This document shows positions 1 through 64,000 of a DNA stretch of 64,000 nucleotides, piece after piece (the stretch's first letter is position 1; each line of letters begins with the position of its first letter). This DNA is from Frateuria soli (GTDB taxonomy: Bacteria; Pseudomonadota; Gammaproteobacteria; Xanthomonadales; Rhodanobacteraceae): positions 2,480,001 through 2,544,000 of the forward strand of contig NZ_CP088252.1 in NCBI RefSeq assembly GCF_021117385.1, in the 5' to 3' direction. A model generated the notes under the pieces. It did not search any database. It was given only the letters and a program-made list of their open reading frames with translations, and was not told the origin of the DNA. Made by a program: the position numbers and the translations under genes.

Positions 1-1914
1 GGCGGCATGGTCACCCAGTACGACAAGGACGACGTCGAAGCGGTCGGCCTGGTGAAGTTCGACTTCCTGGGCCTGCGCACGCTCACCATCATCGACTGGG
101 CGGTGAAGGCGATCAACGCGCGCCGCGCACAAGCCGGCGAAGTGCCGCTGGACATCGGCGCGCTGCCGCTGGACGACGCGCCGACCTACGAGCTGCTCAA
201 GCGCGCGCAGACGGTGGCGGTGTTCCAGCTCGAATCCTCCGGCATGCAGCGCATGCTCAAAGATGCCAGGCCCGACCGCTTCGGCGACATCGTCGCGCTG
301 GTGGCGCTGTACCGGCCCGGCCCGATGGACCTCATTCCCAGCTTCGTGGCGCGCAAGCACGGCCGCGAAGACGTGGAGTACCCCGACCCGCGCGTCGAGC
401 CGATCCTGAAAGAGACCTACGGCATCATGGTCTACCAGGAGCAGGTGATGCAGATGGCGCAGATCGTCGGCGGCTACACGCTCGGCGGCGCCGACCTGCT
501 GCGCCGCGCGATGGGCAAGAAGAAAGTCGAGGAGATGGTCAAGCACCGCGCGACCTTCCGCGAGGGTGCGGCCAGGGACGGGCTCCCGGGCGACAAGGCC
601 GACGCCATCTTCGACCTGATGGAGAAGTTCGCCGGCTACGGCTTCAACAAGTCGCACGCGGCCGCCTACGCGCTGGTGTCCTACCAGACCGCGTGGCTCA
701 AGGCGCACTACCCGGCCGAGTTCATGGCCGCGACGATCTCCTCGGACATGGACAACACCGACAAGGCGGTGACGTTCCTGGACGAGTCGCGCGCGATCGG
801 CCTGACCATCCTGCCGCCGGACGTGAACGCCTCGGACTTCATGTTCGTGGCGGTGGAGCCCAGGGTCATCCGCTACGGCCTCGGTGCGATCAAGGGCGTC
901 GGCCAGGGTGCCTGCGAGTCGATCGTCGAGGAGCGGTTGCGTGGCGGCCCCTACAAGGACCTCGGCGACTTCTGCCGTCGGGTCGACTCGAGCAAGCTCA
1001 ACCGTCGCGTGCTCGAAGCGCTGATCCTGTCCGGCAGCCTGGATGCCCTGGCCCCGAACCGCGCCAGCCTGATGCTGCAGTTGCCCGACGCGATCAAGGC
1101 CGCCGAGCAGCACCTGCGCGACAAGCAGTCCGGCCAGAACGACATGTTCGGCGCGCTGATGGGCAGCAGCACGCCAGCGGTGCAGATCGAGTTGCCGACC
1201 GCGCCCGAGTGGCCGCTGGAGCAGAAACTGCAGGGCGAGCGCGACACGCTCGGTCACTACCTTTCCGGCCACCCCACCGACCCGTGGCGCGAGGAACTGG
1301 CGCAGCTCTCCACCTGCCCGCTGGGCGAGATCGGCGAGCGCTACCAGCCGCCGCGTCCGCGCAAGAACGACGGCGAGGAGAACCGCTTCCGGCGCGGCCC
1401 GGACACGCCCTGGACGGTGGCCGGCATGGTCACCGCCGTGCGCAAGCGTGGCGACAGCGATGCCTTTGTCCGGCTGGAAGACGGCACCGGCATCATCGAG
1501 GTGAGCTTCTTCGGCGAGCTCTACCAGCAGGTCGCGCCGCTGCTCACCCGCGACGAAATGCTCGTCGTCGACGGCGGCCTGCGTATCGATGAATTCTCGG
1601 GCGGCGGCTTCCAGCTGCGGGCCCGTGGCGCCATGACGCTGGCCGACGCCTGCCGCCGCCACGCGCGAGCGCTCCGGGTCAAGCTCAACGGCATCGGCCC
1701 CGGCTTCGAACAGGAGCTCAAGCAGACGCTCGCCGGCTACCGCGGCGGCCGCGCCACGGTGATCCTGCACGGCTACCACAACCGTCACGCCCAGGCCGAC
1801 CTGGAGCTGGGCGAGCAATGGCGTGTGGAAGCCATCCCCGACCTGCTGCGCGCGCTGCGTGCGCTGTCGTGGGTGGAAGCGGCCAGGCTCCGGATCGTCA
1901 AGTCCGACGCCTGA
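1..1914 (+). CDS. dnaE: DNA polymerase III alpha subunit, C-terminal part (5' end outside window)
   Basis: Replicative polymerase subunit that synthesises both strands within the Pol III holoenzyme. The frame is open from base 1, so only the last 637 residues are present (full-length family members are about 1,150-1,200). Visible are the end of the polymerase core (FDFLGLRTLTI, RPGPMDLIPSFVARKHG, YGIMVYQEQVMQMAQ), the helix-hairpin-helix region (KSHAAAYALVSYQTAWLK), and a C-terminal OB-fold starting near WTVAGMVTAVRKRG. The last part (LRVKLNG to the end) matches the tau-binding tail in position. accA follows on the same strand, the usual neighbour in gammaproteobacteria. Identification is certain; only the true start is missing. 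Confidence 0.97.
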   Translation, partial: GGMVTQYDKDDVEAVGLVKFDFLGLRTLTIIDWAVKAINARRAQAGEVPLDIGALPLDDAPTYELLKRAQTVAVFQLESSGMQRMLKDARPDRFGDIVALVALYRPGPMDLIPSFVARKHGREDVEYPDPRVEPILKETYGIMVYQEQVMQMAQIVGGYTLGGADLLRRAMGKKKVEEMVKHRATFREGAARDGLPGDKADAIFDLMEKFAGYGFNKSHAAAYALVSYQTAWLKAHYPAEFMAATISSDMDNTDKAVTFLDESRAIGLTILPPDVNASDFMFVAVEPRVIRYGLGAIKGVGQGACESIVEERLRGGPYKDLGDFCRRVDSSKLNRRVLEALILSGSLDALAPNRASLMLQLPDAIKAAEQHLRDKQSGQNDMFGALMGSSTPAVQIELPTAPEWPLEQKLQGERDTLGHYLSGHPTDPWREELAQLSTCPLGEIGERYQPPRPRKNDGEENRFRRGPDTPWTVAGMVTAVRKRGDSDAFVRLEDGTGIIEVSFFGELYQQVAPLLTRDEMLVVDGGLRIDEFSGGGFQLRARGAMTLADACRRHARALRVKLNGIGPGFEQELKQTLAGYRGGRATVILHGYHNRHAQADLELGEQWRVEAIPDLLRALRALSWVEAARLRIVKSDA

Positions 1915-1921
1915 CATGAAG

Positions 1922-1957
1922 CCCCTCTCCATCCGGGAGAGGGCTTGGGAGAGGGAA
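1922..1957. repeat. CTCTCCC-type palindromic repeat after dnaE
   Basis: Short GC-rich palindromic unit (CCCTCTCC...GGGAGAGGG) directly after the dnaE stop. Related copies occur near 5849, 10149, 22241, 22378, 30624 and 47610. It could fold as a stem-loop at the transcript end, but there is no U-tract. Confidence 0.6.
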
Positions 1958-1970
1958 CCAGGAAGCTCAC

Positions 1971-2069
1971 CCGTTCGACCTGAGCGTAGGCCCGAAGGGC
2001 CGAAGTCGACGGGCTGCCCCGGCGCGAACGGACCTTCGACTCCGCTCCGCTACGCTCAGGGCGAACGGT
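1971..2069. repeat. Inverted pair of a GTTCG-CTGAGCGTAG repeat
   Basis: Left arm CGTTCGACCTGAGCGTAG (1972 on) and right arm CTACGCTCAGGGCGAACG (ending about 2068) are near-perfect inverted copies about 60 nt apart, with AAGTCGA/TTCGACT motifs between them. Palindromes built on this core are widespread in proteobacterial intergenic DNA. It lies between dnaE and the accA promoter region. Confidence 0.6.
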
Positions 2070-2112
2070 GGTTGCCATACGCCCGCGTTCCCGCCTTTGC
2101 ACCCACCCCGGC

Positions 2113-2118
2113 TATACT
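2113..2118 (+). promoter_or_regulatory. Candidate -10 element of accA
   Basis: TATACT, five of six matches to the sigma-70 -10 consensus, 31 nt before the accA ATG. No good -35 hexamer is present at the expected spacing, so this is a weak call. Confidence 0.35.
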
Positions 2119-2148
2119 GCCCAGCTCAGCGTCCCGAACCGCCCGCGA

Positions 2149-3105
2149 ATGAACCCTAACTTCCTCGATTTCGAACAACCGCTCGCCGAACTGGAAGCGA
2201 AGATCGAAGAACTGCGCCACGCCAGCCATGGCCAGGCCTTCAACATCGACGAGGAAGTCGCGCGCCTGCGCGAGAAGCTCAAGATCAAGACCGCGGAGAT
2301 CTTCCGCAACCTCAACTCGTGGCAGGTCACCCAGCTCTCGCGCCATCCGGCGCGACCCTACACGCTCGACTACATCGGCGTGATCTGCGAGGAGTTCCAG
2401 GAACTTGCGGGCGACCGCGCCTTCGCCGACGACGCCGCCATCGTCGGCGGCCTGGGCCGTATCAACGGCCGGCCGGTCATGATCATCGGCCACCAGAAGG
2501 GCCGCGACACCAAGACCAAGGTGCGTCGGAACTTCGGCATGCCGCGCCCGGAGGGCTACCGCAAGGCGCTGCGCCTGATGAAGATGGCCGAGCGCTTCGG
2601 CCTGCCGCTGCTGACCTTCATCGACACCCCCGGAGCCTATCCGGGCGTGGGTGCCGAGGAGCGCGGCCAGAGCGAGGCGATCGCCCGCAACCTGCTGGAG
2701 ATGGCCGACCTGAAGACCCCGATCGTCTGCACGGTGATCGGCGAGGGCGGCTCCGGCGGCGCGCTGGCGATCGGCGTGGGCGACCGGGTGAACATGCTGC
2801 AGTACTCGACCTACTCGGTGATCTCGCCCGAAGGTTGCGCCTCGATCCTCTGGAAGAGCCAGGACAAGGCGCGCGACGCCGCCGAAGCGCTTGGCATGAC
2901 CGCGCCGCGCCTGCACGAGCTCGGCCTGGTCGACAAAGTGGTCCGCGAGCCGCTGGGCGGCGCCCACCGCAACCCGCGCTCGATGGCGGTCCGTCTCAAG
3001 GCCGTGCTGATGAACCAGCTCGACGAGCTCGAAGCCATCGCCGCACCGGACCTGCTGGAGCAGCGTTACAGGCGCCTGCGCGGCTACGGCGCCTACGCGG
3101 AATAA
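2149..3105 (+). CDS. accA: Acetyl-CoA carboxylase carboxyltransferase subunit alpha
   Basis: Alpha subunit of the carboxyltransferase, which with AccD moves the carboxyl group from biotin-AccB to acetyl-CoA to give malonyl-CoA, the first step of fatty-acid synthesis (cytoplasm). The 318-residue length is standard. The start ATG at 2149 gives the family N-terminus [20 protein letters not shown]; the frame is open further upstream but has no family similarity there. Visible motifs are [21 protein letters not shown] and the oxyanion-loop stretch [15 protein letters not shown]. It lies downstream of dnaE on the same strand but is separated by 234 bp of repeats and a likely promoter of its own. 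Confidence 0.97.
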
Positions 3106-3160
3106 GCCCCTGGCGGCGCGCGCGGCTTCGCCCACGCGAACACCCGCGCGCCGGAGGGCC

Positions 3161-3496
3161 ATGATCGAGCGCCAGCGCCGTTTCCATGTCGGCGTGGCAG
3201 GCCTGCACGAAGGCCCGCGGCCGGCGTTCCGCTCCGGCTCGCGCGGGCACTGCCTCCACGCCGGCGAAACCGACGTGCTGCACCTGACGACCGCCGGCCG
3301 CGGTGATGCCTCCCCTGCCTCGACCGGCCGCCTCAACCACCTGGCCTTCGCCTGCGCCGACCTTGCCGCCACCCGCGCGCGCATGGATGCGGCCGGGCTG
3401 GCCTAGCAGGTCGACGAACTCGGCGACCCGGCCCAGGTGCAGCTGTTCCTCAGCGATCCCTGCGGTCTGAACATCGAACTCAACTTCTCCCGCTGA
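3161..3496 (+). pseudogene. VOC/glyoxalase-family protein remnant, broken by an in-frame amber stop
   Basis: Translation from 3161 gives the middle of a small VOC (vicinal oxygen chelate) domain: GLHEGPRPAF, a segment resembling GETDVLHL, then LNHLAFACADLAATRARMDA. A TAG at 3404-3406 interrupts it. The same frame then continues QVDELGDPAQVQLFLSDPCG and IELNFSR to a TGA at 3494-3496, which is the expected last beta-strand pair with the metal-binding Glu. The N-terminal strand (usually LDHV-type, carrying the first metal ligand) is also missing upstream. Both losses point to a decayed gene rather than a sequencing artefact, though a single-base error at the TAG cannot be excluded. Downstream sits a dispersed palindromic repeat. 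Confidence 0.7.
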
Positions 3497-3499
3497 ACC

Positions 3500-3561
3500 T
3501 GCAGGAGCGCACCCGTGCGCGACCCGCAGGCGTCCGGTCGCGCACAGGTGCGCTCCTACAG
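3500..3561. repeat. GGAGCGCAC-type paired inverted repeat (REP-like)
   Basis: TGCAGGAGCGCACCCGTGCG followed after a short spacer by its inverted copy CGCACAGGTGCGCTCCTACA. The same two-arm unit recurs at 7219, 38416 and 42856, and degenerate forms at 32958, 41623 and 63862. Confidence 0.8.
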
Positions 3562-3612
3562 AAGCCATACCGTCCGCGGTTACTATCGAGGTCCCTCCCA
3601 AAGGGCATCGCC

Positions 3613-4365
3613 ATGGCCGACCACGCCAAGCTCGCTGTACTGATCGACGCCGACAACGCCCAGCCCGGCCTGGCCGAAGGCCTGCTCGCCGAAGTGGCCC
3701 GCTACGGCACCGCCCACGTCAAGCGCGCCTATGGCGACTGGACCGACAACCACCTGCGTGGCTGGAAGGACAGGCTGCTGGACCTGTCGATCCAGCCGAT
3801 CCAGCAGTTCGGCTACACCAAGGGCAAGAACGCCACCGACTCGGCGATGATCATCGACGCGATGGACCTGCTTTACACCGGTCGCTTCGACGGCTTCTGC
3901 ATCGTTTCGAGCGACAGCGACTTCACCCGCCTGGCCGGGCGCATCCGCGAATCGGGCCTGACCGTGTACGGCTTCGGCGAGCGCAAGACGCCGGCGCCGT
4001 TCGTTGCCGCCTGCGACAAGTTCATCTTCACCGACGTGCTCGGCAAGCCGGACAGCGACAACGAAAAACCGGCGGAGCCCACGCAGCGCCTGAACACGCA
4101 GGAGCTGCGCCAGGACACGCGGCTGGTCAACCTGCTGCGCAACGCCATCGAGGACGCCGCCGACGATACCGGCTGGGCCGGCCTGGGCGCCGTCGGCAGC
4201 ATGGTCAGCAAGCGCGCGCCGGAGTTCGATTCGCGCAACTGGGGCTATGGCAAGTTGAGTGGCCTCATCGGTGCGATCGGGCTGTTCGATACCGAGGACC
4301 GCCAGCTCGGCAACGGCAAGCACATCTACGTGCGCAACAAGAAGAAACCGGCCGCCCGTGAGTAG
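3613..4365 (+). CDS. NYN-domain protein with C-terminal OST-HTH/LOTUS-like region
   Basis: 250-residue protein of the NYN/DUF88 (LabA-like) family, a PIN-like fold associated with RNA cleavage or RNA binding. Acidic residues of the predicted active site are visible: LIDADNAQ near the N-terminus, ATDSAMIIDAMDLL, and VSSDSDFTRLAGRIRE. The C-terminal third (LVNLLRNAIEDAADDTGWAG, SRNWGYGKLSGLI) resembles the OST-HTH domain that often accompanies bacterial NYN domains. A TACTAT hexamer lies 27 nt upstream of the ATG and could be a -10 element. The end overlaps a possible GTG start of tilS, suggesting coupling. Substrate unknown. Confidence 0.88.
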   Translation: MADHAKLAVLIDADNAQPGLAEGLLAEVARYGTAHVKRAYGDWTDNHLRGWKDRLLDLSIQPIQQFGYTKGKNATDSAMIIDAMDLLYTGRFDGFCIVSSDSDFTRLAGRIRESGLTVYGFGERKTPAPFVAACDKFIFTDVLGKPDSDNEKPAEPTQRLNTQELRQDTRLVNLLRNAIEDAADDTGWAGLGAVGSMVSKRAPEFDSRNWGYGKLSGLIGAIGLFDTEDRQLGNGKHIYVRNKKKPAARE

Positions 4366-4375
4366 CAGCCCACGC

Positions 4376-5665
4376 ATGCTGCCGGACGCGCTGCGCCGGG
4401 CACTCGAGGATCATCCGGACGGACCGCTGTGCGTGGCCTTCAGCGGCGGACCGGATTCCACGGCCTTGCTGCACGCGCTGGCGGCGCTGCCCCAGGCGCG
4501 CGCACGCGGCCTGCGCGCGTTGCACGTGGACCATGGGCTGCATCCGGAGAGCGGCGCCTGGGCCGGGAAGGCGGCGGCGTTTTGTACTTCGCTCGGTGTC
4601 GCCTGCGAGGTGCGCCGGGTCGAGGTGGCACGTGCCGCCGGCGAAGGCCTGGAAGCGGCTGCGCGGCATGCGCGCTATGGCGCCTTCGCCGACGTGCTGC
4701 AAGCGGGCGAGTGGCTGCTGGTGGGGCACCATCGCGACGACCAGGCCGAGACGGTGCTGCTCAAGCTGTTGCGCGGCGCCGGCCCGCAGGGACTCGGTGG
4801 CATGCGGGCAATCCGTCCGCTTGGCCGGGGCCGGCTCTGGCGCCCGCTGCTGGACCTGCCGCGCGAGGTGTTGCGCGCCTACGTCGAGACCCATGCACTG
4901 TCCTGCGTCGACGACCCCTCCAATCGCGACACCTCGCTGGCGCGCAACCATCTGCGCCACGAGATCCTGCCGCGCCTGCACCGGCACTGGCCGCATGCCG
5001 TCGATTCCATCCTGCACAGCGCCGCGCTGTGCCGCGCCGCGGACGAGGCCTTGCGCGCGCGTTGGCTCGAGGCGTTCGGCACCCTGCACGACGCCGCCGG
5101 CGGGAGCCTTCATGCCCAAGGCTGGCTTGCCCTCCACCCTGCCCTGCGCGAGCCCCTGCTCGACCACTGGCTGCACGCCAGGGGCCTGCCCGCGCCCACG
5201 GCCGCGCAGCGTCGGCAGATCGAGCGCCAGTGCCATGCCCGTCCCGGCCAGCAGCCGTGCGTGCGCTGGCCGGGCGTGGAACTGCACATCTGGAAGGGTC
5301 GCTTGTGGGCACGCGCGCCGCGGCCGCCGATCGATCCGCGATGGGAGGCCCGCTGGGACGGCGACGTACTGGAGCTGCCGGATGGCGGGCAGCTCGTGCT
5401 CACTCCGGCGGCGCACCTTGCCACGCCGATCGTCGTGCGCCTGCGCCGGGGTGGCGAGCGCATCAAGCCCGCCGGCGACCGGCATACCCGCGAACTGCGC
5501 GACCTCTTCCAGCAGGTCGGGTTGCCACCGTGGCACCGCGAAGCCTGCCCGCTGCTCTACGCCGAAGGCGAACTCATCGCGGTGGCCGACCTCTGGCGCA
5601 CGGCACGCGGCGCAATGCTGTTCGATGCCGCGGGCGCGCAGCCGTGCTGGCGGCCATCGGGTTGA
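4376..5665 (+). CDS. tilS: tRNA(Ile)-lysidine synthase
   Basis: Converts the wobble cytidine of tRNA-Ile(CAU) to lysidine using ATP and lysine, so that AUA is read as Ile; essential in most bacteria. The PP-loop signature SGGPDSTALLHAL lies near residue 22, followed by HVDHGLH, GHHRDDQAETVLLKLLRGAG and NRDTSLARNHLRHEILPRL, all family hallmarks. The substrate-binding domain follows and a TilS C-terminal domain (VRLRRGGERI, ELRDLFQQVGLPPWHRE) closes the 429-residue protein, the usual length. An in-frame GTG at 4358 overlapping the upstream TAG (GTGAGTAG) is an alternative start adding six residues and implying translational coupling to the NYN gene. Confidence 0.95.
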   Translation: MLPDALRRALEDHPDGPLCVAFSGGPDSTALLHALAALPQARARGLRALHVDHGLHPESGAWAGKAAAFCTSLGVACEVRRVEVARAAGEGLEAAARHARYGAFADVLQAGEWLLVGHHRDDQAETVLLKLLRGAGPQGLGGMRAIRPLGRGRLWRPLLDLPREVLRAYVETHALSCVDDPSNRDTSLARNHLRHEILPRLHRHWPHAVDSILHSAALCRAADEALRARWLEAFGTLHDAAGGSLHAQGWLALHPALREPLLDHWLHARGLPAPTAAQRRQIERQCHARPGQQPCVRWPGVELHIWKGRLWARAPRPPIDPRWEARWDGDVLELPDGGQLVLTPAAHLATPIVVRLRRGGERIKPAGDRHTRELRDLFQQVGLPPWHREACPLLYAEGELIAVADLWRTARGAMLFDAAGAQPCWRPSG

Positions 5666-6059
5666 GCCGCAATCGGGGAGCAGCCAGCGCGCGCTCTTCG
5701 CTCCCGCTCCCGCCTGTCGGCTTCGCTCGCGGAGGAGGGGGCCGCGCTTCGACGGTGGACTTCGACGTCGGCGCTACGCGCCCACGCAGCACGAACGATT
5801 TTTCGTGGCCTCGGGGCGGATCGAACGGAATGGGCGGGCGCGCCGGAGGATGGAGCCCCTCTCCCTCTCCGGCGAGGGTTGAGATGAGGGTCCGGCGCCC
5901 GCCGATGCACCCCGCTCCGCCCGAACCCTAACCCGCCTGTCCCGGAGGGAGGGGGTTCGAGCGCCGTGGGGGTTTGGGAAAGCGTTACGACCCTGTCCAT
6001 AAAGGCCGCGCGCCCGGAAACATTGATTCCAACCCCCCGCTGCGCTAGCGTTGCGGCCC
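5666..6059. other. Gene-free 394-bp spacer with degenerate repeats
   Basis: Between tilS and xseB. It contains a degenerate CTCTCCC-type repeat around 5849-5885 and C-rich tracts. I see no credible small gene, tRNA or clear promoter. Open frames crossing it have no recognisable protein features. Confidence 0.5.
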
Positions 6060-6317
6060 ATGGCCAAACCCGCTCCCGCCCCCGCGGAAACCCCATCCGT
6101 CGCCGACTTCGAGCACTCGCTGGACGAGCTCGAGCAACTGGTGGCGCGGATGGAAGGCGGCGAGCTGAGCCTGGACGAATCGCTGGCCTCCTTCGAGCGC
6201 GGCATCGGCCTCTACCGTCACTGCCAGCAGGCCCTCGACAAGGCCGAACTGCGCGTGCGCCTGCTGCTCGATCCCGATGCGCCCGACGACGCCGAACCCT
6301 TCGAATCCGCAACCTGA
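6060..6317 (+). CDS. xseB: Exodeoxyribonuclease VII small subunit
   Basis: 85-residue helical small subunit of exonuclease VII, which forms a multi-chain rod around XseA. Family signature visible: [36 protein letters not shown] and [15 protein letters not shown]. The ATG at 6060 is preferred over an in-frame TTG at 6051. The 3' end overlaps ispA by 41 nt, the xseB-ispA arrangement common in proteobacteria. xseA is not in this window. Confidence 0.95.
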
Positions 6318-7212
6318 CGCGCCGTCCCTGCTCGGCCCCCGGCTGCTCGCGCTGACCGCGCGCGCCGACGCCGCACTGGCGTGCGTGCTGCCGTCCGAGC
6401 AACAGCCGCCGCTGACATTGCATCAGGCCATGCGCTACGCGGTGCTGGGCGGCGGCAAGCGGCTGCGCCCGCTGCTGGTCTATGCCGCCGGCCACGCGCT
6501 GGGCACCGATGGCAGCGAGCTGGACGCACCCGCCTGCGCGGTCGAACTGATCCACGCCTACTCCCTCGTGCACGACGACCTGCCGGCAATGGACGACGAT
6601 GCACTGCGCCGTGGCCGTCCCACCTGCCACATCGTTTTCGGCGAAGCGATGGCGATCCTCGCCGGCGATGCGCTGCAGGCGCTTGCCTTCGAGATCCTCG
6701 CCCACGATCCGCACGCCGGCGCCGATGCCGCCCGCGCGCTGGAGATGCTGCGCGTGCTGGGCCGTGCCTGCGGCGCCGAAGGCATGGCCGGCGGGCAGGC
6801 GCTGGACCTGGCGGCCGTGGGCCGCAAGCTCACGCTGCACGAACTCGAACACATGCACGCCTGCAAGACCGGCGCTTTGATCCGTACCGCCGTCCGGCTG
6901 GGTGCGCTCGCCGCCGGCGCGGACGCGAACGCGCTCGAGGCGCTGGACCGCTACGCGACAGCCGTCGGCCTGGCCTTCCAGGTGCGCGACGATATCCTCG
7001 ACGTGGAGGGCGAATCGTCCGTGATCGGCAAGACCGCGGGCAAGGATGCGGCGGCCGACAAGCCGACCTTCCCCTCGATCATCGGACTGGACGCCTCGCG
7101 TGCGCGGCTGGCGGAGCTGATCGCCACCGCGCTGCAGGCGATCGCGCCGTTCGGCGATCGTGGGGTGCTGCTCGAAGAGCTGGCGCTCTACGCCGCCAAT
7201 CGCTCCCATTAG
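6277..7212 (+). CDS. ispA: Farnesyl diphosphate synthase (short-chain polyprenyl synthetase)
   Basis: Condenses IPP with DMAPP and GPP to give farnesyl diphosphate, precursor of quinone side chains and undecaprenyl phosphate. The 311-residue protein has the first aspartate-rich motif DDLPAMDDD with following RRGRPT, the [12 protein letters not shown] motif near residue 60, and the second aspartate motif DDILD. The ATG at 6277 lies inside xseB (41-nt overlap), so translation is probably coupled. The spacing DDLPAMDD is the type II (bacterial FPP synthase) form. Specificity for C15 rather than C10 or C20 is inferred from family placement. Confidence 0.94.
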
Positions 7213-7218
7213 AAGCAC

Positions 7219-7280
7219 TGCAGGAGCGCACCTGTGCGCGACCGGGATGCTTGCGGTCGCGCACAGGTGCGCTCCTACAG
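7219..7280. repeat. GGAGCGCAC-type paired inverted repeat (REP-like)
   Basis: TGCAGGAGCGCACCTGTGCG... paired with CGCACAGGTGCGCTCCTACA, nearly identical to the copies at 3500 and 38416. It starts seven bases after the ispA stop and could form a long hairpin between the converging ispA and DUF4870 genes. Confidence 0.85.
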
Positions 7281-7314
7281 GAGAGCCGGGTGGGCCGAGC
7301 GCCCACCCGTGGGG

Positions 7315-7776
7315 TTACTTGATCAGCCGCAGCGTGAACGGATAACGGTACCGCTCGCCCTCGTTCGCCTTGATCGCGGCAATGATCGTGAACACCAGCC
7401 AGGCGATGCCGATCAGGATGCCGACCGGCACCGTCAGCAACGCGCCGAAGCCGAAAGTGATCAACGTCAGCAGCAACAGCGCCACGCCGACGATGGCCAG
7501 GGTGATGTTGAAGTTCAGCGCCTCCTTGGCCTGATCGTCCACGAAAGGCATCGTGTCCTTCTTGATCAGCCAGATGACCAGCGGGCCGATGAAGCAGCCC
7601 AGGCCGGCAAAGGCGCCGGTGAGCAGGCCACCCACCAAGGCGGAAAGGTGGGCGAACAGCGCCCATTGGCGCTCCTCGTGGCTGGGCATGCCGGCCGAGT
7701 CGAACGGCTCCGGCGGCGGGACCGGCTCGCCCGGAGGCGGCGGGGGCGGGGCGACGGAATCGGGTGGAACGCTCAT
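7315..7776 (-). CDS. DUF4870 / Tic20-like small membrane protein
   Basis: 153-residue inner-membrane protein of the DUF4870 family; function unknown. The N-terminal 30 residues are proline-rich (PPPPPPGEPVPPPEPF), then HEERQWALFAHLSALVGG begins the conserved core. Three or four hydrophobic helices follow, with the family motif AKEALNFNITLAI in the middle. The start ATG (complement of 7774-7776) is preceded by AGGAG eight bases upstream. It stands alone between a repeat and pmbA on the same strand, so it may be separately transcribed. Confidence 0.85.
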   Translation of the reverse strand: MSVPPDSVAPPPPPPGEPVPPPEPFDSAGMPSHEERQWALFAHLSALVGGLLTGAFAGLGCFIGPLVIWLIKKDTMPFVDDQAKEALNFNITLAIVGVALLLLTLITFGFGALLTVPVGILIGIAWLVFTIIAAIKANEGERYRYPFTLRLIK

Positions 7777-7864
7777 GCCAGGCTCCTCTTTCCTTCGATG
7801 ATGCCGGCCTGTCGCCGGTGCCGCGATGCTAGCAAAGCCACGCGGCGACGCCATAGGCCAAAGG

Positions 7865-9217
7865 CTACTGGCCGCCGACGGTCATCCGGTCGAGCAGGAT
7901 CGAACCGGTCAGGATCTGCGCCCGCCGGTCCACGTCGCTGCCCACCGCCACGATACCCCCGAACATGTCACGCAGGTTGGCGGCGATGGTGATCTCTTCC
8001 ACCGGGAAGGCGATTTCCCCGTTCTCGACCCAGAAGCCCGCCGCACCGCGCGAGTAGTCGCCGGTGAGCGTGCTCACGCCCTGCCCCATCACCTCGGTCA
8101 CCACCAGGCCGGTGCCCATGCGCTTGAGCAGCGTGTCGAAGTCGTCCTGGCCGGGCTCGACCAGCAGGTTGTGGATGCCGCCGGCGTTGCCGGTCGACTC
8201 CAGACCCAGCTTGCGGGCCGAATAGCTGCCCAGGATGTAGCGGGCCAGCACCCCGTTCTCCACCAGCGCGCTGTCCGCCGTGGCCACGCCCTCGGCGTCG
8301 AACGCACCCGAGCCCATGCCGCGCGGCAGGAACGGGCGTTCGACGATGTTCATCCACTCGGGCATCACGCGCTGGCCGGCGTGGTCGAGCAGGAAGCTGG
8401 CGCGCCGGTACAGCGCGCCGCCGCTCACCGCGCCGACCAGGTGCCCGATCAACCCCCGCGCGATCTCCGGCACGAACAGCACCGGGCACTGGCGGGTGCC
8501 GAGGCTGCGCGAGTTCAGCCGCGCCAGCGTGCGCCGGGCCGCCTTGTCGCCGAGCGCCTGCGCGCTCATGAAGTCGCTGGCGTCGCGCACCGAGTCGTAC
8601 CAGTAGTCGCGCTGCATGCCGTCGCCCTCGCCCGCAATCAGCGACAACGAAAGCGCATGCCGCGTGGCGCGCTCGCGCCCGACGAAGCCGTGCGAATTGG
8701 CATACACCGACAGGCTCTCGCCCGCCTGCACGGCGGCGCCGTCGGAATTGGTGATGCCCGCGTGCGCGCGGCCAGCCGCCTCGATCTGCTGGCCCAGCGC
8801 GATCGCCCCGGCGGTGTCGATCTGCCAGGGATGCCACAGGTCCAGGTCGGGGAAATGGCTTGCCATCCGCGAAGCGTCGGCCAGGCCTGCGGCGGGGTCC
8901 GCCTCGGTGTAGCGCGCGATCGCGCACGCCTGGTCGATGGTGGCCTGGATCGAGGCCGGATTGAGGTCGGCGGTGCTGGCGGTGCCCTTGCGCTGGCCGA
9001 AGTACACGGTCAGCCCGAAACCGCGGTCGCGCGTGTGCTCGACTGTCTCCACCTCGCCCAGGCGCACGTTGACGTTGAGCCCGCTGTCGATGCTTGCCGC
9101 CACCTCCGCGGCGCTGGCACCGGCGGCACGTGCGCGGTGGATGACATCCTCGGCAAGCCCGGCCAGGCGGTCGAGTTCCTGGTGGCTGATGTCGGCGGAC
9201 AGGACGGCTGCACTCAC
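7865..9217 (-). CDS. pmbA: Metalloprotease PmbA/TldE
   Basis: TldE half of the TldD/TldE heterodimeric metalloprotease that trims peptide precursors (microcin B17 and PQQ-type peptides) and degrades unfolded peptides. The 450-residue protein shows the family features: SLIAGEGDGMQRDYWYDSVR, GGALYRRASFLLDHAG, PRGMGSGAFDAEGVAT, GNAGGIHNL and the C-terminal GAAGFWVENGEIAFPVEEIT. The start is a GTG at 9215-9217 with AAGGAA six bases upstream, giving MSAAVLSADIS; the frame continues upstream without family similarity. tldD is not in this window. It is divergent from the DUF1653 gene and runs in the same direction as the DUF4870 gene 88 bp away. Confidence 0.95.
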   Translation of the reverse strand: MSAAVLSADISHQELDRLAGLAEDVIHRARAAGASAAEVAASIDSGLNVNVRLGEVETVEHTRDRGFGLTVYFGQRKGTASTADLNPASIQATIDQACAIARYTEADPAAGLADASRMASHFPDLDLWHPWQIDTAGAIALGQQIEAAGRAHAGITNSDGAAVQAGESLSVYANSHGFVGRERATRHALSLSLIAGEGDGMQRDYWYDSVRDASDFMSAQALGDKAARRTLARLNSRSLGTRQCPVLFVPEIARGLIGHLVGAVSGGALYRRASFLLDHAGQRVMPEWMNIVERPFLPRGMGSGAFDAEGVATADSALVENGVLARYILGSYSARKLGLESTGNAGGIHNLLVEPGQDDFDTLLKRMGTGLVVTEVMGQGVSTLTGDYSRGAAGFWVENGEIAFPVEEITIAANLRDMFGGIVAVGSDVDRRAQILTGSILLDRMTVGGQ

Positions 9218-9237
9218 GGGGTGTTCCTTCAGGCGGG

Positions 9238-9243
9238 TAGAAT
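9238..9243 (+). promoter_or_regulatory. Candidate -10 element for the DUF1653-darP pair
   Basis: TAGAAT in the pmbA/DUF1653 divergent spacer. The same hexamer lies upstream of the genes at 36852 and 58629. The -35 is not convincing. Confidence 0.3.
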
Positions 9244-9308
9244 GGGCGGCGAAACACTGCACGACTTCCGGACATGGGGTCGCCCCTGACCGATCAAAAG
9301 GAGCGCGC

Positions 9309-9548
9309 ATGCCACCGGTCGCCGGCATCTACCGACACTACAAGGGCCAGCGCTACCAGGTGCTGGGCATCGCCCGCCACAGCGAGACGCTGGAGGAGCT
9401 GGTCGTCTACCGCGCGCTGTATGGCGGGCACGGCCTGTGGGTGCGCCCGATGGCCATGTTCGCGGAAACCGTCACAGTCGACGGCGAGCCCGTGCCCCGC
9501 TTCGCGCTGGAGTCGCCCAGCCAATCCGACCTGATGGAAAACCCGTGA
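9309..9548 (+). CDS. DUF1653 domain protein
   Basis: 79-residue cytoplasmic protein made up of a single DUF1653 domain: GIYRHYKGQRYQVLGIARHS, then ELVVYRALYG and LWVRPMAMFAE. The fold is a small beta-barrel; no biochemical role is established. AAAAGGAG lies five bases before the ATG. Its TGA overlaps the GTG start of darP (GTGA), so the two are translationally coupled. Confidence 0.88.
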   Translation: MPPVAGIYRHYKGQRYQVLGIARHSETLEELVVYRALYGGHGLWVRPMAMFAETVTVDGEPVPRFALESPSQSDLMENP

Positions 9549-10108
9549 GCCCGAGCCGAAGCCGCAACCAGACCGAACTCGACGAACAGGACTACGGTCC
9601 CAGCCGCACCCAGCAGCGTCGCGAGGCGCTGGCCGTACTCGCACTCGCCAACCAGCTCGTCGAACTGCCACCCAGCCGCCTGGCCAAGCTCGATCTGCCC
9701 GAGGACGTGCGCGAGGAGGTCGCCAACGTGCGCCGGATCAGTTCGCACATCGCGCGCAAGCGGCAGCTCGCGTTCCTGGCCAAGAAGATGCGCCGCCATG
9801 AAGAGGCGGTGTTCGACAGCGCGCGCGCGGAGCTCGGCGAGAACCGCGAACGCCAGCGCCAGGAGACCGCCGCCATGCATCGCCTGGAGACGCTGCGCGA
9901 GCGACTGCTCGAGGACGACGAAGCCGCCGCCACGCTGATCGCCGACCACCCCTCCGTCGACCGCCAGCACCTGCGCTCGCTCATTCGCCAGGCGCGCAGC
10001 GAACGCGCCGCGAACAAGCCGCCGCGGGCGTACCGGGAGATCTTCCAGTTGCTCAAGGAACTGCAACAGGAAGCAGCGGGCGACGAGGGCGAGGACATCG
10101 AGGACTGA
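9545..10108 (+). CDS. darP: Ribosome biogenesis factor DarP (DUF615, formerly YjgA)
   Basis: 187-residue highly charged helical protein that associates with late 50S precursors in E. coli. Visible are the conserved segments QQRREALAVLALANQLVELP, KLDLPEDVREEV, RISSHIARKRQLAFLAKKMR, and the C-terminal HLRSLIRQARSERAANKPPR. The GTG start at 9545 overlaps the DUF1653 stop. The acidic C-terminal end (GDEGEDIED) is unremarkable. In many gammaproteobacteria it neighbours pmbA, as here. Confidence 0.93.
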   Translation: MSPSRSRNQTELDEQDYGPSRTQQRREALAVLALANQLVELPPSRLAKLDLPEDVREEVANVRRISSHIARKRQLAFLAKKMRRHEEAVFDSARAELGENRERQRQETAAMHRLETLRERLLEDDEAAATLIADHPSVDRQHLRSLIRQARSERAANKPPRAYREIFQLLKELQQEAAGDEGEDIED

Positions 10109-10148
10109 AACACCCGCCACCCTGGCGGATACGCCGAGGCGAGCCCCA

Positions 10149-10188
10149 CCCCTCACCCCAACCCTCTCCCCAGAGGGGAGAGGGAGCT
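10149..10188. repeat. CTCTCCCC-type palindromic repeat
   Basis: CCCTCACCCCAACCCTCTCC followed by the inverted AGAGGGGAGAGGGAG. Almost the same unit recurs at 22378-22414. Confidence 0.75.
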
Positions 10189-10306
10189 GGTTCTTCGCAA
10201 GCACTTCCCTCCAAGCCCTTCGCGTCGAAAGCAGTCCGGGCCTCGCACCCTGAGCTTTCGCCTGCACTCCAGCCCTGAACTCCAGCTCGCCCAGCACCGC
10301 GTTCGG

Positions 10307-10396
10307 GCTCTGCGCCCTGCTCTGCGCCCTGCTCTGCGCTCTGCTCTGCGCTCTGGCTCTGCGCTCCGGCTCTGCTCCCTGCTCTGCGCTTCGGCT
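10307..10396. repeat. 12-bp tandem repeat (GCTCTGCGCCCT-like)
   Basis: About seven degenerate head-to-tail copies of a 12-bp unit GCTCTGCGCCCT/GCTCTGCGCTCT. It lies in the gene-free island between darP and the thrE-like gene. The unit length is a multiple of three, so it creates low-complexity open frames on both strands, but none has a credible start or context. Confidence 0.8.
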
Positions 10397-10589
10397 TCAT
10401 TGAAAAGTGCGCGCGGCAAGCGCGCTGCTCTTCCGGCCCCTATGGCGCGGCGGGCGGGTGGCGGATCAGCCCGAAGGGTGGCCGGCAGGACGCCGGCCAG
10501 TTTTTCGTCGGGGCAGGAAGCCCCGTCGAAAAACCCCGCCACCCGCCCGCGCACCCGAAGGGCGCGCCATCGGGGTACCCTTCTCTTTG

Positions 10590-10623
10590 GTTACTTTCTC
10601 TTGGGCAAGCAAGAGAAAGTGAC
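10590..10623. repeat. 13-bp stem-loop of a dispersed element
   Basis: GTTACTTTCTCTT at 10590-10602 pairs with AAGAGAAAGTGAC at 10611-10623 (one G-T wobble) around an 8-nt loop. I recall similar elements with TTACTTTCT...AGAAAGTAAC arms as frequent intergenic repeats in Xanthomonadales genomes; that is memory, not a search. Confidence 0.7.
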
Positions 10624-10643
10624 TCGGGCGCAAAGGCGTCCGA

Positions 10644-10711
10644 AAGCTCTTCGCTCCGAAGCTCTTCGCTCCAGAGCTCTTCGTTCCGGAGCTCTTCTCC
10701 GAGCCTCTTCG
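10644..10711. repeat. Tandem AGCTCTTCGCTCC repeat
   Basis: Four to five degenerate copies of a unit of about 15 bp (AGCTCTTCGCTCCGA, AGCTCTTCGCTCCAG, AGCTCTTCGTTCCGG, AGCTCTTCTCCG), ending just past the 3' end of the thrE-like gene. No gene is supported here. Confidence 0.75.
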
Positions 10712-10732
10712 CCAAAGAAGCCCCCGCCGCCA

Positions 10733-11998
10733 CTAGAGCGACCGCCGCGGCGACACCAGCAGATCTCCGAACAACAGGCCCGCCACCAGCGAAATGAGCA
10801 GCGTGATCAGCAGGATGAAACTGTCCATGCCCAGCGTCGTGTCGCGTTCGAACAGATAGGACACGCTCTGGAACCCCACACTGCCCGGCACCAGCAAGAT
10901 GATCCCGGGCTCGCGCACCACCGCGCCGGGCCGGTGCAGATAACGCGCATAGAGGTTGGCCATCGCTCCCAGCAACAACCCGCCGAGGAACACGCCGAAT
11001 GGCGCGCCGGGAACCGCGTGCGATAACAGGCCGCCCCAGCGCGTGGCGAGGTAGCCGACCGCCACCGCCGCCACGACCACGATCCAGTCGCGCCGGGCCG
11101 CACGGAACAGGATGGCGAATCCCAGCGCGCCGATCAGCAGCGACGGCCAGTCCATCCAGCGCGGCAGCGGCTGCAGCGCAAACGTGCCCGCGGTGACCCC
11201 GAAGGCCGCGCACAACTGGCTGGCCGCCACGGTGCCGAAGGTCAGCTTGAGCAGGGTCGCGATGGACCCGCCCAGGCGCGCCATGCCCGATGTCAGGTGC
11301 TGGCTGGAGATCTCGCGTACGGCCGTAGTCAATGACATGCCCGGCACCAGCACGATCAGCGCAGCCAGCACCACCGATTTGATCGCCAGCGGCACGATGA
11401 ACGCACTGACCAGGATCGCGCCGGCGGTGGCCACCAGCGCGCAGATCGCGTCGCTGGCGGCCGCCAGTCGCGGCCGCGTGGCCGCCAGCACGGTGATCAG
11501 GCCGATCAGCAGGCCGATCGCTCCGGCCACCCCCAGGTCGGCCCAGGAGCTGTGCAGGAACAACGCCGCCACGCTCGCCGCCGACAGGCCGTAGCTGCCG
11601 ACCACGCCGGCCTGCGCCCGTCGCGTCTCCGGCCGGCCCAGTTCGCGCAGCAGGCGGAAGCCTTCGCGCAGGCCCAGTTCCCCGGCGATGGCACGGTCGG
11701 CGATCGCATCGGCCTCGCACAGCCGCGCCAGGTGCACGTCGCCGGGCGGCAACCGCATCACCTGCGTCACCTGCGCCAGCCCTTCCTCGGCGCCTGCGTC
11801 GGCGAAGGAGATGATGATCGCGGTCGGGCTGGACCAGACATCGGCGATCAGTGCCAGCCGCTGCGCCGACGCGGAAATGGCCATCTCCAGGCGCGGCGCC
11901 GACGTGCCGTACTGGTGCAGCCGGCGCGCCAGCTCGACCAGGAAGGCGATGCGGGTTTCCAGCGGCGCCTGCGCCGCCCCCGGGATCAGGCCGTTCAT
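10733..11998 (-). CDS. ThrE-family threonine/serine exporter-like membrane protein (DUF1212)
   Basis: 421-residue integral membrane protein of the ThrE/DUF1212 family. The soluble N-terminal half carries LVELARRLHQYGTSAPRLE, the usual ThrE opening. The C-terminal half has about ten hydrophobic helices, with VPGMSLTTAVREISSQHLTSGMARLGG and GIILLVPGSVGFQSVSYLFE as conserved loops. In Corynebacterium ThrE exports threonine and serine; the substrate here is inferred only. ATG at 11998 overlaps the nfeD stop (ATGA). It is the third gene of an SPFH-nfeD-thrE set on the minus strand. Confidence 0.85.
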   Translation of the reverse strand: MNGLIPGAAQAPLETRIAFLVELARRLHQYGTSAPRLEMAISASAQRLALIADVWSSPTAIIISFADAGAEEGLAQVTQVMRLPPGDVHLARLCEADAIADRAIAGELGLREGFRLLRELGRPETRRAQAGVVGSYGLSAASVAALFLHSSWADLGVAGAIGLLIGLITVLAATRPRLAAASDAICALVATAGAILVSAFIVPLAIKSVVLAALIVLVPGMSLTTAVREISSQHLTSGMARLGGSIATLLKLTFGTVAASQLCAAFGVTAGTFALQPLPRWMDWPSLLIGALGFAILFRAARRDWIVVVAAVAVGYLATRWGGLLSHAVPGAPFGVFLGGLLLGAMANLYARYLHRPGAVVREPGIILLVPGSVGFQSVSYLFERDTTLGMDSFILLITLLISLVAGLLFGDLLVSPRRSL

Positions 11999-12444
11999 GT
12001 GGCCGGTCGCACCTGCAGCGTGTTGCCGTCGACGCCGACCACCTCGACGGTGGCGCCCAGGGGCAGGTCCGGTCCGTTGACCAGCCATTCGCCGTCGCCC
12101 ACGCGCGCCTTGCCGCGCCCGTTGACGATCGGCTCGATCAGCACGTAGCGCTGGCCGACCATCTGCGCGCCGCGGCGGTTGAGCCGCTCGCTGGCGGCGT
12201 CGCCGCGCCGGAGCCTGGGCTTGAGCACGCGGGCGTAGACCGCGCAGGCGAGGAAGGCGAGTACCGCGAAGGCGATCGCCTGCGCCAGCAGCGACATCCC
12301 CGGGAACAGCCAGGCCAGCACGCCGGTGGCGCCCGCGCCGATGCCGATCCACAACAGGAAGTAGCCCGGCAGGGCGACCTCCAGCGCGATCAGCAGCAGG
12401 GCCAGCAGCCACCAGAAGTGATGGATTGCGAGGGTGGAGAACAT
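11995..12444 (-). CDS. NfeD-like membrane protein
   Basis: 149-residue short NfeD: two or three N-terminal transmembrane helices (HHFWWLLALLLIALEVALPG, LLWIGIGAGATGVLAWLFPG) followed by a small OB-fold (VGQRYVLIEPIVNGRGKARV, GDGEWLVNGPDLPLGATVEV). NfeD proteins are partners of SPFH proteins, and this gene follows an SPFH gene as usual. The start at 12444 gives MFSTLAIHHFWW; an in-frame upstream extension is unsupported. GGAG lies about seven bases before the ATG. The stop overlaps the next gene's start. Confidence 0.92.
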   Translation of the reverse strand: MFSTLAIHHFWWLLALLLIALEVALPGYFLLWIGIGAGATGVLAWLFPGMSLLAQAIAFAVLAFLACAVYARVLKPRLRRGDAASERLNRRGAQMVGQRYVLIEPIVNGRGKARVGDGEWLVNGPDLPLGATVEVVGVDGNTLQVRPAT

Positions 12445-12594
12445 GCGGGACTCCGGGTGGAAGGGCGACGATGGGTGACCTGCGGTCGATGCCGGGTCGA
12501 TGGCTGTCGGCCGGGGCAAGCCCTTTCCCCAGCCCCCGCGTTCGTCGGGGAGTGGGCCAGGGGAAGGAGAGGCCTCCGGCTCTGGACCGCCGCC

Positions 12595-13536
12595 TCAACG
12601 CGGCAGTGGCACTGCCTTCGTCCCCTGCTGCGACAAAGCCTCCTTCGCCATCTCCGCGATGCCCGCCAGCGAACCGATGATGCCGGTCGCTTCCATCGGC
12701 AGCAGCAGCATCTTCTGGTTCGGCGAGTGCGCGATCTCCTTCAGCGCCTCGACGTACTTGTTGGCGACGAAATAGTTCAGCGCGTTGAGATTGCCGTTGG
12801 CGATCGCGTCGGACACCATCCGGGTCGCCTCGGCCTCGGCTTCGGCCAGGCGGATGCGTGCCTCGGCCTCGCGGAAAGCGGCTTCCTTCTTGCCCTCGGC
12901 GGCCAGGATCGCGCTCTGCTTCTCGCCGTCGGCCTTGAGGATGGCCGCCTGCTTGAAGCCCTCCGCCTCCAGGATGTTGGAGCGCTTCTCGCGCTCGGCC
13001 TTCATCTGCTTGGCCATTGCGTCGACCAGGTCGCGCGGCGGCGCGATGTCCTTGATCTCGATGCGGTTGACCTTGACGCCCCACGGATGGGTCGCTTCGT
13101 CGACTACGCGCAACAGCTGCGCGTTGATGGTGTCGCGCTTGCTCAGGCTCTCATCAAGGTCCATCGAGCCGAGCACCGTGCGGATGTTGGTCATCACCAG
13201 CGCCAGCGAGGCCTGTTCCAGGTTGGCCACTTCGTAGGCCGCCTTGGCCGCGTCCAGCACCTGGTAGAACACCACACCATCGACGCGCACGACCGCGTTG
13301 TCCTTGGTGATGACGTCCTGCGAGGGCACATCCAGCACCTGCTCCATCATGTTCATCCGGGCGCCGACGGCCTGGTAGAACGGGACGAGGAAATGCAGGC
13401 CCGGGCTGAGCGTGCGCGTGTAGCGGCCGAAGGTTTCCACCGTCCATTCGTAGCCCTGCGGCACGATCCGTACGAGCTTGGCGATGATGATGACCGCCAG
13501 CACGATGATGACTACGCCGATCGCGATGCTGCCCAT
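12595..13536 (-). CDS. SPFH/stomatin-like membrane protein (QmcA/HflC type)
   Basis: 313-residue SPFH-domain protein with one N-terminal membrane helix (SIAIGVVIIVLAVIIIAKLV), then VPQGYEWTVETFGRYTRTL, the SPFH domain (DNAVVRVDGVVFYQVLDAAK) and a long charged, coiled-coil-prone helix (MKAEREKRSNILEAEG, AEARIRLAEAEAEATRM). Such proteins form large membrane rings that organise microdomains and modulate proteases. CAGGAGGGG lies three to nine bases before the ATG, a strong ribosome-binding site. With nfeD downstream this is the usual SPFH-NfeD pair. Confidence 0.92.
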   Translation of the reverse strand: MGSIAIGVVIIVLAVIIIAKLVRIVPQGYEWTVETFGRYTRTLSPGLHFLVPFYQAVGARMNMMEQVLDVPSQDVITKDNAVVRVDGVVFYQVLDAAKAAYEVANLEQASLALVMTNIRTVLGSMDLDESLSKRDTINAQLLRVVDEATHPWGVKVNRIEIKDIAPPRDLVDAMAKQMKAEREKRSNILEAEGFKQAAILKADGEKQSAILAAEGKKEAAFREAEARIRLAEAEAEATRMVSDAIANGNLNALNYFVANKYVEALKEIAHSPNQKMLLLPMEATGIIGSLAGIAEMAKEALSQQGTKAVPLPR

Positions 13537-13641
13537 GGTCCCCTCCTGTGGTTGGACAGCCAGTATAGGTGGCCGAATGGCTTGCCGGAGCGCCCCCTGC
13601 GCGCGAGCGCAATGCCCGGCGGCGGCCCGCGGGATGCGCTG

Positions 13642-15018
13642 CTACGGGTTCCTGGCCGGCAGCAGCAGGCTCACGCGCAAGCCGCCATCCTCGCGGTTGG
13701 CCAGCGTGATGCGCCCGCCGTGCGCCTCGGTGATCTCGCGTGCCAGCGCCAGTCCCAGGCCGGTCCCGGCGCGCTTGGTCGAATAGAACGGCAACAATGC
13801 CTGCGCCAGCACCGTATCGCTCATGCCCGGCCCGCGGTCGGCCACCTCGATACGCCAGTCGTGGCCGACCTGGGCCAGCGCAAGCGTCACGCCCTCTTCG
13901 CTGCCGCCCGCCTCGTGGGCGTTCTTGATCAGGTTGATCAGCACCTGCTCGATCTGCGCCTTGTCGAACCAGCCAGGCCCGGTCGGCACCTCCCCCGCCA
14001 GCCGGAACCGGCAATGCAGCGACAGGCTGTCGAGGAAGGCCTGCCAGTCGATCGCCTGCGGTTGCGGCGCGGGCAACTTGGCGAAGCTCGCGTAGCCGGC
14101 GATGAAGCCGTGCAGGTGGCGCGCGCGCTCGCCGATCGTGGCGAACACGCCGGGCAGCCGCGCCAGGTCGCCACGCCGGGCCAGCTCGGCCCCCGAGTGC
14201 GCCAGCGAGGAAATCGGTGCGAGCGAATTGTTGAGCTCGTGGCTGATCACGCGGATCACCCGCTTCCACGTCGCCACTTCCTGTCGCGACAGCTCGCGCG
14301 TCATGCGGCGCAACGAATAGAGCTTGTGCGGCCGCCCCTGCAGCCGGAACAGTCGCTGGGACAGGTGAAAGGTTTCCTCGGTGCCGTCCATCGGCACGCT
14401 GAGCAGCGCATCCTCGCCGCTCTCCACCGCCCGACGCAGCGCCTCGGGCACGTTGAGCAGCAGCTCGCCAAAGTCCAGCCCGTTGAGGCTGCGCCCTTCG
14501 TTGAACAGGTGCCGCGCGGCGATGTTGGCGTAGGCGATGCGTCCCTGGGCGTTGGCCAGCACCAGCGACACGGGCGTGTGCTGCACGACGGTGTCCAGCA
14601 GCAGCTCGCGCTGCACCAGATGCTGGCGCTGCTCGCGCAGGGTCGCACCCAGCGCGTTGTGCATGCGGATCAGCGCGCCCAGCTCGTCGCGCCGGTCGGC
14701 GGCGATGGAAAAGCTGAAGTCGCCGTCGCGGTAGCTCGCCACCGCGCCTTCGAGCGCGCGCAGCAGCCGCCGGATCGGCGACATCACCTGCGCGCCCAGC
14801 CAGAAAGCCAGCGGCAACAGCACGATCAGCGTGGCGAGCAGGCCGCCGGGGATGCCCGGCACGGCAGGCAGGTGCATGCCCAGCCTCGGGTCATGGCGCA
14901 GCCACGAGAGCAACTGCGGCAGGGGCCACTCGGTCACGCCGGCGAAAACCAGCGCACCGCTGAGACCGGCCAGCATCAGCAGCCCGCTGAGCCGCGCCTG
15001 CAGCGATCTCAGTTGCAT
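13642..15018 (-). CDS. Sensor histidine kinase (NtrY-like, HAMP-PAS-HisKA-HATPase)
   Basis: 458-residue membrane kinase, last gene of the permease locus. Two transmembrane segments (about residues 8-28 and 58-80) enclose a periplasmic loop of only about 30 residues. A HAMP-like region, a PAS-like domain (HTPVSLVLANAQGRIAYANI), the phosphoacceptor box VISHELNNSLAPISSLAHSG and an ATPase domain with N-box LINLIKNAHEAGG, G1 VADRGPGMSD and G2 TGLGLALAREITEAHGGRI follow. The HELNNSLAP box is of the NtrB/NtrY kind, which normally partners sigma-54 activators, matching the regulator encoded just upstream. The small loop suggests sensing within the membrane or through the transporter, which is inference. 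Confidence 0.93.
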   Translation of the reverse strand: MQLRSLQARLSGLLMLAGLSGALVFAGVTEWPLPQLLSWLRHDPRLGMHLPAVPGIPGGLLATLIVLLPLAFWLGAQVMSPIRRLLRALEGAVASYRDGDFSFSIAADRRDELGALIRMHNALGATLREQRQHLVQRELLLDTVVQHTPVSLVLANAQGRIAYANIAARHLFNEGRSLNGLDFGELLLNVPEALRRAVESGEDALLSVPMDGTEETFHLSQRLFRLQGRPHKLYSLRRMTRELSRQEVATWKRVIRVISHELNNSLAPISSLAHSGAELARRGDLARLPGVFATIGERARHLHGFIAGYASFAKLPAPQPQAIDWQAFLDSLSLHCRFRLAGEVPTGPGWFDKAQIEQVLINLIKNAHEAGGSEEGVTLALAQVGHDWRIEVADRGPGMSDTVLAQALLPFYSTKRAGTGLGLALAREITEAHGGRITLANREDGGLRVSLLLPARNP

Positions 15019-15046
15019 GCGAGGCTCCCGCCCCGGGCCAGCGGTG

Positions 15047-15385
15047 TCAGTGGCACGCGGGGTCCATCGGGGTCTGCGGGCAGTTCACCGCCGGGCGACC
15101 ATTGCGGTCCATGGTGCCCATGGTGCCGACCCCGGCGTTGCCGGAGTGCTGCTGCGCCGCGTTGGCACGCGGCGGGGCGAGGCTGTCACGCTCCTTGAAC
15201 TTGAAGTGCGACGTGGAGCTGGACTTCTGCGCCGGGAGCGCGGCATCGGCCCGGTAGCTCGCCGTGGAAGCCGGCGCCGGCGCACTCCAGCTGTCGCTGG
15301 CGTGGGCGGTCGGCGATGGCACCGACTGGGCGTGGGCCCCGGCGGCGGCCAACAGGGAGGCAAACACGACGATCCGGATACGCAT
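15047..15385 (-). CDS. Small secreted protein of unknown function between regulator and kinase
   Basis: 112-residue protein I do not recognise. A clear Sec signal peptide (MRIRIVVFASLLAAAGAHAQ, cleavage probably after AHA) is followed by about 90 low-complexity residues rich in Ser, Ala and Pro. There is a short charged patch (SHFKFKERDSLAPP). The last 20 residues hold the only two cysteines of the mature protein (NCPQTPMDPACH). It lies between the sigma-54 regulator and the sensor kinase, 28 nt before the kinase start, so it may be an accessory sensor, ligand or export substrate of this locus. The position favours co-transcription; function is unknown. Confidence 0.7.
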   Translation of the reverse strand: MRIRIVVFASLLAAAGAHAQSVPSPTAHASDSWSAPAPASTASYRADAALPAQKSSSTSHFKFKERDSLAPPRANAAQQHSGNAGVGTMGTMDRNGRPAVNCPQTPMDPACH

Positions 15386-15466
15386 GGTTCCTGCTCCTTG
15401 GGGACTGGCGCCGATCATCCCGCGCCCCTTCGATAGCGGCAACCGCCGCGATGCACGCCCAGGCGA

Positions 15467-15532
15467 CGCAGGGTGGACTTCAGCCCAGCAGCCCTGCGCC
15501 GGTGCCTGGCGGGGGCCGAAGCCCACCCTGCG
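15467..15532. repeat. Imperfect inverted repeat in the regulator/small-gene gap
   Basis: CGCAGGGTGGACTTCAGCCC pairs with GGGGCCGAAGCCCACCCTGC (few mismatches) just after the regulator stop codon. It could act as a partial terminator or mRNA-stability hairpin separating the regulator from the last two genes. There is no U-tract. Confidence 0.6.
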
Positions 15533-15537
15533 CGCAC

Positions 15538-16875
15538 TCAGCCGGTCGCCAACCCGTAGCGCTCCATGCGCCGGTACAGCGCCTGGCGCGACAGTCCCAG
15601 CGATTGCGCGGCCCGGCTGACCACGCCATCGGCGCGGTGCAGCGCGGTCTCCACTGCCTCGCGGCTGGGCTCGTCCAGGTTGCGTGCGACCGCCGGCGTG
15701 TGCTGCGGCAGGTTGAGCAGTTGGGGAGTGACCACGCCGTCGGTCGCGAGCAGCGCCGCGCGCTCGATCGCGTTCTTCAGCTCGCGCACGTTCCCGGGCC
15801 ATGGATAGCTCACCAGCGCCTCGCGTGCCGCGTCGCCCAGTTCGGCCCGGCCATCGAGGAAATGCTCCGCCAGCGGCACGATGTCGTCGGTGCGCTCGGA
15901 AAGCGGCGGCAGGTTCACCTCGATGACGTTGAGGCGGTAGTACAGGTCCTCGCGGAACGTGCCCGCGCGCACCATCGCCTTGAGATCGGCGTTGGTGGCC
16001 GACAGCACGCGCACCTTGACCTGCCGCGTGCGGCCGGAGCCCAATCGCTCGAACTGCCCGGTCTCCAGCACGCGCAGCAGCTTGACCTGGCCGGGCAGCG
16101 GCAGGTTGCCGATCTCGTCCAGGAACAGCGTGCCGCCGTCGGCGAGCTCGAAACGGCCTTCGCGCGCCTTGTTGGCGCCGGTGTAGGCACCGGCGTCGGC
16201 GCCGAACAGTTCGGCCTCGATCAGCTCGCCCGGCAACGCGCCGCAATTGACCGCCACGAACGGCCCGTTCCTGACCGGCGAGTTCGCATGCACGATGCAG
16301 GCGATGCGCTCCTTGCCCGCGCCGTTGGGCCCGGTGATCAGCACCGGCACGTGCGAACGGGCGACCTGGCAGGCGAGCTCGAGCGTCTGCGCCATCGCGT
16401 CGGAGGCGAACACCAGCCCGTCCAGATCGTAGGTCTGGCGCAGCACGTCGCGGCGCCGGCGGCGCTCGCGGCGGGTGCGGTTGACCTCGCGGGTGGACTC
16501 GGACAGCTCCAGCAGGTTCTCCACCGTCGCCAGCAGCTTGGTGTCGTCCCACGGCTTGGCCACGTAGTCGGCGGCGCCGGCCTTGACCAGCTCCACCGCG
16601 GTTTCCAGATGTGTCCAGGCAGTCAGCAGGATCACCGGCAGGTCGGTGTGCCGCTGGCGGATCGCGCGGAACAGCGCCACGCCCTCTTCGCCCGAGGTGG
16701 TGTCGGCGGTGAAGTTCATGTCCTGGATCACTACGTCCACCAGCTCGCGGTCCAGCGTCGCCAGCCCGTCCTCCGGCGTCAGCGCGATCAGCGGACGGAT
16801 GTCGTGCAGCGAAAGCAACAGCGACAGCGCCTCGCCCACCGCGGGGTTGTCGTCAATGATCAGGACGGTACGCAT
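15538..16875 (-). CDS. Sigma-54-dependent response regulator (REC-AAA+-Fis)
   Basis: 445-residue NtrC-type activator. Receiver domain: acidic pair DD at residues 8-9, phosphorylation site D52 (VVIQDMNF), conserved LLTAW and VAKPW. AAA+ domain: Walker A is GPNGAGKE instead of the usual GESGTGKE. The sigma-54 contact loop is GAYTGA, an accepted variant of GAFTGA, and Walker B is [12 protein letters not shown]. The R-finger region ([20 protein letters not shown]) and [15 protein letters not shown] are intact. A Fis-type helix-turn-helix ([20 protein letters not shown]) ends the protein. The ATG at 16875 gives [10 protein letters not shown]. Being encoded within the locus it probably controls, it could autoactivate. 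The predicted target is the -24/-12 promoter at 32818-32834. Confidence 0.95.
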
Positions 16876-16953
16876 CTTTTTCCTGCACATGTCGGCATGG
16901 ATGCATCTCCACGCCAAAAGGTTGCCACAGGTTGGCCAAAGGGGAAGCGCCCT

Positions 16954-18183
16954 TCAGACCGACCGCGTCGCCACCACCGGTGGCACCGCCGCGGCGCGCA
17001 GCGCCGGCGCCAGTACCGACAGCTGGCCCAGCGCCCACAGCGCGAGCGCGCCGGCCGGCAGGTACCAGAGCGGCAGCCGCGGCAGTTCGTAACGGCTCAT
17101 CAGCAGCAGGTTCAGGGCCAGCGCCAGGATCATGCCCAGCACCACGCCCCCGCCCACGATCAGGAAATTCTCCGCCTGGAAGTAGCGCAGGATGTCGGTC
17201 CGGGTGGCGCCGATCGCGCGGCGGATGCCGATGGTGCGGGTGCGTTGCTGCACCCAGAAGTTCGCCAGGCCCGCCACGCCGAGCGCGGTCACGAACAGCA
17301 GCCCCAGCCCCGCGGACAACAGCAGGCCGATCATGGTGGCATCGCGCTGGAAGTAGTCCTCGCGCATCTGCGTGTAGGTGCGCCGGCCCGCCTCGGGAAT
17401 CAGCCGGTTCGGATCGAGCGCCTGCAGCGCCGCGGTGGCGGCGGCAAGCACCCGGGCGCGATCGGCGGGTGCACTGCGCAGCAGATAGGTGGTTTCGTTG
17501 TCGTCGGGCAGTTGCGGCCAGAGCATGACCTCGCCATCGCTGCCGTCGCCCCGCAACATGGGCCGCACGACATCGCTGACGATGCCGACCACGCGACTGC
17601 TTTGCTTGCCGGCGTAGACCACCTGGCCGAGCGGGTCCTTGTCGCCAAAGAATTTTCTCGCGGCCGCGCGCGTGAGCATGATCGCGGGCACGTCGCCGGT
17701 GACGTACTCGCCGGGCATGAAATCGCGACCCGCGATCACCCGCAAACCCAGCGCCTGGAGGAAGCCCGGGCTGCCACTGTAGGTGTCGATCGAAAGGCAA
17801 CCGCTGTGGTCCAGGCTGCTCGCGGCCATGGCGCGCTTGAGCGCCTCCTCGCTGGGGCAGACACCGTAGCTGTTGATGCTGCTGCTGAAGGGCAACGCCC
17901 AGCCCACCGCGACAGCTGCCTGCACCCCGGGAATCCGGCGCAGCGCATCGAGGTCGGCCGCGTGGCGCGCCTGGTGGTTCTCGTCCTTGGCGGTGCCTTC
18001 CACCCGGACCAGCGAGAGCTGCTGCTCGGCCAGTCCACTGGGCGTGTGGATGCGCTGCGTGCGCTGGACCACCATGAAGGCGGCGTTGGCGACGATCGCC
18101 AGCGTCAGCGCGACCTGCAGGACCAGCAGGCCGGCGGTGAGCTTGTGGTGGCGAAGGCTGGAAAGAATCGGGCGCAGAGCCAT
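16954..18183 (-). CDS. FtsX/MacB-type ABC permease, B subunit of pair 5
   Basis: 409-residue permease: one N-terminal helix (TAGLLVLQVALTLAIVANAA), a large periplasmic domain, then three C-terminal helices. The cytoplasmic coupling segment between helices 2 and 3 reads RTIGIRRAIGATRTDILRYF. It ends in the B-type tail RAAAVPPVVATRSV. Unlike the other B subunits, its periplasmic domain carries a Cys pair in a local insertion (GVCPSEEALKRA ... SLDHSGCLS), while its partner A subunit lacks the usual Cys pair. It starts 10 nt after the partner gene. It is the last permease before the regulator gene (78 nt). Confidence 0.9.
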   Translation of the reverse strand: MALRPILSSLRHHKLTAGLLVLQVALTLAIVANAAFMVVQRTQRIHTPSGLAEQQLSLVRVEGTAKDENHQARHAADLDALRRIPGVQAAVAVGWALPFSSSINSYGVCPSEEALKRAMAASSLDHSGCLSIDTYSGSPGFLQALGLRVIAGRDFMPGEYVTGDVPAIMLTRAAARKFFGDKDPLGQVVYAGKQSSRVVGIVSDVVRPMLRGDGSDGEVMLWPQLPDDNETTYLLRSAPADRARVLAAATAALQALDPNRLIPEAGRRTYTQMREDYFQRDATMIGLLLSAGLGLLFVTALGVAGLANFWVQQRTRTIGIRRAIGATRTDILRYFQAENFLIVGGGVVLGMILALALNLLLMSRYELPRLPLWYLPAGALALWALGQLSVLAPALRAAAVPPVVATRSV

Positions 18184-18193
18184 GGCGTGTTCC

Positions 18194-19498
18194 TCACTGA
18201 GCCTTCAGTTGCAGGGCGGGCGCGACGCGGCTGGCGCGCCAGGCCGGCAGCATCCCGGCCAGCAGGCTGCCGGCGATGGCCAGCAGCACGGTCAGCGCCA
18301 GCATGGAAAGATCCATGCGGGCGACGTGCGCGTAGCTGTCCGGGCGCTGGCGCACGCTCCACAGCCCGGCCTGCGCGATCGCCACGCCCAGCAGTCCGCC
18401 AAGGCTGCCCACCAGGGCCGCCTCGACGCCGAACTGCACGAAAATGTCGCGCCGCCTCGCCCCCAGCGCACGGCGCACGCTGACCTCGCCGCTGCGCCGC
18501 AGGAACTTGGCCAGCAGCAAGGCCACGATGTTGACCAGGCACACGACCAGGAACCCCAGCGCCAGCCACAGCTGGAGGCGCAGGTCGTTCGGCACCAGCT
18601 TCTGATGCGCGAGCCAGCCCATCATCGGATACAGCGCGGCATTTCCGGGCGGACGCTCGAACCGCCCCAGCTTTTGCTGGCTGGCGGAGTAGTCGACCAG
18701 GAACTGGCGATAGGCGCGCGCCTGCGCGGCGTCCTTCAGCCGCACCCACACCTGCAGCCAGGTGTAGTTGCCGCTGGTCCTGCCGCCCTCCTTCCAGCTC
18801 GCCTGGTTGCCGCTCACGCTCAGGTCCAGGTCCAGCGCCGTGGCCAGCGGCAGGAAGAAGCGGTCCGATTCGCCGTAATTGCCCCTGCCGGAGCCGTCGG
18901 CATAGAACTGCGGCTGCGGCGCCCAGTCGGCGGTGACCCCGGTCACCTGGAACCGCGCGTCGCCCAGCCGCACGGTGCGTCCCACCACGTCGGTCCGGCC
19001 GAACAACTTCATCGCCAGCGCGTGGCTGAGCACCACCAGCCGCGCACGCGCCTCGTCATCCGCCGCGGTCCACCCCCGGCCCTGCTCGAAGCGCAGCCCG
19101 AACAGCTCGAAGAAGCCGGCGGTGGCGTAGCGGCCGCCGACCCGGAACGGCATGCGGCCGGCCTGCACCGGCCAAGCCAGCACCCTGCCCCCGGCCATCG
19201 CCGCCTGCTGGTCCGCGCGATGCGCCTTGAGCAGCGCCATCGCGTCCGGCCAGGTGAAGTTGTCGCTCGGATCGCCCCACTCGTTGTGGCTGGGGTAGTT
19301 CGCCGGCAACGGGTCCAGGTGCGGGTAATAGAGCTGCGCGCTCAGCTCCGGCAACGGATCGCGCGTCATGACGTGCAACACGGTCAGCATGGTCATGCTG
19401 GCACCGATGCCCAACCCGATCGCCAGCACCATCAGACTGGTGAGCACGGGACTGCGCCGCAGGCTGCGCAGGGCGAGGTCGAGGTAGTAGGCGAACAT
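18194..19498 (-). CDS. FtsX/MacB-type ABC permease, A subunit of pair 5
   Basis: 434-residue A-type permease starting MFAYYLDLALRSLRRSP, with N-terminal helix LTSLMVLAIGLGIGASMTML, a periplasmic domain of about 250 residues, and three C-terminal helices. The coupling segment is RRSGEVSVRRALGARRRDIF and the tail WRASRVAPALQLKAQ. It is the only one of the five A subunits without the Cys pair before the WxxxWxxL motif (here NYTWLQVWVRL). With the next gene it should form a LolC/LolE-like heterodimer driven by the shared ATPase at 30666-31379; that assignment is inferred. Confidence 0.9.
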   Translation of the reverse strand: MFAYYLDLALRSLRRSPVLTSLMVLAIGLGIGASMTMLTVLHVMTRDPLPELSAQLYYPHLDPLPANYPSHNEWGDPSDNFTWPDAMALLKAHRADQQAAMAGGRVLAWPVQAGRMPFRVGGRYATAGFFELFGLRFEQGRGWTAADDEARARLVVLSHALAMKLFGRTDVVGRTVRLGDARFQVTGVTADWAPQPQFYADGSGRGNYGESDRFFLPLATALDLDLSVSGNQASWKEGGRTSGNYTWLQVWVRLKDAAQARAYRQFLVDYSASQQKLGRFERPPGNAALYPMMGWLAHQKLVPNDLRLQLWLALGFLVVCLVNIVALLLAKFLRRSGEVSVRRALGARRRDIFVQFGVEAALVGSLGGLLGVAIAQAGLWSVRQRPDSYAHVARMDLSMLALTVLLAIAGSLLAGMLPAWRASRVAPALQLKAQ

Positions 19499-19531
19499 TC
19501 CGTGTGCTCCCTGGGTGATCTGCACGGGTAC

Positions 19532-19541
19532 GGGGGGGGGG
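19532..19541. repeat. Homopolymer of ten G (ten C on the coding strand)
   Basis: Run of ten G on the plus strand between permease pairs 4 and 5, about 34 nt upstream of the pair 5 A start. It is the longest homopolymer I noticed. Such tracts slip during replication, but here the tract is outside coding sequence. Confidence 0.9.
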
Positions 19542-19556
19542 TGGCGGGCCGGCGGC

Positions 19557-20771
19557 TCACACCGACCGGGTGGCCACCACCGGCGGCACCGCCGCGGCGC
19601 GCAGCGCCGGCGCCAGCACGGCCAACTGGCCGAGACCCCACAGCACCAGCGCGCCGGCCGGCAGGTACAGCACCGGCAGGCGCGGCAACTCGTAGCGGGT
19701 CATCAGCAGCAGGTTGATGCCGAAAGCCAGCACCATGCCCAGCACGATGCCGAAGCTGACGATGAGGAAATTCTCGGTCTGGAAGTAATGCAGGATGTCG
19801 CTTCGCGTGGCGCCCAGTGCGCGACGCACGCCGATCTGCTTGCGCCGCTGCGCCACCCAGAAGCTGGTCAGCCCCACGATGCCCAGCGCGGTCACCAGCA
19901 GCAACGCGACGATCACGCCCACCAGCATGCCGGCCATGGCGCGGTCGTCGCGGAAATAGCGGTCGCGCAGCTGCGGCAAGGTCTGGCTTTGTTCAATATC
20001 GACCACCACTTCCGGGGCGATCCTGGCGATGCGCTCGCGTGCATCGCGCAGCACGCGATCGAGCTGGCCCGGCGCGGCGCGCAGCAGGTAGACGCCGGCG
20101 AGGTGCTCGCCCGGCAGCGCGGGCACGAACACCGACCACTCCCGCGTCTCCGGGCCACCCTCGCCGCCGCTCGGCCGCGCGAGGTGATCCAGCACACCCA
20201 TCACGCGATAGGGCCGGTCGGCGCACCAGATCACATGGCCGAGCGGGTCGGCGCCCGGCCACAGGTGCGTGGCCAGCGCGCGGGTCACCAGCACCGGCGC
20301 ACTCCTTGGCAGGAAGTCGGCCACCGCGCTCATGTCGCTGGTCTGCGGCCCGCGGCCGGACACCACGCGCAGGCCGAGCGCCTCGAAGCTGCCCGGCCCG
20401 CCCACGTAGAAGTCGACCACGCCGACGATCTTCTGCGCCTCCCGGCTCAGCTTGATTCCCGCGGTGCCGGCGTGCTGCCCGAACGGCACCGCGTTGATCA
20501 CGCTGACCGACTGCATGCCGGGAATCGTGCGCAGCCCGTCGAGCACGCGCGCATTGAGGTCGGTGGCCTGCGCCGGGTCGTAGCCGGTGAGCTTGAGCCC
20601 CGCCAGCGAGGCCTCGTCGACGCCGCTGGGCATGCCGACCTGCTGCACCCGGTTGGCGATCAGGAAGCACGCGTTGCAGAGCACCGCGCAGGCGAGCGCG
20701 ATTTCCAGGACGATCAGCAGCGTGGCCAGGCGATGGCGGCGCAGCGCAGCGAGGACGGGTTGGATCTGCAT
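19557..20771 (-). CDS. FtsX/MacB-type ABC permease, B subunit of pair 4
   Basis: 404-residue B-type permease starting MQIQPVLAALRRHRLA, then helix LLIVLEIALACAVLCNACFL, periplasmic domain, and three C-terminal helices with coupling segment [20 protein letters not shown] and tail RAAAVPPVVATRSV. The start is the first ATG matching the B-type N-terminus; the frame continues 24 codons upstream without similarity. The 124-nt gap to its A partner is much longer than in pairs 3 and 5, and contains only short direct repeats (CCACGGATGA). Confidence 0.9.
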   Translation of the reverse strand: MQIQPVLAALRRHRLATLLIVLEIALACAVLCNACFLIANRVQQVGMPSGVDEASLAGLKLTGYDPAQATDLNARVLDGLRTIPGMQSVSVINAVPFGQHAGTAGIKLSREAQKIVGVVDFYVGGPGSFEALGLRVVSGRGPQTSDMSAVADFLPRSAPVLVTRALATHLWPGADPLGHVIWCADRPYRVMGVLDHLARPSGGEGGPETREWSVFVPALPGEHLAGVYLLRAAPGQLDRVLRDARERIARIAPEVVVDIEQSQTLPQLRDRYFRDDRAMAGMLVGVIVALLLVTALGIVGLTSFWVAQRRKQIGVRRALGATRSDILHYFQTENFLIVSFGIVLGMVLAFGINLLLMTRYELPRLPVLYLPAGALVLWGLGQLAVLAPALRAAAVPPVVATRSV

Positions 20772-20895
20772 GAGCTCTCGGCTCCTTTCAGGGAGTGCGG
20801 CCACGGATGACCGCTTGTCTGTCCGCACCACGGATGAGCGCACAGGCTTTCATCACGCGGCCCGGGTGGCGGCTTTCACGCGCAGGTACGGCGCA

Positions 20896-22218
20896 TCAAA
20901 GCGTCTTCAACTGCAGGCCAGGCGCCACGCGACTCGCTCGCAGCGCCGGCACGAAACCGGCAAGCAGGCTGGCCAGTACCGCCAGCACGAAGGTGGCCAG
21001 GAACATCCCGCCGTCCAGGTGCACCAGGTCCGCGTACTCGACCGGCTGGCGCCGCACCAGCCACAACCCCAGCAGGGTCAGCAGCCAGCCGCCGAGGCCA
21101 CCGAGCAGTCCGATCATGCCGGCCTCCACCAGACACTGGGCGAACACGGCGCCACGGCTGGCGCCGAGCGCGCGCCGCACGCCGATCTCGCCACTGCGGC
21201 GCAGGAACTTGGCCAGCAGCAGGCCCACCGTGTTGCACAGGCAGATAAGCAGGAACGCGAACGCCAGCACCACCTGCAGGCGCACGTCGCCGGGCACAAC
21301 GTGGTTGAAGTCCAGCCACTGCATGAGGTCCATCATGCGGGTGTTGTCGCCGTGCACGAAGCGACCGAGCACCTTCTGCTGGGCGGCATAGTCGGCCACG
21401 AAGCGACGGTAGCCTGCGACCTTGGCCGCATCGTCCAGTTGCACCCACAGCGCGACCCACACGCAGGGTGCGGTCTGCAGATGCTTGAGCCCCTCGAGGT
21501 CGCCCCAGCAGGTGAACACGTTGAACTCGTTGCCGGCGATGTCCTGCGCCGTTCCGAAGGGCAGGAAGACATCCTCCGGCCTGGAGTAGAACGACGAGGT
21601 CTTGCCCTCCGAGAAGCGGCCACCGGCCACGTCGTAGAACTGGGGCGAGGGACGCCAGGGCGCCAGCACGCCCACGATGCGCACGTCCGTATCCTTCAGC
21701 CGCAGAGTGCGGCCGACTGAATCGGCGCCGCCGAACAGCCGGTTGTTGAGGTCGGAGGAGATCACCGCCACGCGCGTGCGCTGCGCATCGTCGGCCGGCG
21801 TCCAGGCGGTGCCGTAGCGCAACGGCACGGCGAACATCGGAAAGAAGTCGCTCGTGGTCGAGAGCACCCGTGCCATCTGCGGCGGCAGGTTCACGCCTGG
21901 CGCACGCATCTTCAGCTCGGTGCTGGCGATCAGCGCCTGGCGATCTGCCCGCTGCGCGCTCCACAGGTCCACGGCGGAACGGTAGTCCATCATGTCGCGC
22001 GGCTGACTGTCCGCCGACGGGCTGTCGGTGGGGTCGACCTGGGGGTAGAACAGCGTGGCGCTGCGCCCGGGCATCGGGTCGCCGGAGAGCAGGTGCATCA
22101 CCGTCAGCGTGGTCATGCTGGCACCGATGCCCACTGCGATGGCCAGCACCATCAGCACGGTAAGCGCCTTGTTGCGCTTGAGGCTGCGCAGGGCCAAGTC
22201 GAGGTAGTAGCCGAACAT
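20896..22218 (-). CDS. FtsX/MacB-type ABC permease, A subunit of pair 4
   Basis: 440-residue A-type permease: MFGYYLDLALRSLKRNKALT, N-terminal helix, periplasmic domain with the Cys pair FTCWGDLEGL ... TAPCVWVALW, then three C-terminal helices with coupling segment [20 protein letters not shown] and tail RASRVAPGLQLKTL. The start ATG at 22218 matches the other A subunits. A long tract of paired CTCTCCCC repeats precedes it. Confidence 0.9.
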   Translation of the reverse strand: MFGYYLDLALRSLKRNKALTVLMVLAIAVGIGASMTTLTVMHLLSGDPMPGRSATLFYPQVDPTDSPSADSQPRDMMDYRSAVDLWSAQRADRQALIASTELKMRAPGVNLPPQMARVLSTTSDFFPMFAVPLRYGTAWTPADDAQRTRVAVISSDLNNRLFGGADSVGRTLRLKDTDVRIVGVLAPWRPSPQFYDVAGGRFSEGKTSSFYSRPEDVFLPFGTAQDIAGNEFNVFTCWGDLEGLKHLQTAPCVWVALWVQLDDAAKVAGYRRFVADYAAQQKVLGRFVHGDNTRMMDLMQWLDFNHVVPGDVRLQVVLAFAFLLICLCNTVGLLLAKFLRRSGEIGVRRALGASRGAVFAQCLVEAGMIGLLGGLGGWLLTLLGLWLVRRQPVEYADLVHLDGGMFLATFVLAVLASLLAGFVPALRASRVAPGLQLKTL

Positions 22219-22240
22219 CAGGCGCGCTCCTCCGTCCCCT

Positions 22241-22414
22241 GCTCCCCCTCCCCGCTGGGGAGAGGGCTGGGGTGAGGGGTGGCGCGGAGCAAGGGCTGCC
22301 GCCCGACTTGAATATTCGCTTCGAGTGCCTTCATCGATTTGCCCTTCGAAAAAACCAGCTATCCCGCGAGCCGCGGCCCTCACCCCAACCCTTTCCCCGC
22401 AGGGGAGAGGGAGC
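22241..22414. repeat. Inverted pair of CTCTCCCC-type repeats inside the permease locus
   Basis: Two copies in opposite orientation (22241-22279 and 22378-22414) separated by about 100 bp fill the 200-nt gap between pairs 3 and 4. Each can form its own hairpin, and together they can pair over a longer distance. Confidence 0.75.
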
Positions 22415-22418
22415 TTCG

Positions 22419-23642
22419 TCACACGCTTCGCGTGGCCACCACCGGCGGCACCGCGGCCGCGCGCATCGCGGGACCGAGCACCGCCATCTGCCCGATCAGC
22501 CACAACGCGATCGCGCCCACCGGGAAGTAATAGGCAGGCAGCCGCGGCAGTTCGTAATGCAGCATCAGGAACAGGTTGATGCCGTAGGCCAGCACCATGC
22601 CCAGTGCGATGCCGATGGTCGCCAGCAGGAAGTTCTCGGTCTGGAAGTAGCGCAGGATGCTGCCGCGGGTCGCGCCCAGCGCACGCCGCACGCCGATGGT
22701 GCGTCGCCGCTGCGCGACCCAGAAGCTGCCCAGGCCGACGATGCCCAGCGCGGTGACCACCAGCAGCGCGATGCACACGCCCAGCAGCAGGCCGGCCATC
22801 GCACGGTCGTCCTGGAAGAAGTCGGCACGGATGTCGTCGAAGGTCTTCTTGTCCAGGATCACCCGGTGCGGGTCGGTCCTGCGTAGCTCGGCGGCCGCGG
22901 CGGCGAGCACCCGGTCGCGGTCCGCCGGCGCGGTACGCAGCACGAAGCGGCTCGCGTTGCCGGTGTCCACCCGGAACGGGAACACCATCGACCACTGTGC
23001 CGTGGCATCGCCGTTGAACAGGGAGGGTCGGATCAGTCCGGCGACCACGCCGATCACCCGCACCGGCTGGTCGGCAAGGTAGATGGGCTTGCCCAGCGGG
23101 TCCTGGCCGGGCCACAGCTTTTCGCCCAGGCCGCGGGTGATGATCACGCCGGTGACCTTCCTGCGCACCGCCTCGTCGCGCTGTATCGCGTCGAAGTCGA
23201 CGAACTCGTCGCTGTTGAAGAGCCGGCCGGCGATCAGTTGCGTTCCGAAGGTCTCCAGTGCGTTCTCGCCGTAATACATGGTGGCGTTGAGGGTGGCCTG
23301 GGTCTGCTTCGGATCGAGCTTGATGCCGCTGTTCCAGGAGCTGTTGGTGAACGGCACTTCGTTCACCAGCGCCACCGACTTCACGCCGGGGATCTGGCGC
23401 AGCGCCAGCAGGTCTTCCTGGGTATGCGCCTTGGCATCGCCCGGCTTGCCGATGCCGAAGGCCTGCACCTCGACCAGTTCGTGCTCGGCCACGCCGCTCT
23501 GCATCTTCATGCGGTCGAGCCGCTGGCTGATCAGGAATACCGCGTTGCAGACGATGGCGCAGGTCAGCGCGATCTCCAGCACCAGCAGCAGGGCGGTGAT
23601 CTTGTGCCGGCGCAGCGTGGACAGGATCGGGAGGATGTCCAT
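22419..23642 (-). CDS. FtsX/MacB-type ABC permease, B subunit of pair 3
   Basis: 407-residue B-type permease: MDILPILSTLRRHKITALLL, membrane helix, periplasmic domain without a Cys pair, and three C-terminal helices. Coupling segment [20 protein letters not shown]; tail RAAAVPPVVATRSV. It starts one nucleotide after the stop of its A partner, so translation is likely coupled and subunits made in equal amounts. Confidence 0.9.
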   Translation of the reverse strand: MDILPILSTLRRHKITALLLVLEIALTCAIVCNAVFLISQRLDRMKMQSGVAEHELVEVQAFGIGKPGDAKAHTQEDLLALRQIPGVKSVALVNEVPFTNSSWNSGIKLDPKQTQATLNATMYYGENALETFGTQLIAGRLFNSDEFVDFDAIQRDEAVRRKVTGVIITRGLGEKLWPGQDPLGKPIYLADQPVRVIGVVAGLIRPSLFNGDATAQWSMVFPFRVDTGNASRFVLRTAPADRDRVLAAAAAELRRTDPHRVILDKKTFDDIRADFFQDDRAMAGLLLGVCIALLVVTALGIVGLGSFWVAQRRRTIGVRRALGATRGSILRYFQTENFLLATIGIALGMVLAYGINLFLMLHYELPRLPAYYFPVGAIALWLIGQMAVLGPAMRAAAVPPVVATRSV

Positions 23643-23643
23643 G

Positions 23644-24948
23644 TCAGTTGCTCTTCAGTTGCAGCGCGGGGGTGACCTGGCAGGCACGCCAGGCGGGAAG
23701 CAGGCCGGCCAGCAGCGTGGCGCCGACGGCGAGAAGGAAGGTGGCCAGCAGCATGGCCGGGTCCAGATGCGCGAGTGCGGCGTAGTCGGAGGGCTGCTTG
23801 CGCACCAGCCACAGGCCGAGCAGCGCCAGCAGCAGGCCAGCGCAGCCGCCGGCCAGGCCGATCACGCCGGACTCCACCAGCAGTTGCACGAACACCTCGC
23901 GGCGCGAGGCACCCAGCGCGCGGCGCACGCCGAGCTCGCCGCTGCGACGCAGGAACTTGGCCAGCATCAGCCCCACGGTGTTGACCAGGCAGACCAGCAG
24001 GAAGCCCAGCGCCAGCCATGCCTGCAGCCGCACGTCGCCCGGCACGACCTTGTTGTAGTCCAGCCAGCCCATCAAGTCGGGCAGTCGCACGTTGGGCGGG
24101 CGCTGGAAGCGGCCCAGCGCCTTCTGCTCCTGCGAGTAGTGCACCAGGAACTGCTTGTACGCGGCCGCCTTGGCCGGCGTGTCCAGCTGCGCCCAGAACT
24201 GCAGCCACACGCAGGGCGCGGTGTCCATGTGATCCGGGTCGGATGGCTTGCCTCCCCAGCAGTCAGTCGAGCCGTTGCGTCCGAGCTTGAGTTCGAAGGC
24301 GGTGCCCAGCGGCAGGTACACGCCCTCCTGGCCGGAATAGCTGCCGTTGTTGAGGTCGTAGAAGTGCGGCGAGGGACGCCAGTCGTCCATCACTCCGACG
24401 ATGCGGAACGCCACGTCGTTCATGCGCAGCGTCTGGCCGGTGCTGTCGCGGCCCTCGAACAGTTTCTGGTTGAGCTTGCGCGAGAGCACCGCGACGCGGG
24501 CATGGGCCTGGTCGTCGGCCGGGCCCCAGCCACGGCCATAGAGCATCGGCACGCCGAACATCGGGAAGAAGTCGGCGGTGGTGTAGCGGGCGTCCTCGAA
24601 GAAAGGCTCGATCGCCGACTGCGCCGGCTGGACCGGTACCGCACCACCGGTCATCAACGCCTGGCGGTGGGCCCGCCCGGCGCGCAGCAGGTTCATGCCG
24701 TCAGTCCAGCTCACCTGCGCCGGCGGGTCCTCGCCGGGCTGGTAGCCGTCCATGTCCCGCGGGTCGAGCTGCGGGTAATACAGCTGCGCGCTCCGGCCCG
24801 GCAGCGGATCGCCCGAGAGCACGTGCAGCACGGTCAGCGTTGTCATGCACGCACCGATGCCCAGCGCGATGGCCAGCACCATCAGCGCGGTGAGCGCCTT
24901 GTTGCGCCTGAGGCTGCGCAGGGCGAGGTCGAGGTAGTAGCCGAACAT
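23644..24948 (-). CDS. FtsX/MacB-type ABC permease, A subunit of pair 3
   Basis: 434-residue A-type permease: MFGYYLDLALRSLRRNKALT, N-terminal helix, periplasmic domain with the Cys pair STDCWGGKPSDP ... DTAPCVWLQFW, then three C-terminal helices. Coupling segment [20 protein letters not shown]; tail WRACQVTPALQLKSN. The tail is intermediate between pairs 1-2 ([11 protein letters not shown]) and pairs 4-5 (RVAPxLQLK), which helps order the duplications. Confidence 0.9.
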   Translation of the reverse strand: MFGYYLDLALRSLRRNKALTALMVLAIALGIGACMTTLTVLHVLSGDPLPGRSAQLYYPQLDPRDMDGYQPGEDPPAQVSWTDGMNLLRAGRAHRQALMTGGAVPVQPAQSAIEPFFEDARYTTADFFPMFGVPMLYGRGWGPADDQAHARVAVLSRKLNQKLFEGRDSTGQTLRMNDVAFRIVGVMDDWRPSPHFYDLNNGSYSGQEGVYLPLGTAFELKLGRNGSTDCWGGKPSDPDHMDTAPCVWLQFWAQLDTPAKAAAYKQFLVHYSQEQKALGRFQRPPNVRLPDLMGWLDYNKVVPGDVRLQAWLALGFLLVCLVNTVGLMLAKFLRRSGELGVRRALGASRREVFVQLLVESGVIGLAGGCAGLLLALLGLWLVRKQPSDYAALAHLDPAMLLATFLLAVGATLLAGLLPAWRACQVTPALQLKSN

Positions 24949-25037
24949 GCTAGGCGCTCCAGGAGTGCAGGCAACGCCGCCGCGGCGGCATGCGGGTGCT
25001 GAAGAAGGGGCGGCGGCCGGCCGCGGGCGGTGGCAGC

Positions 25038-26273
25038 TCAGCCGGCACGGGTCGCCTCCACCGGTGGCACGCGCGAGGCGCGCAGGGCGGGCGCCAGCGC
25101 CGCGGCCTGCCCGAGCAGGAGCAGGACGGCCACGCCGGCGGCGAGGTAGGTCGGTGACAGGCCCTGCATGCCGAAGCGCAGGATCAGCCACAGGTTCATG
25201 GCCAGCGCCAGCAGCACGCCGAGCAAAATGCCGCCGCCGCTGACCAGCAGGTTCTCGACCAGGAAGTAGCGGACGATGTCCCGCCGGGTGGCGCCCAGCG
25301 CCCGCCGGACGCCGATCTGCCGCCGCCGCTGGCCGACGCGGAAACTGGTCACGCCCACGATGCCGGCGGCGGTGATCGCCAGCAGCACCGCGCTGATCAC
25401 GCCCATCAGCGTGGCCATGCCGCGGTCGCTCTCGTAGGCACGCTCGCGCACCTGGGCGAAGCTCAGCACCCCCATCCGGGGGTCGAACATGCGGCGCGGA
25501 TTGCGGGCGACCAGCGCCGCGGGCGCCGCGCGCATCGCCGCGGCAAGCTGGCCCGGGTGCGTGCGCACGATGTAGTAGGTGCCCAGGGTACTGGTCAGCC
25601 GCCGCGGCACGATCACCACCCGGTGCGCGAAGTCCGCGGCCCAGCGCGCCACGCTCTGCGCCTGCAACCTTTCGACCACGCCCACGATGGTGGCCGGGTT
25701 GCCCGCCAGGTAGAGAGTGCGGCCGACCGCCCCATCGCCATGGAACAAGGTGTCTGCCAGCGCCCGGGTGATGATCACCTGCGCCGGGTCGAGGCGGTCC
25801 TGCGCGGCCATGACCCCGATCTCCCCGGCGCGGAAATCGCGCCCGGCGACCAGCTTCAGGCCCAGCGTCCGCACGAAATGCTCGTCCGCGAAATACACCG
25901 TCGCACCGGTCGTGTCGGTCAGCTGGCCGGGGCGGAGCCGGATGCCGTCGTCCCAGCCAGCCCCGCGCAGCGGATAGGAATTGCTGGTGGTCACGTCGGC
26001 CACCCCGGGCAAGCGGCGCAACACCTCCAGGTCCGCGCGGGCTTCGGCGTCCAGTTGCGCATAGGAGGCCTTGCCCGCCCATTCGTTCTGGATCACGAAA
26101 ATGTTTGCCTCGTCCAGGCCGGTCGGCTCGGACAGGTGCGACAGGCGCTGGTGCACGATGAACAGTGCGTTGCACAGGATCGCCAGGGTCAGCGCGACCT
26201 GCAACGCGATCAGCACGGCCCCGGCCTTGTGGCGGCGTAGTGCGGAGAGAATGGGCCCGACCTGCATGTCCAT
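25038..26273 (-). CDS. FtsX/MacB-type ABC permease, B subunit of pair 2
   Basis: 411-residue B-type permease: MDMQVGPILSALRRHKAGAV, membrane helix, periplasmic domain, three C-terminal helices with coupling segment [20 protein letters not shown]. The tail RVPPVEATRAG, with Glu where pairs 3-5 have Val, matches the pair 1 B subunit. Either ATG at 26273 or 26267 could start it; 26273 has GAGG at better spacing. It lies eight nucleotides after its A partner. Confidence 0.9.
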   Translation of the reverse strand: MDMQVGPILSALRRHKAGAVLIALQVALTLAILCNALFIVHQRLSHLSEPTGLDEANIFVIQNEWAGKASYAQLDAEARADLEVLRRLPGVADVTTSNSYPLRGAGWDDGIRLRPGQLTDTTGATVYFADEHFVRTLGLKLVAGRDFRAGEIGVMAAQDRLDPAQVIITRALADTLFHGDGAVGRTLYLAGNPATIVGVVERLQAQSVARWAADFAHRVVIVPRRLTSTLGTYYIVRTHPGQLAAAMRAAPAALVARNPRRMFDPRMGVLSFAQVRERAYESDRGMATLMGVISAVLLAITAAGIVGVTSFRVGQRRRQIGVRRALGATRRDIVRYFLVENLLVSGGGILLGVLLALAMNLWLILRFGMQGLSPTYLAAGVAVLLLLGQAAALAPALRASRVPPVEATRAG

Positions 26274-26281
26274 GGCGCGCC

Positions 26282-27595
26282 TCAGTTGGACTTCAGTTGC
26301 CAGGCCGGCTGCACCTGGGCAGCACGCCACGTCGGGTAGAACGCCGCCAGCACCGTCGCGGCGATGGCGACCGCCAGCGAAAGCGCGACCAGCCGCAGGT
26401 CCAGATGCGCCAGGCGGGCGATCTGCGGCTGGAACACCAGCCCGATGCCGAACATGCCCACGCCGGTGAGCAGCACGCCCAGCGCGCCACCGGCCAGTCC
26501 GACCATGCCGGCCTCGGCCAGGAACTGGAGGTAGATGTCCCGTCGCGAGGCGCCCAGCGCGCGGCGCACGCCGATCTCCGGCGCGCGGCGGAGGAACTTG
26601 GCCAGCAGCAGGCCGATCGTGTTGACCAGGCAGATCATGAAGAAGCCGATGGCCACGGCCAGCGCGATCCGGCTTTCGGGCGGAACGGCGCCGCGATAGT
26701 CGAGCCACTGGCGCACGTCGCGCAGGCGCACGTTCGGCGCCCAGCCGAACCGGCCCGCCTCGCGCAGCCGACGGGCGTAGCCTTCCAGGAAGCTGCGGTA
26801 GCCCTGCACCTGGGCGGCATCGTCCAGCTCCACCCACGGGCTGACCCACACGCATTCGCCGCGCAGCCAGCTCTCCCGGTCCGAGCCGCGCTTGCCGCCG
26901 CTGCCGCAACTGTTGTTGCCGTAGGTCTCGATGCCGGCGGCGACGGCGAAATTGAAGGGCACGAAGATCTGCGGCGGATCGGCGTAGCCGTTGCTGCTGA
27001 ACATGTCGAAGAAGCGCGGCTGGGGGTTCCAGTCGTCGATGACGCCGGCGACGCGGTACGCCTGGTCGTCCATCACGACCGTGCGGCCCACGCTGTCCGT
27101 TCCACCGAACAGGCGCTGGTTGAGCTGGCGCCCGATCACCACCACCGGTGCGCGTGCCTCGTCGCCGTCCGCGTTCCAGCCCCGGCCGTACAGGAACGGC
27201 ACGTCGAACATCGGGAAGAAGTCGGCGAAGGTGGCGTAGCCCAATGCCTTGAACGGCAGCCGGCCCGGTTGCTGCGGCATCACCGACAGCCCGACCTGGT
27301 AGAGCATGGTCTGGCGCGGCGCGCGACGGGCCTGCATCAGGGCCATCGCGTCGGTGTAGGTGAGCGCATCCGGCGGCTCGCCGTTGCGGTTGTAGCGCGG
27401 CCCGCGGTTGTCCAGCTGCGGCACGAACAGGCGCGAGGACTTCTGCGGGATCGGATCGCCGGAAACCACCCGGAACACGGCGTAGGTGACCATCGACGCG
27501 GCCACGCCGAAGCCGATGGACATCACCATCAGCGCAGTCAGCAGCGGGTTGCGCCGCAGGCTGCCGAGGCCGAGTTGAAGGTAGTGAACGAACAT
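26282..27595 (-). CDS. FtsX/MacB-type ABC permease, A subunit of pair 2
   Basis: 437-residue A-type permease: [21 protein letters not shown]-terminal helix, periplasmic domain with the Cys pair GNNSCGSGGKRG ... LRGECVWVSPW, then three C-terminal helices. Coupling segment [20 protein letters not shown]; tail [15 protein letters not shown], identical over the last 15 residues to the pair 1 A subunit. The RAPEIGV motif (rather than RSGExxV) groups it with pair 1. Confidence 0.9.
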   Translation of the reverse strand: MFVHYLQLGLGSLRRNPLLTALMVMSIGFGVAASMVTYAVFRVVSGDPIPQKSSRLFVPQLDNRGPRYNRNGEPPDALTYTDAMALMQARRAPRQTMLYQVGLSVMPQQPGRLPFKALGYATFADFFPMFDVPFLYGRGWNADGDEARAPVVVIGRQLNQRLFGGTDSVGRTVVMDDQAYRVAGVIDDWNPQPRFFDMFSSNGYADPPQIFVPFNFAVAAGIETYGNNSCGSGGKRGSDRESWLRGECVWVSPWVELDDAAQVQGYRSFLEGYARRLREAGRFGWAPNVRLRDVRQWLDYRGAVPPESRIALAVAIGFFMICLVNTIGLLLAKFLRRAPEIGVRRALGASRRDIYLQFLAEAGMVGLAGGALGVLLTGVGMFGIGLVFQPQIARLAHLDLRLVALSLAVAIAATVLAAFYPTWRAAQVQPAWQLKSN

Positions 27596-27612
27596 CGGGT
27601 ATCCATGGTTTT

Positions 27613-27752
27613 GCTCCCGTTTCCCACGGGGAGAGGGTCGGATCAGGGCAAGAGCGAAGCGAAAGCCCGCCCTTGCCCGGCTGCTCGTACCGCCATCGGC
27701 AGGCAAGCCCGCTCTCTGGCTCCAGCCCCGGTCCCCAAGGGAAACGGGGCTC
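27613..27752. repeat. Inverted repeat spanning the pair 1/pair 2 gap
   Basis: CTCCCGTTTCCC at 27614-27625 is the near-perfect inverse of GGGAAACGGGGC at 27739-27750, with a GGGGAGAGGG fragment next to the first arm. It spans most of the 160-nt gap and could bring the gap into one stem. Confidence 0.5.
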
Positions 27753-27755
27753 CGA

Positions 27756-28997
27756 TCAGACGCTGCGGGTCGCCTCCACCGGCGGCACGCGCGAGGCCTT
27801 CATCGCGGGCGCCAGCACGGCGCCCTGCCCGAGCAGCAGCAGCGCGATGACGCCCGCCGCCACGTACAGCAGCGACAGCCGCTCCATCTCGAAATGGCTC
27901 ACCAGCCACAGGTTCATGCCGATTGCCAGCGCCGCGCCGACGATGACACCGCCCGCACCGATCAGCAGGTTCTCGGTGAGGAAGTAGGAAAGGATGTCGT
28001 GCCTGGTCGCGCCGAGCGCACGGCGCACGCCGATCTGCTTGCGTCGCTGGCCGACCCAGAAACTGGTCAGGCCGACGATGCCTGCGGCGGTGATCGCCAG
28101 CAGCACCGCGCAGACCACGCCCATCAGGATCGCCATGCCGCGGTCGCTCCTGTAGGCCTGCTCGCGCACTTCGGCGAAGGTGCGCACGCCGCGCTCCTCC
28201 GGGATCACGCGCATGCGGTTGGTCTCGAACAGCAGCGTCGGCACGGCCTTGGTCATCCGTGCCAGTTCGCCGGGCCGGGTGCGTACCAGGTAGTTGCCGA
28301 AGCTGCCTTCCAGCAGGAACGGCAGGAGCACCGAGTTCTCCGCAAAGTTGGTTGCCCAGTTGCCGGTCCAGGGCACCTGCAGGCGCTCGACGATGCCCAC
28401 GATGGTGGCCGGCTTGGTGCTGGACAGGTAAACCGGTTTACCCAAGGCGTTGCCATCGGGGTAGAGCTTGCTGGCCAGCGCCTGGCTCACGATCACCGGC
28501 ACGTTGGTTTCGAAATCCCGCGGGTCGACCCAGCGCACTTCCTCGGGGCGGAAGTTGCGCCCGCCCACCAGTTTCAGCCCCATGGTCGCGAGCGCGTGCT
28601 CGTCGGTGAAGTACAGCGTGGTCTGCGCGGGCGCCCGCCGGACGTCGTCCTTGACGGAGGGCTTGGTGTCGGCACCGAGCGACCAGCCACCGCCGCGCAG
28701 CGGGTAGGAGTTGATCATGGTCGCGTCGACCACGCCGGCTTTCTGGCGCAGCGCGGCCAGGTCGGTCTCGGTCAGCGACTCGGTCGCCTTGCCGTCGGCG
28801 CCGACCCAGCGGTTGTTGACTGCGAGCAGGTCGGTTTCGACCAGCCCGGTGGGCCGGGACAGATGCTCGGTGCGCTGGCGGATGATGAACAGCGCGTTGC
28901 ACACGATCGCCAGCGTCAGCGCGATCTGCAGTGCGATGAGCACGGTGCCGGCCTTGTGGTGCTTGAGGGCGGCCAGGATGGGCTTGATCTGTAGCAT
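27756..28997 (-). CDS. FtsX/MacB-type ABC permease, B subunit of pair 1
   Basis: 413-residue B-type permease: MLQIKPILAALKHHKAGTVL, membrane helix, periplasmic domain without a Cys pair, and three C-terminal helices with coupling segment [20 protein letters not shown]. Tail RVPPVEATRSV. Its Shine-Dalgarno sequence (GAGGAGG, nine bases before the ATG) is the terminal repeat of the inserted element at 29003-29270, so the insertion supplies its ribosome-binding site. Confidence 0.9.
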   Translation of the reverse strand: MLQIKPILAALKHHKAGTVLIALQIALTLAIVCNALFIIRQRTEHLSRPTGLVETDLLAVNNRWVGADGKATESLTETDLAALRQKAGVVDATMINSYPLRGGGWSLGADTKPSVKDDVRRAPAQTTLYFTDEHALATMGLKLVGGRNFRPEEVRWVDPRDFETNVPVIVSQALASKLYPDGNALGKPVYLSSTKPATIVGIVERLQVPWTGNWATNFAENSVLLPFLLEGSFGNYLVRTRPGELARMTKAVPTLLFETNRMRVIPEERGVRTFAEVREQAYRSDRGMAILMGVVCAVLLAITAAGIVGLTSFWVGQRRKQIGVRRALGATRHDILSYFLTENLLIGAGGVIVGAALAIGMNLWLVSHFEMERLSLLYVAAGVIALLLLGQGAVLAPAMKASRVPPVEATRSV

Positions 28998-29002
28998 GGT
29001 CT

Positions 29003-29270
29003 AGAGCCTCCTCAATGCCTTTCCATAGCCCGCGCCGGGAACTGTTTGCGCGCAGACTGAGGAAGAACGCAGGAACGTATGCCGATACGTGACGGAGTGA
29101 TGACGCGGGGATGCGGGCAAACAGGCCCGGCCCGAAGAGTTGGTCATGTGCGCCCACCAGGCGGCGCGGCGCGGCTTGAGCTGACGGCCAGTCAGGCGCT
29201 GCGCCACGCACCACCACCTGGCGAGCGCACATGACCAACGCGGGCTATGGAAAGGCATTGAGGAGGCTCT
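29003..29270. mobile_element. 268-bp MITE-like element with 32-bp perfect terminal inverted repeats
   Basis: The ends 29003-29034 and 29239-29270 are perfect 32-nt inverted copies (AGAGCCTCCTCAATGCCTTT... and its complement). A further 14-nt inverted pair (TTGGTCATGTGCGC at 29140-29153, complement at 29225-29238) abuts the right end and closes an imperfect hairpin with tip CTGACGGCCAGTCAG. There is also a small CGTAT-GCCG-ATACG hairpin near 29076-29089. No transposase or credible gene fits. It sits exactly between the A and B genes of pair 1; removing it would leave a gap of about nine nucleotides, as in pairs 2 and 5. No clear target-site duplication is visible. Confidence 0.75.
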
Positions 29271-29274
29271 CCGC

Positions 29275-30582
29275 TTAGTTGGACTTCAGCTGCCAGGCAG
29301 GCTGGACCTGCGCGGCCCGCCAGGTGGGATAGAACGCCGCGAGCACGGTGGCCGCCACCGCTACCACCACGGTCAGCGCCACCAGCGAGACGTCCAGCGT
29401 GGCCAGGCGCGCGATCTGTTCGTCGAACACCCAACCGACGCTCAACATGCCCAGTCCGGTCAGCACCAGGCCGAGTGCTCCGCCGGCCAGGCCGACCGTG
29501 GCCGCCTCGATCAGGAACTGCATGTAGACCTCGCGGCGCGAGGCACCCAGCGCCCGGCGCACGCCGATTTCCGGCGCGCGGCGCATGAATTTGGCCAGCA
29601 ACAGGCCGATGGTGTTGACCAGGCAGATCAGCAGGAAACCCAGCGAGACCATCAGCGAGATCTTCGACTCCGGCGGCACGACCTTGTTGAAGTCCAGCCA
29701 GTCGGTAACGTCGCGCAAGGCTACGTTCGGCGCCCACTTGAAGCGGCCGGCACGCTGCTGTTCGGCGGCATAGCCGGTAAGCCAGCGCCTGTAGGTATCG
29801 GCATCGGCCCGGGTCGGAAGCTCGACCCAGTAGCCGACCCAGATGCATTCCGAACGCAGCCACGCGTCCCAGCCGTTGCCCGGGTCGGCGTTGCAGTTGT
29901 TGTTGCCGGCGGTGGGCATCTGCAGGTCGATCGCGCGGGTGAAGGGAATGAACAGGGCGATCGGATCGCCGAAGCCGCCGGTGTTGACCGGATCGAAGAA
30001 CAGCGGCTGCGGGTCCCACGCGTCCGTCACGCCGGTGATGCGGTAGTCGTGCCCGTCCAGGTTGATCGTCTTGCCGACGCTGTTGGCGCCGTTGAACAGC
30101 TTGTCGTTGAGCTCGCGACCGATCACCGCGACCGATGCGTGCGCATCGTCCTGCGCCTGGCTCCAGGCGCCGCCGTAGAGGAACGGGATGTCGAACATCG
30201 CGAAGGCGTCGCCGTACCAGGCGTAGCTGTTGGCGGTGATCGGCAGGCGATTCCCGTCGGCCGGGATGACCGACGGCGACACCGGATACAGCGCGGTCTG
30301 GCGCTTGGCTTTGTGTGCGCGCATGAAGGCCATCGCGTCGGTGTAGGACATTGCCGAGGGCGGCTCGCCCTGCTCCAGGTCCTCCGGCTTCCAGTTGGCG
30401 ATCTGGACCGCGAAGAGTTCGTCGGATTTCTGCGGAATCGGATTGCTGGAGGTCGCCCGGAACACCGAGTAGGTGATCATCGAGGCGGCCACGCCGAAGC
30501 CGATCGCCATCACCATCAACGCGGTCAGCAGCGGGTTGCGGCGGAGACTGCGCAGGCCAAGCTGGAAGTAGTAGGCGAACAT
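29275..30582 (-). CDS. FtsX/MacB-type ABC permease, A subunit of pair 1
   Basis: 435-residue A-type permease: [20 protein letters not shown], helix [20 protein letters not shown], a periplasmic domain of about 250 residues with the Cys pair [12 protein letters not shown] ... [11 protein letters not shown], then three C-terminal helices ([52 protein letters not shown]). Coupling segment [20 protein letters not shown]; tail [15 protein letters not shown]. The start at 30582 matches all other A subunits. The stop lies four nucleotides from the inserted element. Confidence 0.9.
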
Positions 30583-30623
30583 GTCGGGGTTTCCGGAGTG
30601 GAGGGCAACGGCGCGGTGCAGCC

Positions 30624-30654
30624 CCCTCTCCCCCGGCATGGCCGGGGGAGAGGG
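30624..30654. repeat. Perfect 14-bp GC hairpin between ATPase and first permease
   Basis: CCCTCTCCCCCGGC (30624-30637), loop ATG, GCCGGGGGAGAGGG (30641-30654). There is no U-tract on either strand, so it is more likely a CTCTCCC-family repeat that stabilises upstream mRNA or attenuates transcription than a full terminator. Confidence 0.8.
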
Positions 30655-30665
30655 CTTTGTCAACG

Positions 30666-31379
30666 TCAGGCGTCGGCGACGCGAGCGTTGTGCGCGTGGA
30701 AGCGCGGCTCTTCGGCCAGGTCAACCACCTGGCCGTCGATGATGTGCACGTTGCGCTGGGCGCGGGCGGCCAGTTCCGGGTCATGCGTGACCATGACGAT
30801 GGTGGCGCCCTCGCGGTGGATCTCCTCCAGGAGTTCCATCACGCCGCGGGCCATCTGGGTGTCCAGGTTGCCGGTCGGTTCGTCCGCCAGCAGCAGGCGC
30901 GGGCTGCCGGCCAGTGCGCGGGCGATCGCCACGCGCTGCTGCTGGCCGCCGGAGAGTTCGGCCGGATAGTGCTTGGCGCGCGAGGCCAGGCCCACGCGCT
31001 CGAGCGCGTCCATGATCCGCTGCTTGCGCTCGGCCGCCTTCATGCCGCGGTAGCGCAGCGGCACCTCGACGTTGTCGTAGACGTTGAGGTCGGGGATCAG
31101 GTTGAACGCCTGGAAGATGAAGCCGATCTTCTCGTTGCGGATCTTCGAGCGGGCGTTGTCGTTGAGCTGACTCACCTCGATGCCGTCCAGGTGGTAGTGG
31201 CCACCGGTGAAGGTCTCCAGCAGGCCGGCGATGGTCAGGAAGGTGGTCTTGCCCGAACCGGACGGGCCGGTCACGGCGACGAACTCGCCTTCCTTCACGT
31301 CGATGTTGAAGTCACGCAGCGCGTAGGTCTCCACCACTTCGGTGCGGTAGACCTTGGACAGGTGGGTCATTTTCAGCAT
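30666..31379 (-). CDS. ABC transporter ATPase, LolD/MacB family
   Basis: 237-residue nucleotide-binding protein, the only ATPase of the locus. Walker [10 protein letters not shown] near residue 39, Q-loop [17 protein letters not shown], signature [15 protein letters not shown], Walker [14 protein letters not shown]-loop VTHDPELA. This is the LolD/MacB (type VII, mechanotransmission) subclass, which drives FtsX-fold permeases and moves substrates within the periplasm or out through TolC rather than across the inner membrane. It precedes five permease pairs and follows the adaptor gene; I infer it energises all five. Confidence 0.95.
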
Positions 31380-31416
31380 GGTGGTTGCCTCGTTGGCGGG
31401 TTGGTTGTTGGGGTTG

Positions 31417-31506
31417 CGGGAGTCGGGAGTCGGGAGTCGGGATTCGGAAAAGACGGGCTCGGGAGCTTTTGCCTACGAATCCCGAATCCGCAATCCCGAA
31501 TCCCGG
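31417..31506. repeat. GGGATTCGGGA-type inverted repeat
   Basis: Three tandem GGGAGTC units plus GGGATTCGG on one side and CGAATCCCGAATCC...CGAATCCCG on the other form an inverted repeat filling the gap between adaptor and ATPase genes. Another complete copy is at 43451-43548 and a fragment at about 47568. Confidence 0.75.
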
Positions 31507-31509
31507 CCA

Positions 31510-32781
31510 TCAGTCACTGATCGCGACCCTGGCCGCATCCTTGAAGTTGTCGGTGCCGGAGATCACGATCCGGTCGCCTTCCTTCAGGCCGTCCCGGATC
31601 TCGACCTTGTCGATGCTGCTGGCGCCCACGCGGATCGGCTTCTTCTCGGCGATGCCCTCGTGCACGACGTAGGCGTAGTTGCCGCCGGACTCGTCGACGA
31701 ACGAGCCACGCTGCACGGTCAGCACGTCGTCGCGCTTGTCGAGCAGGATCCGTACGGACAGGCGCTGGTTCTGGCGCAACTGCTTGGGTGTGCTGCCCGC
31801 GAAGCGCAGGCGCGCGGCCACCTCGCCATTGACGACCTCGGGCGAGATCGCGCTGACGATGCCCTTCCAGGTATGGCCGTTGCCGGTGATCTCGCCGGCC
31901 ATGCCGATCGCCAGGTCGCGGGCGAAGCTTTCCGGCACCTGCATTTCCACTTCGAGTGCCGACAGGTCGATCACGCTGAGCAGCTTGGCGTCCTTGGCCA
32001 CGGTGGCGCGCTCGGCGATGAACAGCTGGCCGACCTGGCCATCCACGGGCGATTTCACGTTGAGGTCGTCCACCTGGCGCTTGAGGTCCTTGACCAGCAG
32101 CTCCTGGCGCTCGTGCGCGAGCTTCTTGGACTTGATGTCGAAGTTCAGGCTGTCGTTGTCCATGCCCAGGTCCGCCTTCGCATGCTGGGTGGTCAGCCTG
32201 GCCTTCTGCAGGGTGTCCTTGGCGCGGTCCACGTCCATGCCGGAGACGGCGCCGAGCTTGAACGCCTTCTCGTTGCGGGCCAGGTCGCGCTCGGCCGCCT
32301 GCTGGTCGATCAGCGCGTTGTCGAAGGCCTTCTGCAGCGCCGAGCGCTGCTTGCGGGCCTCGATCTGGGCGCGCTGGTATTCCACCTCCATCGCGTCGGC
32401 GTTGGACTCTTCCTGCAGCAGCTTGTTGGTCAGTTCGGGGCTGTCGACCACGGCCAGCACCTGGCCTTTCTTCACCGTGTCGCCCGCATGCACCTTCAAC
32501 GTGACCGCGCCGCCGGAAGTGGCGTAGAGCGTGGGGCTGACCGCCGCCACCACCTTGCCTTCGGCCGCGATGTCGCGCACGAACAGGCCGCGTTCGACGG
32601 TGGCGAAGGACAGGCGCGAGGCGCTCACCGAGGCGTCGGCCGAGAACAGCCGCATCGCGGTGGGCAGCGCAAAGCCCAGCCCCACCAGCACGGCCAGGCC
32701 GATGCCGGCGATGAGCAACTGGCGCTTGCGGTTGGGTTTGACCTCGACCAGGCGGTCTTGAGCGGAGGTGTCGCGAATCAT
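31510..32781 (-). CDS. Periplasmic adaptor (membrane fusion protein, MacA/HlyD type)
   Basis: 423-residue adaptor, first gene of the permease locus. A short cytoplasmic N-terminus (MIRDTSAQDRLVEVKPNRKR) and one membrane helix (LLIAGIGLAVLVGLGFALP) are followed by the first lipoyl half (SGGAVTLKVHAGDTVKKGQV). A long helical hairpin (about residues 110-240) comes next, then the second lipoyl half (VKSPVDGQVGQLFIAERATV) and beta-barrel and membrane-proximal domains. MacA-type adaptors bridge the ABC permease to a TolC-like channel; no tolC is present here. The start at 32781 has AGGTCAGGA upstream and lies 37 nt from the sigma-54 promoter. Confidence 0.93.
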   Translation of the reverse strand: MIRDTSAQDRLVEVKPNRKRQLLIAGIGLAVLVGLGFALPTAMRLFSADASVSASRLSFATVERGLFVRDIAAEGKVVAAVSPTLYATSGGAVTLKVHAGDTVKKGQVLAVVDSPELTNKLLQEESNADAMEVEYQRAQIEARKQRSALQKAFDNALIDQQAAERDLARNEKAFKLGAVSGMDVDRAKDTLQKARLTTQHAKADLGMDNDSLNFDIKSKKLAHERQELLVKDLKRQVDDLNVKSPVDGQVGQLFIAERATVAKDAKLLSVIDLSALEVEMQVPESFARDLAIGMAGEITGNGHTWKGIVSAISPEVVNGEVAARLRFAGSTPKQLRQNQRLSVRILLDKRDDVLTVQRGSFVDESGGNYAYVVHEGIAEKKPIRVGASSIDKVEIRDGLKEGDRIVISGTDNFKDAARVAISD

Positions 32782-32817
32782 CGGGCGGTCCTGACCTGAA
32801 GTGACTGGGGCAGGTTG

Positions 32818-32834
32818 AGCAATCGCCGTGCCAA
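32818..32834 (-). promoter_or_regulatory. Sigma-54 (RpoN) -24/-12 promoter of the adaptor-ATPase-permease locus
   Basis: On the minus strand the sequence reads TTGGCACGGCGATTGCT. This matches the RpoN consensus TTGGCACG-N4-TTGCW at every defined position, with the correct GG-N10-GC spacing. Transcription should start near 32808, giving a leader of about 26 nt that contains the AGGTCAGGA ribosome-binding site. The same locus encodes a sigma-54 activator with an intact GAYTGA loop. Confidence 0.88.
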
Positions 32835-32894
32835 GTCGGGTCGGAGCCGCGCAACCCTTGGGGTTGCTGGTTTTCCGCAAGGGCGCGCCGGACG

Positions 32895-32946
32895 TGTCCG
32901 CTGTCCGCGGACACCGGCACGGACAGGCGGACAAGCGGGGCGGACA
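32895..32946 (-). promoter_or_regulatory. Probable upstream activator sites (TGTCCGC/GCGGACA cluster)
   Basis: A perfect 12-nt palindrome TGTCCGCGGACA (32902-32913) is flanked by further half-sites: TGTCCGC at 32895-32901, CGGACA at 32920-32925, GCGGACA at 32927-32933 and at 32940-32946. All lie 62-113 bp upstream of the -24/-12 element, the usual range for NtrC-type enhancers. The binding protein is inferred to be the regulator at 15538-16875. Confidence 0.65.
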
Positions 32947-33079
32947 GGTCGCCACGCCGGCAGGAGCGCACCCGTGCGCTCTTGCACCGGGCAACTACGC
33001 CATTGCGAGCGGGCCCTTCATCCCCGTGCCCCCTCCGCGGGGAGGAGCGGGCAAAGGCTCGACCGGGAGGGCCCTCCCC

Positions 33080-34048
33080 TCACCCCACCGCCTGCTCGAT
33101 CCGCTGCTTCAGCGCCGCGTCGATCCGCGGCACCAGCTCCAGCGCCGCCAGGTTCTGCTCCAGCTGGTCGCGCCGGCTCGCACCCAGCAACACGGTGGAC
33201 ACGTGCGGGTTGGCCAGGCACCAGGCAAGCGCAAGCTGGGCCTGGCTCACCCCCAGCTGCTGCGCGATCGGCGCCAGGTGGCGCACGCGCTCCACGCGCT
33301 CACGCCCCGACCCGAGCACCGTCTCGCGCAACCACTCGTAGCCAGGCTGCGCCAGCCGCGAATCATCGGGAATGCCCTCGTTGTAGCGCCCTGCCAGCAG
33401 ACCGGACGCCAGCGGCGACCAGATCGTCGTGCCCATGCCGAAGCGCTCGTACAGCGGCGCGTACTCGCGCTCGACGCGCTCGCGGTGCAGCAGGTTGTAC
33501 TGCGGCTGCTCGGCCACCGGCGCGTAGCAGTGGTTCTCGCGCGCGATCCGGTGCGCCTCGGCGATCGCCTCGGCCGGCCACTCGCTGGTGCCCCAATAGA
33601 GCACCTTGCCCTGGCGCACCAGCGTGTCCATCGCCGCCACCGTCTCCTCGACCGGCGTGTCCGGGTCGGGGCGGTGGCAGAAGTAGAGGTCCAGATGATC
33701 GACCCGCAACCGCTCCAGCGCCTGGTGGCAGGCTTCGATGACGTGCTTGCGCGAGAGCCCTCGCTGGGTGGGCTTAGGATGGTCCACCGCCCCGAAGAAC
33801 ACCTTGCTCGACACGCAATAGCTGTCGCGCGGAAAGCGCAGGTCCGCGAGCACGTCGCCCATCAACCGCTCGGCCTCGCCGTTGTTGTAGGTTTCGGCGT
33901 TGTCGAAGAAATTGACGCCCCGATCCCATGCCAGCGCCAGCAGCTCGCGCGCCTGCGCGCGCCCCACCTGCCGGCCGAACGTCACCCACGCGCCGAAGGA
34001 CAGCGCGGACAGTTGCAGGCCGGTGCGGCCAAGGCGGCGGTAGAGCAT
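33080..34048 (-). CDS. Aldo/keto reductase (Kv-beta/YghZ-like)
   Basis: 322-residue NADPH-dependent oxidoreductase of the AKR superfamily, close to the voltage-gated K+ channel beta-subunit type. The catalytic tetrad is visible: Asp and Tyr in FFDNAETYNNGEAE, Lys in VSSKVFFG, His in DLYFCHRPD. The C-terminal cofactor-binding motif is LLGASRRDQLEQNL. Standard length. Physiological substrate unknown. It is on the same strand as the permease locus but lies upstream of the sigma-54 promoter, so it is probably an independent gene. Confidence 0.92.
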   Translation of the reverse strand: MLYRRLGRTGLQLSALSFGAWVTFGRQVGRAQARELLALAWDRGVNFFDNAETYNNGEAERLMGDVLADLRFPRDSYCVSSKVFFGAVDHPKPTQRGLSRKHVIEACHQALERLRVDHLDLYFCHRPDPDTPVEETVAAMDTLVRQGKVLYWGTSEWPAEAIAEAHRIARENHCYAPVAEQPQYNLLHRERVEREYAPLYERFGMGTTIWSPLASGLLAGRYNEGIPDDSRLAQPGYEWLRETVLGSGRERVERVRHLAPIAQQLGVSQAQLALAWCLANPHVSTVLLGASRRDQLEQNLAALELVPRIDAALKQRIEQAVG

Positions 34049-34117
34049 GGTCTTCTCCTGCGAAGGCGGAGTGCGAAGACTATCCGGACAGGCTTCAAAG
34101 GTTGGCGAAGCCCGCTC

Positions 34118-35158
34118 TCATCGGGCCGGCACATGCTCCTCGCCATCCTCCTGCGCGATCGCTACCGCCTGCTGGATGGCATCGATCACCACCTGGGGAT
34201 GGTCGTACTGGATGTAGTGGCCCGAATCGGGAACGATCACATTGACGCCCCGCGTGGACATGGCTGCGACCTCCAGATGCAAGGTCTCCCACAACAAGGT
34301 GCGCTCGTTGCGTTCCTGCCGGGTCTCGTCCCGGGCCTTGGGATAGGGCGAATGGGTCAGCACGATGATCGGGATGTCGCCAAAATGCCGGCGGGTCTTC
34401 CGCGTCTGCTCCGCGCTGGCATAGAACACCGCGCGCCTCTCGGACGCCGCGGCGGCCTGCCAGCGGAAGGTGGCCCCGTAACGGGCTTGGGCCGCGTTGA
34501 TGGCCGGGCTGAAACGCGGGTCCGGCTCGCCTACGCACTTGGCATACTCGGGCGTGCCTTTGACCAGTCCCCGCCGCGCGGCGCCGATGCATGCCTCGTA
34601 TTCGTCCAGCCACGCGTCCCACTTCGCCTGCTGGCCCGGAGCGCCGATCGCCCAACCGCGCACCGACTGGTCCTCGTGCGAACCCTCGACCGAAACCATG
34701 CCGACCACCTCCCGTGGATAGCGGTCGGCGAACACGCGGATGTACATGCCGGCGGCCGAGTGACCCACGAGCACATAGGGCGGCGCAATCTCCGCCGCCT
34801 CGAGCAGCGCGTGCAGATCGTTCGCGATGTTGTCGGCGGTGCCCGGCGCGGACGAGCCGTCGCTGAAACCGAGCCCGGCGCGATCGTAGGAACACACCCG
34901 CGTGCGCGCGGCAACGCGCGGCTGCACGAGCGCCCAGGAAATCGTCGAGTCGCCCATGCCTGCATCGAGGATCACGGTCGGCGAGCCGAAACCAAGGCAG
35001 TAGATGTTCATGCGCCTGCCGTGGCCGACGTCCACCAGCCGTTGCGGCCGGGTGTACGCCGGATCGTCAATCAACGGCTTGCCCGACGCCTGCCCCGCGC
35101 AAGGCAGCACCAGCACCGCTCCCACTGCAAGGCCCGCAAGCCTGGCGAGATAGTCCAT
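34118..35158 (-). CDS. Exported alpha/beta hydrolase
   Basis: 346-residue alpha/beta-hydrolase with an N-terminal Sec signal peptide (LARLAGLAVGAVLVLPCAGQ). Fold motifs: VILDAGMGDSTISW, CSYDRAGLGFSDGS, nucleophile elbow GHSAAGMYIRVFADRY (Ser), and the catalytic His in VIVPDSGHYIQYDHPQV. A long insertion between about residues 165 and 240 carries three further cysteines. Likely a periplasmic esterase or peptidase-type hydrolase; substrate not predictable. It lies between pgpA and the aldo-keto reductase on the same strand. Confidence 0.88.
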   Translation of the reverse strand: MDYLARLAGLAVGAVLVLPCAGQASGKPLIDDPAYTRPQRLVDVGHGRRMNIYCLGFGSPTVILDAGMGDSTISWALVQPRVAARTRVCSYDRAGLGFSDGSSAPGTADNIANDLHALLEAAEIAPPYVLVGHSAAGMYIRVFADRYPREVVGMVSVEGSHEDQSVRGWAIGAPGQQAKWDAWLDEYEACIGAARRGLVKGTPEYAKCVGEPDPRFSPAINAAQARYGATFRWQAAAASERRAVFYASAEQTRKTRRHFGDIPIIVLTHSPYPKARDETRQERNERTLLWETLHLEVAAMSTRGVNVIVPDSGHYIQYDHPQVVIDAIQQAVAIAQEDGEEHVPAR

Positions 35159-35192
35159 GGATTCCCCGTTCGCGCCGCCGGGCGCGCATCGT

Positions 35193-35699
35193 TCAATGCG
35201 TGAGCGTCAACGCCATGGCCAACACGACCGCCGCGTAGATCCCCGCCACCACGTCGTCGATCATCACGCCCAGGCCGCCCTTCATGTGGCCGTCCAGCCA
35301 GCCGATCGGCCAGGGTTTCCATACGTCGAACAGGCGAAACAGGCCGAAGCCCACGGCGATCATCCACCATGGCGCGGGCAACAGCAGCAGCGGCAGTAGC
35401 GCAAGCCACTGCCCGACGAATTCATCCCACACCAGGCTGCGATGGTCGTCCACGCCGAGCGCGCGGCCGGCCACGTTGCAGGCCCACACCCCCAGCGCGA
35501 AGGCCAGCGCCAATGCCAGTACGTAGAGCGGCAGCTCCAGCCTGCGCAGCACCAGCCAGGGCAGGATCGCGGCGAGCGAGCCGAAGGTGCCCTGCGCCAC
35601 GGGCGCCAGGCCCGAGCCCAGTCCACAGGCGAGCCAGCCTGCCGGCGACGCGAGCAGGCGGCGGCGCTGGTCGCGAGTGAGTTTCTTGCTCTCGGTCAT
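35193..35699 (-). CDS. pgpA: Phosphatidylglycerophosphatase A
   Basis: 168-residue inner-membrane phosphatase that removes the phosphate from phosphatidylglycerol phosphate to give phosphatidylglycerol. Diagnostic motifs: GTFGSLAAILPW, GVDDHRSLVWDEFVGQW (metal-binding acidic cluster) and LFDVWKPWPIGWLDGHMKGG. Several hydrophobic helices span the middle. The nusB-thiL-pgpA order is a classical gammaproteobacterial cluster; here an NTF2-like gene on the opposite strand has entered between nusB and thiL. Confidence 0.95.
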   Translation of the reverse strand: MTESKKLTRDQRRRLLASPAGWLACGLGSGLAPVAQGTFGSLAAILPWLVLRRLELPLYVLALALAFALGVWACNVAGRALGVDDHRSLVWDEFVGQWLALLPLLLLPAPWWMIAVGFGLFRLFDVWKPWPIGWLDGHMKGGLGVMIDDVVAGIYAAVVLAMALTLTH

Positions 35700-35739
35700 G
35701 CGGGACTTCCGTTGGTTGCGCGCGAGCGCGGGATTCGCG

Positions 35740-36702
35740 CTAGGCGCCGAAATGATCCCAGCCCCTGCGTACCGCGGCCAGTGGCGCGCCGCCGGTCAGG
35801 TGCACGCCCTGGCCCTCGACGATCGCGCCGATGCGCGTGGCGTGGGCGCCCACGGCCGCCAGTGCGGCCTGCATCGCATCGATCGAGGCGGTCGGCACGG
35901 TGAAGCACAGTTCGTAATCGTCGCCGCCGGTCAGCGCCAGTTCGCGGGCGACCTCCAGGCCGAACACGCCGGGCAGTGCGGTCGACAGGGGCAACGCCGC
36001 GGGATCGACCTCGGCACCGACGCCACTGGCGGCGCAGATGTGGCCCAGGTCCGCGAGCAGGCCATCGGAGACGTCGATGCAGGCGCTGGCATGCGCGCGC
36101 ACCGCCACGCCGGCCCGCACGCGCGGAGTGGGCCGATCCAGTCGCTCGCGCAGGGTGCGGTGCGCCTCGTCGCCCGGATCGAACGGCACCCTGCCCTGCA
36201 CCAGTTGCAGTCCGCCAGCCGCGCTGCCGAGCGAGCCGGTGACGAATACCGCGTCACCCGCCCGTGCGCCGCCGCGGGTCATCGCCTGTCCCGGCGGCAC
36301 GAAACCGTGCACCGCGACACTCAGGCAGAACGGGCCGCGGGTGGTATCGCCGCCCACCAGCGCCACGCCATGCTCGCGCGCCAGCTGCGCGAAGCCGTCG
36401 GCGAGGCCGTCGACGATGGCCGCGTCGCCGTGCGGCAGGGTCAGCGCGAGCAGTGCCCAGGCCGGCGTGGCGCCCATCGCCGCGAGGTCGGACAGGTTCA
36501 CCGCCAGCGCCTTCCAGCCGATGTCCCGCGGCGCGGTGCCGCGTGGAAAATGCACGCCCTCGACCAGGGTGTCGATCGCCACCGCCAGTTCCTGTCCCGG
36601 CGGCACCGCAAGCACCGCGGCGTCGTCGCCGATGCCCAACCGCACGTCCTCGCGCGCCAGCGCGGTACGGTCGCGGATGCGGTCGATCAGGCGGAATTCC
36701 AT
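35740..36702 (-). CDS. thiL: Thiamine-monophosphate kinase
   Basis: Phosphorylates thiamine monophosphate to thiamine diphosphate, the last step of cofactor synthesis. The 320-residue protein has the PurM/ThiL fold motifs GIGDDAAVLAVP, DTLVEGVHF, NLSDLAAMGATPAW, VGGDTTRGP and IDVSDGLLADLGH. The start at 36702 gives MEFRLIDRIRDR; the frame is open further upstream without similarity. pgpA follows after about 40 nt. Confidence 0.96.
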   Translation of the reverse strand: MEFRLIDRIRDRTALAREDVRLGIGDDAAVLAVPPGQELAVAIDTLVEGVHFPRGTAPRDIGWKALAVNLSDLAAMGATPAWALLALTLPHGDAAIVDGLADGFAQLAREHGVALVGGDTTRGPFCLSVAVHGFVPPGQAMTRGGARAGDAVFVTGSLGSAAGGLQLVQGRVPFDPGDEAHRTLRERLDRPTPRVRAGVAVRAHASACIDVSDGLLADLGHICAASGVGAEVDPAALPLSTALPGVFGLEVARELALTGGDDYELCFTVPTASIDAMQAALAAVGAHATRIGAIVEGQGVHLTGGAPLAAVRRGWDHFGA

Positions 36703-36818
36703 GGCATGGCCGTCGGCGTGGGAACGCGCAAGCAGAGCACTCGCGCGCACGCGAATGCAAGGGCTCGGGGCCGCGCCCCCTGCCGAATGGCACGCGCTCC
36801 GGCGGCAACCAGGCTGGC

Positions 36819-36824
36819 TAGAAT
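36819..36824 (+). promoter_or_regulatory. Candidate -10 element of the NTF2-like gene
   Basis: TAGAAT 28 nt before the ATG at 36852, within the thiL divergent spacer. A CTCCCGGGAG palindrome lies between it and the start codon. The -35 is not convincing. Confidence 0.35.
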
Positions 36825-36851
36825 CGGGCCGTTCTCCCGGGAGACGACAGC

Positions 36852-37364
36852 ATGCGCCCCACTCTGCTTCGCCACAGCCGCACCCTCGCGGCCTGGATCG
36901 GCCACCAGCGGCTGCTGCCGCTGCTCGGCGGCCTCACCCTGATTTGCGCCAGTGCACTGGCGGACACGCCCGCTTCCCGCGGTGTACCGGAGCACGGTGC
37001 ACTGGAGCCGGTCCACGCCTTCTTCGACGCCATGGCGCGCCATGACCGGGCCGCCATGCGCGCGCAGGTGCTGCCCGCGGGTACCGCCACGCTGATGCGC
37101 GAGGGCAAGCCGGTACAGCTGACCCTTGGCGATTTCGTCGACGGCGTGAAGCCGGGCAAGGAGCGGATCGAAGAGCGCATCGGCACGCCACAGCTGCTGG
37201 TCGATCACGACCTGGCGATGGTGTGGGCGCCCTACACGTTCCTGCTCGATGGCAAGCCGCACCATTGCGGTACGGACGTCTTCAACCTGGTGCGGGTGGA
37301 GGGGCGGTGGCGGATCGCGGCCATCGCCGACAATAGCCGCGAGTGCGTATCCGGGGCACCTTGA
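36852..37364 (+). CDS. Exported NTF2/SnoaL-like protein
   Basis: 170-residue protein with a signal peptide (LLPLLGGLTLICASALA, probable cleavage after ALA) and a small NTF2-like domain: EPVHAFFDAMARHDRAAMRA, then LLVDHDLAMVWAPYTFLLDG and CGTDVFNLVRVEGRWRIAAI. These domains are scaffold-like and occur in many enzymes and binding proteins; no specific function follows. It is convergent with nusB and has its own promoter region, splitting the usual nusB-thiL cluster. Confidence 0.82.
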   Translation: MRPTLLRHSRTLAAWIGHQRLLPLLGGLTLICASALADTPASRGVPEHGALEPVHAFFDAMARHDRAAMRAQVLPAGTATLMREGKPVQLTLGDFVDGVKPGKERIEERIGTPQLLVDHDLAMVWAPYTFLLDGKPHHCGTDVFNLVRVEGRWRIAAIADNSRECVSGAP

Positions 37365-37423
37365 GCTCATCCCGGCCCCCGGTGGGCGGCTACGGGGGCT
37401 TCACGTGATCAGCCCCGAGGCGT

Positions 37424-37870
37424 TCAGCGCGCCTGTTTTTCCGCCGAGCGCAGTTCGCCGGCGAGCTTGTCCAGCACGCCGTTGACGTAGCTGTGCCCGT
37501 GGTCGGCGCCGAAGCGCTTGGTCACTTCGATCGCCTCGTTGATGACGACGCGGTAGGGCACGTCGAGGCGGTACTTCAGCTCGTAGGCGGCCAGCCGCAG
37601 CGCGGCACGCTCGATCGGATCGATCTGCTCCACTTCGCGATCGACGTAAGGCTCGAGCGCGGCGTCAAGCTCGCCGACGTGCGTTTCCACGCCATGCAGC
37701 AGGTCCTCGAAGTATTCGAGGTCGGCCACCTCCATGTCCTGCTCGTGGCGGAACTGGTCGATCACGGCCTTCATGTGGCTGCCCGACAGCTGCCAGGCGT
37801 ACAGCGCCTGCAGCGCGCGACGGCGGGCGCGCGAGCGGGCTGCCAGGTCGATGCCCTGCGGCGCGCCCAT
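37424..37870 (-). CDS. nusB: Transcription antitermination factor NusB
   Basis: 148-residue all-helical RNA-binding factor that with NusE (S10) recognises boxA in rRNA operons. Recognisable stretches are RSRARRRALQALYAWQLSG, DPIERAALRLAAYELKYRLD, PYRVVINEAIEVTKRFGADH and YVNGVLDKLAGELR. The ATG overlaps the ribH stop by one base (TGATG), so the two are coupled as in many proteobacteria. Confidence 0.97.
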   Translation of the reverse strand: MGAPQGIDLAARSRARRRALQALYAWQLSGSHMKAVIDQFRHEQDMEVADLEYFEDLLHGVETHVGELDAALEPYVDREVEQIDPIERAALRLAAYELKYRLDVPYRVVINEAIEVTKRFGADHGHSYVNGVLDKLAGELRSAEKQAR

Positions 37871-38331
37871 CACAGCTTCCCGTACAGGTTGGCCATCTCC
37901 AGCGCGGCCAGCGCCGCGTCGGCGCCCTTGTTGCCGGCCTTGGTGCCGGCGCGCTCGATCGCCTGTTCGATGCTGTCGGTGGTCAGCACGCCGAACGCCA
38001 CCGGCACGCCGGCACTGTAGGCGGCCTGGGCCAGACCCTTGGCGCATTCTCCGGCGACGTAGTCGAAGTGCGGCGTGGAACCGCGGATCACCGCGCCCAG
38101 CGCGATCACCGCCGCGTAGCGGCCCCCGTTGGCCAGCTTGTGTGCGGCCAGCGCGATTTCCCAGGCACCCGGCACGCGGATCAGGTCGATCGCGTCGTCC
38201 TTCACGCCGTGGCGCACCAGCGCGTCGCGCGCACCGGCCACCAGCGGCTCGACGACGAAGCCGTTGAAACGGCCGGCGACGATGGCGAAGCGGCCCGTGG
38301 GCGTGGCGAAGTCGCCTTCGATGATCTTCAT
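37870..38331 (-). CDS. ribH: 6,7-dimethyl-8-ribityllumazine synthase
   Basis: Condenses 5-amino-6-ribitylaminouracil with dihydroxybutanone phosphate to form lumazine, the penultimate riboflavin step; assembles into 60-mers or smaller oligomers. The 153-residue length is normal. Motifs: [51 protein letters not shown] and [21 protein letters not shown] (catalytic His in TPHFDY). It is separated from the other rib genes by ldcA and a dispersed repeat. Confidence 0.97.
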
Positions 38332-38415
38332 TGCGAATCCTTGGGGCAGACGGAAGGCCCTTGCGGGGCCGGGTATTTTACGGGTTTGGAACCCGTCCTG
38401 CTGCATCGGCTTCCC

Positions 38416-38477
38416 TGCAGGAGCGCACCTGTGCGCGACCGGCATGCCTCCGCGTCGCGCACAGGTGCGCTCCTACA
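38416..38477. repeat. GGAGCGCAC-type paired inverted repeat, supplying the ldcA stop codon
   Basis: TGCAGGAGCGCACCTGTGCG paired with CGCACAGGTGCGCTCCTACA. The CTA at 38473-38475 inside the right arm is the TAG stop of ldcA on the minus strand. Confidence 0.85.
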
Positions 38478-39393
38478 CGGGCAGGTGCGGGTAGCCGGTG
38501 CATTCCAGGCGCGCCTCGCCGTCCTCCACACGCAACCGCGCCTGGCCGCCGAACGGCAACGTGAGCTGGCGTGCGGCATGACCGTGCGGCAGGCCGTGGA
38601 TCACCGGAATCCCGGCCATCCGCCCCAGTTGCGCAAACGCCGCATCCAGGTCGTAGCCGTTGTCGCGCGGGCCCGGGCGGCAGGCATGGAAATCGCCCAG
38701 AACCAGCGCGCGCTGCCTTGCGAGCACGCCGGAGAGCTGCATCTGGTAGAAGAGCCGCTCGATGCGATAGGGCGGCTCGCCCAGGTCCTCGACGAACAGG
38801 ATGCCGTCTTCGATAACCGGGAAATACGGCGTGCCGAGCAGGCTGCACAGCACGGCCAGGTTGCCGCCCCACAGTGTTCCCTGCACGTCCAGTTCCGCGG
38901 CGCCGGCGCCGGACCAGGTGGCGACGCTGGTGTCCGAGGAAAGCGTGGCCCAGAAGTGGTCCCAGGTGAACGTCGGTGCCGGCTCGGCGCCCAGGTCCGC
39001 CAGCAGCGGGCCGGCGAAACTGCGCACGCCGCTTTTCACGTACAGCGCCAGTTGCAGCGCGGTGAAGTCGCTGTGGCCGACCAGCGCGAGGCTCGAACCG
39101 GCGAGCCGTTCGCGCAACGCGCCGTAGTCGAGCTGGCCGAGCAGGCGTGCCGCGCCGTAGCCACCGCGGGTGACCAGGGCGATGTCCGGCAGCGTATCGA
39201 GCGTGGCCAGCGCGTCGATATCGCCGGCGCGCGCGGCGTCGGCGCCGGCGAAGCGCAGTTGCGCACGCTCCAGCACCTCCTGGCACTCGATGCTGCAGCC
39301 GGCTTCACGCAAGCGGGCCACGCCGCGCGCCATGGCGGCGGGGTCGTGAGCGTACCCGGACGGGGCGATCAGGCGGATGCGGGCGTTGGGCAT
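38473..39393 (-). CDS. ldcA: LD-carboxypeptidase (LdcA/MccF family)
   Basis: 306-residue cytoplasmic serine peptidase that removes the terminal D-Ala from tetrapeptide during murein recycling. The nucleophile motif is VGHSDFTALQLALY (Ser about 115). Also visible: TRGGYGAARLLGQLD, WGGNLAVLCSLLGTPYFP, IEDGILFVEDLGEPPYRIER with the catalytic Glu, and GLPHGHAARQLTLPFG with the catalytic His. The stop codon is provided by the adjacent repeat, so the last residues (LECTGYPHLPV) may be shortened relative to relatives. It interrupts the rib gene series between ribBA and ribH. Confidence 0.94.
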   Translation of the reverse strand: MPNARIRLIAPSGYAHDPAAMARGVARLREAGCSIECQEVLERAQLRFAGADAARAGDIDALATLDTLPDIALVTRGGYGAARLLGQLDYGALRERLAGSSLALVGHSDFTALQLALYVKSGVRSFAGPLLADLGAEPAPTFTWDHFWATLSSDTSVATWSGAGAAELDVQGTLWGGNLAVLCSLLGTPYFPVIEDGILFVEDLGEPPYRIERLFYQMQLSGVLARQRALVLGDFHACRPGPRDNGYDLDAAFAQLGRMAGIPVIHGLPHGHAARQLTLPFGGQARLRVEDGEARLECTGYPHLPV

Positions 39394-39454
39394 GGGCTTG
39401 ATGGCGGGGGGATGCGAGTCATCCTAAGGCATGTGGAGTTTTGCGGCGGCCACG

Positions 39455-40546
39455 TCACACGTACTCGACCACTTCCAGATCAAACCCCGCCAGGCCCACC
39501 AGCTTGCGCGGCGTCCCCATCACGCACAGCTTGTGCACGCCCAGGTCGGTGAGGATCTGCGCGCCCAGGCCCAGCTGGCGCCACTCCTGCTGCTGCGCAT
39601 CCTCCGGCGCCAGCGCGGCCGGCTGGCGCTTGAGCCGGGCCAGCAGGGCCTCGGTGGTGTCCTCGCCGGAAAGCACCAGCAGCACGCCGCGCCCCTCGTC
39701 GGCGATGCGCCGCAGCGCCGCGGTGACGGTCAGCCCGAGGTCCTCGCGCCTGAGGTGCAGCACGTCGGACAAGGTGTTGCGCACGTGCACGCGGGTGAGC
39801 ACCGGCGCGCCATCGTCGACCGTGCCGCGCACCAGCGCGTAGTGCAGGCCATGGCGGATCGCGTCACGGTACGCCACCAGCCGGAACCGGCCGAACTCGG
39901 TATCGACCTCTTCCTCGTGCACGCGCTGGATGGTCTTCTCGGTCTCCAGCCGGTAGCGGATCAGGTCGGCGATGGTGCCGATCTTCAGGCCATGTCTGGC
40001 CGCAAAGACTTCCAGCTCGGGGCGGCGCGCCATTGAACCGTCCTCGTGCAGGATCTCGATCAGCACGGCGGAGGGTTCCAGGCCCGCCAGCGCCGCCAGG
40101 TCGCAACCGGCCTCGGTGTGGCCGGCACGGGTGAGCACGCCGCCCGGCTGCGCCGTGAGCGGGAAGATGTGGCCCGGCTGCGAGAGGTCCTGCGGCCTGG
40201 CGTCGGACTTGACCGCCACCTGGATCGTCCGCGCACGGTCGTGGGCCGAGATGCCGGTGGTGACGCCTTCGGCCGCCTCGATCGAGACGGTGAAGTTGGT
40301 GTGGTAGGGCGAGGTGTTGTCGCTGACCATGGGCTTGAGGCCCAGCTGGCGCGTGCGCTGCTCGGTGAGCGTCAGGCACAGCAGGCCGCGCGCCTCGCGG
40401 ACCATGAAGTTGACGTCTTCCGGCCGCACCATCTGCGCGGCCATGACGATGTCACCCTCGTTCTCGCGGTCCTCGTCGTCGAGGATCACGACCATCCGGC
40501 CGGCGCGGAGGTCTTCGAGGATTTCGGGGATGGTGTTGAAGGACAT
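39455..40546 (-). CDS. ribBA: 3,4-dihydroxy-2-butanone-4-phosphate synthase with degenerate GTP cyclohydrolase II domain
   Basis: 363-residue RibBA-type fusion. The N-terminal RibB half (about 1-200) is complete: [58 protein letters not shown] and [11 protein letters not shown]. The C-terminal RibA-like half (about 205-363) keeps the fold but has lost the zinc-binding CxxGDxxxSxxCDC motif; the equivalent stretch reads [20 protein letters not shown] with no cysteine. It therefore probably supplies only dihydroxybutanone phosphate, and a separate ribA should exist elsewhere. It follows ribE under the FMN riboswitch. Confidence 0.94.
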
Positions 40547-40657
40547 GCTTGGGGATCCGGTGTGTGTGGCGTCCAGAGAGGATGGAGGATGGCGGAACGG
40601 CCCGGGCCTGCGCCGCGGCCGGCCTTGCCCCTCACGATGGGCGAGGGAATCGAGGTG

Positions 40658-41299
40658 TCAGGCGAAGCCGTGCTGCTTCAGGAACGCCTCGTCCAGCCGC
40701 GGCCCCTGGCCGCTGCCGATCAGCCGTTCGACGTAGCGCGCGATCACGTCCACCTCGATGTTCACGCCGTCGCCCGCGCGCCTGGCATGGAAAGCGGTGT
40801 GTTCCACCGTGTGCGGAATCAGGTTCACGCCGAAACGGTTGCCGGCCACCTCGTTGACGGTGAGGCTGGTGCCGTCGATGCAGATCGAGCCCTTGGCCGC
40901 GATGTAGCGCGCCAGGTCCGCCGGGACCTCGAAGGTCCAGCGCTGCGAGCGCGCATCGGGCGTGACCGAGACCACCTTGCCGACGCCGTCGACATGGCCG
41001 GACACCAGGTGGCCGCCCAGCCGGTCGGCCAGCCGCAACGCCTTTTCCAGGTTGACGGGGTCGCCCGCCTTGAGCTGGCCCAGCGTGGTGAGCGACAGCG
41101 TTTCGTTGGACACGTCGGCCGCGAAGCCACGCTCGCCGAGCAAGATGGCCGTCAGGCACACGCCGGATACGGCGATCGAATCGCCCAGCTGCACGTCGGC
41201 CAGGTCGAGCCCGGCGGTATCGACATGCAGGCGCACGTCACCGCCGCGCTTTTCGAGCCGCGCGATGCGACCCACGGTCTGGATGATGCCGGTGAACAT
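40658..41299 (-). CDS. ribE: Riboflavin synthase, alpha chain
   Basis: Dismutates two lumazine molecules into riboflavin and the pyrimidine precursor; works as a trimer. The 213-residue protein is two tandem lumazine-binding barrels: first half MFTGIIQTVGRIARLEKRGG and GDSIAVSGVCLTA, second half GGHLVSGHVDGVGKV and GSICIDGTSLTVNEVAGNRF. It is the first gene after the FMN riboswitch, 127 nt downstream of its 3' boundary. The ATG is at 41299. Confidence 0.97.
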   Translation of the reverse strand: MFTGIIQTVGRIARLEKRGGDVRLHVDTAGLDLADVQLGDSIAVSGVCLTAILLGERGFAADVSNETLSLTTLGQLKAGDPVNLEKALRLADRLGGHLVSGHVDGVGKVVSVTPDARSQRWTFEVPADLARYIAAKGSICIDGTSLTVNEVAGNRFGVNLIPHTVEHTAFHARRAGDGVNIEVDVIARYVERLIGSGQGPRLDEAFLKQHGFA

Positions 41300-41426
41300 C
41301 AGCGCACCTCCCGGACGGAGGCGGCAATACAGGTGGATTTGGACATGAAACGTTCTCCGCGAACCAGATGAGAACGCCCCAAGGCATGAGGCCTGCGCAC
41401 GGCCTTGGCAGCCATGCGCGCGACCG

Positions 41427-41566
41427 TCTTCTTTCATCCGGACTGTGACCGTCGGCTCCGGCATCGGACCGGATCTGCTGACCTCCCGCCAGGGCGGAAG
41501 CGCTCGCGGGCTCGTTTCTTGCGAAACCTACCGCCGGTGGGGAATTTCGCCCCGCCCTGAAGACGC
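41427..41566 (-). ncRNA. FMN riboswitch (RFN element)
   Basis: Read on the minus strand the region shows the conserved RFN blocks in order: TCTTCAGGGCGGGGCGAAAT, CCCCACCGGCGGTA, GAGCCCGCGAGCG, CAGATCCGGT, CCGGAGCCGACGGTCACAGT and CCGGATGAAAGAAGA. These build the six-helix FMN-binding junction. It lies between ribD and ribE on the same strand, so it should repress ribE and ribBA, by attenuation or by hiding the ribE ribosome-binding site when FMN is high. ribD is upstream and not under its control. Confidence 0.97.
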
Positions 41567-41622
41567 GATTACCGGCCAGGCCGGCGGGCGCAGTCTAGCA
41601 CCGGACCGATCGCCGGACTCCC

Positions 41623-41697
41623 GCAGGAGCGCCTACCTTGTGCGCGACGCCAGCACGCGAGCTCGTCCCGCGCAGTCGCGCGCAGGGTTTGCTCCTA
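41623..41697. repeat. Degenerate GGAGCGCAC-type repeat, supplying the ribD stop codon
   Basis: Arms CGCAGGAGCGCCTACCTTGT and GCAGGGTTTGCTCCTAC are a worn version of the 62-bp unit seen at 3500. The CTA at 41695-41697 in the right arm is the TAG stop of ribD on the minus strand. Confidence 0.65.
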
Positions 41698-42837
41698 CGA
41701 GGCCGGCCGCAGCCGCAGGCGGATGTCCTCGCCGACCATCCGCCGGTCCAGCGTCCGCAACCGCCAGCGATCGGCCATCCGCGCCAGCGGCGGCAGGGCC
41801 AGCAGCGGTCGCGCCGTATCGCCGAGCAGCACGGGCGCCACGTAAAGCAGCAGCTCGTCGGCCAGCCCGGCCGCCAATAGCGCGCCACACAACGTCGGGC
41901 CCGCTTCGACGTGCACCTCATTGACCTCGCGGCAGGCGAGCTCGGCAAGCGCGGCCTGGAGGTCGAGATGGCCGCCCTCCGCGCCCAGGACGACGCGTTC
42001 GACCACTGCCAGGTGAGGCGGAACGGTTGCGGCGCGCGCGTGCATGAACAGCGTGGGTGCGCCCGGATCGAGCACATGGGCGCCGGGCGGCGTGCGCAAC
42101 TGGCGGTCGAGGATCACGCGCAGCGGTGATACCGGGAAGACATCCCCACCCTCCCCCGCGGCGCCGTGAGGAAAGCCACTACCTTCGTCTTCGGGCAGGC
42201 GCACGGTGAGTCGCGGGTTGTCGGCCAGCACGGTGCCGCTGCCGGTGAGGATCGCCGAACTGCGCGCACGCCAACGCTGCACGTCCGCGCGCGCGGCCTC
42301 GCCGGTGATCCACTTCGATTCACCATCGGCCAGCGCGGTGCGCCCATCGAGGCTCATCGCCAGCTTGACCCGCACCCACGGGCGTCCGCGCTCGATGCGA
42401 CTGAAGAAACCGATGTTGAGCTCGCGTGCCTCCTCGCGCAGCAGGCCGGACTCCACCGTGATGCCCGCGGCGCGAAGTTTCCCGGTCCCGCGTCCGGCCA
42501 CCCGCGGGAACGGATCCTCCGCAGCTATCACCACCCGCGCCACGCCGGCGGCCACCAGCGCATCGGCACAAGGTGGCGTCCGGCCGAAATGCGCGCAAGG
42601 CTCGAGCGTCACGTACGCGGTAGCCCCACGCGCCGCCTCCGCCGCTTCGTGCAGCGCGAATACTTCCGCATGCGGCTCTCCCGCGCGCCGGTGCCATCCG
42701 CTACCGACCACGCGTTCGCCGTGCGCGATCACGCACCCCACGCGCGGGTTTGGCTGGGTCGTGTAGAGGCCACGCCCGGCCAGCCGGAGCGCGTGCTCCA
42801 TGTGCCGATGGTCGAGCGCGGAGAACGAAGCGGTCAT
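41695..42837 (-). CDS. ribD: Bifunctional pyrimidine deaminase/reductase RibD
   Basis: 380-residue fusion. The N-terminal deaminase has the zinc ligands in PHAEVFALHEA (HAE) and TLEPCAHFGRTPPCADAL (PCxxxxxxPPC). The C-terminal reductase shows VKLAMSLDGRTALADGESKW, SAILTGSGTVLADNPRLTVR and EVHVEAGPTLCGALLAAGLA. It carries out the second and third steps from GTP toward riboflavin. The ATG at 42837 gives MTASFSALDHRHMEHAL. It lies upstream of the FMN riboswitch, downstream of nrdR, an arrangement common in proteobacteria. The stop codon comes from a dispersed repeat. Confidence 0.96.
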   Translation of the reverse strand: MTASFSALDHRHMEHALRLAGRGLYTTQPNPRVGCVIAHGERVVGSGWHRRAGEPHAEVFALHEAAEAARGATAYVTLEPCAHFGRTPPCADALVAAGVARVVIAAEDPFPRVAGRGTGKLRAAGITVESGLLREEARELNIGFFSRIERGRPWVRVKLAMSLDGRTALADGESKWITGEAARADVQRWRARSSAILTGSGTVLADNPRLTVRLPEDEGSGFPHGAAGEGGDVFPVSPLRVILDRQLRTPPGAHVLDPGAPTLFMHARAATVPPHLAVVERVVLGAEGGHLDLQAALAELACREVNEVHVEAGPTLCGALLAAGLADELLLYVAPVLLGDTARPLLALPPLARMADRWRLRTLDRRMVGEDIRLRLRPAS

Positions 42838-42855
42838 GTCGCAGCGCCAAAGTCC

Positions 42856-42914
42856 TGTAGGAGCGCACCCTGTGCGCGACCGGGCGGCACGGGCGCGCAC
42901 AGGAGGCGCTCCCG
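42856..42914. repeat. GGAGCGCAC-type inverted repeat between nrdR and ribD
   Basis: TGTAGGAGCGCACCCTGTGC...paired with GCGCGCACAGGAGGCGCTCC. It fills most of the 95-nt gap between the two genes. Confidence 0.75.
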
Positions 42915-42932
42915 CAACCGCATCGCGTAAGC

Positions 42933-43445
42933 CTATTTGCCCGGCCGCTTGCTGCCGCCCAGCAACGGCAACTGCAGCCCATCCAGCCCGGGCAGGTCCC
43001 GCTCGAGCTTCTCGATCTCCTCGCGGAACGCCTGCACGTCCTCGAACTTGCGGTAGACCGAGGCAAAACGCACGTAGGCGACCTGGTCGAGCTTCTTCAA
43101 CTCGCGCATCACCAGCTCACCGACCTGGCGCGAGGGCACTTCGCGCTCGCCGCTGCGCCGCAGGTCGTTGATGATCTCGCGCACCGCGTTGTCGACGTCG
43201 TGGCTGGCTACCGGCCGCTTCTGCAGCGCGCGATCGAAACTGGTGCGCAGCTTGCGCTCGTCGAACGCCTCGCGCCGCTCGCCGCTCTTGACGATCGCCG
43301 GCAGCTTCAGCTCCGCCGTCTCGAACGTGTTGAAACGCTCGCCGCACTGCGGGCACTCGCGACGACGGCGCACGGTGGCGCCGTCCTCGGTCAGCCGCGA
43401 GTCGATCACGCGGGTGTCTTCGTGCTGGCAGAAGGGGCAATGCAT
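42933..43445 (-). CDS. nrdR: Transcriptional repressor NrdR
   Basis: 170-residue regulator of ribonucleotide reductase genes. Zinc ribbon [17 protein letters not shown] ... [17 protein letters not shown] is followed by an ATP-cone that senses ATP/dATP ([39 protein letters not shown]). Standard length, slightly extended C-terminus. glyA-nrdR-ribD is the usual gammaproteobacterial order. Confidence 0.97.
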
Positions 43446-43450
43446 GGTTA

Positions 43451-43548
43451 TGGGATTCGGGAGACGGGATTGGGGATTGGAAGGGCACCGGGATTCGCGA
43501 ACCTGCCGGCTCTACCGAATCTCGAATCCCCGATCCCGACTCCCGGCA
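43451..43548. repeat. GGGATTCGGGA-type inverted repeat
   Basis: TGGGATTCGGGAGACGGGAT...opposed by ATCTCGAATCCCCGATCCCG...CTCCCGG in the glyA-nrdR gap. Same family as 31417-31506. Confidence 0.7.
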
Positions 43549-43550
43549 TC

Positions 43551-44819
43551 TCAGCCATACACCGGGAACTTCCTGCACTGCGCCTCGACCTTCCCGCGCA
43601 CCTTGGCGATCACCGCCTCGTCGCCGGGCGCATCGAGCACGTCGCACAGCCAGTTGGCCAGCTCGACGCAATCGGCTTCCTGGTAGCCGCGGGTGGTGAC
43701 GGCGGGGGTGCCCACGCGCAGGCCGGAGGTGATGAAGGGCTTCTGCGGGTCGTTCGGCACGGCGTTCTTGTTGACCGTGATGTGCGCCTTGCCCAGCGCC
43801 GCCTCCGCGTCCTTGCCGGTGACGCCCTTGCCGATCATGTCGACCAGCATCAGGTGGTTTTCGGTGCCGCCGGAGACGATCTTGTAGCCGCGCTCGATGA
43901 TCGTCTTCGCCATCGCCTGTGCGTTCTTCACCACCTGCGCCTGGTAGGCCTTGAAGTCCGGCTCCAGCGCCTCCTTGAAGGCTACCGCCTTGGCCGCGAT
44001 CACGTGCATCAGCGGGCCGCCCTGGATGCCCGGGAAGACGATCGACTGCAGCTTCTTCTCGATCTCCTCGCCCGCCTCGCCCATCGCCTCGCGGCTGGCC
44101 ACGATGATGCCGCCGCGCGGGCCGCGCAGCGTCTTGTGCGTGGTCGAGGTGACCACGTGCGCGTGCGGCAGCGGGCTGGGATAGACGCCGGCGGCGACCA
44201 GGCCGGCCACGTGCGCCATGTCGACAAAGAAGATCGCGCCGACCGAATCGGCGATCTGCCGCATGCGCTTCCAGTCGACCACCTGCGAATAGGCCGAGAA
44301 GCCGCCGACCAACATCTTCGGCTTGTGCTCGGTGGCCAGGCGCTGGACCTCGTCGTAGTCGATCAGGCCGGCGTCGTCGACGCCGTACTGCACCGCGTTG
44401 AACAGCTTGCCGGAGATATTCACCTTGGCGCCGTGGGTGAGGTGGCCGCCGTGAGCCAGGCTCATGCCGAGGATGGTGTCGCCGGGCGAGAGCAGCGCCA
44501 GGTACACCGCCTGGTTGGCCTGCGAGCCCGAATGCGGCTGCACGTTGGCGTAGCTGGCGCCGAACAGCTGCTTGACGCGGTCGATGGCCAGGCGCTCGGC
44601 CACGTCCACGTAATCGCAACCGCCGTAGTAGCGCTTGCCCGGGTAGCCCTCGGCGTACTTGTTGGTCAGCACCGACCCCTGCGCCTCCATCACGCGCGGG
44701 CTGGCGTAGTTCTCCGAGGCGATCAGCTCGACGTGGTCTTCCTGCCGGCGCGCTTCGTCGGCGATGGCCTTCGCCAACTCAGGGTCGAAACCTTCGATCG
44801 TGCAATCCTTCGGGAACAT
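43551..44819 (-). CDS. glyA: Serine hydroxymethyltransferase
   Basis: PLP enzyme that interconverts serine and glycine while charging tetrahydrofolate with a one-carbon unit. The 422-residue protein has the PLP-lysine motif [16 protein letters not shown] (Lys in THKTLRG), [33 protein letters not shown] and [18 protein letters not shown]. The start at 44819 gives [19 protein letters not shown]; upstream in-frame codons have no similarity. Its 5' end overlaps the preceding DUF817 gene by 41 nt. Confidence 0.97.
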
Positions 44820-45747
44820 GCGTCGCCTCGGCGGGTGGGGATGGATAGGTGCAAGCCGGAAAGTGTAGCCCTGCCGGGGGCTTGCGGCCACCATCGGCGC
44901 CGCGCCGGTGCAGCGCCCACACCATCACGTAGCTGATCACCATCAGCAGCAGCCAGGACCCGAGCTTCGCCCAGGGCACCATCGACCAGCCGTGGCGCTG
45001 CGCCGGATAGAGCCAGGCGCGGCTGAACGTGCCCACGTTTTCCGCCAGCCAGATGAACAGCGCCACGAGCGCGAAGCCCAGCAACAGCGGCATCCGCCGG
45101 TGCACGCGGCGGATGCGGTAGTGCACCCAGGTGCGCCGGAACAGCCATCCCAGCGCGGCAAACAGCAGCAGCCGCGCATCCGGCAAGTAGTGATGCGAGA
45201 AGAAGTTGAGGTAGATCGCCAGCGCCAGCGCCACCGTCGGGCCGAAGCCCGGATGGCCGGTGAAACGGAAATCGAACAGTCGCCAGGCCCGGGCGATGTA
45301 GCTGCCGACCGACGCGTACATGAATCCGGAGAACAGCGGCACCCCGCCGAGACGCAGCAGCGACGGCTCCGGGTAGATCCACGAGCCGACCGCCGTCTTG
45401 AACAATTCCATCAACGTGCCGACCACGTGGAACAGCGCGATCACCCGCGCCTCGCGCGGGCTCTCCAGCCCGCTTGCCAGCAACGCGATCTGGATGCCGA
45501 CCGCCGCCAGGGTGATGAAGTCGTAGCGCGCCAGCGGCGCCCCGGCCGGATACCAGCGCCAGGAGGCCAGCAGCAGCGCGACCATCAGCCCGCCGAACAG
45601 GCAGGCGGAGGCCTGCTTCACCCCGAAGCAGAGGAACTCGTAGGCGAAGGTCGCCGCCCGCCCGTGGCGGGACGCCATCCGGCCGAACCACCGTTCGATC
45701 CCGCGCCAGCTCCGGCGCACGCCGCGTGTGCCGCTGATCGCTTCCAT
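44779..45747 (-). CDS. DUF817 family membrane protein
   Basis: 322-residue polytopic membrane protein of the DUF817 family (function unknown) with about eight hydrophobic helices. Conserved stretches include [70 protein letters not shown] and [16 protein letters not shown]. The last 35 or so residues (after RRGADGG) are low-complexity, and the final 13 codons lie inside the glyA coding region. It is the upstream neighbour of glyA on the same strand. Confidence 0.86.
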
Positions 45748-45824
45748 CGCCCCGCTCCCGTGGCAAAACCCGGAGGCTCAAGGGGAAAACGGTTCGCCGC
45801 GTGGCAACTTGCGGCCCGATCGGC

Positions 45825-45830
45825 GATAAT
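45825..45830 (+). promoter_or_regulatory. Candidate -10 element of ettA
   Basis: GATAAT, 72 nt before the ettA ATG in the DUF817/ettA divergent spacer. The -35 is not convincing. Confidence 0.35.
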
Positions 45831-45902
45831 TGGCGGTCATTTCCCCGCCTTTATCCGCCGGACCGCCCTCGCGGCCCGCGGACGCCCTTAGGGAGCCGCA
45901 GC

Positions 45903-47561
45903 ATGCAGTACATCTACACCATGAACGGGGTGAGCAAGACCGTCCCGCCGAAGCGCCAGATCATCAAGGACATCTCGCTCAGCTTCTTCCCCGGCGCCAA
46001 GATCGGCCTGCTGGGCCTGAACGGCGCGGGCAAGTCCACGGTGCTCCGGATCATGGCCGGCGTGGACACCGACTTCCAGGGCGAGGCCCGCCCGCAGCCG
46101 GGCATCAAGGTCGGCTACCTGGCGCAGGAACCGCAGCTGGATCCGGACAAGACCGTGCGCGAAGTGGTCGAGGAAGGCGTGCACGAGATCCTCGACGCGC
46201 AGAAGCGCCTGGAAGAGGTCTACGCCGCCTACGCCGAGGAAGGCGCGGATTTCGACGCGCTGGCCAAGGAGCAGGAGCAACTGGAGAACCTGCTCGCCGC
46301 CAACGACGCCCACGCGCTGGAGCGCCAGCTCGAGGTCGCCGCCGACGCGCTGCGCCTGCCGCCGTGGGACACCAGGGTCGGCCCGCTCTCCGGCGGCGAG
46401 AAGCGCCGCGTGGCGCTGTGCCGCCTGCTGCTGTCCAAGCCGGACATGTTGCTGCTGGACGAGCCGACCAACCACCTGGACGCCGAGTCGGTCGAGTGGC
46501 TGGAACACTTCCTGCAGGACTACCCCGGCACCGTGGTGGCGGTCACCCATGACCGCTACTTCCTGGACAACGCCGCCGAGTGGATCCTCGAGCTCGACCG
46601 CGGCCGCGGCATCCCCTGGAAGGGCAACTACACCGAGTGGCTGGAGCAGAAGGACCAGCGGCTCAAGCAGGAAGCCCAGCAGGAGAAGTCGCGCCAGAGG
46701 GCGATCGAGAAGGAGCTGGAGTGGATCCGCTCGGCCGCCAAGGGCCGCCAGTCCAAGGGCAAGGCGCGCCTGAACCGGTTCGAGGAGCTGAACTCGGTCG
46801 AGTACCAGCGCCGCAACGAGACCAACGAGATCTTCATTCCGCCGGGCGAGCGCCTGGGTAACGAGGTCATCGAGTTCAAGAACGTCTCCAAGTCCTTCGG
46901 CGACCGCCTGCTGATCGACGACCTCTCGTTCAAGATCCCGGCCGGCGCCATCGTCGGCGTGATGGGTCCCAACGGCGCGGGCAAGTCCACGCTGATGAAG
47001 ATGATCATGGGCAAGGAGCAGCCCGATTCGGGCGAGGTCAAGTTGGGCCACACGGTCAAGCTCGCCTACGTCGACCAGTCGCGCGACGCGCTCGACGGCA
47101 AGAACAACGTCTGGCAGGAAGTGTCCGGCGGCTCGGACATCCTCACCATCGGCAACTTCGAGATCCAGTCGCGCGCCTACATCGGCCGCTTCAACTTCAA
47201 GGGCACCGACCAGCAGAAGATCGTCGGCAACCTGTCCGGCGGCGAGCGCGGCCGCCTGCACATGGCCAAGACCCTGTTGCAGGGCGGCAACGTGCTGCTG
47301 CTCGACGAGCCGTCCAACGACCTGGACGTGGAAACCCTGCGCGCGCTGGAAGACGCGCTGCTGGAGTTCCCCGGCTGCGCGGTGGTGATCAGCCATGACC
47401 GCTGGTTCCTGGACCGCATCGCCACGCACATCATCGCCTTCGAGGGCGACTCGCACGTGGAATTCTTCCCCGGCAACTACAACGAGTACGAAGCCGACAA
47501 GAAGCGCCGCCTGGGCGACGAGGCCGGCCCCAAGCGCGTGAAGTACAAGAAGCTGGCTTGA
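45903..47561 (+). CDS. ettA: Energy-dependent translational throttle protein EttA (ABC-F)
   Basis: 552-residue ABC-F ATPase that binds the ribosomal E site and gates the first elongation steps according to ADP/ATP ratio. Two nucleotide-binding domains: Walker [10 protein letters not shown] near residue 40 and GPNGAGKST near 357; signatures [16 protein letters not shown] and [16 protein letters not shown]; Walker [12 protein letters not shown] and [11 protein letters not shown]. The arm and P-site tip region between them includes [15 protein letters not shown] and [16 protein letters not shown], typical of EttA rather than other ABC-F proteins. It is transcribed alone, with a strong hairpin repeat about 50 bp after the stop. 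Confidence 0.96.
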
Positions 47562-47609
47562 GGGCAGGGATTCGGGATTCGGACATAACTCGATCCCGCA
47601 GCAACCGGC

Positions 47610-47641
47610 TCCCTCTCCCCCGGCGCAGCCGGGGGAGAGGG
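47610..47641. repeat. Strong CTCTCCC-type hairpin after ettA
   Basis: CCCTCTCCCCCGGC, four-base loop, GCCGGGGGAGAGGG: a perfect 14-bp stem, then a second GGGGAGAGGGGG copy. It may end or stabilise the ettA transcript. No U-tract. Confidence 0.75.
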
Positions 47642-47736
47642 TTGGGGAGAGGGGGAGGCCTTTCGCCCTACCCGCCCGCCGCAACCTCGCACCACCATCG
47701 AGCCACACCACGATCACCACCCAACGAGGAGCCACC

Positions 47737-48567
47737 ATGCACTTCATGCAGTCCCTGCACCAGGCATGGCAGCACAATGACTCCCTCGTCTGCGTCGGCC
47801 TCGACCCCGAACCCGCCAGATTCCCGCCGCACCTGCGCGACACCCCCAACGCGGTCTACACCTTCTGCCGCGCCATCGTCGACGCCACCGCCGACCTCGT
47901 CTGCGCCTACAAGCCCCAGATCGCCCACTTCGCCGCGTTGCGCGCCGAAGACGCGCTCGAGCGGCTCATCGCCCACATCCACGATGCCCACCCGGGCATC
48001 CCCGTCATCCTGGATGCCAAGCGCGGCGACATCGGATCCACCGCCCGGCACTACGCCACCGAAGCCTTCGAACGCTACGGCGCCGACGCGGTCACGCTGA
48101 ACCCCTACCTCGGCCGTGACTCCATCCAGCCCTTCCTCGACCGCGCCGACAAGGGCGTGATCCTGCTCTGCCACACCTCCAACCCCGGCGCCGCCGACCT
48201 GCAGGACCTCATCGTCGAAAGCACCGAGGGCAAGCGCCTGCCGCTCTACCAGCACCTGGCCCGCACCATCGCGCGCGACTGGAACGGCAACGGCAACTGC
48301 GCCCTGGTCACCGGCGCCACCTGGCCCGAGCAACTCGCGCAGGTCCGCGCGCTGGTCGGCGACATGCCCCTGCTCGTCCCCGGCATCGGCGCGCAGGGCG
48401 GCGACGTCGAAGCCGTCCTGCGCCACGGCCGCACCACCGACGGCACCGGCCTGATGATCAGCTCCTCGCGGGCCATCCTCTACGCCGCCAACGACGCAGA
48501 CTTTGCCGCCGCCGCCCGCCAGGCCACCGAGGCCCTGCGCGACCAGATCAACCGCTACCGCGGCTGA
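47737..48567 (+). CDS. pyrF: Orotidine 5'-phosphate decarboxylase (type 2)
   Basis: Converts OMP to UMP, the last step of de novo pyrimidine synthesis. The 276-residue length and motifs ([90 protein letters not shown]) mark the longer type 2 family, where the catalytic Lys-Asp array is DAKRGDIG. It starts with ATG at 47737 after a repeat-filled spacer. Confidence 0.96.
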
Positions 48568-48773
48568 GGCGAACGCCCCCTACCCGCTCCCGTTGCGACA
48601 GGGCGAAGCAAACACCGCTGGACAGATTCGCACTGCTGACGCGTCGGCACGCGTTATCGCCCGTTGCCCTCGATCGCGGCGGCAAAGTCTTACGCCCGGC
48701 GGCACGCGTGGCTGATGGCCCGGCGCCGCGCAATGCCTATCCTGCGCGCTCGCCAACGGGACAAGGAGCGGAC

Positions 48774-49949
48774 ATGGCAAGCAGACGATGGACAGCGACA
48801 GGCATGGCCCTGGCTGCGGTTCTGGCAGGCGCATCGCCGGCGCTTGCCGGCGACCACGACACCGTGGTGGCGGTCATGCCGGTGTTCAGCCAGCTTGTCG
48901 CGTGGCCGATGCCTTCAGGCTTCGCTCGGGTCAACGAGGAAACCCATGCGAACAACTACCTGTTCGAAGCGGTGCGCGAGGGCGAATCCTTGGTTGACTG
49001 GTCGCAGATGGTCAGCCTGACGGGAGCCGCCGGCCTGGCCGACTACCCGCAGGTCACGCCAAGGGATTTCGCAATCCGCCTCGCGGCATGCTTCCAGGAG
49101 ACTTGTCCGGACTCCTATTACGGCATCGAACTGGAGACCCCGGTCGTCGATGACTATCCCACCTACGCCGCAGTGGCCGGTTGCGGCGCGCTGCCAGGCA
49201 GCAGCGAATCCCCCCATGGCGAGACAACGCTGATCGTGGTGATCAAGGGCGCGCACGACTACTACACACTGCAATGGTCCGAGCGCAAACCCGCGCAATC
49301 GGAGCCTCCGCGGATCGATGCCGAGCTGTGGTCGCAGCGACTGGCGGCGCTGATGCCGATCCAGGTGTGCGACCGTGTGGCGGAGGAAAAGCCGCCTTAT
49401 CCGAGTTGCACCTCGTCTTTCGCCGCAAAGCGCGACGCGCTTGCCCAGCATGCGTCCGCCTCCCGAAAAGAACCCGCGACCGATTCGAGTGCCGTCGAGG
49501 CTGGTTGGGAAGCCGCCGGCTTCACGCTGACCCTCCAGCATTATCTTTCCGCGCTGGCTTCCACCTGTGATTCGCTGCCCGGCGTATCGGCCGACGGCGA
49601 GGGAATCTTCGACACATGGCGAGAGCGCGCCCGCAACGGCATGTTCCTGGACGCCAGCCGGATGTACCAGACCACACTCCTGGTCGCGGTTCAGAACTCC
49701 AGCGGCAAGGAGGCGGCCGACCGTATCCTCGCCGGGCAGATGGCGTTGGCGCACCAGCAGGGCGACGTCGAGGCCGCAAAACTGCTTGCCGGCACACCGG
49801 CGCAGGTGGCTGAAACATGCCGCCGCACGGCGGCCCACGTGACGGCCGGCGAGTACGACATCACCGAGAAGCTTCCGGTCTACGCCACCCTCGATCGGAT
49901 GGCCCGCGACCTGGGCGCGGATGGCCACAGCGATGCAGGTACACCGTGA
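48774..49949 (+). CDS. Secreted cysteine-containing protein of unknown function
   Basis: 391-residue protein I do not recognise. A Sec signal peptide (GMALAAVLAGASPALA, cleavage likely after ALA) is followed by a mature domain with about ten cysteines (CFQETC, GCGALPG, VCDRVAEE, SCTSS, TCDSLPG, ETCRR), which suggests disulfides and a periplasmic or extracellular site. The first 200 residues look mixed alpha/beta (VVAVMPVFSQLVAWPMPSGF, TTLIVVIKGAHDYYTLQWSE); the C-terminal 150 residues are helical. AAGGAG lies five bases before the ATG at 48774. It stands alone between pyrF and a TfoX-like gene. No motif indicates catalysis. Confidence 0.72.
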   Translation: MASRRWTATGMALAAVLAGASPALAGDHDTVVAVMPVFSQLVAWPMPSGFARVNEETHANNYLFEAVREGESLVDWSQMVSLTGAAGLADYPQVTPRDFAIRLAACFQETCPDSYYGIELETPVVDDYPTYAAVAGCGALPGSSESPHGETTLIVVIKGAHDYYTLQWSERKPAQSEPPRIDAELWSQRLAALMPIQVCDRVAEEKPPYPSCTSSFAAKRDALAQHASASRKEPATDSSAVEAGWEAAGFTLTLQHYLSALASTCDSLPGVSADGEGIFDTWRERARNGMFLDASRMYQTTLLVAVQNSSGKEAADRILAGQMALAHQQGDVEAAKLLAGTPAQVAETCRRTAAHVTAGEYDITEKLPVYATLDRMARDLGADGHSDAGTP

Positions 49950-50060
49950 GACGCTTTCCCGCCGAGCCCGGCCGACTGCCGCCGGGCCCGCCCGCGACAA
50001 GAGCGAACGTGTGATAAAAGGGGCGCCGCCGCCCGGCGGCGGCGCTTCGCGGGGCCATGT

Positions 50061-50417
50061 ATGGCAACGGACTTATCCTTCATCGATTACGTCGTCGAAC
50101 AGGCCGCGCTGGGTGAACGTGTGGCGTTCAAGCGGATGTTCGGCGAATACGGCATCTACGTCGACGGCAGGATCGTCGCCTTCGCGTGCGACAACAGCCT
50201 GTTCGTCAAGGCGTCGGATGCCACCTCGACCTTGACGGCAGGTCTGCCGCGTCGTCCTCCCTACCCCGGTGCCAAGCCCTATCCCGTGGCAGACGAGCTG
50301 CTGGACGATGCGGAACGGTTGCAGGCGCTGCTGGCCTCGACGGCCGCAGCCATGCCCGAACCAAAGCCCAAGCCCAAGCCCAAGCCCAAGCCAACCCGCC
50401 GCGGCACCCGGCAGTAG
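50061..50417 (+). CDS. TfoX N-terminal domain protein
   Basis: 118-residue protein: one TfoX_N domain (SFIDYVVEQAALGERVAFKR, MFGEYGIYVDGRIVAFACDN, LFVKASD, PYPGAKPYPVADELLDD) plus a short Lys-Pro tail. It lacks the C-terminal TfoX/Sxy domain, so a role in competence control cannot be assumed; single-domain members are widespread and uncharacterised. The tail (KPKPKPKPKPTRR) is encoded by an AAGCCC hexamer repeat at 50364-50392. Confidence 0.85.
   Translation: MATDLSFIDYVVEQAALGERVAFKRMFGEYGIYVDGRIVAFACDNSLFVKASDATSTLTAGLPRRPPYPGAKPYPVADELLDDAERLQALLASTAAAMPEPKPKPKPKPKPTRRGTRQ
50364..50392 (+). repeat. In-frame AAGCCC microsatellite
   Basis: Nearly five copies of AAGCCC encoding Lys-Pro repeats at the C-terminus of the TfoX-like protein. 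Unit length is six, so slippage would change tail length without breaking the frame. Confidence 0.9.
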
Positions 50418-50570
50418 ACCGTTCGCCGCGGACCTCGGCCACTGGCGCGGGAAGCCTGCGGTCGGATCCAACCGCAGGAGAAGCCGGGCAAGAGTTCGTG
50501 CTTGCGTTCGGCGGTATCTTTGTAGCCTGCAGGGGCCATGTGCGGGCCCGCCCCGAACCAAGGATGCGAC

Positions 50571-51713
50571 ATGCTTTCCATCTTCTGTGTTCTGCTGGGC
50601 TCGGCCCTGGCCACCCCGGCGCCGGTCCAGGCGCGCACGTTCAAGGCGGACCCGTTCCTGTGGTTCGACTTGGCCGAGCATATGAGCGCCAACGTGCAGC
50701 TGGGCGACCTCGATGGCGATGGTGACCTTGACGCAGTGATCGCCAACGGCCGGCATTGGGCGCAACAAGACGTCGCCTTCCTCAATGCCGGCAACGGGCG
50801 GCTACTGGAGGCCCGCCCTATCGGCACGGCGGCGATGCCCAGCTACGCCATCCGCCTGGCGGACCTGGACGCGGACGGGGACCTGGATGCCGTGGTCGTC
50901 CACGACGTGATGCCCGCACAGGTCTTTCTCGGCGACGGCAAGGGCAACTTGTCGCCCGGCCCGCGCCTGGGCACGCGAGGTGGCAACGCGCGGGGCGCGG
51001 CGCTTGTCGACGTCAATGAAGACGGCGCGGCGGACCTTGTCCTGGCTCGCCGGCATGATCCGGACGTGTTCTATCCGGGCGATGGAAAAGGCGGCTTCGG
51101 CACCCCACACCCCATCGGCGGCGCGGATACCGCATCGACCTCCGTTGCGACGGCAGACTTCAATCGGGATGGCCACGTCGACCTCGCGTTCGCGCGCAGG
51201 GATCAGCAGGCGAGCGTGGTGATGCTCGGCGATGGCTCCGGCGGCTTCGTCGAGCACGCCCTGCCCGGAAGCGTCGCGGATTCGCGCCCGATCGTGGCCG
51301 GCGATTTCAATGGTGACGGCAACCCCGATCTGGCGCTGGGTGTCATCGGCAGTGCGAACGTTCTCTACCTCGGTGACGGCACCGGCGCGTTCGCGCAGGC
51401 GGTGCGGTTCGGCCCGCCCGGCACGCGCACCTACGCCCTGGCGGCGGCCGATCTGGATCGCGACGGCGATCTCGACCTGGTGGAAGGCAACGACGAACAG
51501 CCGAACGCGGTCTATTTCAACGACGGGCCCGGCACGAACTTCCGCCGCGTGCAGCTCGACGAAGACGACGCCGAGACGTACGGCGTCGCGGTCGGCGACA
51601 TGGACGGGGACGGCTACCCCGATCTGGTGTTCGCAAACTCGCAGAGCGTGAATGCGGTCTACCTCAACCGGCCGGCGAAGCGTCCGGCAGGCAAGGCGGA
51701 CGCAGCCCACTGA
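50571..51713 (+). CDS. Secreted FG-GAP/VCBS repeat protein (predicted seven-bladed propeller)
   Basis: 380-residue exported protein. The signal peptide is MLSIFCVLLGSALATPAPVQ(A). The mature part contains seven repeats, each with a calcium-loop motif: DLDGDGDLD, DLDADGDLD, DVNEDGAAD, DFNRDGHVD, DFNGDGNPD, DLDRDGDLD and DMDGDGYPD. Between them lie FLGDGKGNL-like strands (VFLGDGKGNLS, VFYPGDGKGGFG, VMLGDGSGGF, VLYLGDGTGAF). Seven copies fit one closed beta-propeller. FG-GAP proteins bind carbohydrate or protein partners at the surface; the partner is unknown. The start at 50571 is chosen because it begins the signal peptide. Confidence 0.86.
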   Translation: MLSIFCVLLGSALATPAPVQARTFKADPFLWFDLAEHMSANVQLGDLDGDGDLDAVIANGRHWAQQDVAFLNAGNGRLLEARPIGTAAMPSYAIRLADLDADGDLDAVVVHDVMPAQVFLGDGKGNLSPGPRLGTRGGNARGAALVDVNEDGAADLVLARRHDPDVFYPGDGKGGFGTPHPIGGADTASTSVATADFNRDGHVDLAFARRDQQASVVMLGDGSGGFVEHALPGSVADSRPIVAGDFNGDGNPDLALGVIGSANVLYLGDGTGAFAQAVRFGPPGTRTYALAAADLDRDGDLDLVEGNDEQPNAVYFNDGPGTNFRRVQLDEDDAETYGVAVGDMDGDGYPDLVFANSQSVNAVYLNRPAKRPAGKADAAH

Positions 51714-51921
51714 GTTGTTGCCGGCTTGTCGGTAGCCCGTCGCCAACGGATCGTCCGGTAGTCCAGCCCCCGGAACCCGCCGATCGCGTGGCCGCGCTCC
51801 CGGCGAGGGTTGCACCGGCATCGATGGCAGGCTCCGCCTTCCGCGAACGCCGTGAGCTTGGGGGCAGGTTCTCCCGATCCACGCCGGTGCAAGCCGATAG
51901 CCCGATCCGCTTGCCCGTCCC
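51714..51921. other. Spacer between convergent propeller and proline-rich genes
   Basis: 208 bp with no gene, strong hairpin or repeat of the families seen elsewhere in the window. Nothing further recognised. Confidence 0.4.
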
Positions 51922-53844
51922 TCAGCGGAACTGATCGCTCGGCGGCACCCATGAACTGGTGGCCGGCGCGGGCGCCTGTATCGGCTGCGGTGGCGCGCGG
52001 CCGTCGCCCGGGCAGCCAGGCGGCAGCGGGCCGCCGCTCACGCGGGCGGCAGCGCATTGGGCAGCGTTGTCCAGATGGATGGGGGCGGCGGGCGCATTGG
52101 TCGATGCAGTCTTCGCCGCGCTGGCGGCTGCCGTGGGATCGAGCGATTTCACCGGTGCCAGGTTCAGGCGCTCGTACAGCTCCGGATCCCGGGCCGCTTT
52201 CGCAGGCGGATCACCCCCACAGCCAAGCAGCGCGATCGGGAACAGCGGGCTGACCTTGCAATTGAGCCGCACGCCGCGCGGCAGGTGGAACGTGTGCTTG
52301 ATGGTGGTCTTCTCGACCGCGTGGCGCAGCGCGGTGTCGATGGAACTCTCGCCTTCGGGTGCCCAGTCGTCTTCGAACCGCGTCGGACGGTAGCCGATGT
52401 CGGGCACGCGGTGATCCATGATCTCGGTGTCGCCATGCGGCTTGAGCTGGATATAGCTGCCCACCTGGCCCTTCTCGGCACCCCCGGCCGCACCCGGCTG
52501 CGCCTTGCCCTGCCTGCCCTCGCCCTGCCCGCTGCCCTGTCCAGTCTGCGGGGCGGGTGCGCCGTTGGCGTTGGCGGCTTCGGGTGCCGCTTCGCGGGCG
52601 CCGGGCGTGCCGGTATCGCTGCCCTGTGGCGTAGCCTCCGGTGCACTGGCGGGCGCGTTCTCCGGCGCCTGCGCGTCGGCCGACGCCGTGGCGGCAGCTT
52701 CGCCGGTGGGCGCGGCAGGCACGGCGGCTTGCGTCGGCGCGGGTTCGGTCGACGGCGTGGCGGCGATCTGCGGGCGCGCCAGGACGATGGAGGTCGCGGG
52801 CGACGTCGCCCTGGATACGTCGATGGTGGGCGCGGCCGGTTTCGGCGCGGCGGGCGCGGCCGTGGTCTCCAGCGGCACGGCCGAAAGCTGTGGCTCGGCA
52901 AGCTGGATGCTGGGCACCTGCACGCGCGGGCGTTCCCTCGGCACCAGCGGCGCGGGCGCGCTGACCTCTGGCGCCAGGTTGATGGTGGGCGCGACCTGCG
53001 CCGGCAGCGGGATCGCCTGGACCTGCGGCGTAATGGGCGCAGCCGGCGGTTGCGGGCGGACCAGGTCCACCGTGCTGGGTGGCGATGCCTTCGGCGGCGC
53101 GACCTGGTCGAGCGCGATGCTGGGCGCCACGACCGGCGGCGCCGCCTGCGCGGGGACGGCCGGCATCGCCAGCGAAGGCGGCGCGGGCATCGGCCGGTTG
53201 CCTTCGGGCTGCGGTTTGCGCACCGGTTCGGGCTGGAACTTCGGCGGCACCGGGCGCTCGGTCGGCGGTGTGTCCAGGTTGATCCGCGGCGGCGTGCCGG
53301 CCAGCGGCACCGGCGTGAGGTCCGGCGTCGGTTGCGGGCGCGGCAGCGTGAGCGGCGGCGGCGGTGCGGCGGCTCTGGCGATCTCGATGGTCGCCTTGGG
53401 CGCGGTCACCGTGATGACCGGCGTGTCGGGCGTGGAAGGCGCCGGTGTCGGGGGCGTGGCCGGCGCCTGCGTGGCTCGCGTCACCGCGGCGCGCGTGTTG
53501 CCGCGGTGGCGCGGTCCCACGAGCCTGGGCGGCGTGCCGCGCACCGGCGGCGGGGGCGGTGGCTCGGGTTTGTCGATCAGGCGCACCTGCAGCGGCGCGG
53601 TGTCGCGCGGTGGTTCCGGCAGGTCGTAGGCAGGGCCGAGGATGGCGCCGAACAGCACCAGCAGATGCACCAGCAGCGTGCCGGCCAGGCCGGCGATGCG
53701 CAGGCCGCGGTCGCGCGGCCGCTCGGCGCGACGACGGCGGTAGACGATGGCCTGCGCCGCGGCGTCCCGCGGCGAGCGCAGCATGACCACCGGACGCGCG
53801 TCGGCGGGCGAGTCGCTCGGCTTGTCCGCAGGGGGCAGGGGCAT
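51922..53844 (-). CDS. Proline-rich membrane-anchored protein with conserved C-terminal domain (paralogue 1)
   Basis: 640-residue protein with the layout of a TonB-type energy transducer, though I see no canonical TonB C-terminal domain. Residues 1-50 are a basic cytoplasmic stretch (IVYRRRRAERPRDRGLR) and 50-70 a membrane helix (IAGLAGTLLVHLLVLFGAIL). QVRLIDKPEPPPPPPVRGTP follows, then about 380 residues dominated by Pro, Ala, Thr and Val. A C-terminal domain of about 120 residues starts at GSYIQLKPHGDTEIMDHRVP and includes GYRPTRFEDDWAPEGESSID, LRHAVEKTTIKHTFHLPRGV and LNCKVSPLFP. That last domain is shared with the next gene upstream. I infer a periplasm-spanning envelope protein; function unknown. 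Confidence 0.78.
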   Translation of the reverse strand: MPLPPADKPSDSPADARPVVMLRSPRDAAAQAIVYRRRRAERPRDRGLRIAGLAGTLLVHLLVLFGAILGPAYDLPEPPRDTAPLQVRLIDKPEPPPPPPVRGTPPRLVGPRHRGNTRAAVTRATQAPATPPTPAPSTPDTPVITVTAPKATIEIARAAAPPPPLTLPRPQPTPDLTPVPLAGTPPRINLDTPPTERPVPPKFQPEPVRKPQPEGNRPMPAPPSLAMPAVPAQAAPPVVAPSIALDQVAPPKASPPSTVDLVRPQPPAAPITPQVQAIPLPAQVAPTINLAPEVSAPAPLVPRERPRVQVPSIQLAEPQLSAVPLETTAAPAAPKPAAPTIDVSRATSPATSIVLARPQIAATPSTEPAPTQAAVPAAPTGEAAATASADAQAPENAPASAPEATPQGSDTGTPGAREAAPEAANANGAPAPQTGQGSGQGEGRQGKAQPGAAGGAEKGQVGSYIQLKPHGDTEIMDHRVPDIGYRPTRFEDDWAPEGESSIDTALRHAVEKTTIKHTFHLPRGVRLNCKVSPLFPIALLGCGGDPPAKAARDPELYERLNLAPVKSLDPTAAASAAKTASTNAPAAPIHLDNAAQCAAARVSGGPLPPGCPGDGRAPPQPIQAPAPATSSWVPPSDQFR

Positions 53845-53984
53845 GGCGAAAGTGTAGCCTGCGGCTTGGCGGGGCCGTGCGCCGTGGACGGGCCGGCCGG
53901 TCGGTTGCCGCCGGCCCGCCGGGGGGCGTCATGGACTGCATCGCCCGCAAGCAGGCACTGCAGGCGCCCAGTGGACCGGGCGCT

Positions 53985-54800
53985 TCAGGGCTTGCGGCAG
54001 TGAGCCGGTGGCGGCTTGCCGGCCTGCCGGGCCTCGCCGCATTCCGCGTCGACGGCGCGCGCCGGCGTGTCGATCGGGCAGCCGTGGGGAAGCGGCTTGC
54101 CGTCGCGGTAGAGGGCGATGCATTCGGACAGTTTGCGCACCGGTGGCGCCAGCTCCTTCGCCAGGGGGGCAGGCGCCATGTCGAGGCGTTCGTCGCCATC
54201 CTTCTTCGAGGGAGGCGCCGGCGGCATGCCGCACATCGGCGTGGGGATGCCAAACAGCGTCTTGCACTTCAAATGGATGCCGTGACCGAGGTCGACGGAC
54301 TTGTGCTCGTTGGAATGGGTGGCGCTGAGCGCGCGACGCACGCCCTGCCCGAGGAGGGTCTCGTCGGGCGGCGGGAAATATTCCTCGAAGCGCGTGGCTT
54401 TGTACTTGATCGGGGTGTCGTGGCTCATCACCTGGCTGTCGCCCTGCGGCATGCGCTGGATGTAGCCGGGCGCCGGCGTGGCGGTCGTGGCGGGACCCGC
54501 AGGCAACAGGGGTTGGCCGGTGCGGTCGTAGAGCCGGGGTGTGGTGGCGGTCGTGGCGCGGGCGGCGGGCAGGTTGGCGGTCATTGCATCGGTGCGTGGC
54601 CGCTCGCGTGCCGGGGGCGGCGGCGCGGCCGGCGGCGGTTTCGGCACGGCCGGCGGCGGTGCGGGCGCGGCGGCGCGCGGACGCTCGATCAGGCGCACCT
54701 GCAGCGCATCGCCCCGTCGCGCATGCACGACTTCACGCGCCGGCCGCGGCTGCATTTCCCACCATACGACGATGGCGAACAGACCATGCAGCGCCAGCAC
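53985..54800 (-). CDS. Proline-rich membrane-anchored protein (paralogue 2, start uncertain)
   Basis: Shorter paralogue of the neighbouring gene. The first usual start codon in frame is a GTG at 54800, but it lies inside the membrane helix. The frame stays open upstream to a TGA near 55019 and encodes a sensible cytoplasmic part (QVEHHRWQVSP, LDEDTRALLRAWRERR, then PWRFRLALALVLALHGLFAI). No ATG, GTG or TTG occurs there. An ATC at 54957-54959 with GGAG eight bases before it would give a natural N-terminus, so the gene may use a rare AUC start or have lost its ATG. After the helix come QVRLIERPRAAAPAPP, a Pro-rich linker, and the shared domain: YIQRMPQGDSQVMSHDTP, KATRFEEYFPPPDE, GHGIHLKCKTLFGIPTPMCG. 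Confidence 0.68.
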   Translation of the reverse strand: MLALHGLFAIVVWWEMQPRPAREVVHARRGDALQVRLIERPRAAAPAPPPAVPKPPPAAPPPPARERPRTDAMTANLPAARATTATTPRLYDRTGQPLLPAGPATTATPAPGYIQRMPQGDSQVMSHDTPIKYKATRFEEYFPPPDETLLGQGVRRALSATHSNEHKSVDLGHGIHLKCKTLFGIPTPMCGMPPAPPSKKDGDERLDMAPAPLAKELAPPVRKLSECIALYRDGKPLPHGCPIDTPARAVDAECGEARQAGKPPPAHCRKP

Positions 54801-55244
54801 CAGCGCCAGCGCGAGACGGAAACGCCAGGGCTCGCGCGGCGGCCTCCGCTCGCGCCAGGCGCGCAGCAGCGCTCGGGTGTCCTCGTCCAGCGGCGCCAGG
54901 CCGGCGCGCGTCGGGGAGACTTGCCAACGATGGTGTTCGACCTGCGGCGGGGAAACGATGGGGAAAGCTCCGTGCGTGGGGAAGCGGGCCGGTTCGTGCC
55001 CGCCTTCGCAAGACCGTCACGTTTGCAAGGGGTTCCCGCCCGCATTGCAGCTTGACCACGCGGGTCGATGGCACAAGGCTACACAGGCGGCACCCGCCGC
55101 ACCCCGCCATGACCGCCCCCGCCCGCGCTTGCGCGCCTGAGGACGACCATGACGGCCCGCCATCGTCAGCCGCCAAGCGCGGCCTCGTGCGGCGCCGTTC
55201 ATGCCGATGCGAGTCCCGCGCCTCTGCTTGAGGAGGGTCGCATC

Positions 55245-57284
55245 GTGTCGTACAGCACGGAAAACATCCGCAACATCGCGCTCGCCGGCCACGCCGACAC
55301 CGGCAAGACCACCTTGTTCGAAGCCTTGCTGCTTGCCGGCGGCGTCATCCAGACGCCCGGCTCGGTCGAGCGCGGCACTACCCAATCGGATACCGATGCG
55401 CAGGAGAAGGCGCGCGGCCATTCGATCGACAGCGCGATCGCGGGCATCGACCGCGACGGCTGCCACATCAACCTGATCGACACCGCCGGCTATGCCGACT
55501 TCCGCGGCGCCACCCTGTCCGCCTTCGCCGCGGTGGAGACGGTGGCGATCGTGGTCAACGCCACCAACGGCGTCGAGCACGGCACGCGGCGCATGATGGC
55601 GCGGGCACGCGAGCGCGGCCTGGCGCGCGTGCTGGTGGTCAACAAGATCGACACGGAGGGCGCGCAGCTGGCGATGCTGGTCGACACGCTGCGCGACGAA
55701 TTCGGACCCGAATGCCTCCCGGTAAACCTCCCCGCACACGATGGCACGCAGGTACTGGATTGCTTCTTCCACGACCAGGGCACCACCGATTTTTCCTCGC
55801 TGGCCGCGGCGCACCAGCAGATCCTGGACCAGGTGGTCGAGATCAACGAGGCGACCATGGGCGCCTACCTCGACCAGGGCGAGGGCGCGCTCGGCCGCGA
55901 GCAGCTGCACGACGCATTCGAGCAGTGCCTGCGCGAGGGCCACCTGGTTCCCATCTGCTTCGTCAGCGCGCGCACCGGTGTGGGCGTGCCCGAGTTTCTG
56001 GACCTGGCCGTGCGCCTGCTGCCCAATCCGGCCGAGGGCAACCCGCCGCCCTTCGTCGACGGCCAGGGCGAAGCGATCACGGTCGATGGCGACCCTTCCA
56101 AGCACGTCATCGCGGACGTCTTCAAGATCGTCAACGATCCGTTCGTGGGCAAGCTGGGCGTGTTCCGCGTGTGGCAGGGCACGATCCGGCGCGACACGCA
56201 GTTGTTCGTCGACGATTCGCGCAAGCCGTTCAAGGTCGGCCACCTGTTCCGGCTGGACGGCAAGGCGCACGTGGAGATCGAACAGGCCGTCCCGGGCGAC
56301 ATCGCGGCGGTGGCCAAGGTGGAGGAAATCCACTTCGACGCGGTGCTGCACGACTCGCACGAGGAGGACGGCATCCACCTGGCGCCGATGGAATACCCGC
56401 AGCCGATGTTCGCCCTGGCGCTCACGCCCCGCCACAAGGGCCAGGAGCAGAAACTCTCGCAGGCGCTGGCGCGGCTGGCCGAGGAGGACCCGTGCCTGCG
56501 CATGGAGCACCACAAGGAGCTCAACGAGACGGTGGTGCGCGGGCTGTCGGAGCTTCATCTGAAAGTGATGCTCGAGCGCATGCGCGAGCGCTACGGCGTG
56601 GAAGTGGACACGCATCCGCCGCGCATCGCCTACCGCGAGACGATCGCCGCCCACGCCGAGGGCCACCACCGGCACAAGAAGCAGACCGGCGGCGCCGGGC
56701 AGTTCGGCGAGGTGTTCCTGCGCGTGGAGCCGCTCGACCGTGGCGCCGGCTTCGAGTTCGTCGACGAGGTCAAGGGCGGCGTCATCCCCAACCAGTTCCT
56801 GCCGGCGATCGAGAAAGGGGTGCGCCAGGCGATGGACGGCGGCGCGGTCGCCGGCTATCCGATGCAGGACCTGCGCGTGACCGTGTACGACGGCAAATAC
56901 CACCCGGTGGACTCCAAGGAGGTGGCGTTCGTCAGTGCAGGCAGAAAGGCGTTCATGGACGCGGTGGGCAAGGCGCGGCCGATCGTGCTGGAACCGATCG
57001 TGGATGTGGAAGTGGCCATTCCCGAGACCAGTGTGGGCGACGTCACCGGCAGCCTTTCGGCCAAGCGCGCGCGCATCATGGGTACCGACGCGCAGCGCGG
57101 TGGCGAGTTGCTGATCCGCGCGCAGGCGCCGCTGGCGGAACTGACCGACTACCCCACCGAACTCAAGGCCATGACCGGCGGGCAGGGACGCTACAGCCTG
57201 GATCTCTCGCACTACGAGCCGGTGCCGCCGCCGGTGCAGAAGCAGCTTTCCGAGGCGTGGAAGCCGCACGTCGAGGAGGATTGA
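55245..57284 (+). CDS. Elongation factor G-like GTPase (EF-G2 type)
   Basis: 679-residue translational-GTPase-like protein with the five EF-G domains. P-loop GHADTGKTT near residue 15; G4 VVNKIDTEG. The switch/G3 region reads LIDTAGYADFRGATLSAF where canonical EF-G has DTPGHVDF, so the catalytic histidine is replaced by tyrosine, as in EF-G-2-type proteins. Domain IV (QTGGAGQFGEVFLRVEPLDR) and domain V (EPIVDVEVAIPETSVGDVTG, GGELLIRAQAPLAELTDYPT) are intact. The start is a GTG at 55245 with AGGAGG eight bases upstream. It is transcribed alone, so it is not the str-operon fusA. The role of these second EF-Gs is unsettled; slow GTP hydrolysis is likely. Confidence 0.9.
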   Translation: MSYSTENIRNIALAGHADTGKTTLFEALLLAGGVIQTPGSVERGTTQSDTDAQEKARGHSIDSAIAGIDRDGCHINLIDTAGYADFRGATLSAFAAVETVAIVVNATNGVEHGTRRMMARARERGLARVLVVNKIDTEGAQLAMLVDTLRDEFGPECLPVNLPAHDGTQVLDCFFHDQGTTDFSSLAAAHQQILDQVVEINEATMGAYLDQGEGALGREQLHDAFEQCLREGHLVPICFVSARTGVGVPEFLDLAVRLLPNPAEGNPPPFVDGQGEAITVDGDPSKHVIADVFKIVNDPFVGKLGVFRVWQGTIRRDTQLFVDDSRKPFKVGHLFRLDGKAHVEIEQAVPGDIAAVAKVEEIHFDAVLHDSHEEDGIHLAPMEYPQPMFALALTPRHKGQEQKLSQALARLAEEDPCLRMEHHKELNETVVRGLSELHLKVMLERMRERYGVEVDTHPPRIAYRETIAAHAEGHHRHKKQTGGAGQFGEVFLRVEPLDRGAGFEFVDEVKGGVIPNQFLPAIEKGVRQAMDGGAVAGYPMQDLRVTVYDGKYHPVDSKEVAFVSAGRKAFMDAVGKARPIVLEPIVDVEVAIPETSVGDVTGSLSAKRARIMGTDAQRGGELLIRAQAPLAELTDYPTELKAMTGGQGRYSLDLSHYEPVPPPVQKQLSEAWKPHVEED

Positions 57285-57290
57285 TCGCGC

Positions 57291-57324
57291 GCCCAGCCCG
57301 CTCCCGTCGGAGAGCGGGCTGGGC
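57291..57324. terminator. Perfect 13-bp hairpin between convergent genes
   Basis: GCCCAGCCCGCTC (57291-57303), 8-nt loop, GAGCGGGCTGGGC (57312-57324), starting seven bases after the EF-G-like stop and facing the DJ-1-like gene. It lacks a U-tract, so termination efficiency is uncertain. Confidence 0.55.
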
Positions 57325-57362
57325 ACGGGACCGGGGCCCGCAGGGAACTGCGGCAGGAGGCC

Positions 57363-57917
57363 TCAGGCCGCCGCCGCCAGCGCCTCGATCACTGCGTTGG
57401 CGAACGCCGGAATGTCGTCGGGCTTGCGGCTGGTGATCAGGTTGCCGTCGCGCACGACCTCGCGGTCCTCCCACTTCGCGCCGGCGTTTTCCAGGTCCTG
57501 CCTCAGCGATGGCCACGAGGTCACCTTGCGGCCATCGACCTGGCCCGCGTTGATCAGCGTCCACGGCCCGTGGCAGATCGCCGCCACCGTCTTGCCAGCC
57601 TTCGCGAACGCCTGCACCAGCGCGACCGCGGCCGGCTGCGTGCGCAGCTTGTCGGGGTTGATCACGCCGCCGGGCAGTATCAGCGCGTCGAAGTCGGAGG
57701 CATCTACGTCGCCCAGCTTCATGTCCACCGGCACGCTGCCGGCCCAGTCGCCGCCCTTCCAGCCCTTGATCTCCCTGGCATCGCCCGGCGCGACCACCTG
57801 CACGTCGGCACCGGCCTCTTCCAGCAGGCGCTTGGGCTCGGTCAGTTCCGAATACTCGAAACCGTCGGTGGCGAGCACGGCGATCGCGCGGCCGTTAAGC
57901 TTTTTCGATGACGTCAT
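57363..57917 (-). CDS. DJ-1/PfpI family protein (YhbO-like)
   Basis: 184-residue class I amidotransferase-like protein. The nucleophilic cysteine sits in VAAICHGPWTLINAG. Other family marks are AVLATDGFEYSELTEPKRLL, FDALILPGGVINPDKLRTQ, VTSWPSLRQDLENAGAKWED and NLITSRKPDDIPAF. Relatives act as glyoxalase/deglycase-type stress proteins; the exact reaction is debated. The start at 57917 has AGGAG seven bases upstream. Confidence 0.92.
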   Translation of the reverse strand: MTSSKKLNGRAIAVLATDGFEYSELTEPKRLLEEAGADVQVVAPGDAREIKGWKGGDWAGSVPVDMKLGDVDASDFDALILPGGVINPDKLRTQPAAVALVQAFAKAGKTVAAICHGPWTLINAGQVDGRKVTSWPSLRQDLENAGAKWEDREVVRDGNLITSRKPDDIPAFANAVIEALAAAA

Positions 57918-58007
57918 GGTGATCTCCTGCGAACGAAGCGGGGAGCATGACGGGTGATGCATGCGCAAGGCGTCTTGCGCATGTCATCCGGGCGTTAGCG
58001 CCCGCGG

Positions 58008-58475
58008 TCAGCGCTTGGGCTTGAGCAGGGTCCCGGTGCAGTTGGGCGAGCCGCACAGGCACTGCCACCGCTTCTTCAGTCGCGCGGTGTAGGGCACGTC
58101 CAGCACGATGCCGTAGTCATAGGTCAGCTCCTCGCCCGGCTTGATGTTGCGGATCGCCTCGATCAGCACGCGGTCCCTGCGCGGGTCGCCGCTTTCGCTT
58201 TCCTCGACGACCGCGCGGCAGTTCGGCGCACAGCTGTGGTTGATCCACCGCGCGGTGTTGCCCTTGCGGTTGGCGTCGATGATGTAGTCGTCGTTGAGCG
58301 TGAACAGGAACGTGTGCCCGGTCTCGCCGCCGTCGCCATACATGTCGTCGGCCTCGGCGTGCGTCATCAGCGTGCCCTTGTATTCGACGATCTCCTCGCC
58401 CTTCCTGATCGGCGCGGTGGCGAACACGCCATTGCCGTGGATGGGGGAGCGGCGGGCGATGTAGCGGCGTGACAT
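58008..58475 (-). CDS. SET-domain protein with post-SET cysteine cluster
   Basis: 155-residue protein composed of a SET methyltransferase domain: RRSPIHGNGVFATAPIRKGE, EIVEYKGTLMTHAEADDMY, NTARWINHSCAPNCRAVVEE (the NHSCxPN cofactor-binding motif), and GEELTYDYGIVL with the catalytic tyrosine. A post-SET zinc cluster (WQCLCGSPNCTGTLL) follows. Predicted lysine methyltransferase. Such SET genes are patchy in bacteria and may have been acquired from eukaryotes or be general housekeeping in this lineage; base composition here matches the surroundings. Target unknown. Confidence 0.9.
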   Translation of the reverse strand: MSRRYIARRSPIHGNGVFATAPIRKGEEIVEYKGTLMTHAEADDMYGDGGETGHTFLFTLNDDYIIDANRKGNTARWINHSCAPNCRAVVEESESGDPRRDRVLIEAIRNIKPGEELTYDYGIVLDVPYTARLKKRWQCLCGSPNCTGTLLKPKR

Positions 58476-58588
58476 GCGTGGGGAATCCTGGGGCGAAAGA
58501 CGCTGATGATGCCTGTTCGCCGCGTACCGCGAAACCGCGCCGCCCGTCGTGTCCGCAGGGACGCTGACGCGGACCGGCCGGCTGTGGT

Positions 58589-58594
58589 TAGAAT
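58589..58594 (+). promoter_or_regulatory. Candidate -10 element of the lipoprotein gene
   Basis: TAGAAT 35 nt before the ATG at 58629. The same hexamer is used near 9238 and 36819. Confidence 0.35.
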
Positions 58595-58628
58595 CAGGAA
58601 TTCGAACGATCGTTTGGAGAATCCCACG

Positions 58629-59108
58629 ATGCGTTTCCTGCGCTGGATCGTCCCGCTGTCGCTGGTCCTGGGCCTGATCGCCTGTGGCCCGCCCCGCAAG
58701 AGCGTGTTCCCGCCCACCGTGAGCATCCAGCAGCTGGAGCTCCAGCCCGGCGGCGCCTGGCGGCTGACCGTGCGCATCCAGAACAACAGCTACGCCGGCA
58801 TGGACTTCACCGCGCTCGATGCGCAGCTGGCGATGCCCGACAGCGTGCCGGTGCGCGTGCACGGCAGCTTCGAGCGCGACATCCCCGCCTTCGCCAGCGA
58901 TTCGGTGCAGATCGACGTGCTGCCGACGCCGGCGATGGGCAAGGCGCTGGCGGCCAGCGCCGCCAGGGGCAGCGCCGGCGCCCTGCCCTACACGCTCTCC
59001 GGCAGCGTGCGGGCCAGGCCCGAGCAGGAGAAGTCGCCGCGCGACTTCGGCTTTTCCGGCAAGGACTGGCTCTCGCCCGTGCCCGGCATCGCCAACACCT
59101 GGCGCTGA
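58629..59108 (+). CDS. LEA type 2-like lipoprotein
   Basis: 159-residue predicted lipoprotein. The signal sequence MRFLRWIVPLSLVLGLIAC ends in a lipobox (GLIA-C) with lipidated Cys19. The mature domain (VSIQQLELQPGGAWRLTVRI, NNSYAGMDFTALDAQLAM, DSVPVRVHGSFERDIPAFAS) resembles the WHy/LEA type 2 beta-sandwich found in stress and envelope proteins. It precedes an acyl-CoA dehydrogenase gene on the same strand by 67 nt and may be co-transcribed. Function unknown. Confidence 0.8.
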   Translation: MRFLRWIVPLSLVLGLIACGPPRKSVFPPTVSIQQLELQPGGAWRLTVRIQNNSYAGMDFTALDAQLAMPDSVPVRVHGSFERDIPAFASDSVQIDVLPTPAMGKALAASAARGSAGALPYTLSGSVRARPEQEKSPRDFGFSGKDWLSPVPGIANTWR

Positions 59109-59175
59109 CCCGCGCCCTCATGCACGCCTGATGGCGGCTTGAACCCGCCCTTCCGTTCCACCCGAGGACATACCG

Positions 59176-60948
59176 ATGACGATGTACAAGGCCCCGCTCG
59201 ACGACATGCGCTTCGTGCTGCACGACCTGTTCGGCGCCGAGGCCACGCTGACGCCGCTGGCCGGCGGCGAGGGCCACACCCGCGACCTGCTCGACGCGGT
59301 GCTGGAGGAAGCCGCGCGCTTCAACGAACAGGTGCTCGCCCCGCTCAACGCCTCCGGCGATGCCCAGGGCTGCCACTTCGACAAGGCCACCGCCACCGTT
59401 ACCACCCCCAAGGGCTTCAAGGAGGCCTATCGGACCTACGTCGAGGGCGGCTGGGCCGGTCTGACCATGCCCGAGGCGATGGGTGGCCAGGCACTGCCTG
59501 AAGTGCTCGGCGTGGCGATGAAGGAGATGCTCGACTCGGCCAACCTCGCCTGGGGCAACTACCCGCTGCTCAGCCAGGGCGCGGCGCACGCGCTGCAGCT
59601 GCACGGCGACGACTGGCAAAAGCAGGTGTTCCTCAAGCCCATGGTCGAAGGCCGCTGGTGCGGCAGCATGTGCCTGACCGAGCCGCAGGCCGGCTCCGAC
59701 CTGGGGTTGCTCAAGACCCGCGCCGAACCGGGTGCCGACGGCAGCTACCGGATCACCGGCACCAAGATCTTCATCACCGCCGGCGAGCACGACCTGACCG
59801 AGAACATCGTGCACCTGGTGCTCGCGCGCCTGCCCGATGCGCCGCCCGGCAGCCGCGGCATCTCGCTGTTCGTGGTGCCCAAGTTCAAGGTCGCGCGCGA
59901 CGGAACGATGGGCGAACGCAATGCCGTGGCCGCCGGCGCAATCGAGCACAAGATGGGCATCCACGCCTCGCCCACCTGCGTGATGAACTTCGACGGCGCC
60001 GAGGGCTGGCTCATCGGCCAGCCGCACAAGGGACTGTTCGGCATGTTCACCATGATGAATGCCGCGCGCCTGGCGGTCGGCGTGCAGGGCGTGGGCCTGG
60101 CCGAGCGCGCGCTGCAGAACAGCCTCAACTACGCGCGCGAACGCCTGCAGGGCCGCGCGCTGAGCGGCCCTGCCTACCCGGACAAGCCGGCCGATCCGCT
60201 GTTGGTGCACCCGGACGTGCGCCGCATGCTGCTGACCCAGCGTGCCATCGTCGAGGGCGGCCGCGCGCTGATGCTCTACGCGGCGCTGCAGCTGGACATC
60301 GAGGAACGCGCTGCCGACGAAGCCGCGCGCGCGAAGGCCGGCGAGCTGGTGGCGTTCCTGATCCCCATCGTCAAGGGCGTGCTCACCGAGCTGGCGCAGG
60401 AGAGCGTCAAGGAGGCCGTGCAGGTCTACGGCGGGCACGGCTACATCGCCGAGAACGGCGTGGAACAGTTCGTGCGCGATGCCCGCATCATCACGCTGTA
60501 CGAGGGCACCACCGGCATCCAGGCGATGGACCTGCTGGGCCGCAAGATCATGCAGCTCAAGGGTGCGGGCTTCCGCCATTTCATGGCGGAGATCGGCGGC
60601 TTCTGCCAACAGCACGCGGGCGATGCCGCGGTGGCCGAATTCATCGGCCCGCTGTCGAAGGCGGCCGGGGAATGGCAGGCCCTGACGATGGCCGTGGCCG
60701 AGCGCGCACAGGCCAATCCCGAGGAACTGGGTGCGGCGGCGGTCGACTACCTCTACTACTCCGGCTACGTGGCGCTGGCCTACATGTGGGCGCGCAGCGT
60801 TGCCGCCGCCGGCAGCGCGCAGTCGCCGGGATTCAAGCAGGCCAAGCGGGATACCGCGCGGTTCTACTTCGCGCGGATGCTGCCGCGCTGCGCCATGCAC
60901 CGGGCGGCGATCGAGGCCGGGGTGGAGAGCTTGCCGTCCATCGGCTGA
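59176..60948 (+). CDS. Acyl-CoA dehydrogenase with extra C-terminal domain (long form, about 590 aa)
   Basis: FAD-dependent dehydrogenase for beta-oxidation-type chemistry. N-terminal extension domain MYKAPLDDMRFVLHDLFGAE, substrate/FAD motif GSMCLTEPQAGSDLGLLKTR, middle beta domain (ITGTKIFITAGEHDLTENIV) and helical C-terminal domain with VQVYGGHGYIAENGVEQFVR and ITLYEGTTGIQAMDLLGRKI. The long form with an extra C-terminal segment is the DmdC/FadE-like subfamily used for various acyl-CoAs, including 3-methylthiopropionyl-CoA in marine bacteria; substrate here undetermined. GAGGACATACCG precedes the ATG. Confidence 0.92.
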   Translation: MTMYKAPLDDMRFVLHDLFGAEATLTPLAGGEGHTRDLLDAVLEEAARFNEQVLAPLNASGDAQGCHFDKATATVTTPKGFKEAYRTYVEGGWAGLTMPEAMGGQALPEVLGVAMKEMLDSANLAWGNYPLLSQGAAHALQLHGDDWQKQVFLKPMVEGRWCGSMCLTEPQAGSDLGLLKTRAEPGADGSYRITGTKIFITAGEHDLTENIVHLVLARLPDAPPGSRGISLFVVPKFKVARDGTMGERNAVAAGAIEHKMGIHASPTCVMNFDGAEGWLIGQPHKGLFGMFTMMNAARLAVGVQGVGLAERALQNSLNYARERLQGRALSGPAYPDKPADPLLVHPDVRRMLLTQRAIVEGGRALMLYAALQLDIEERAADEAARAKAGELVAFLIPIVKGVLTELAQESVKEAVQVYGGHGYIAENGVEQFVRDARIITLYEGTTGIQAMDLLGRKIMQLKGAGFRHFMAEIGGFCQQHAGDAAVAEFIGPLSKAAGEWQALTMAVAERAQANPEELGAAAVDYLYYSGYVALAYMWARSVAAAGSAQSPGFKQAKRDTARFYFARMLPRCAMHRAAIEAGVESLPSIG

Positions 60949-60970
60949 GGGCGCCGGGGCGGCCCTGGGG

Positions 60971-61053
60971 TGGGTCGCGAAGAGCAAGTGGGCCCCTGCA
61001 GCGGCGCGCGTCATCGTCGCCCGCCCGGTAGGAGCCCACTTGTGGGCGATGCC
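60971..61053. repeat. Degenerate inverted repeat with GGAGCCCACTTGTGGGC arm
   Basis: TGGGTCGCGAAGAGCAAGTG (60971 on) opposes GGAGCCCACTTGTGGGCGAT (61031 on). A different palindrome family from the GGAGCGCAC repeats, in the spacer between the convergent acyl-CoA dehydrogenase and pgeF genes. Confidence 0.55.
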
Positions 61054-61112
61054 TTCCTGCCGCCGCGGAAGAACATCCCCGCAAGTCCCGCGACGAGGCC
61101 CCGGCGGCAACC

Positions 61113-61856
61113 TCAGTCGCGCCAGACCAGGGTGGCAAAGCGACCGCTGCCGGCCCCGTCCCGGCGGTAGGAATAGAAGCGCTCGTCCGCCAGCGTGTCG
61201 AAGCCGCCGCCATGGATGCGCATGACGCCCGCCGTAGCGAGCCTGTGCCGCGCCAGGCTGGCCAGGCCGCAATGCCAGTGCCCCGGCCGCGTCGCCCTGA
61301 AACAGGTGGAGGCCTCCGCGTTGCGTTCCACGAAAGCGGCCCGCACTTCCTCGCCCACCTCGTAGGAATCCGGTCCGATGCACGGTCCCAGCCACGCCAG
61401 CAGCCGGGCGGGCGGTGTGCCCATCGCGTCGATGGTCGCCTCCAGCACCCCCGCGGCCAGCCCGCGCCAGCCCGCATGCGCGGCGCCGATGCGTGCGCCG
61501 TCTTCGCTGCAGAACAACACCGGCAGGCAGTCGGCGGTGAGGATCGCCAGGACCGTCCCGGGCAGATGGGCGACAGCTGCGTCCGCCTGCGGCTCGTCGT
61601 CACTCGCGAGCGGGCCGAGTTGGGCGACGGTGGTGCCATGCACCTGGCGCAACCAGCGCGGCCCGGACGGCAGGTCGAGTGCGTGGCCCAACGCGTCGCG
61701 ATTACTGGCGACCGCCTCGAGGCTGTCACCCGTGCGCAGCCCGAGATTGAAGCGCGCATAGTCGCCGGTGGAAACGCCGGGGCCGTGGCGCGTGGTCACC
61801 GCTGCGTGCACGCCACGCGGCGCGGGCCAGTCGGGGAGGATCCAGGGGTCGGTCAT
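61113..61856 (-). CDS. pgeF: Peptidoglycan editing factor PgeF (YfiH/LACC1 family)
   Basis: 247-residue purine-nucleoside-phosphorylase-like hydrolase that prevents misincorporation of L-Ser into peptidoglycan precursors. The metal-site His-Cys-His set is visible: WLRQVHGTTVAQL, LTADCLPVLFCSEDG and IGAAHAGWRGLAAGVLEATI. Also GPCIGPDSYEVGEEVRAAF. It follows rluD on the same strand (78 nt), the common gammaproteobacterial order. Confidence 0.94.
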   Translation of the reverse strand: MTDPWILPDWPAPRGVHAAVTTRHGPGVSTGDYARFNLGLRTGDSLEAVASNRDALGHALDLPSGPRWLRQVHGTTVAQLGPLASDDEPQADAAVAHLPGTVLAILTADCLPVLFCSEDGARIGAAHAGWRGLAAGVLEATIDAMGTPPARLLAWLGPCIGPDSYEVGEEVRAAFVERNAEASTCFRATRPGHWHCGLASLARHRLATAGVMRIHGGGFDTLADERFYSYRRDGAGSGRFATLVWRD

Positions 61857-61934
61857 GGGATGGCCGTCACGGGGGAGCGTCAAGCATAGCGCGCCAGCCC
61901 CCGCCTCCCCGCCGTGGATGGCGGAGGCTGCGGG

Positions 61935-62903
61935 CTAAGGCTCGCGCTGCTCCAGCGCATCGGCATGCAGGGCCGCGATCAGTGCCTCCATGTCCGCCGG
62001 CCGCTTCGCCTCGAACGCCATCTGCTCGCCCGTCGCGGGATGCTCGAATGCCAGACGTTCGGCATGCAGCGCCTGCCGGCGGAAGCCGCGCAAGGCCGCG
62101 ACCAGCTCCGGCGTCGCGCCCTTGGGCAGGCGCAGGCTGCCGCCGTACAGCGGATCGCCGACCAGCGGGTGGTGGATGTGCGCCATGTGCACCCGGATCT
62201 GGTGCGTGCGGCCAGTCTCCAGGTTGCACTGGATCAGGCTGTGGGCGCGGAAGCGCTCGCGCAGTCGGTAATGGGTGATGGCGTGCTTGCCGTCGTCCTC
62301 GTCGCGCACGGCCTGGCGCAGGCGGTCGCCCATGTGCCGGCCGATCGGCGCATCGACGGTGCCGCCGGCCACCAGGGTACCGAGCACGACCGCTTCGTAC
62401 TGCCGCTCCACCTCATGGCGCGAGAGCATGTCCACCAGCGCGGTGTGCGCGGCCAGCGACCTGGCCACCACCATCAGGCCGGAGGTGTCCTTGTCCAGCC
62501 GGTGCACGATGCCCGCGCGCGGCAGCTCGGCCAGCGCGGGGTCGTGGTGCAGCAGCGCGTTGAGCAGCGTGCCGGCCGGGTTGCCGGCGCCCGGATGCAC
62601 CACCAGCCCGGCTGGCTTGTCCAGCACCATCACGTGTCCGTCCTCGTACACGACGGAAAGGTCGATCGCCTCGGGGGCGCTTTCCACCTCGTTGGCCAGC
62701 TCGACCTCCAGCCGCACCTGCTCGCCGCCACGCAGCAGCTGGCGGGGCGGCGCCACGGCGCCGTCCAGGGTCACCCCGCCGGCCTTGATCCAGCCGGCCA
62801 GGCGCGAGCGCGAATAGTCCGGGAACATCTCGGCCAGCGCCTGGTCGAAGCGCTTGCCTGCCGCCGACAGCGGGACCTGGGCCTGATGCCGGATGACGGT
62901 CAT
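61935..62903 (-). CDS. rluD: 23S rRNA pseudouridine(1911/1915/1917) synthase RluD
   Basis: Makes three pseudouridines in helix 69 of 23S rRNA. The 322-residue protein has an N-terminal S4 RNA-binding domain ([20 protein letters not shown]) and the synthase core with the catalytic Asp in [19 protein letters not shown]. It also has [20 protein letters not shown] and [20 protein letters not shown]. The start at 62903 gives [16 protein letters not shown]. It is divergent from bamD across a 68-bp promoter region, an arrangement conserved in gammaproteobacteria. Confidence 0.96.
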
Positions 62904-62971
62904 GCCGCCCTCCGCGGGTGGCCGACGGTTTGGGCTATCATCCCCACGATCACATCCATAAAAATTTCCCA

Positions 62972-63799
62972 ATGCGCTTATTCTTCAAACTGCTCGCCGT
63001 GCTGGTCCTGGGCCTGTCCCTGGGCGCCTGCTCGATGTTCGGCCACAAACGCGAGACCATCGACACCATGCCGGTGGAGAAGCTCTACGCCACCGCCCAC
63101 GACGACCTGATGAACGGCGACTACGCCGCGGCGACCAAGGCGTACCAGCGCCTGATCGCACGCTTTCCGTCGGGCGAGTACAACGAGCAGTCGCAGCTGG
63201 AGCTGGCCTACTCGCAGTACAAGGACAGCCAGCCGGACGACGCCTACTCGACGATCAACCGCTTCATCAAGACGTACCCGACCCAGAAACATGTCGATTA
63301 TGCCTATTACCTGCGCGGCCTGATCAATTTCGGCCGCACCAGCGGCGTGATCGAGCGCTTCATTTCGCGCGAGGGCTCGCAGGCGCGGCGCGACCAGGCG
63401 TACAACCTGCAGGCGTTCGACGACTTCTCCGAACTTGCCCGCCGCTTCCCCGACAGCGCCTACACCGCCGATGCGCGCCAGCGCATGATCTACCTGCGCA
63501 ACATCCTGGCGCAGTACGAGATCAACGTCGCCAAGTTCTACCTGCGCAACAAGGCCTTCGTGGCCTCTGCCGACCGCGCGCAGTACGTGGTCGAGCACTA
63601 CCAGCAGGCGCCGCAGACGGGGGATGCCCTGGCCATCCTCGCCCGCAGCTACCTGGCGCTGGACCAGAAGGAGCAGGCCGAGAACGTGCGCAAGGTGCTC
63701 GCGCTCAACTATCCCGACCACCCGTACCTGACCGACCCGAAGTGGCCTCATGCGCCGTCCACGTTGCGCAAGATGATTCCCTTCTCCGGGCACCATTGA
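62972..63799 (+). CDS. bamD: Outer membrane assembly lipoprotein BamD
   Basis: Essential TPR lipoprotein of the BAM complex, which inserts beta-barrel proteins into the outer membrane. The signal [20 protein letters not shown] ends in a lipobox (SLGA-C). The TPR array begins at [20 protein letters not shown] and includes [35 protein letters not shown] and [20 protein letters not shown]. The 275-residue length is usual. A strong intrinsic terminator follows directly. Confidence 0.97.
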
Positions 63800-63800
63800 G

Positions 63801-63833
63801 AAAAGAGGCCGGCGGATCGCCGGCCTTTTTTTT
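63801..63833 (+). terminator. Intrinsic terminator of bamD
   Basis: GGCCGGC (63807-63813), loop GGATC, GCCGGCC (63819-63825) followed by eight T residues. AAAA on the 5' side may allow it to act for the converging nadE transcript too. It is the clearest rho-independent terminator in the window. Confidence 0.93.
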
Positions 63834-63861
63834 GTAACGTCGTCCCGCGCGCCGCCGTGCA

Positions 63862-63894
63862 GGATGGCGGTCGCACACGGATGCGCTCCTGCGA
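63862..63894. repeat. Degenerate single arm of the GGAGCGCAC repeat
   Basis: TGCAGGATGGCGGTCGCACA...GATGCGCTCCTGC, a worn copy lying just downstream of the nadE stop. Confidence 0.45.
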
Positions 63895-63898
63895 GGTG

Positions 63899-64000
63899 CT
63901 ACTTCCAGCCGGACGTGATCGGGTAGCGGCGCTCGCGGCCGAAGGCCCGGGTGGTCACGCGGGGACCGGGGGCCGCCTGGCGGCGCTTGAACTCGTTGCG
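63899..64000 (-). CDS. nadE: NAD+ synthase, C-terminal end only
   Basis: The last 33 codons of a gene that continues beyond the right edge. The translation ends KRRQAAPGPRVTTRAFGRE then RRYPITSGWK and TAG. The stretch KRRQ-xxPG-R-V-xxRAFGRERRYPITSG is the conserved end of bacterial glutamine-dependent NAD+ synthetase, which amidates deamido-NAD. It is convergent with bamD. Identification rests only on this short but distinctive tail. Confidence 0.8.
   Translation of the reverse strand, partial: RNEFKRRQAAPGPRVTTRAFGRERRYPITSGWK

Follow-up and report, generated by a model that had tools for sequence, protein, structure and literature searches.

The site at positions 32818-32913 of the window (the whole 64,000-nucleotide stretch of Frateuria soli DNA analysed) is predicted to be the main promoter of an operon encoding an ABC-type tripartite pump with many permease pairs. 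The most convincing reading of the data is that it forms part of a sigma-54 switch, in which a palindromic enhancer would be recognised by the operon's own regulator and would control both the pump operon and a set of unlinked targets; we consider this very probable. The sigma-54 promoter with upstream activator sites postulated in an earlier note is strongly supported, as a sequence-based prediction, by conservation, helical spacing and co-occurrence with the regulator. The picture drawn there was, however, too small, since the regulon extends to genes of small membrane proteins and, in some genomes, to tolC.

Promoter box and palindromes in the window

The predicted −24/−12 (sigma-54) promoter element, TTGGCACGGCGATTGCT, is located on the minus strand at positions 32818-32834. 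Read from 32834 to 32818, it matches the RpoN consensus at every defined position, as the earlier note had claimed, and fits TTGGCACG-N4-TTGCW exactly; it also conforms to the sigma-54 promoter pattern TGGCAC-N5-TTGCW, with the GG and GC dinucleotides ten bases apart. The start offset of sigma-54 promoters is usually 12 bases, and a transcription start near position 32808 would fit this box. When up to two mismatches were allowed, the box pattern gave a single match in the window, compared with 3.0 expected by chance.

The core palindrome, TGTCCGCGGACA (32902-32913, no strand assigned), a putative activator site, is the sole exact copy in the window and is placed 67 bp upstream of the box. It is accompanied on the minus strand by four exact half-sites: (i) CGGACA at 32895-32900, (ii) TGTCCG at 32920-32925, where the aligned consensus columns read TGTCCG, (iii) TGTCCG at 32928-32933, where they read GTCCg, and (iv) the outermost TGTCCG at 32941-32946. 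The perfect palindrome and four further half-sites previously described 62-113 bp upstream of the box were thus recovered at the stated distance, all in exact form. The box and the palindromic sites are contained within a 300-bp gap between an aldo/keto reductase gene (which ends at 33080) and the start of the adaptor gene (32781). No sigma-70 promoters were found in a scan of positions 13400-33200, and no second sigma-54 box was seen on the coding strand toward the regulator in a scan of the operon.

Organisation of the operon

All genes of the operon are encoded on the minus strand, in the order adaptor, ABC ATPase, ten permeases, regulator, small secreted-protein ORF and histidine kinase. 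They comprise (i) the gene of a HlyD/MacA-type periplasmic adaptor (31510-32781, starting with ATG at 32781; Pfam HlyD_D23 and HlyD_3), (ii) an ABC ATPase of 237 residues (30666-31379; Pfam ABC_tran), (iii) ten MacB_PCD/FtsX permease genes forming five A/B pairs (16954-30582), identified with Pfam and typed by their N-terminal sequences, (iv) a sigma-54-dependent response regulator (15538-16899, with a likely start at 16875) composed of a receiver, an AAA+ domain with the GAYTGA loop and HTH_8, (v) a predicted secreted small protein of 112 residues (15047-15385), situated between the regulator and the kinase and recognised by sequence inspection only, and (vi) a sensor histidine kinase (13642-15018; Pfam HATPase, with HAMP below the Pfam cut-off) with two hydrophobic stretches. 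The GAYTGA-bearing regulator that had been placed in the same gene set is present, and its sigma-54 activation domain was identified.

The permeases alternate between the A-type and the B-type (MxIxPILAALRRHK-like), with one ATPase and one adaptor ahead of them. Where the adaptor and the regulator are linked, the distance between them ranges from approximately 3.4 kb (G004 and G047) to 35.6 kb (G022); judging from these distances, the permease array seems to grow and shrink. The 112-residue predicted secreted protein ends with NCPQTPMDPACH, a cysteine tail reminiscent of the small-protein family described below.

Terminator-like sites occur along the operon in approximately the number expected by chance (10 found, 7.5 expected). 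Six of them are on the coding strand, five being intragenic and one (22373-22356) lying between two permease genes. Autoregulation would require the transcript to run for approximately 16 kb, through the ten permease genes, as far as the regulator.

Conservation of the adaptor promoter

Fifty-six related loci containing the adaptor gene were retrieved, mostly from Dyella, Rhodanobacter and Frateuria, with some from metagenome bins; like the genomes discussed below, they are non-independent samples. The −24/−12 box (TGGCAY-N5-TTGC) precedes the adaptor in all 56, and the exact palindrome TGTCCGCGGACA is present in 55, the exception being L037, where the corresponding position reads TGTCCGCGGACG. 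An alignment of these loci revealed that the half-site just upstream of the palindrome is largely kept and that most of the intervening bases are not. In four loci (L018, L045, L046 and L056) the palindrome is located about one helical turn closer to the box (spacer of 55-56 rather than 65-68). It is this preservation across related loci, and not base composition, that sets the exact elements apart from chance.

Of 57 promoters, 28 have an IHF-like site in a constant position, compared with 0.3 in mononucleotide shuffles; it is absent from the promoter of the window and from those of its four nearest sisters. In the adaptor mRNA leaders of the L011-L064 set (e.g. L018:9953-10000), a 5-bp hairpin is placed just before the ribosome site. 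Outside the Frateuria group it occurs in 52 distinct leaders, where its pairs alternate between G-C and A-U and each is formed in at least 50 of the 52, and it was not found in five leaders of the Frateuria group, including that of the window.

Spacing and distribution of the composite element

A composite pattern consisting of the palindrome, 42-72 bases and TGGCAY-N5-TTGC was run on 59 genomes of the family to which the window belongs. It matched 98 distinct sites in 46 of these genomes, all of which were read, and a reversed control pattern gave zero matches in the same 59 genomes. The scan proposed in the earlier note, for the same palindrome near other −24/−12 promoters, thus yielded one further site in the genome of the window and, at the level of the family, this much larger set.

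The spacers between the palindrome and TGG in the 98 sites fall into three classes, 43-44 (3 sites), 53-56 (10 sites) and 63-69 (85 sites), with none in between. The classes lie approximately one turn of DNA apart, in agreement with the face-of-helix constraint on upstream sites. Such phasing is to be expected if a protein bound to the palindrome has to face the polymerase across a loop. It holds across adaptor, small-protein and permease genes, many of the 98 sites being mutually orthologous.

The strict pattern was missed in 13 of the 59 genomes, although these searches scored limited first-look candidates per genome and their absences are not absolute. The adaptor is present in twelve of the 13, in each case preceded by an exact box and three or more half-sites. 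At the level of the class, a strict search for the palindrome plus TTGC matched 2 of 369 genomes, both from the family of the window, in a draw that included only two genomes of this family and three others of its order. A pattern with a looser −12 element matched 25 of 101 genomes of the order, 13 of them outside the family. The idea that the switch is restricted to the family was accordingly dropped, as the palindrome also occurs, next to this less strict −12 element, elsewhere in the order.

Genes downstream of the composite element

The 98 sites precede genes encoding the adaptor (45 sites), small membrane proteins (39), permease-like proteins (6) and tolC or pcm-tolC (2); the remaining six precede hydrolase-like (2), DUF885-like (2), small secreted-protein (1) and transposase-like (1) genes. 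The class tally originally comprised 44 adaptor, 39 small-protein and 15 other genes, a truncated adaptor (L124) having been reassigned by eye to give 45. The small-protein site L112, which was outside the search pattern for these proteins, was also added by eye. The 14 other genes were named from their sequences, and Pfam confirmed one tolC, one DUF885 and one hydrolase gene.

In the genome of the window the second composite site (3049335) precedes a gene for a small protein of 68 residues, which is followed by genes that we take, by recognition, to be trmL-like and ubiJ-like. Six genomes assigned by inference to Frateuria contain 23 palindromes (those of L067, L127, L129 and L164 from the 98-site set among them). 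Each genome has 3-4, whereas 0.4 would be expected from base composition, and every one of the 23 is found at one of four shared loci, namely upstream of the adaptor gene, the small-protein gene, pcm-tolC or a DUF5916 gene.

The small proteins (48 copies, 27-73 residues) share a core like MKFETLMLRSLFVACLLVCGLILGAM, and the shortest stop right after the hydrophobic stretch, which was detected in all three examples tested. M26 is present in 48 of the 48 copies and C19 in 46, neither of them built into the search pattern; the early K/N/Q (position 2) and E were fixed in that pattern and are invariant by construction. A two-cysteine tail is added in 27 of the 48. Measurement of 38 sites placed the first start codon 38-58 bases past the −12 element; in 27 of these 38 the next gene after that of the small protein is trmL. 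No match was found in Pfam (four proteins tested) or NCBIfam (three tested). Differences between codon positions (0.34, 0.20 and 0.37) are compatible with coding, but not decisive alone.

In another family of the order (genomes G483 and G489; loci L229 and L230, family f184), composite sites precede a different small protein of 55 residues (MNYRRSTRAQ...), and small proteins may therefore recur as an output beyond the family of the window.

Palindromes at pcm-tolC and the DUF5916 gene

The promoter of tolC was read in 30 of the 59 genomes of the family. The gene follows pcm in all 30 loci and in L099, and in 20 of the 30 a palindrome is located before pcm-tolC at −166 to −173 (L066:2040-2051 and L258-L286). 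No recognisable −24/−12 box was found between the palindrome and pcm-tolC in these loci. The two tolC genes with a composite site have spacings of 67 bp (L145) and 53 bp (L099), which are within the usual classes. In the genome of the window a TetR-like gene is divergent from pcm-tolC.

The fourth genomic copy of the palindrome (L065:2008-2019) is at the DUF5916 gene, where five genomes of the genus Frateuria likewise revealed no recognisable −24/−12 box. This site follows a gene that appears, by eye, to be MFS-like, and is conserved in all but one of the six Frateuria genomes. A second motif, TGAC-N4-GTCA, was present in exact form 12-13 bp past the palindrome in all 19 tolC sites tested, and a similar motif, in relaxed form only, at approximately 12 bp in all five DUF5916 sites; mononucleotide shuffles were used in this test. 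Two of the four palindromes in the genome of the window (pcm-tolC and DUF5916) thus lack a box, and the palindrome is therefore not tied to sigma-54 everywhere.

The regulator, the kinase and their co-occurrence with the sites

The receiver, Sigma54_activat and HTH_8 domains of the regulator all score above the Pfam cut-off, which is the domain set of the NtrC family. The consensus of the loop contacting sigma-54 is GAFTGA, and GAYTGA is its aromatic variant. This variant is present in 28 of 30 orthologues, including that of the window, the other two (L305 and L306) reading GAYTSA. The helix SRQALYRR is invariant in all 30 and differs in the nearest paralogue of the same genome. A paralogous response regulator encoded at G000:C1:333637-334977 (L002) is 47% identical, with the aligned loop GAYTDA.

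Orthologues of the regulator (at least 68% identical) were detected in 57 of the 59 genomes of the family, and the two genomes without it are also without the adaptor. In one of these, G023, the single composite match precedes a gene that looks transposase-like by eye; this site is probably due to chance, because the genome lacks both the regulator and the adaptor.

At the level of the order, an adaptor homologue was present in 57 of 101 genomes. A box with at least two half-sites was found in 36 of the 42 adaptor promoters from genomes encoding an orthologue of the regulator (identity of 60% or more) and in none of the 15 from genomes without one (Fisher p 2.5e-9, with genomes treated as independent despite their shared ancestry). 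The box alone occurs in 41 of 42 and 3 of 15 promoters, respectively, two of these three being from incomplete genomes. Among the six regulator-positive promoters that fell short, five have at most one exact half-site, including that of G489, for which just 211 bases were read, and G501 has four half-sites and no box according to the pattern applied. In the regulator-negative group, the incomplete genomes G463 and G469 provided only 87 and 165 bases upstream, and for G440 and G431, in which the start was not located, the scan covered 601 bases of both strands. G494 (regulator 61%, no adaptor match at the threshold) was left out.

This co-occurrence is partly trivial, because the regulator and the adaptor mostly share one operon. 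In G008 and G427, however, the two genes are more than 1 Mb apart on one contig, and the adaptor promoter keeps its box and half-sites; the link is therefore not only one of operon membership. The separation also means that control in these two genomes would be exerted in trans, and not by autoregulation via this transcript. These observations point to the operon's own regulator as the probable activator acting at the TGTCCG sites.

According to the hydropathy profile of the kinase, its two hydrophobic stretches are separated by a short loop, an arrangement suggestive of a signal being sensed within or at the membrane.

Proposed mechanism and alternative explanations

The scheme outlined here is modelled on the protein families concerned, from which kinase signalling, looping and the opening of sigma-54 polymerase are deduced. 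The kinase would sense an envelope signal via its membrane helices and phosphorylate the regulator, which would then oligomerise on the TGTCCG sites. Looping of the DNA, to which IHF may contribute in roughly half of the relatives, would bring the regulator to the sigma-54 polymerase, which it would open with its GAYTGA loop. The circuit would amplify itself if the transcript reaches the regulator and kinase genes. The same activator would induce at least one single-helix microprotein, with tolC and orphan permease genes as additional targets in some genomes. Several points count against this best explanation: two of the four palindromes in the genome of the window have no recognisable box, the IHF-like site is missing from the window and its four nearest sisters, a terminator-like site lies between two permease genes, six of the 42 regulator-positive genomes fall short, and three of the 15 regulator-negative promoters have a box-like sequence. 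A palindrome of 12 bp is, moreover, short for a Fis-type dimer.

A chance resemblance of GC-rich sequence to consensus elements can practically be dismissed. With two mismatches allowed, it is true, both motifs are no less frequent in the window than in shuffled sequence, but the exact forms are conserved in position across the 56 loci, which refutes this explanation, and the 3-4 palindromes found at the same loci in each of the six Frateuria genomes contrast with the 0.4 per genome predicted. More weight, albeit small, attaches to the possibility that the sigma-54 promoter is real and its palindrome is bound by another sigma-54 activator encoded elsewhere. The genome has several sigma-54 activator-like genes, one of which encodes a product 47% identical over nearly its whole length, and the gene of the operon's regulator is approximately 16 kb from the promoter, or more than 1 Mb away in two genomes. 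This explanation nevertheless seems improbable: the sites follow the operon's regulator across families (36/42 versus 0/15, in a comparison scored for this regulator alone), its DNA-binding helix is invariant in all 30 orthologues, and paralogues of 43-48% identity reach the search threshold in 16 of the 59 family genomes, fewer than the 46 with composite sites.

It is similarly improbable, and if anything slightly more so, that the palindrome is the operator of a factor unrelated to sigma-54 (e.g. a repressor), lying close to sigma-54 promoters at part of its targets but, at tolC and DUF5916, to promoters of the ordinary kind. The palindromes without a box, those of the DUF5916 gene and of pcm-tolC (20 of 30 loci), would agree with such a role, as would the second motif, TGAC-N4-GTCA, 12-13 bp after the palindrome in the 19 tolC sites tested. 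The helical phasing to the box at many unlinked genes is, by contrast, a need of an enhancer and not of a simple operator, and the composite tolC sites (L145 and L099) keep the usual spacing classes. The reading that we favour thus remains the sigma-54 switch operated by the regulator of the pump operon.

As an extension of this reading, we tentatively suggest an order-wide envelope regulon, whose second constant output may be the family of single-helix microproteins (27-73 residues). These could either feed back on the short-loop kinase as its ligands or serve, each in place of another, as partners of a modular pump, in which one ATPase and one adaptor would be combined with exchangeable permease pairs, numbering up to about twelve if operon length is a guide. 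This suggestion is a possible one, to which we give rather less than even credence.

Significance

Each part of the system is of a classical type: the activator belongs to the NtrC family, the promoter to the sigma-54 class, and the pump combines FtsX permeases with a MacA-like adaptor. The newest part is the family of tiny membrane proteins, for which the libraries searched gave no match. In the titles and beginnings of abstracts of open-licence literature we found nothing on this regulon, of which a prior description is possible, and the exact palindrome was found in that literature, within the same coverage, only for a human gene.

These results extend a single promoter to a defined regulon that can be searched for by its signature and is common to Dyella, Rhodanobacter, Frateuria and other families of the order. 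The microprotein family gains a regulatory address, the gene of the likely outer-membrane channel of the pump, TolC, is marked by the same switch in some genomes, and an unusual permease array is made experimentally accessible through one regulator and a handful of targets.

Comparison with known systems

The regulator resembles AtoC, ZraR and NtrC of the NtrC family, which likewise combine a receiver, an AAA+ domain and a Fis-type HTH in one protein and have a partner kinase; palindromic upstream sites with a −24/−12 promoter, as at this operon, are also characteristic of these systems. Its best NCBIfam match is AtoC (355 bits, with 714 needed), and its best PDB sequence matches are 4l4u and 1ny5. 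Both the regulator and the ATPase score below all curated NCBIfam cut-offs among the matches listed. The system described here differs from NtrC-family relatives in its predicted targets, which are an ABC pump, small membrane proteins and sometimes tolC, and in the GAYTGA loop in place of the GAFTGA consensus.

With MacAB-TolC the operon shares a HlyD/MacA-type adaptor, FtsX/MacB_PCD permeases and an ABC ATPase, and pcm-tolC carries the same palindrome. The adaptor matches the RND_mfp model (137.8 bits, above the cut-off of 94.9), whereas its score for the MacA equivalog (68.2 bits) is below the required 342. The fusion of the ATPase to one FtsX permease that defines MacB was not observed: the 237-residue ATPase and the ten permeases are separate, these ten being served by one ATPase and one adaptor, and tolC is unlinked. 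The best NCBIfam match of the ATPase is DarD (255.6 bits) of the darobactin exporter DarB-DarC-DarD, and the adaptor matches DarC (82.6 bits), both scores being below the respective cut-offs of 375 and 450 bits. The permeases also resemble ADOP, the duplicated permease (TIGR03434), in that the B-type matches its second half and the A-type its first (one of each tested; 169 and 186 bits, far below the cut-off of 622); whereas ADOP is a chain of approximately 800 residues, the halves are separate here and are repeated as pairs.

AcrZ and MgrB are very short membrane proteins with a single helix, which act together with a pump or a kinase. The small proteins encoded downstream of the composite sites resemble them in being very short and in having a predicted single helix.
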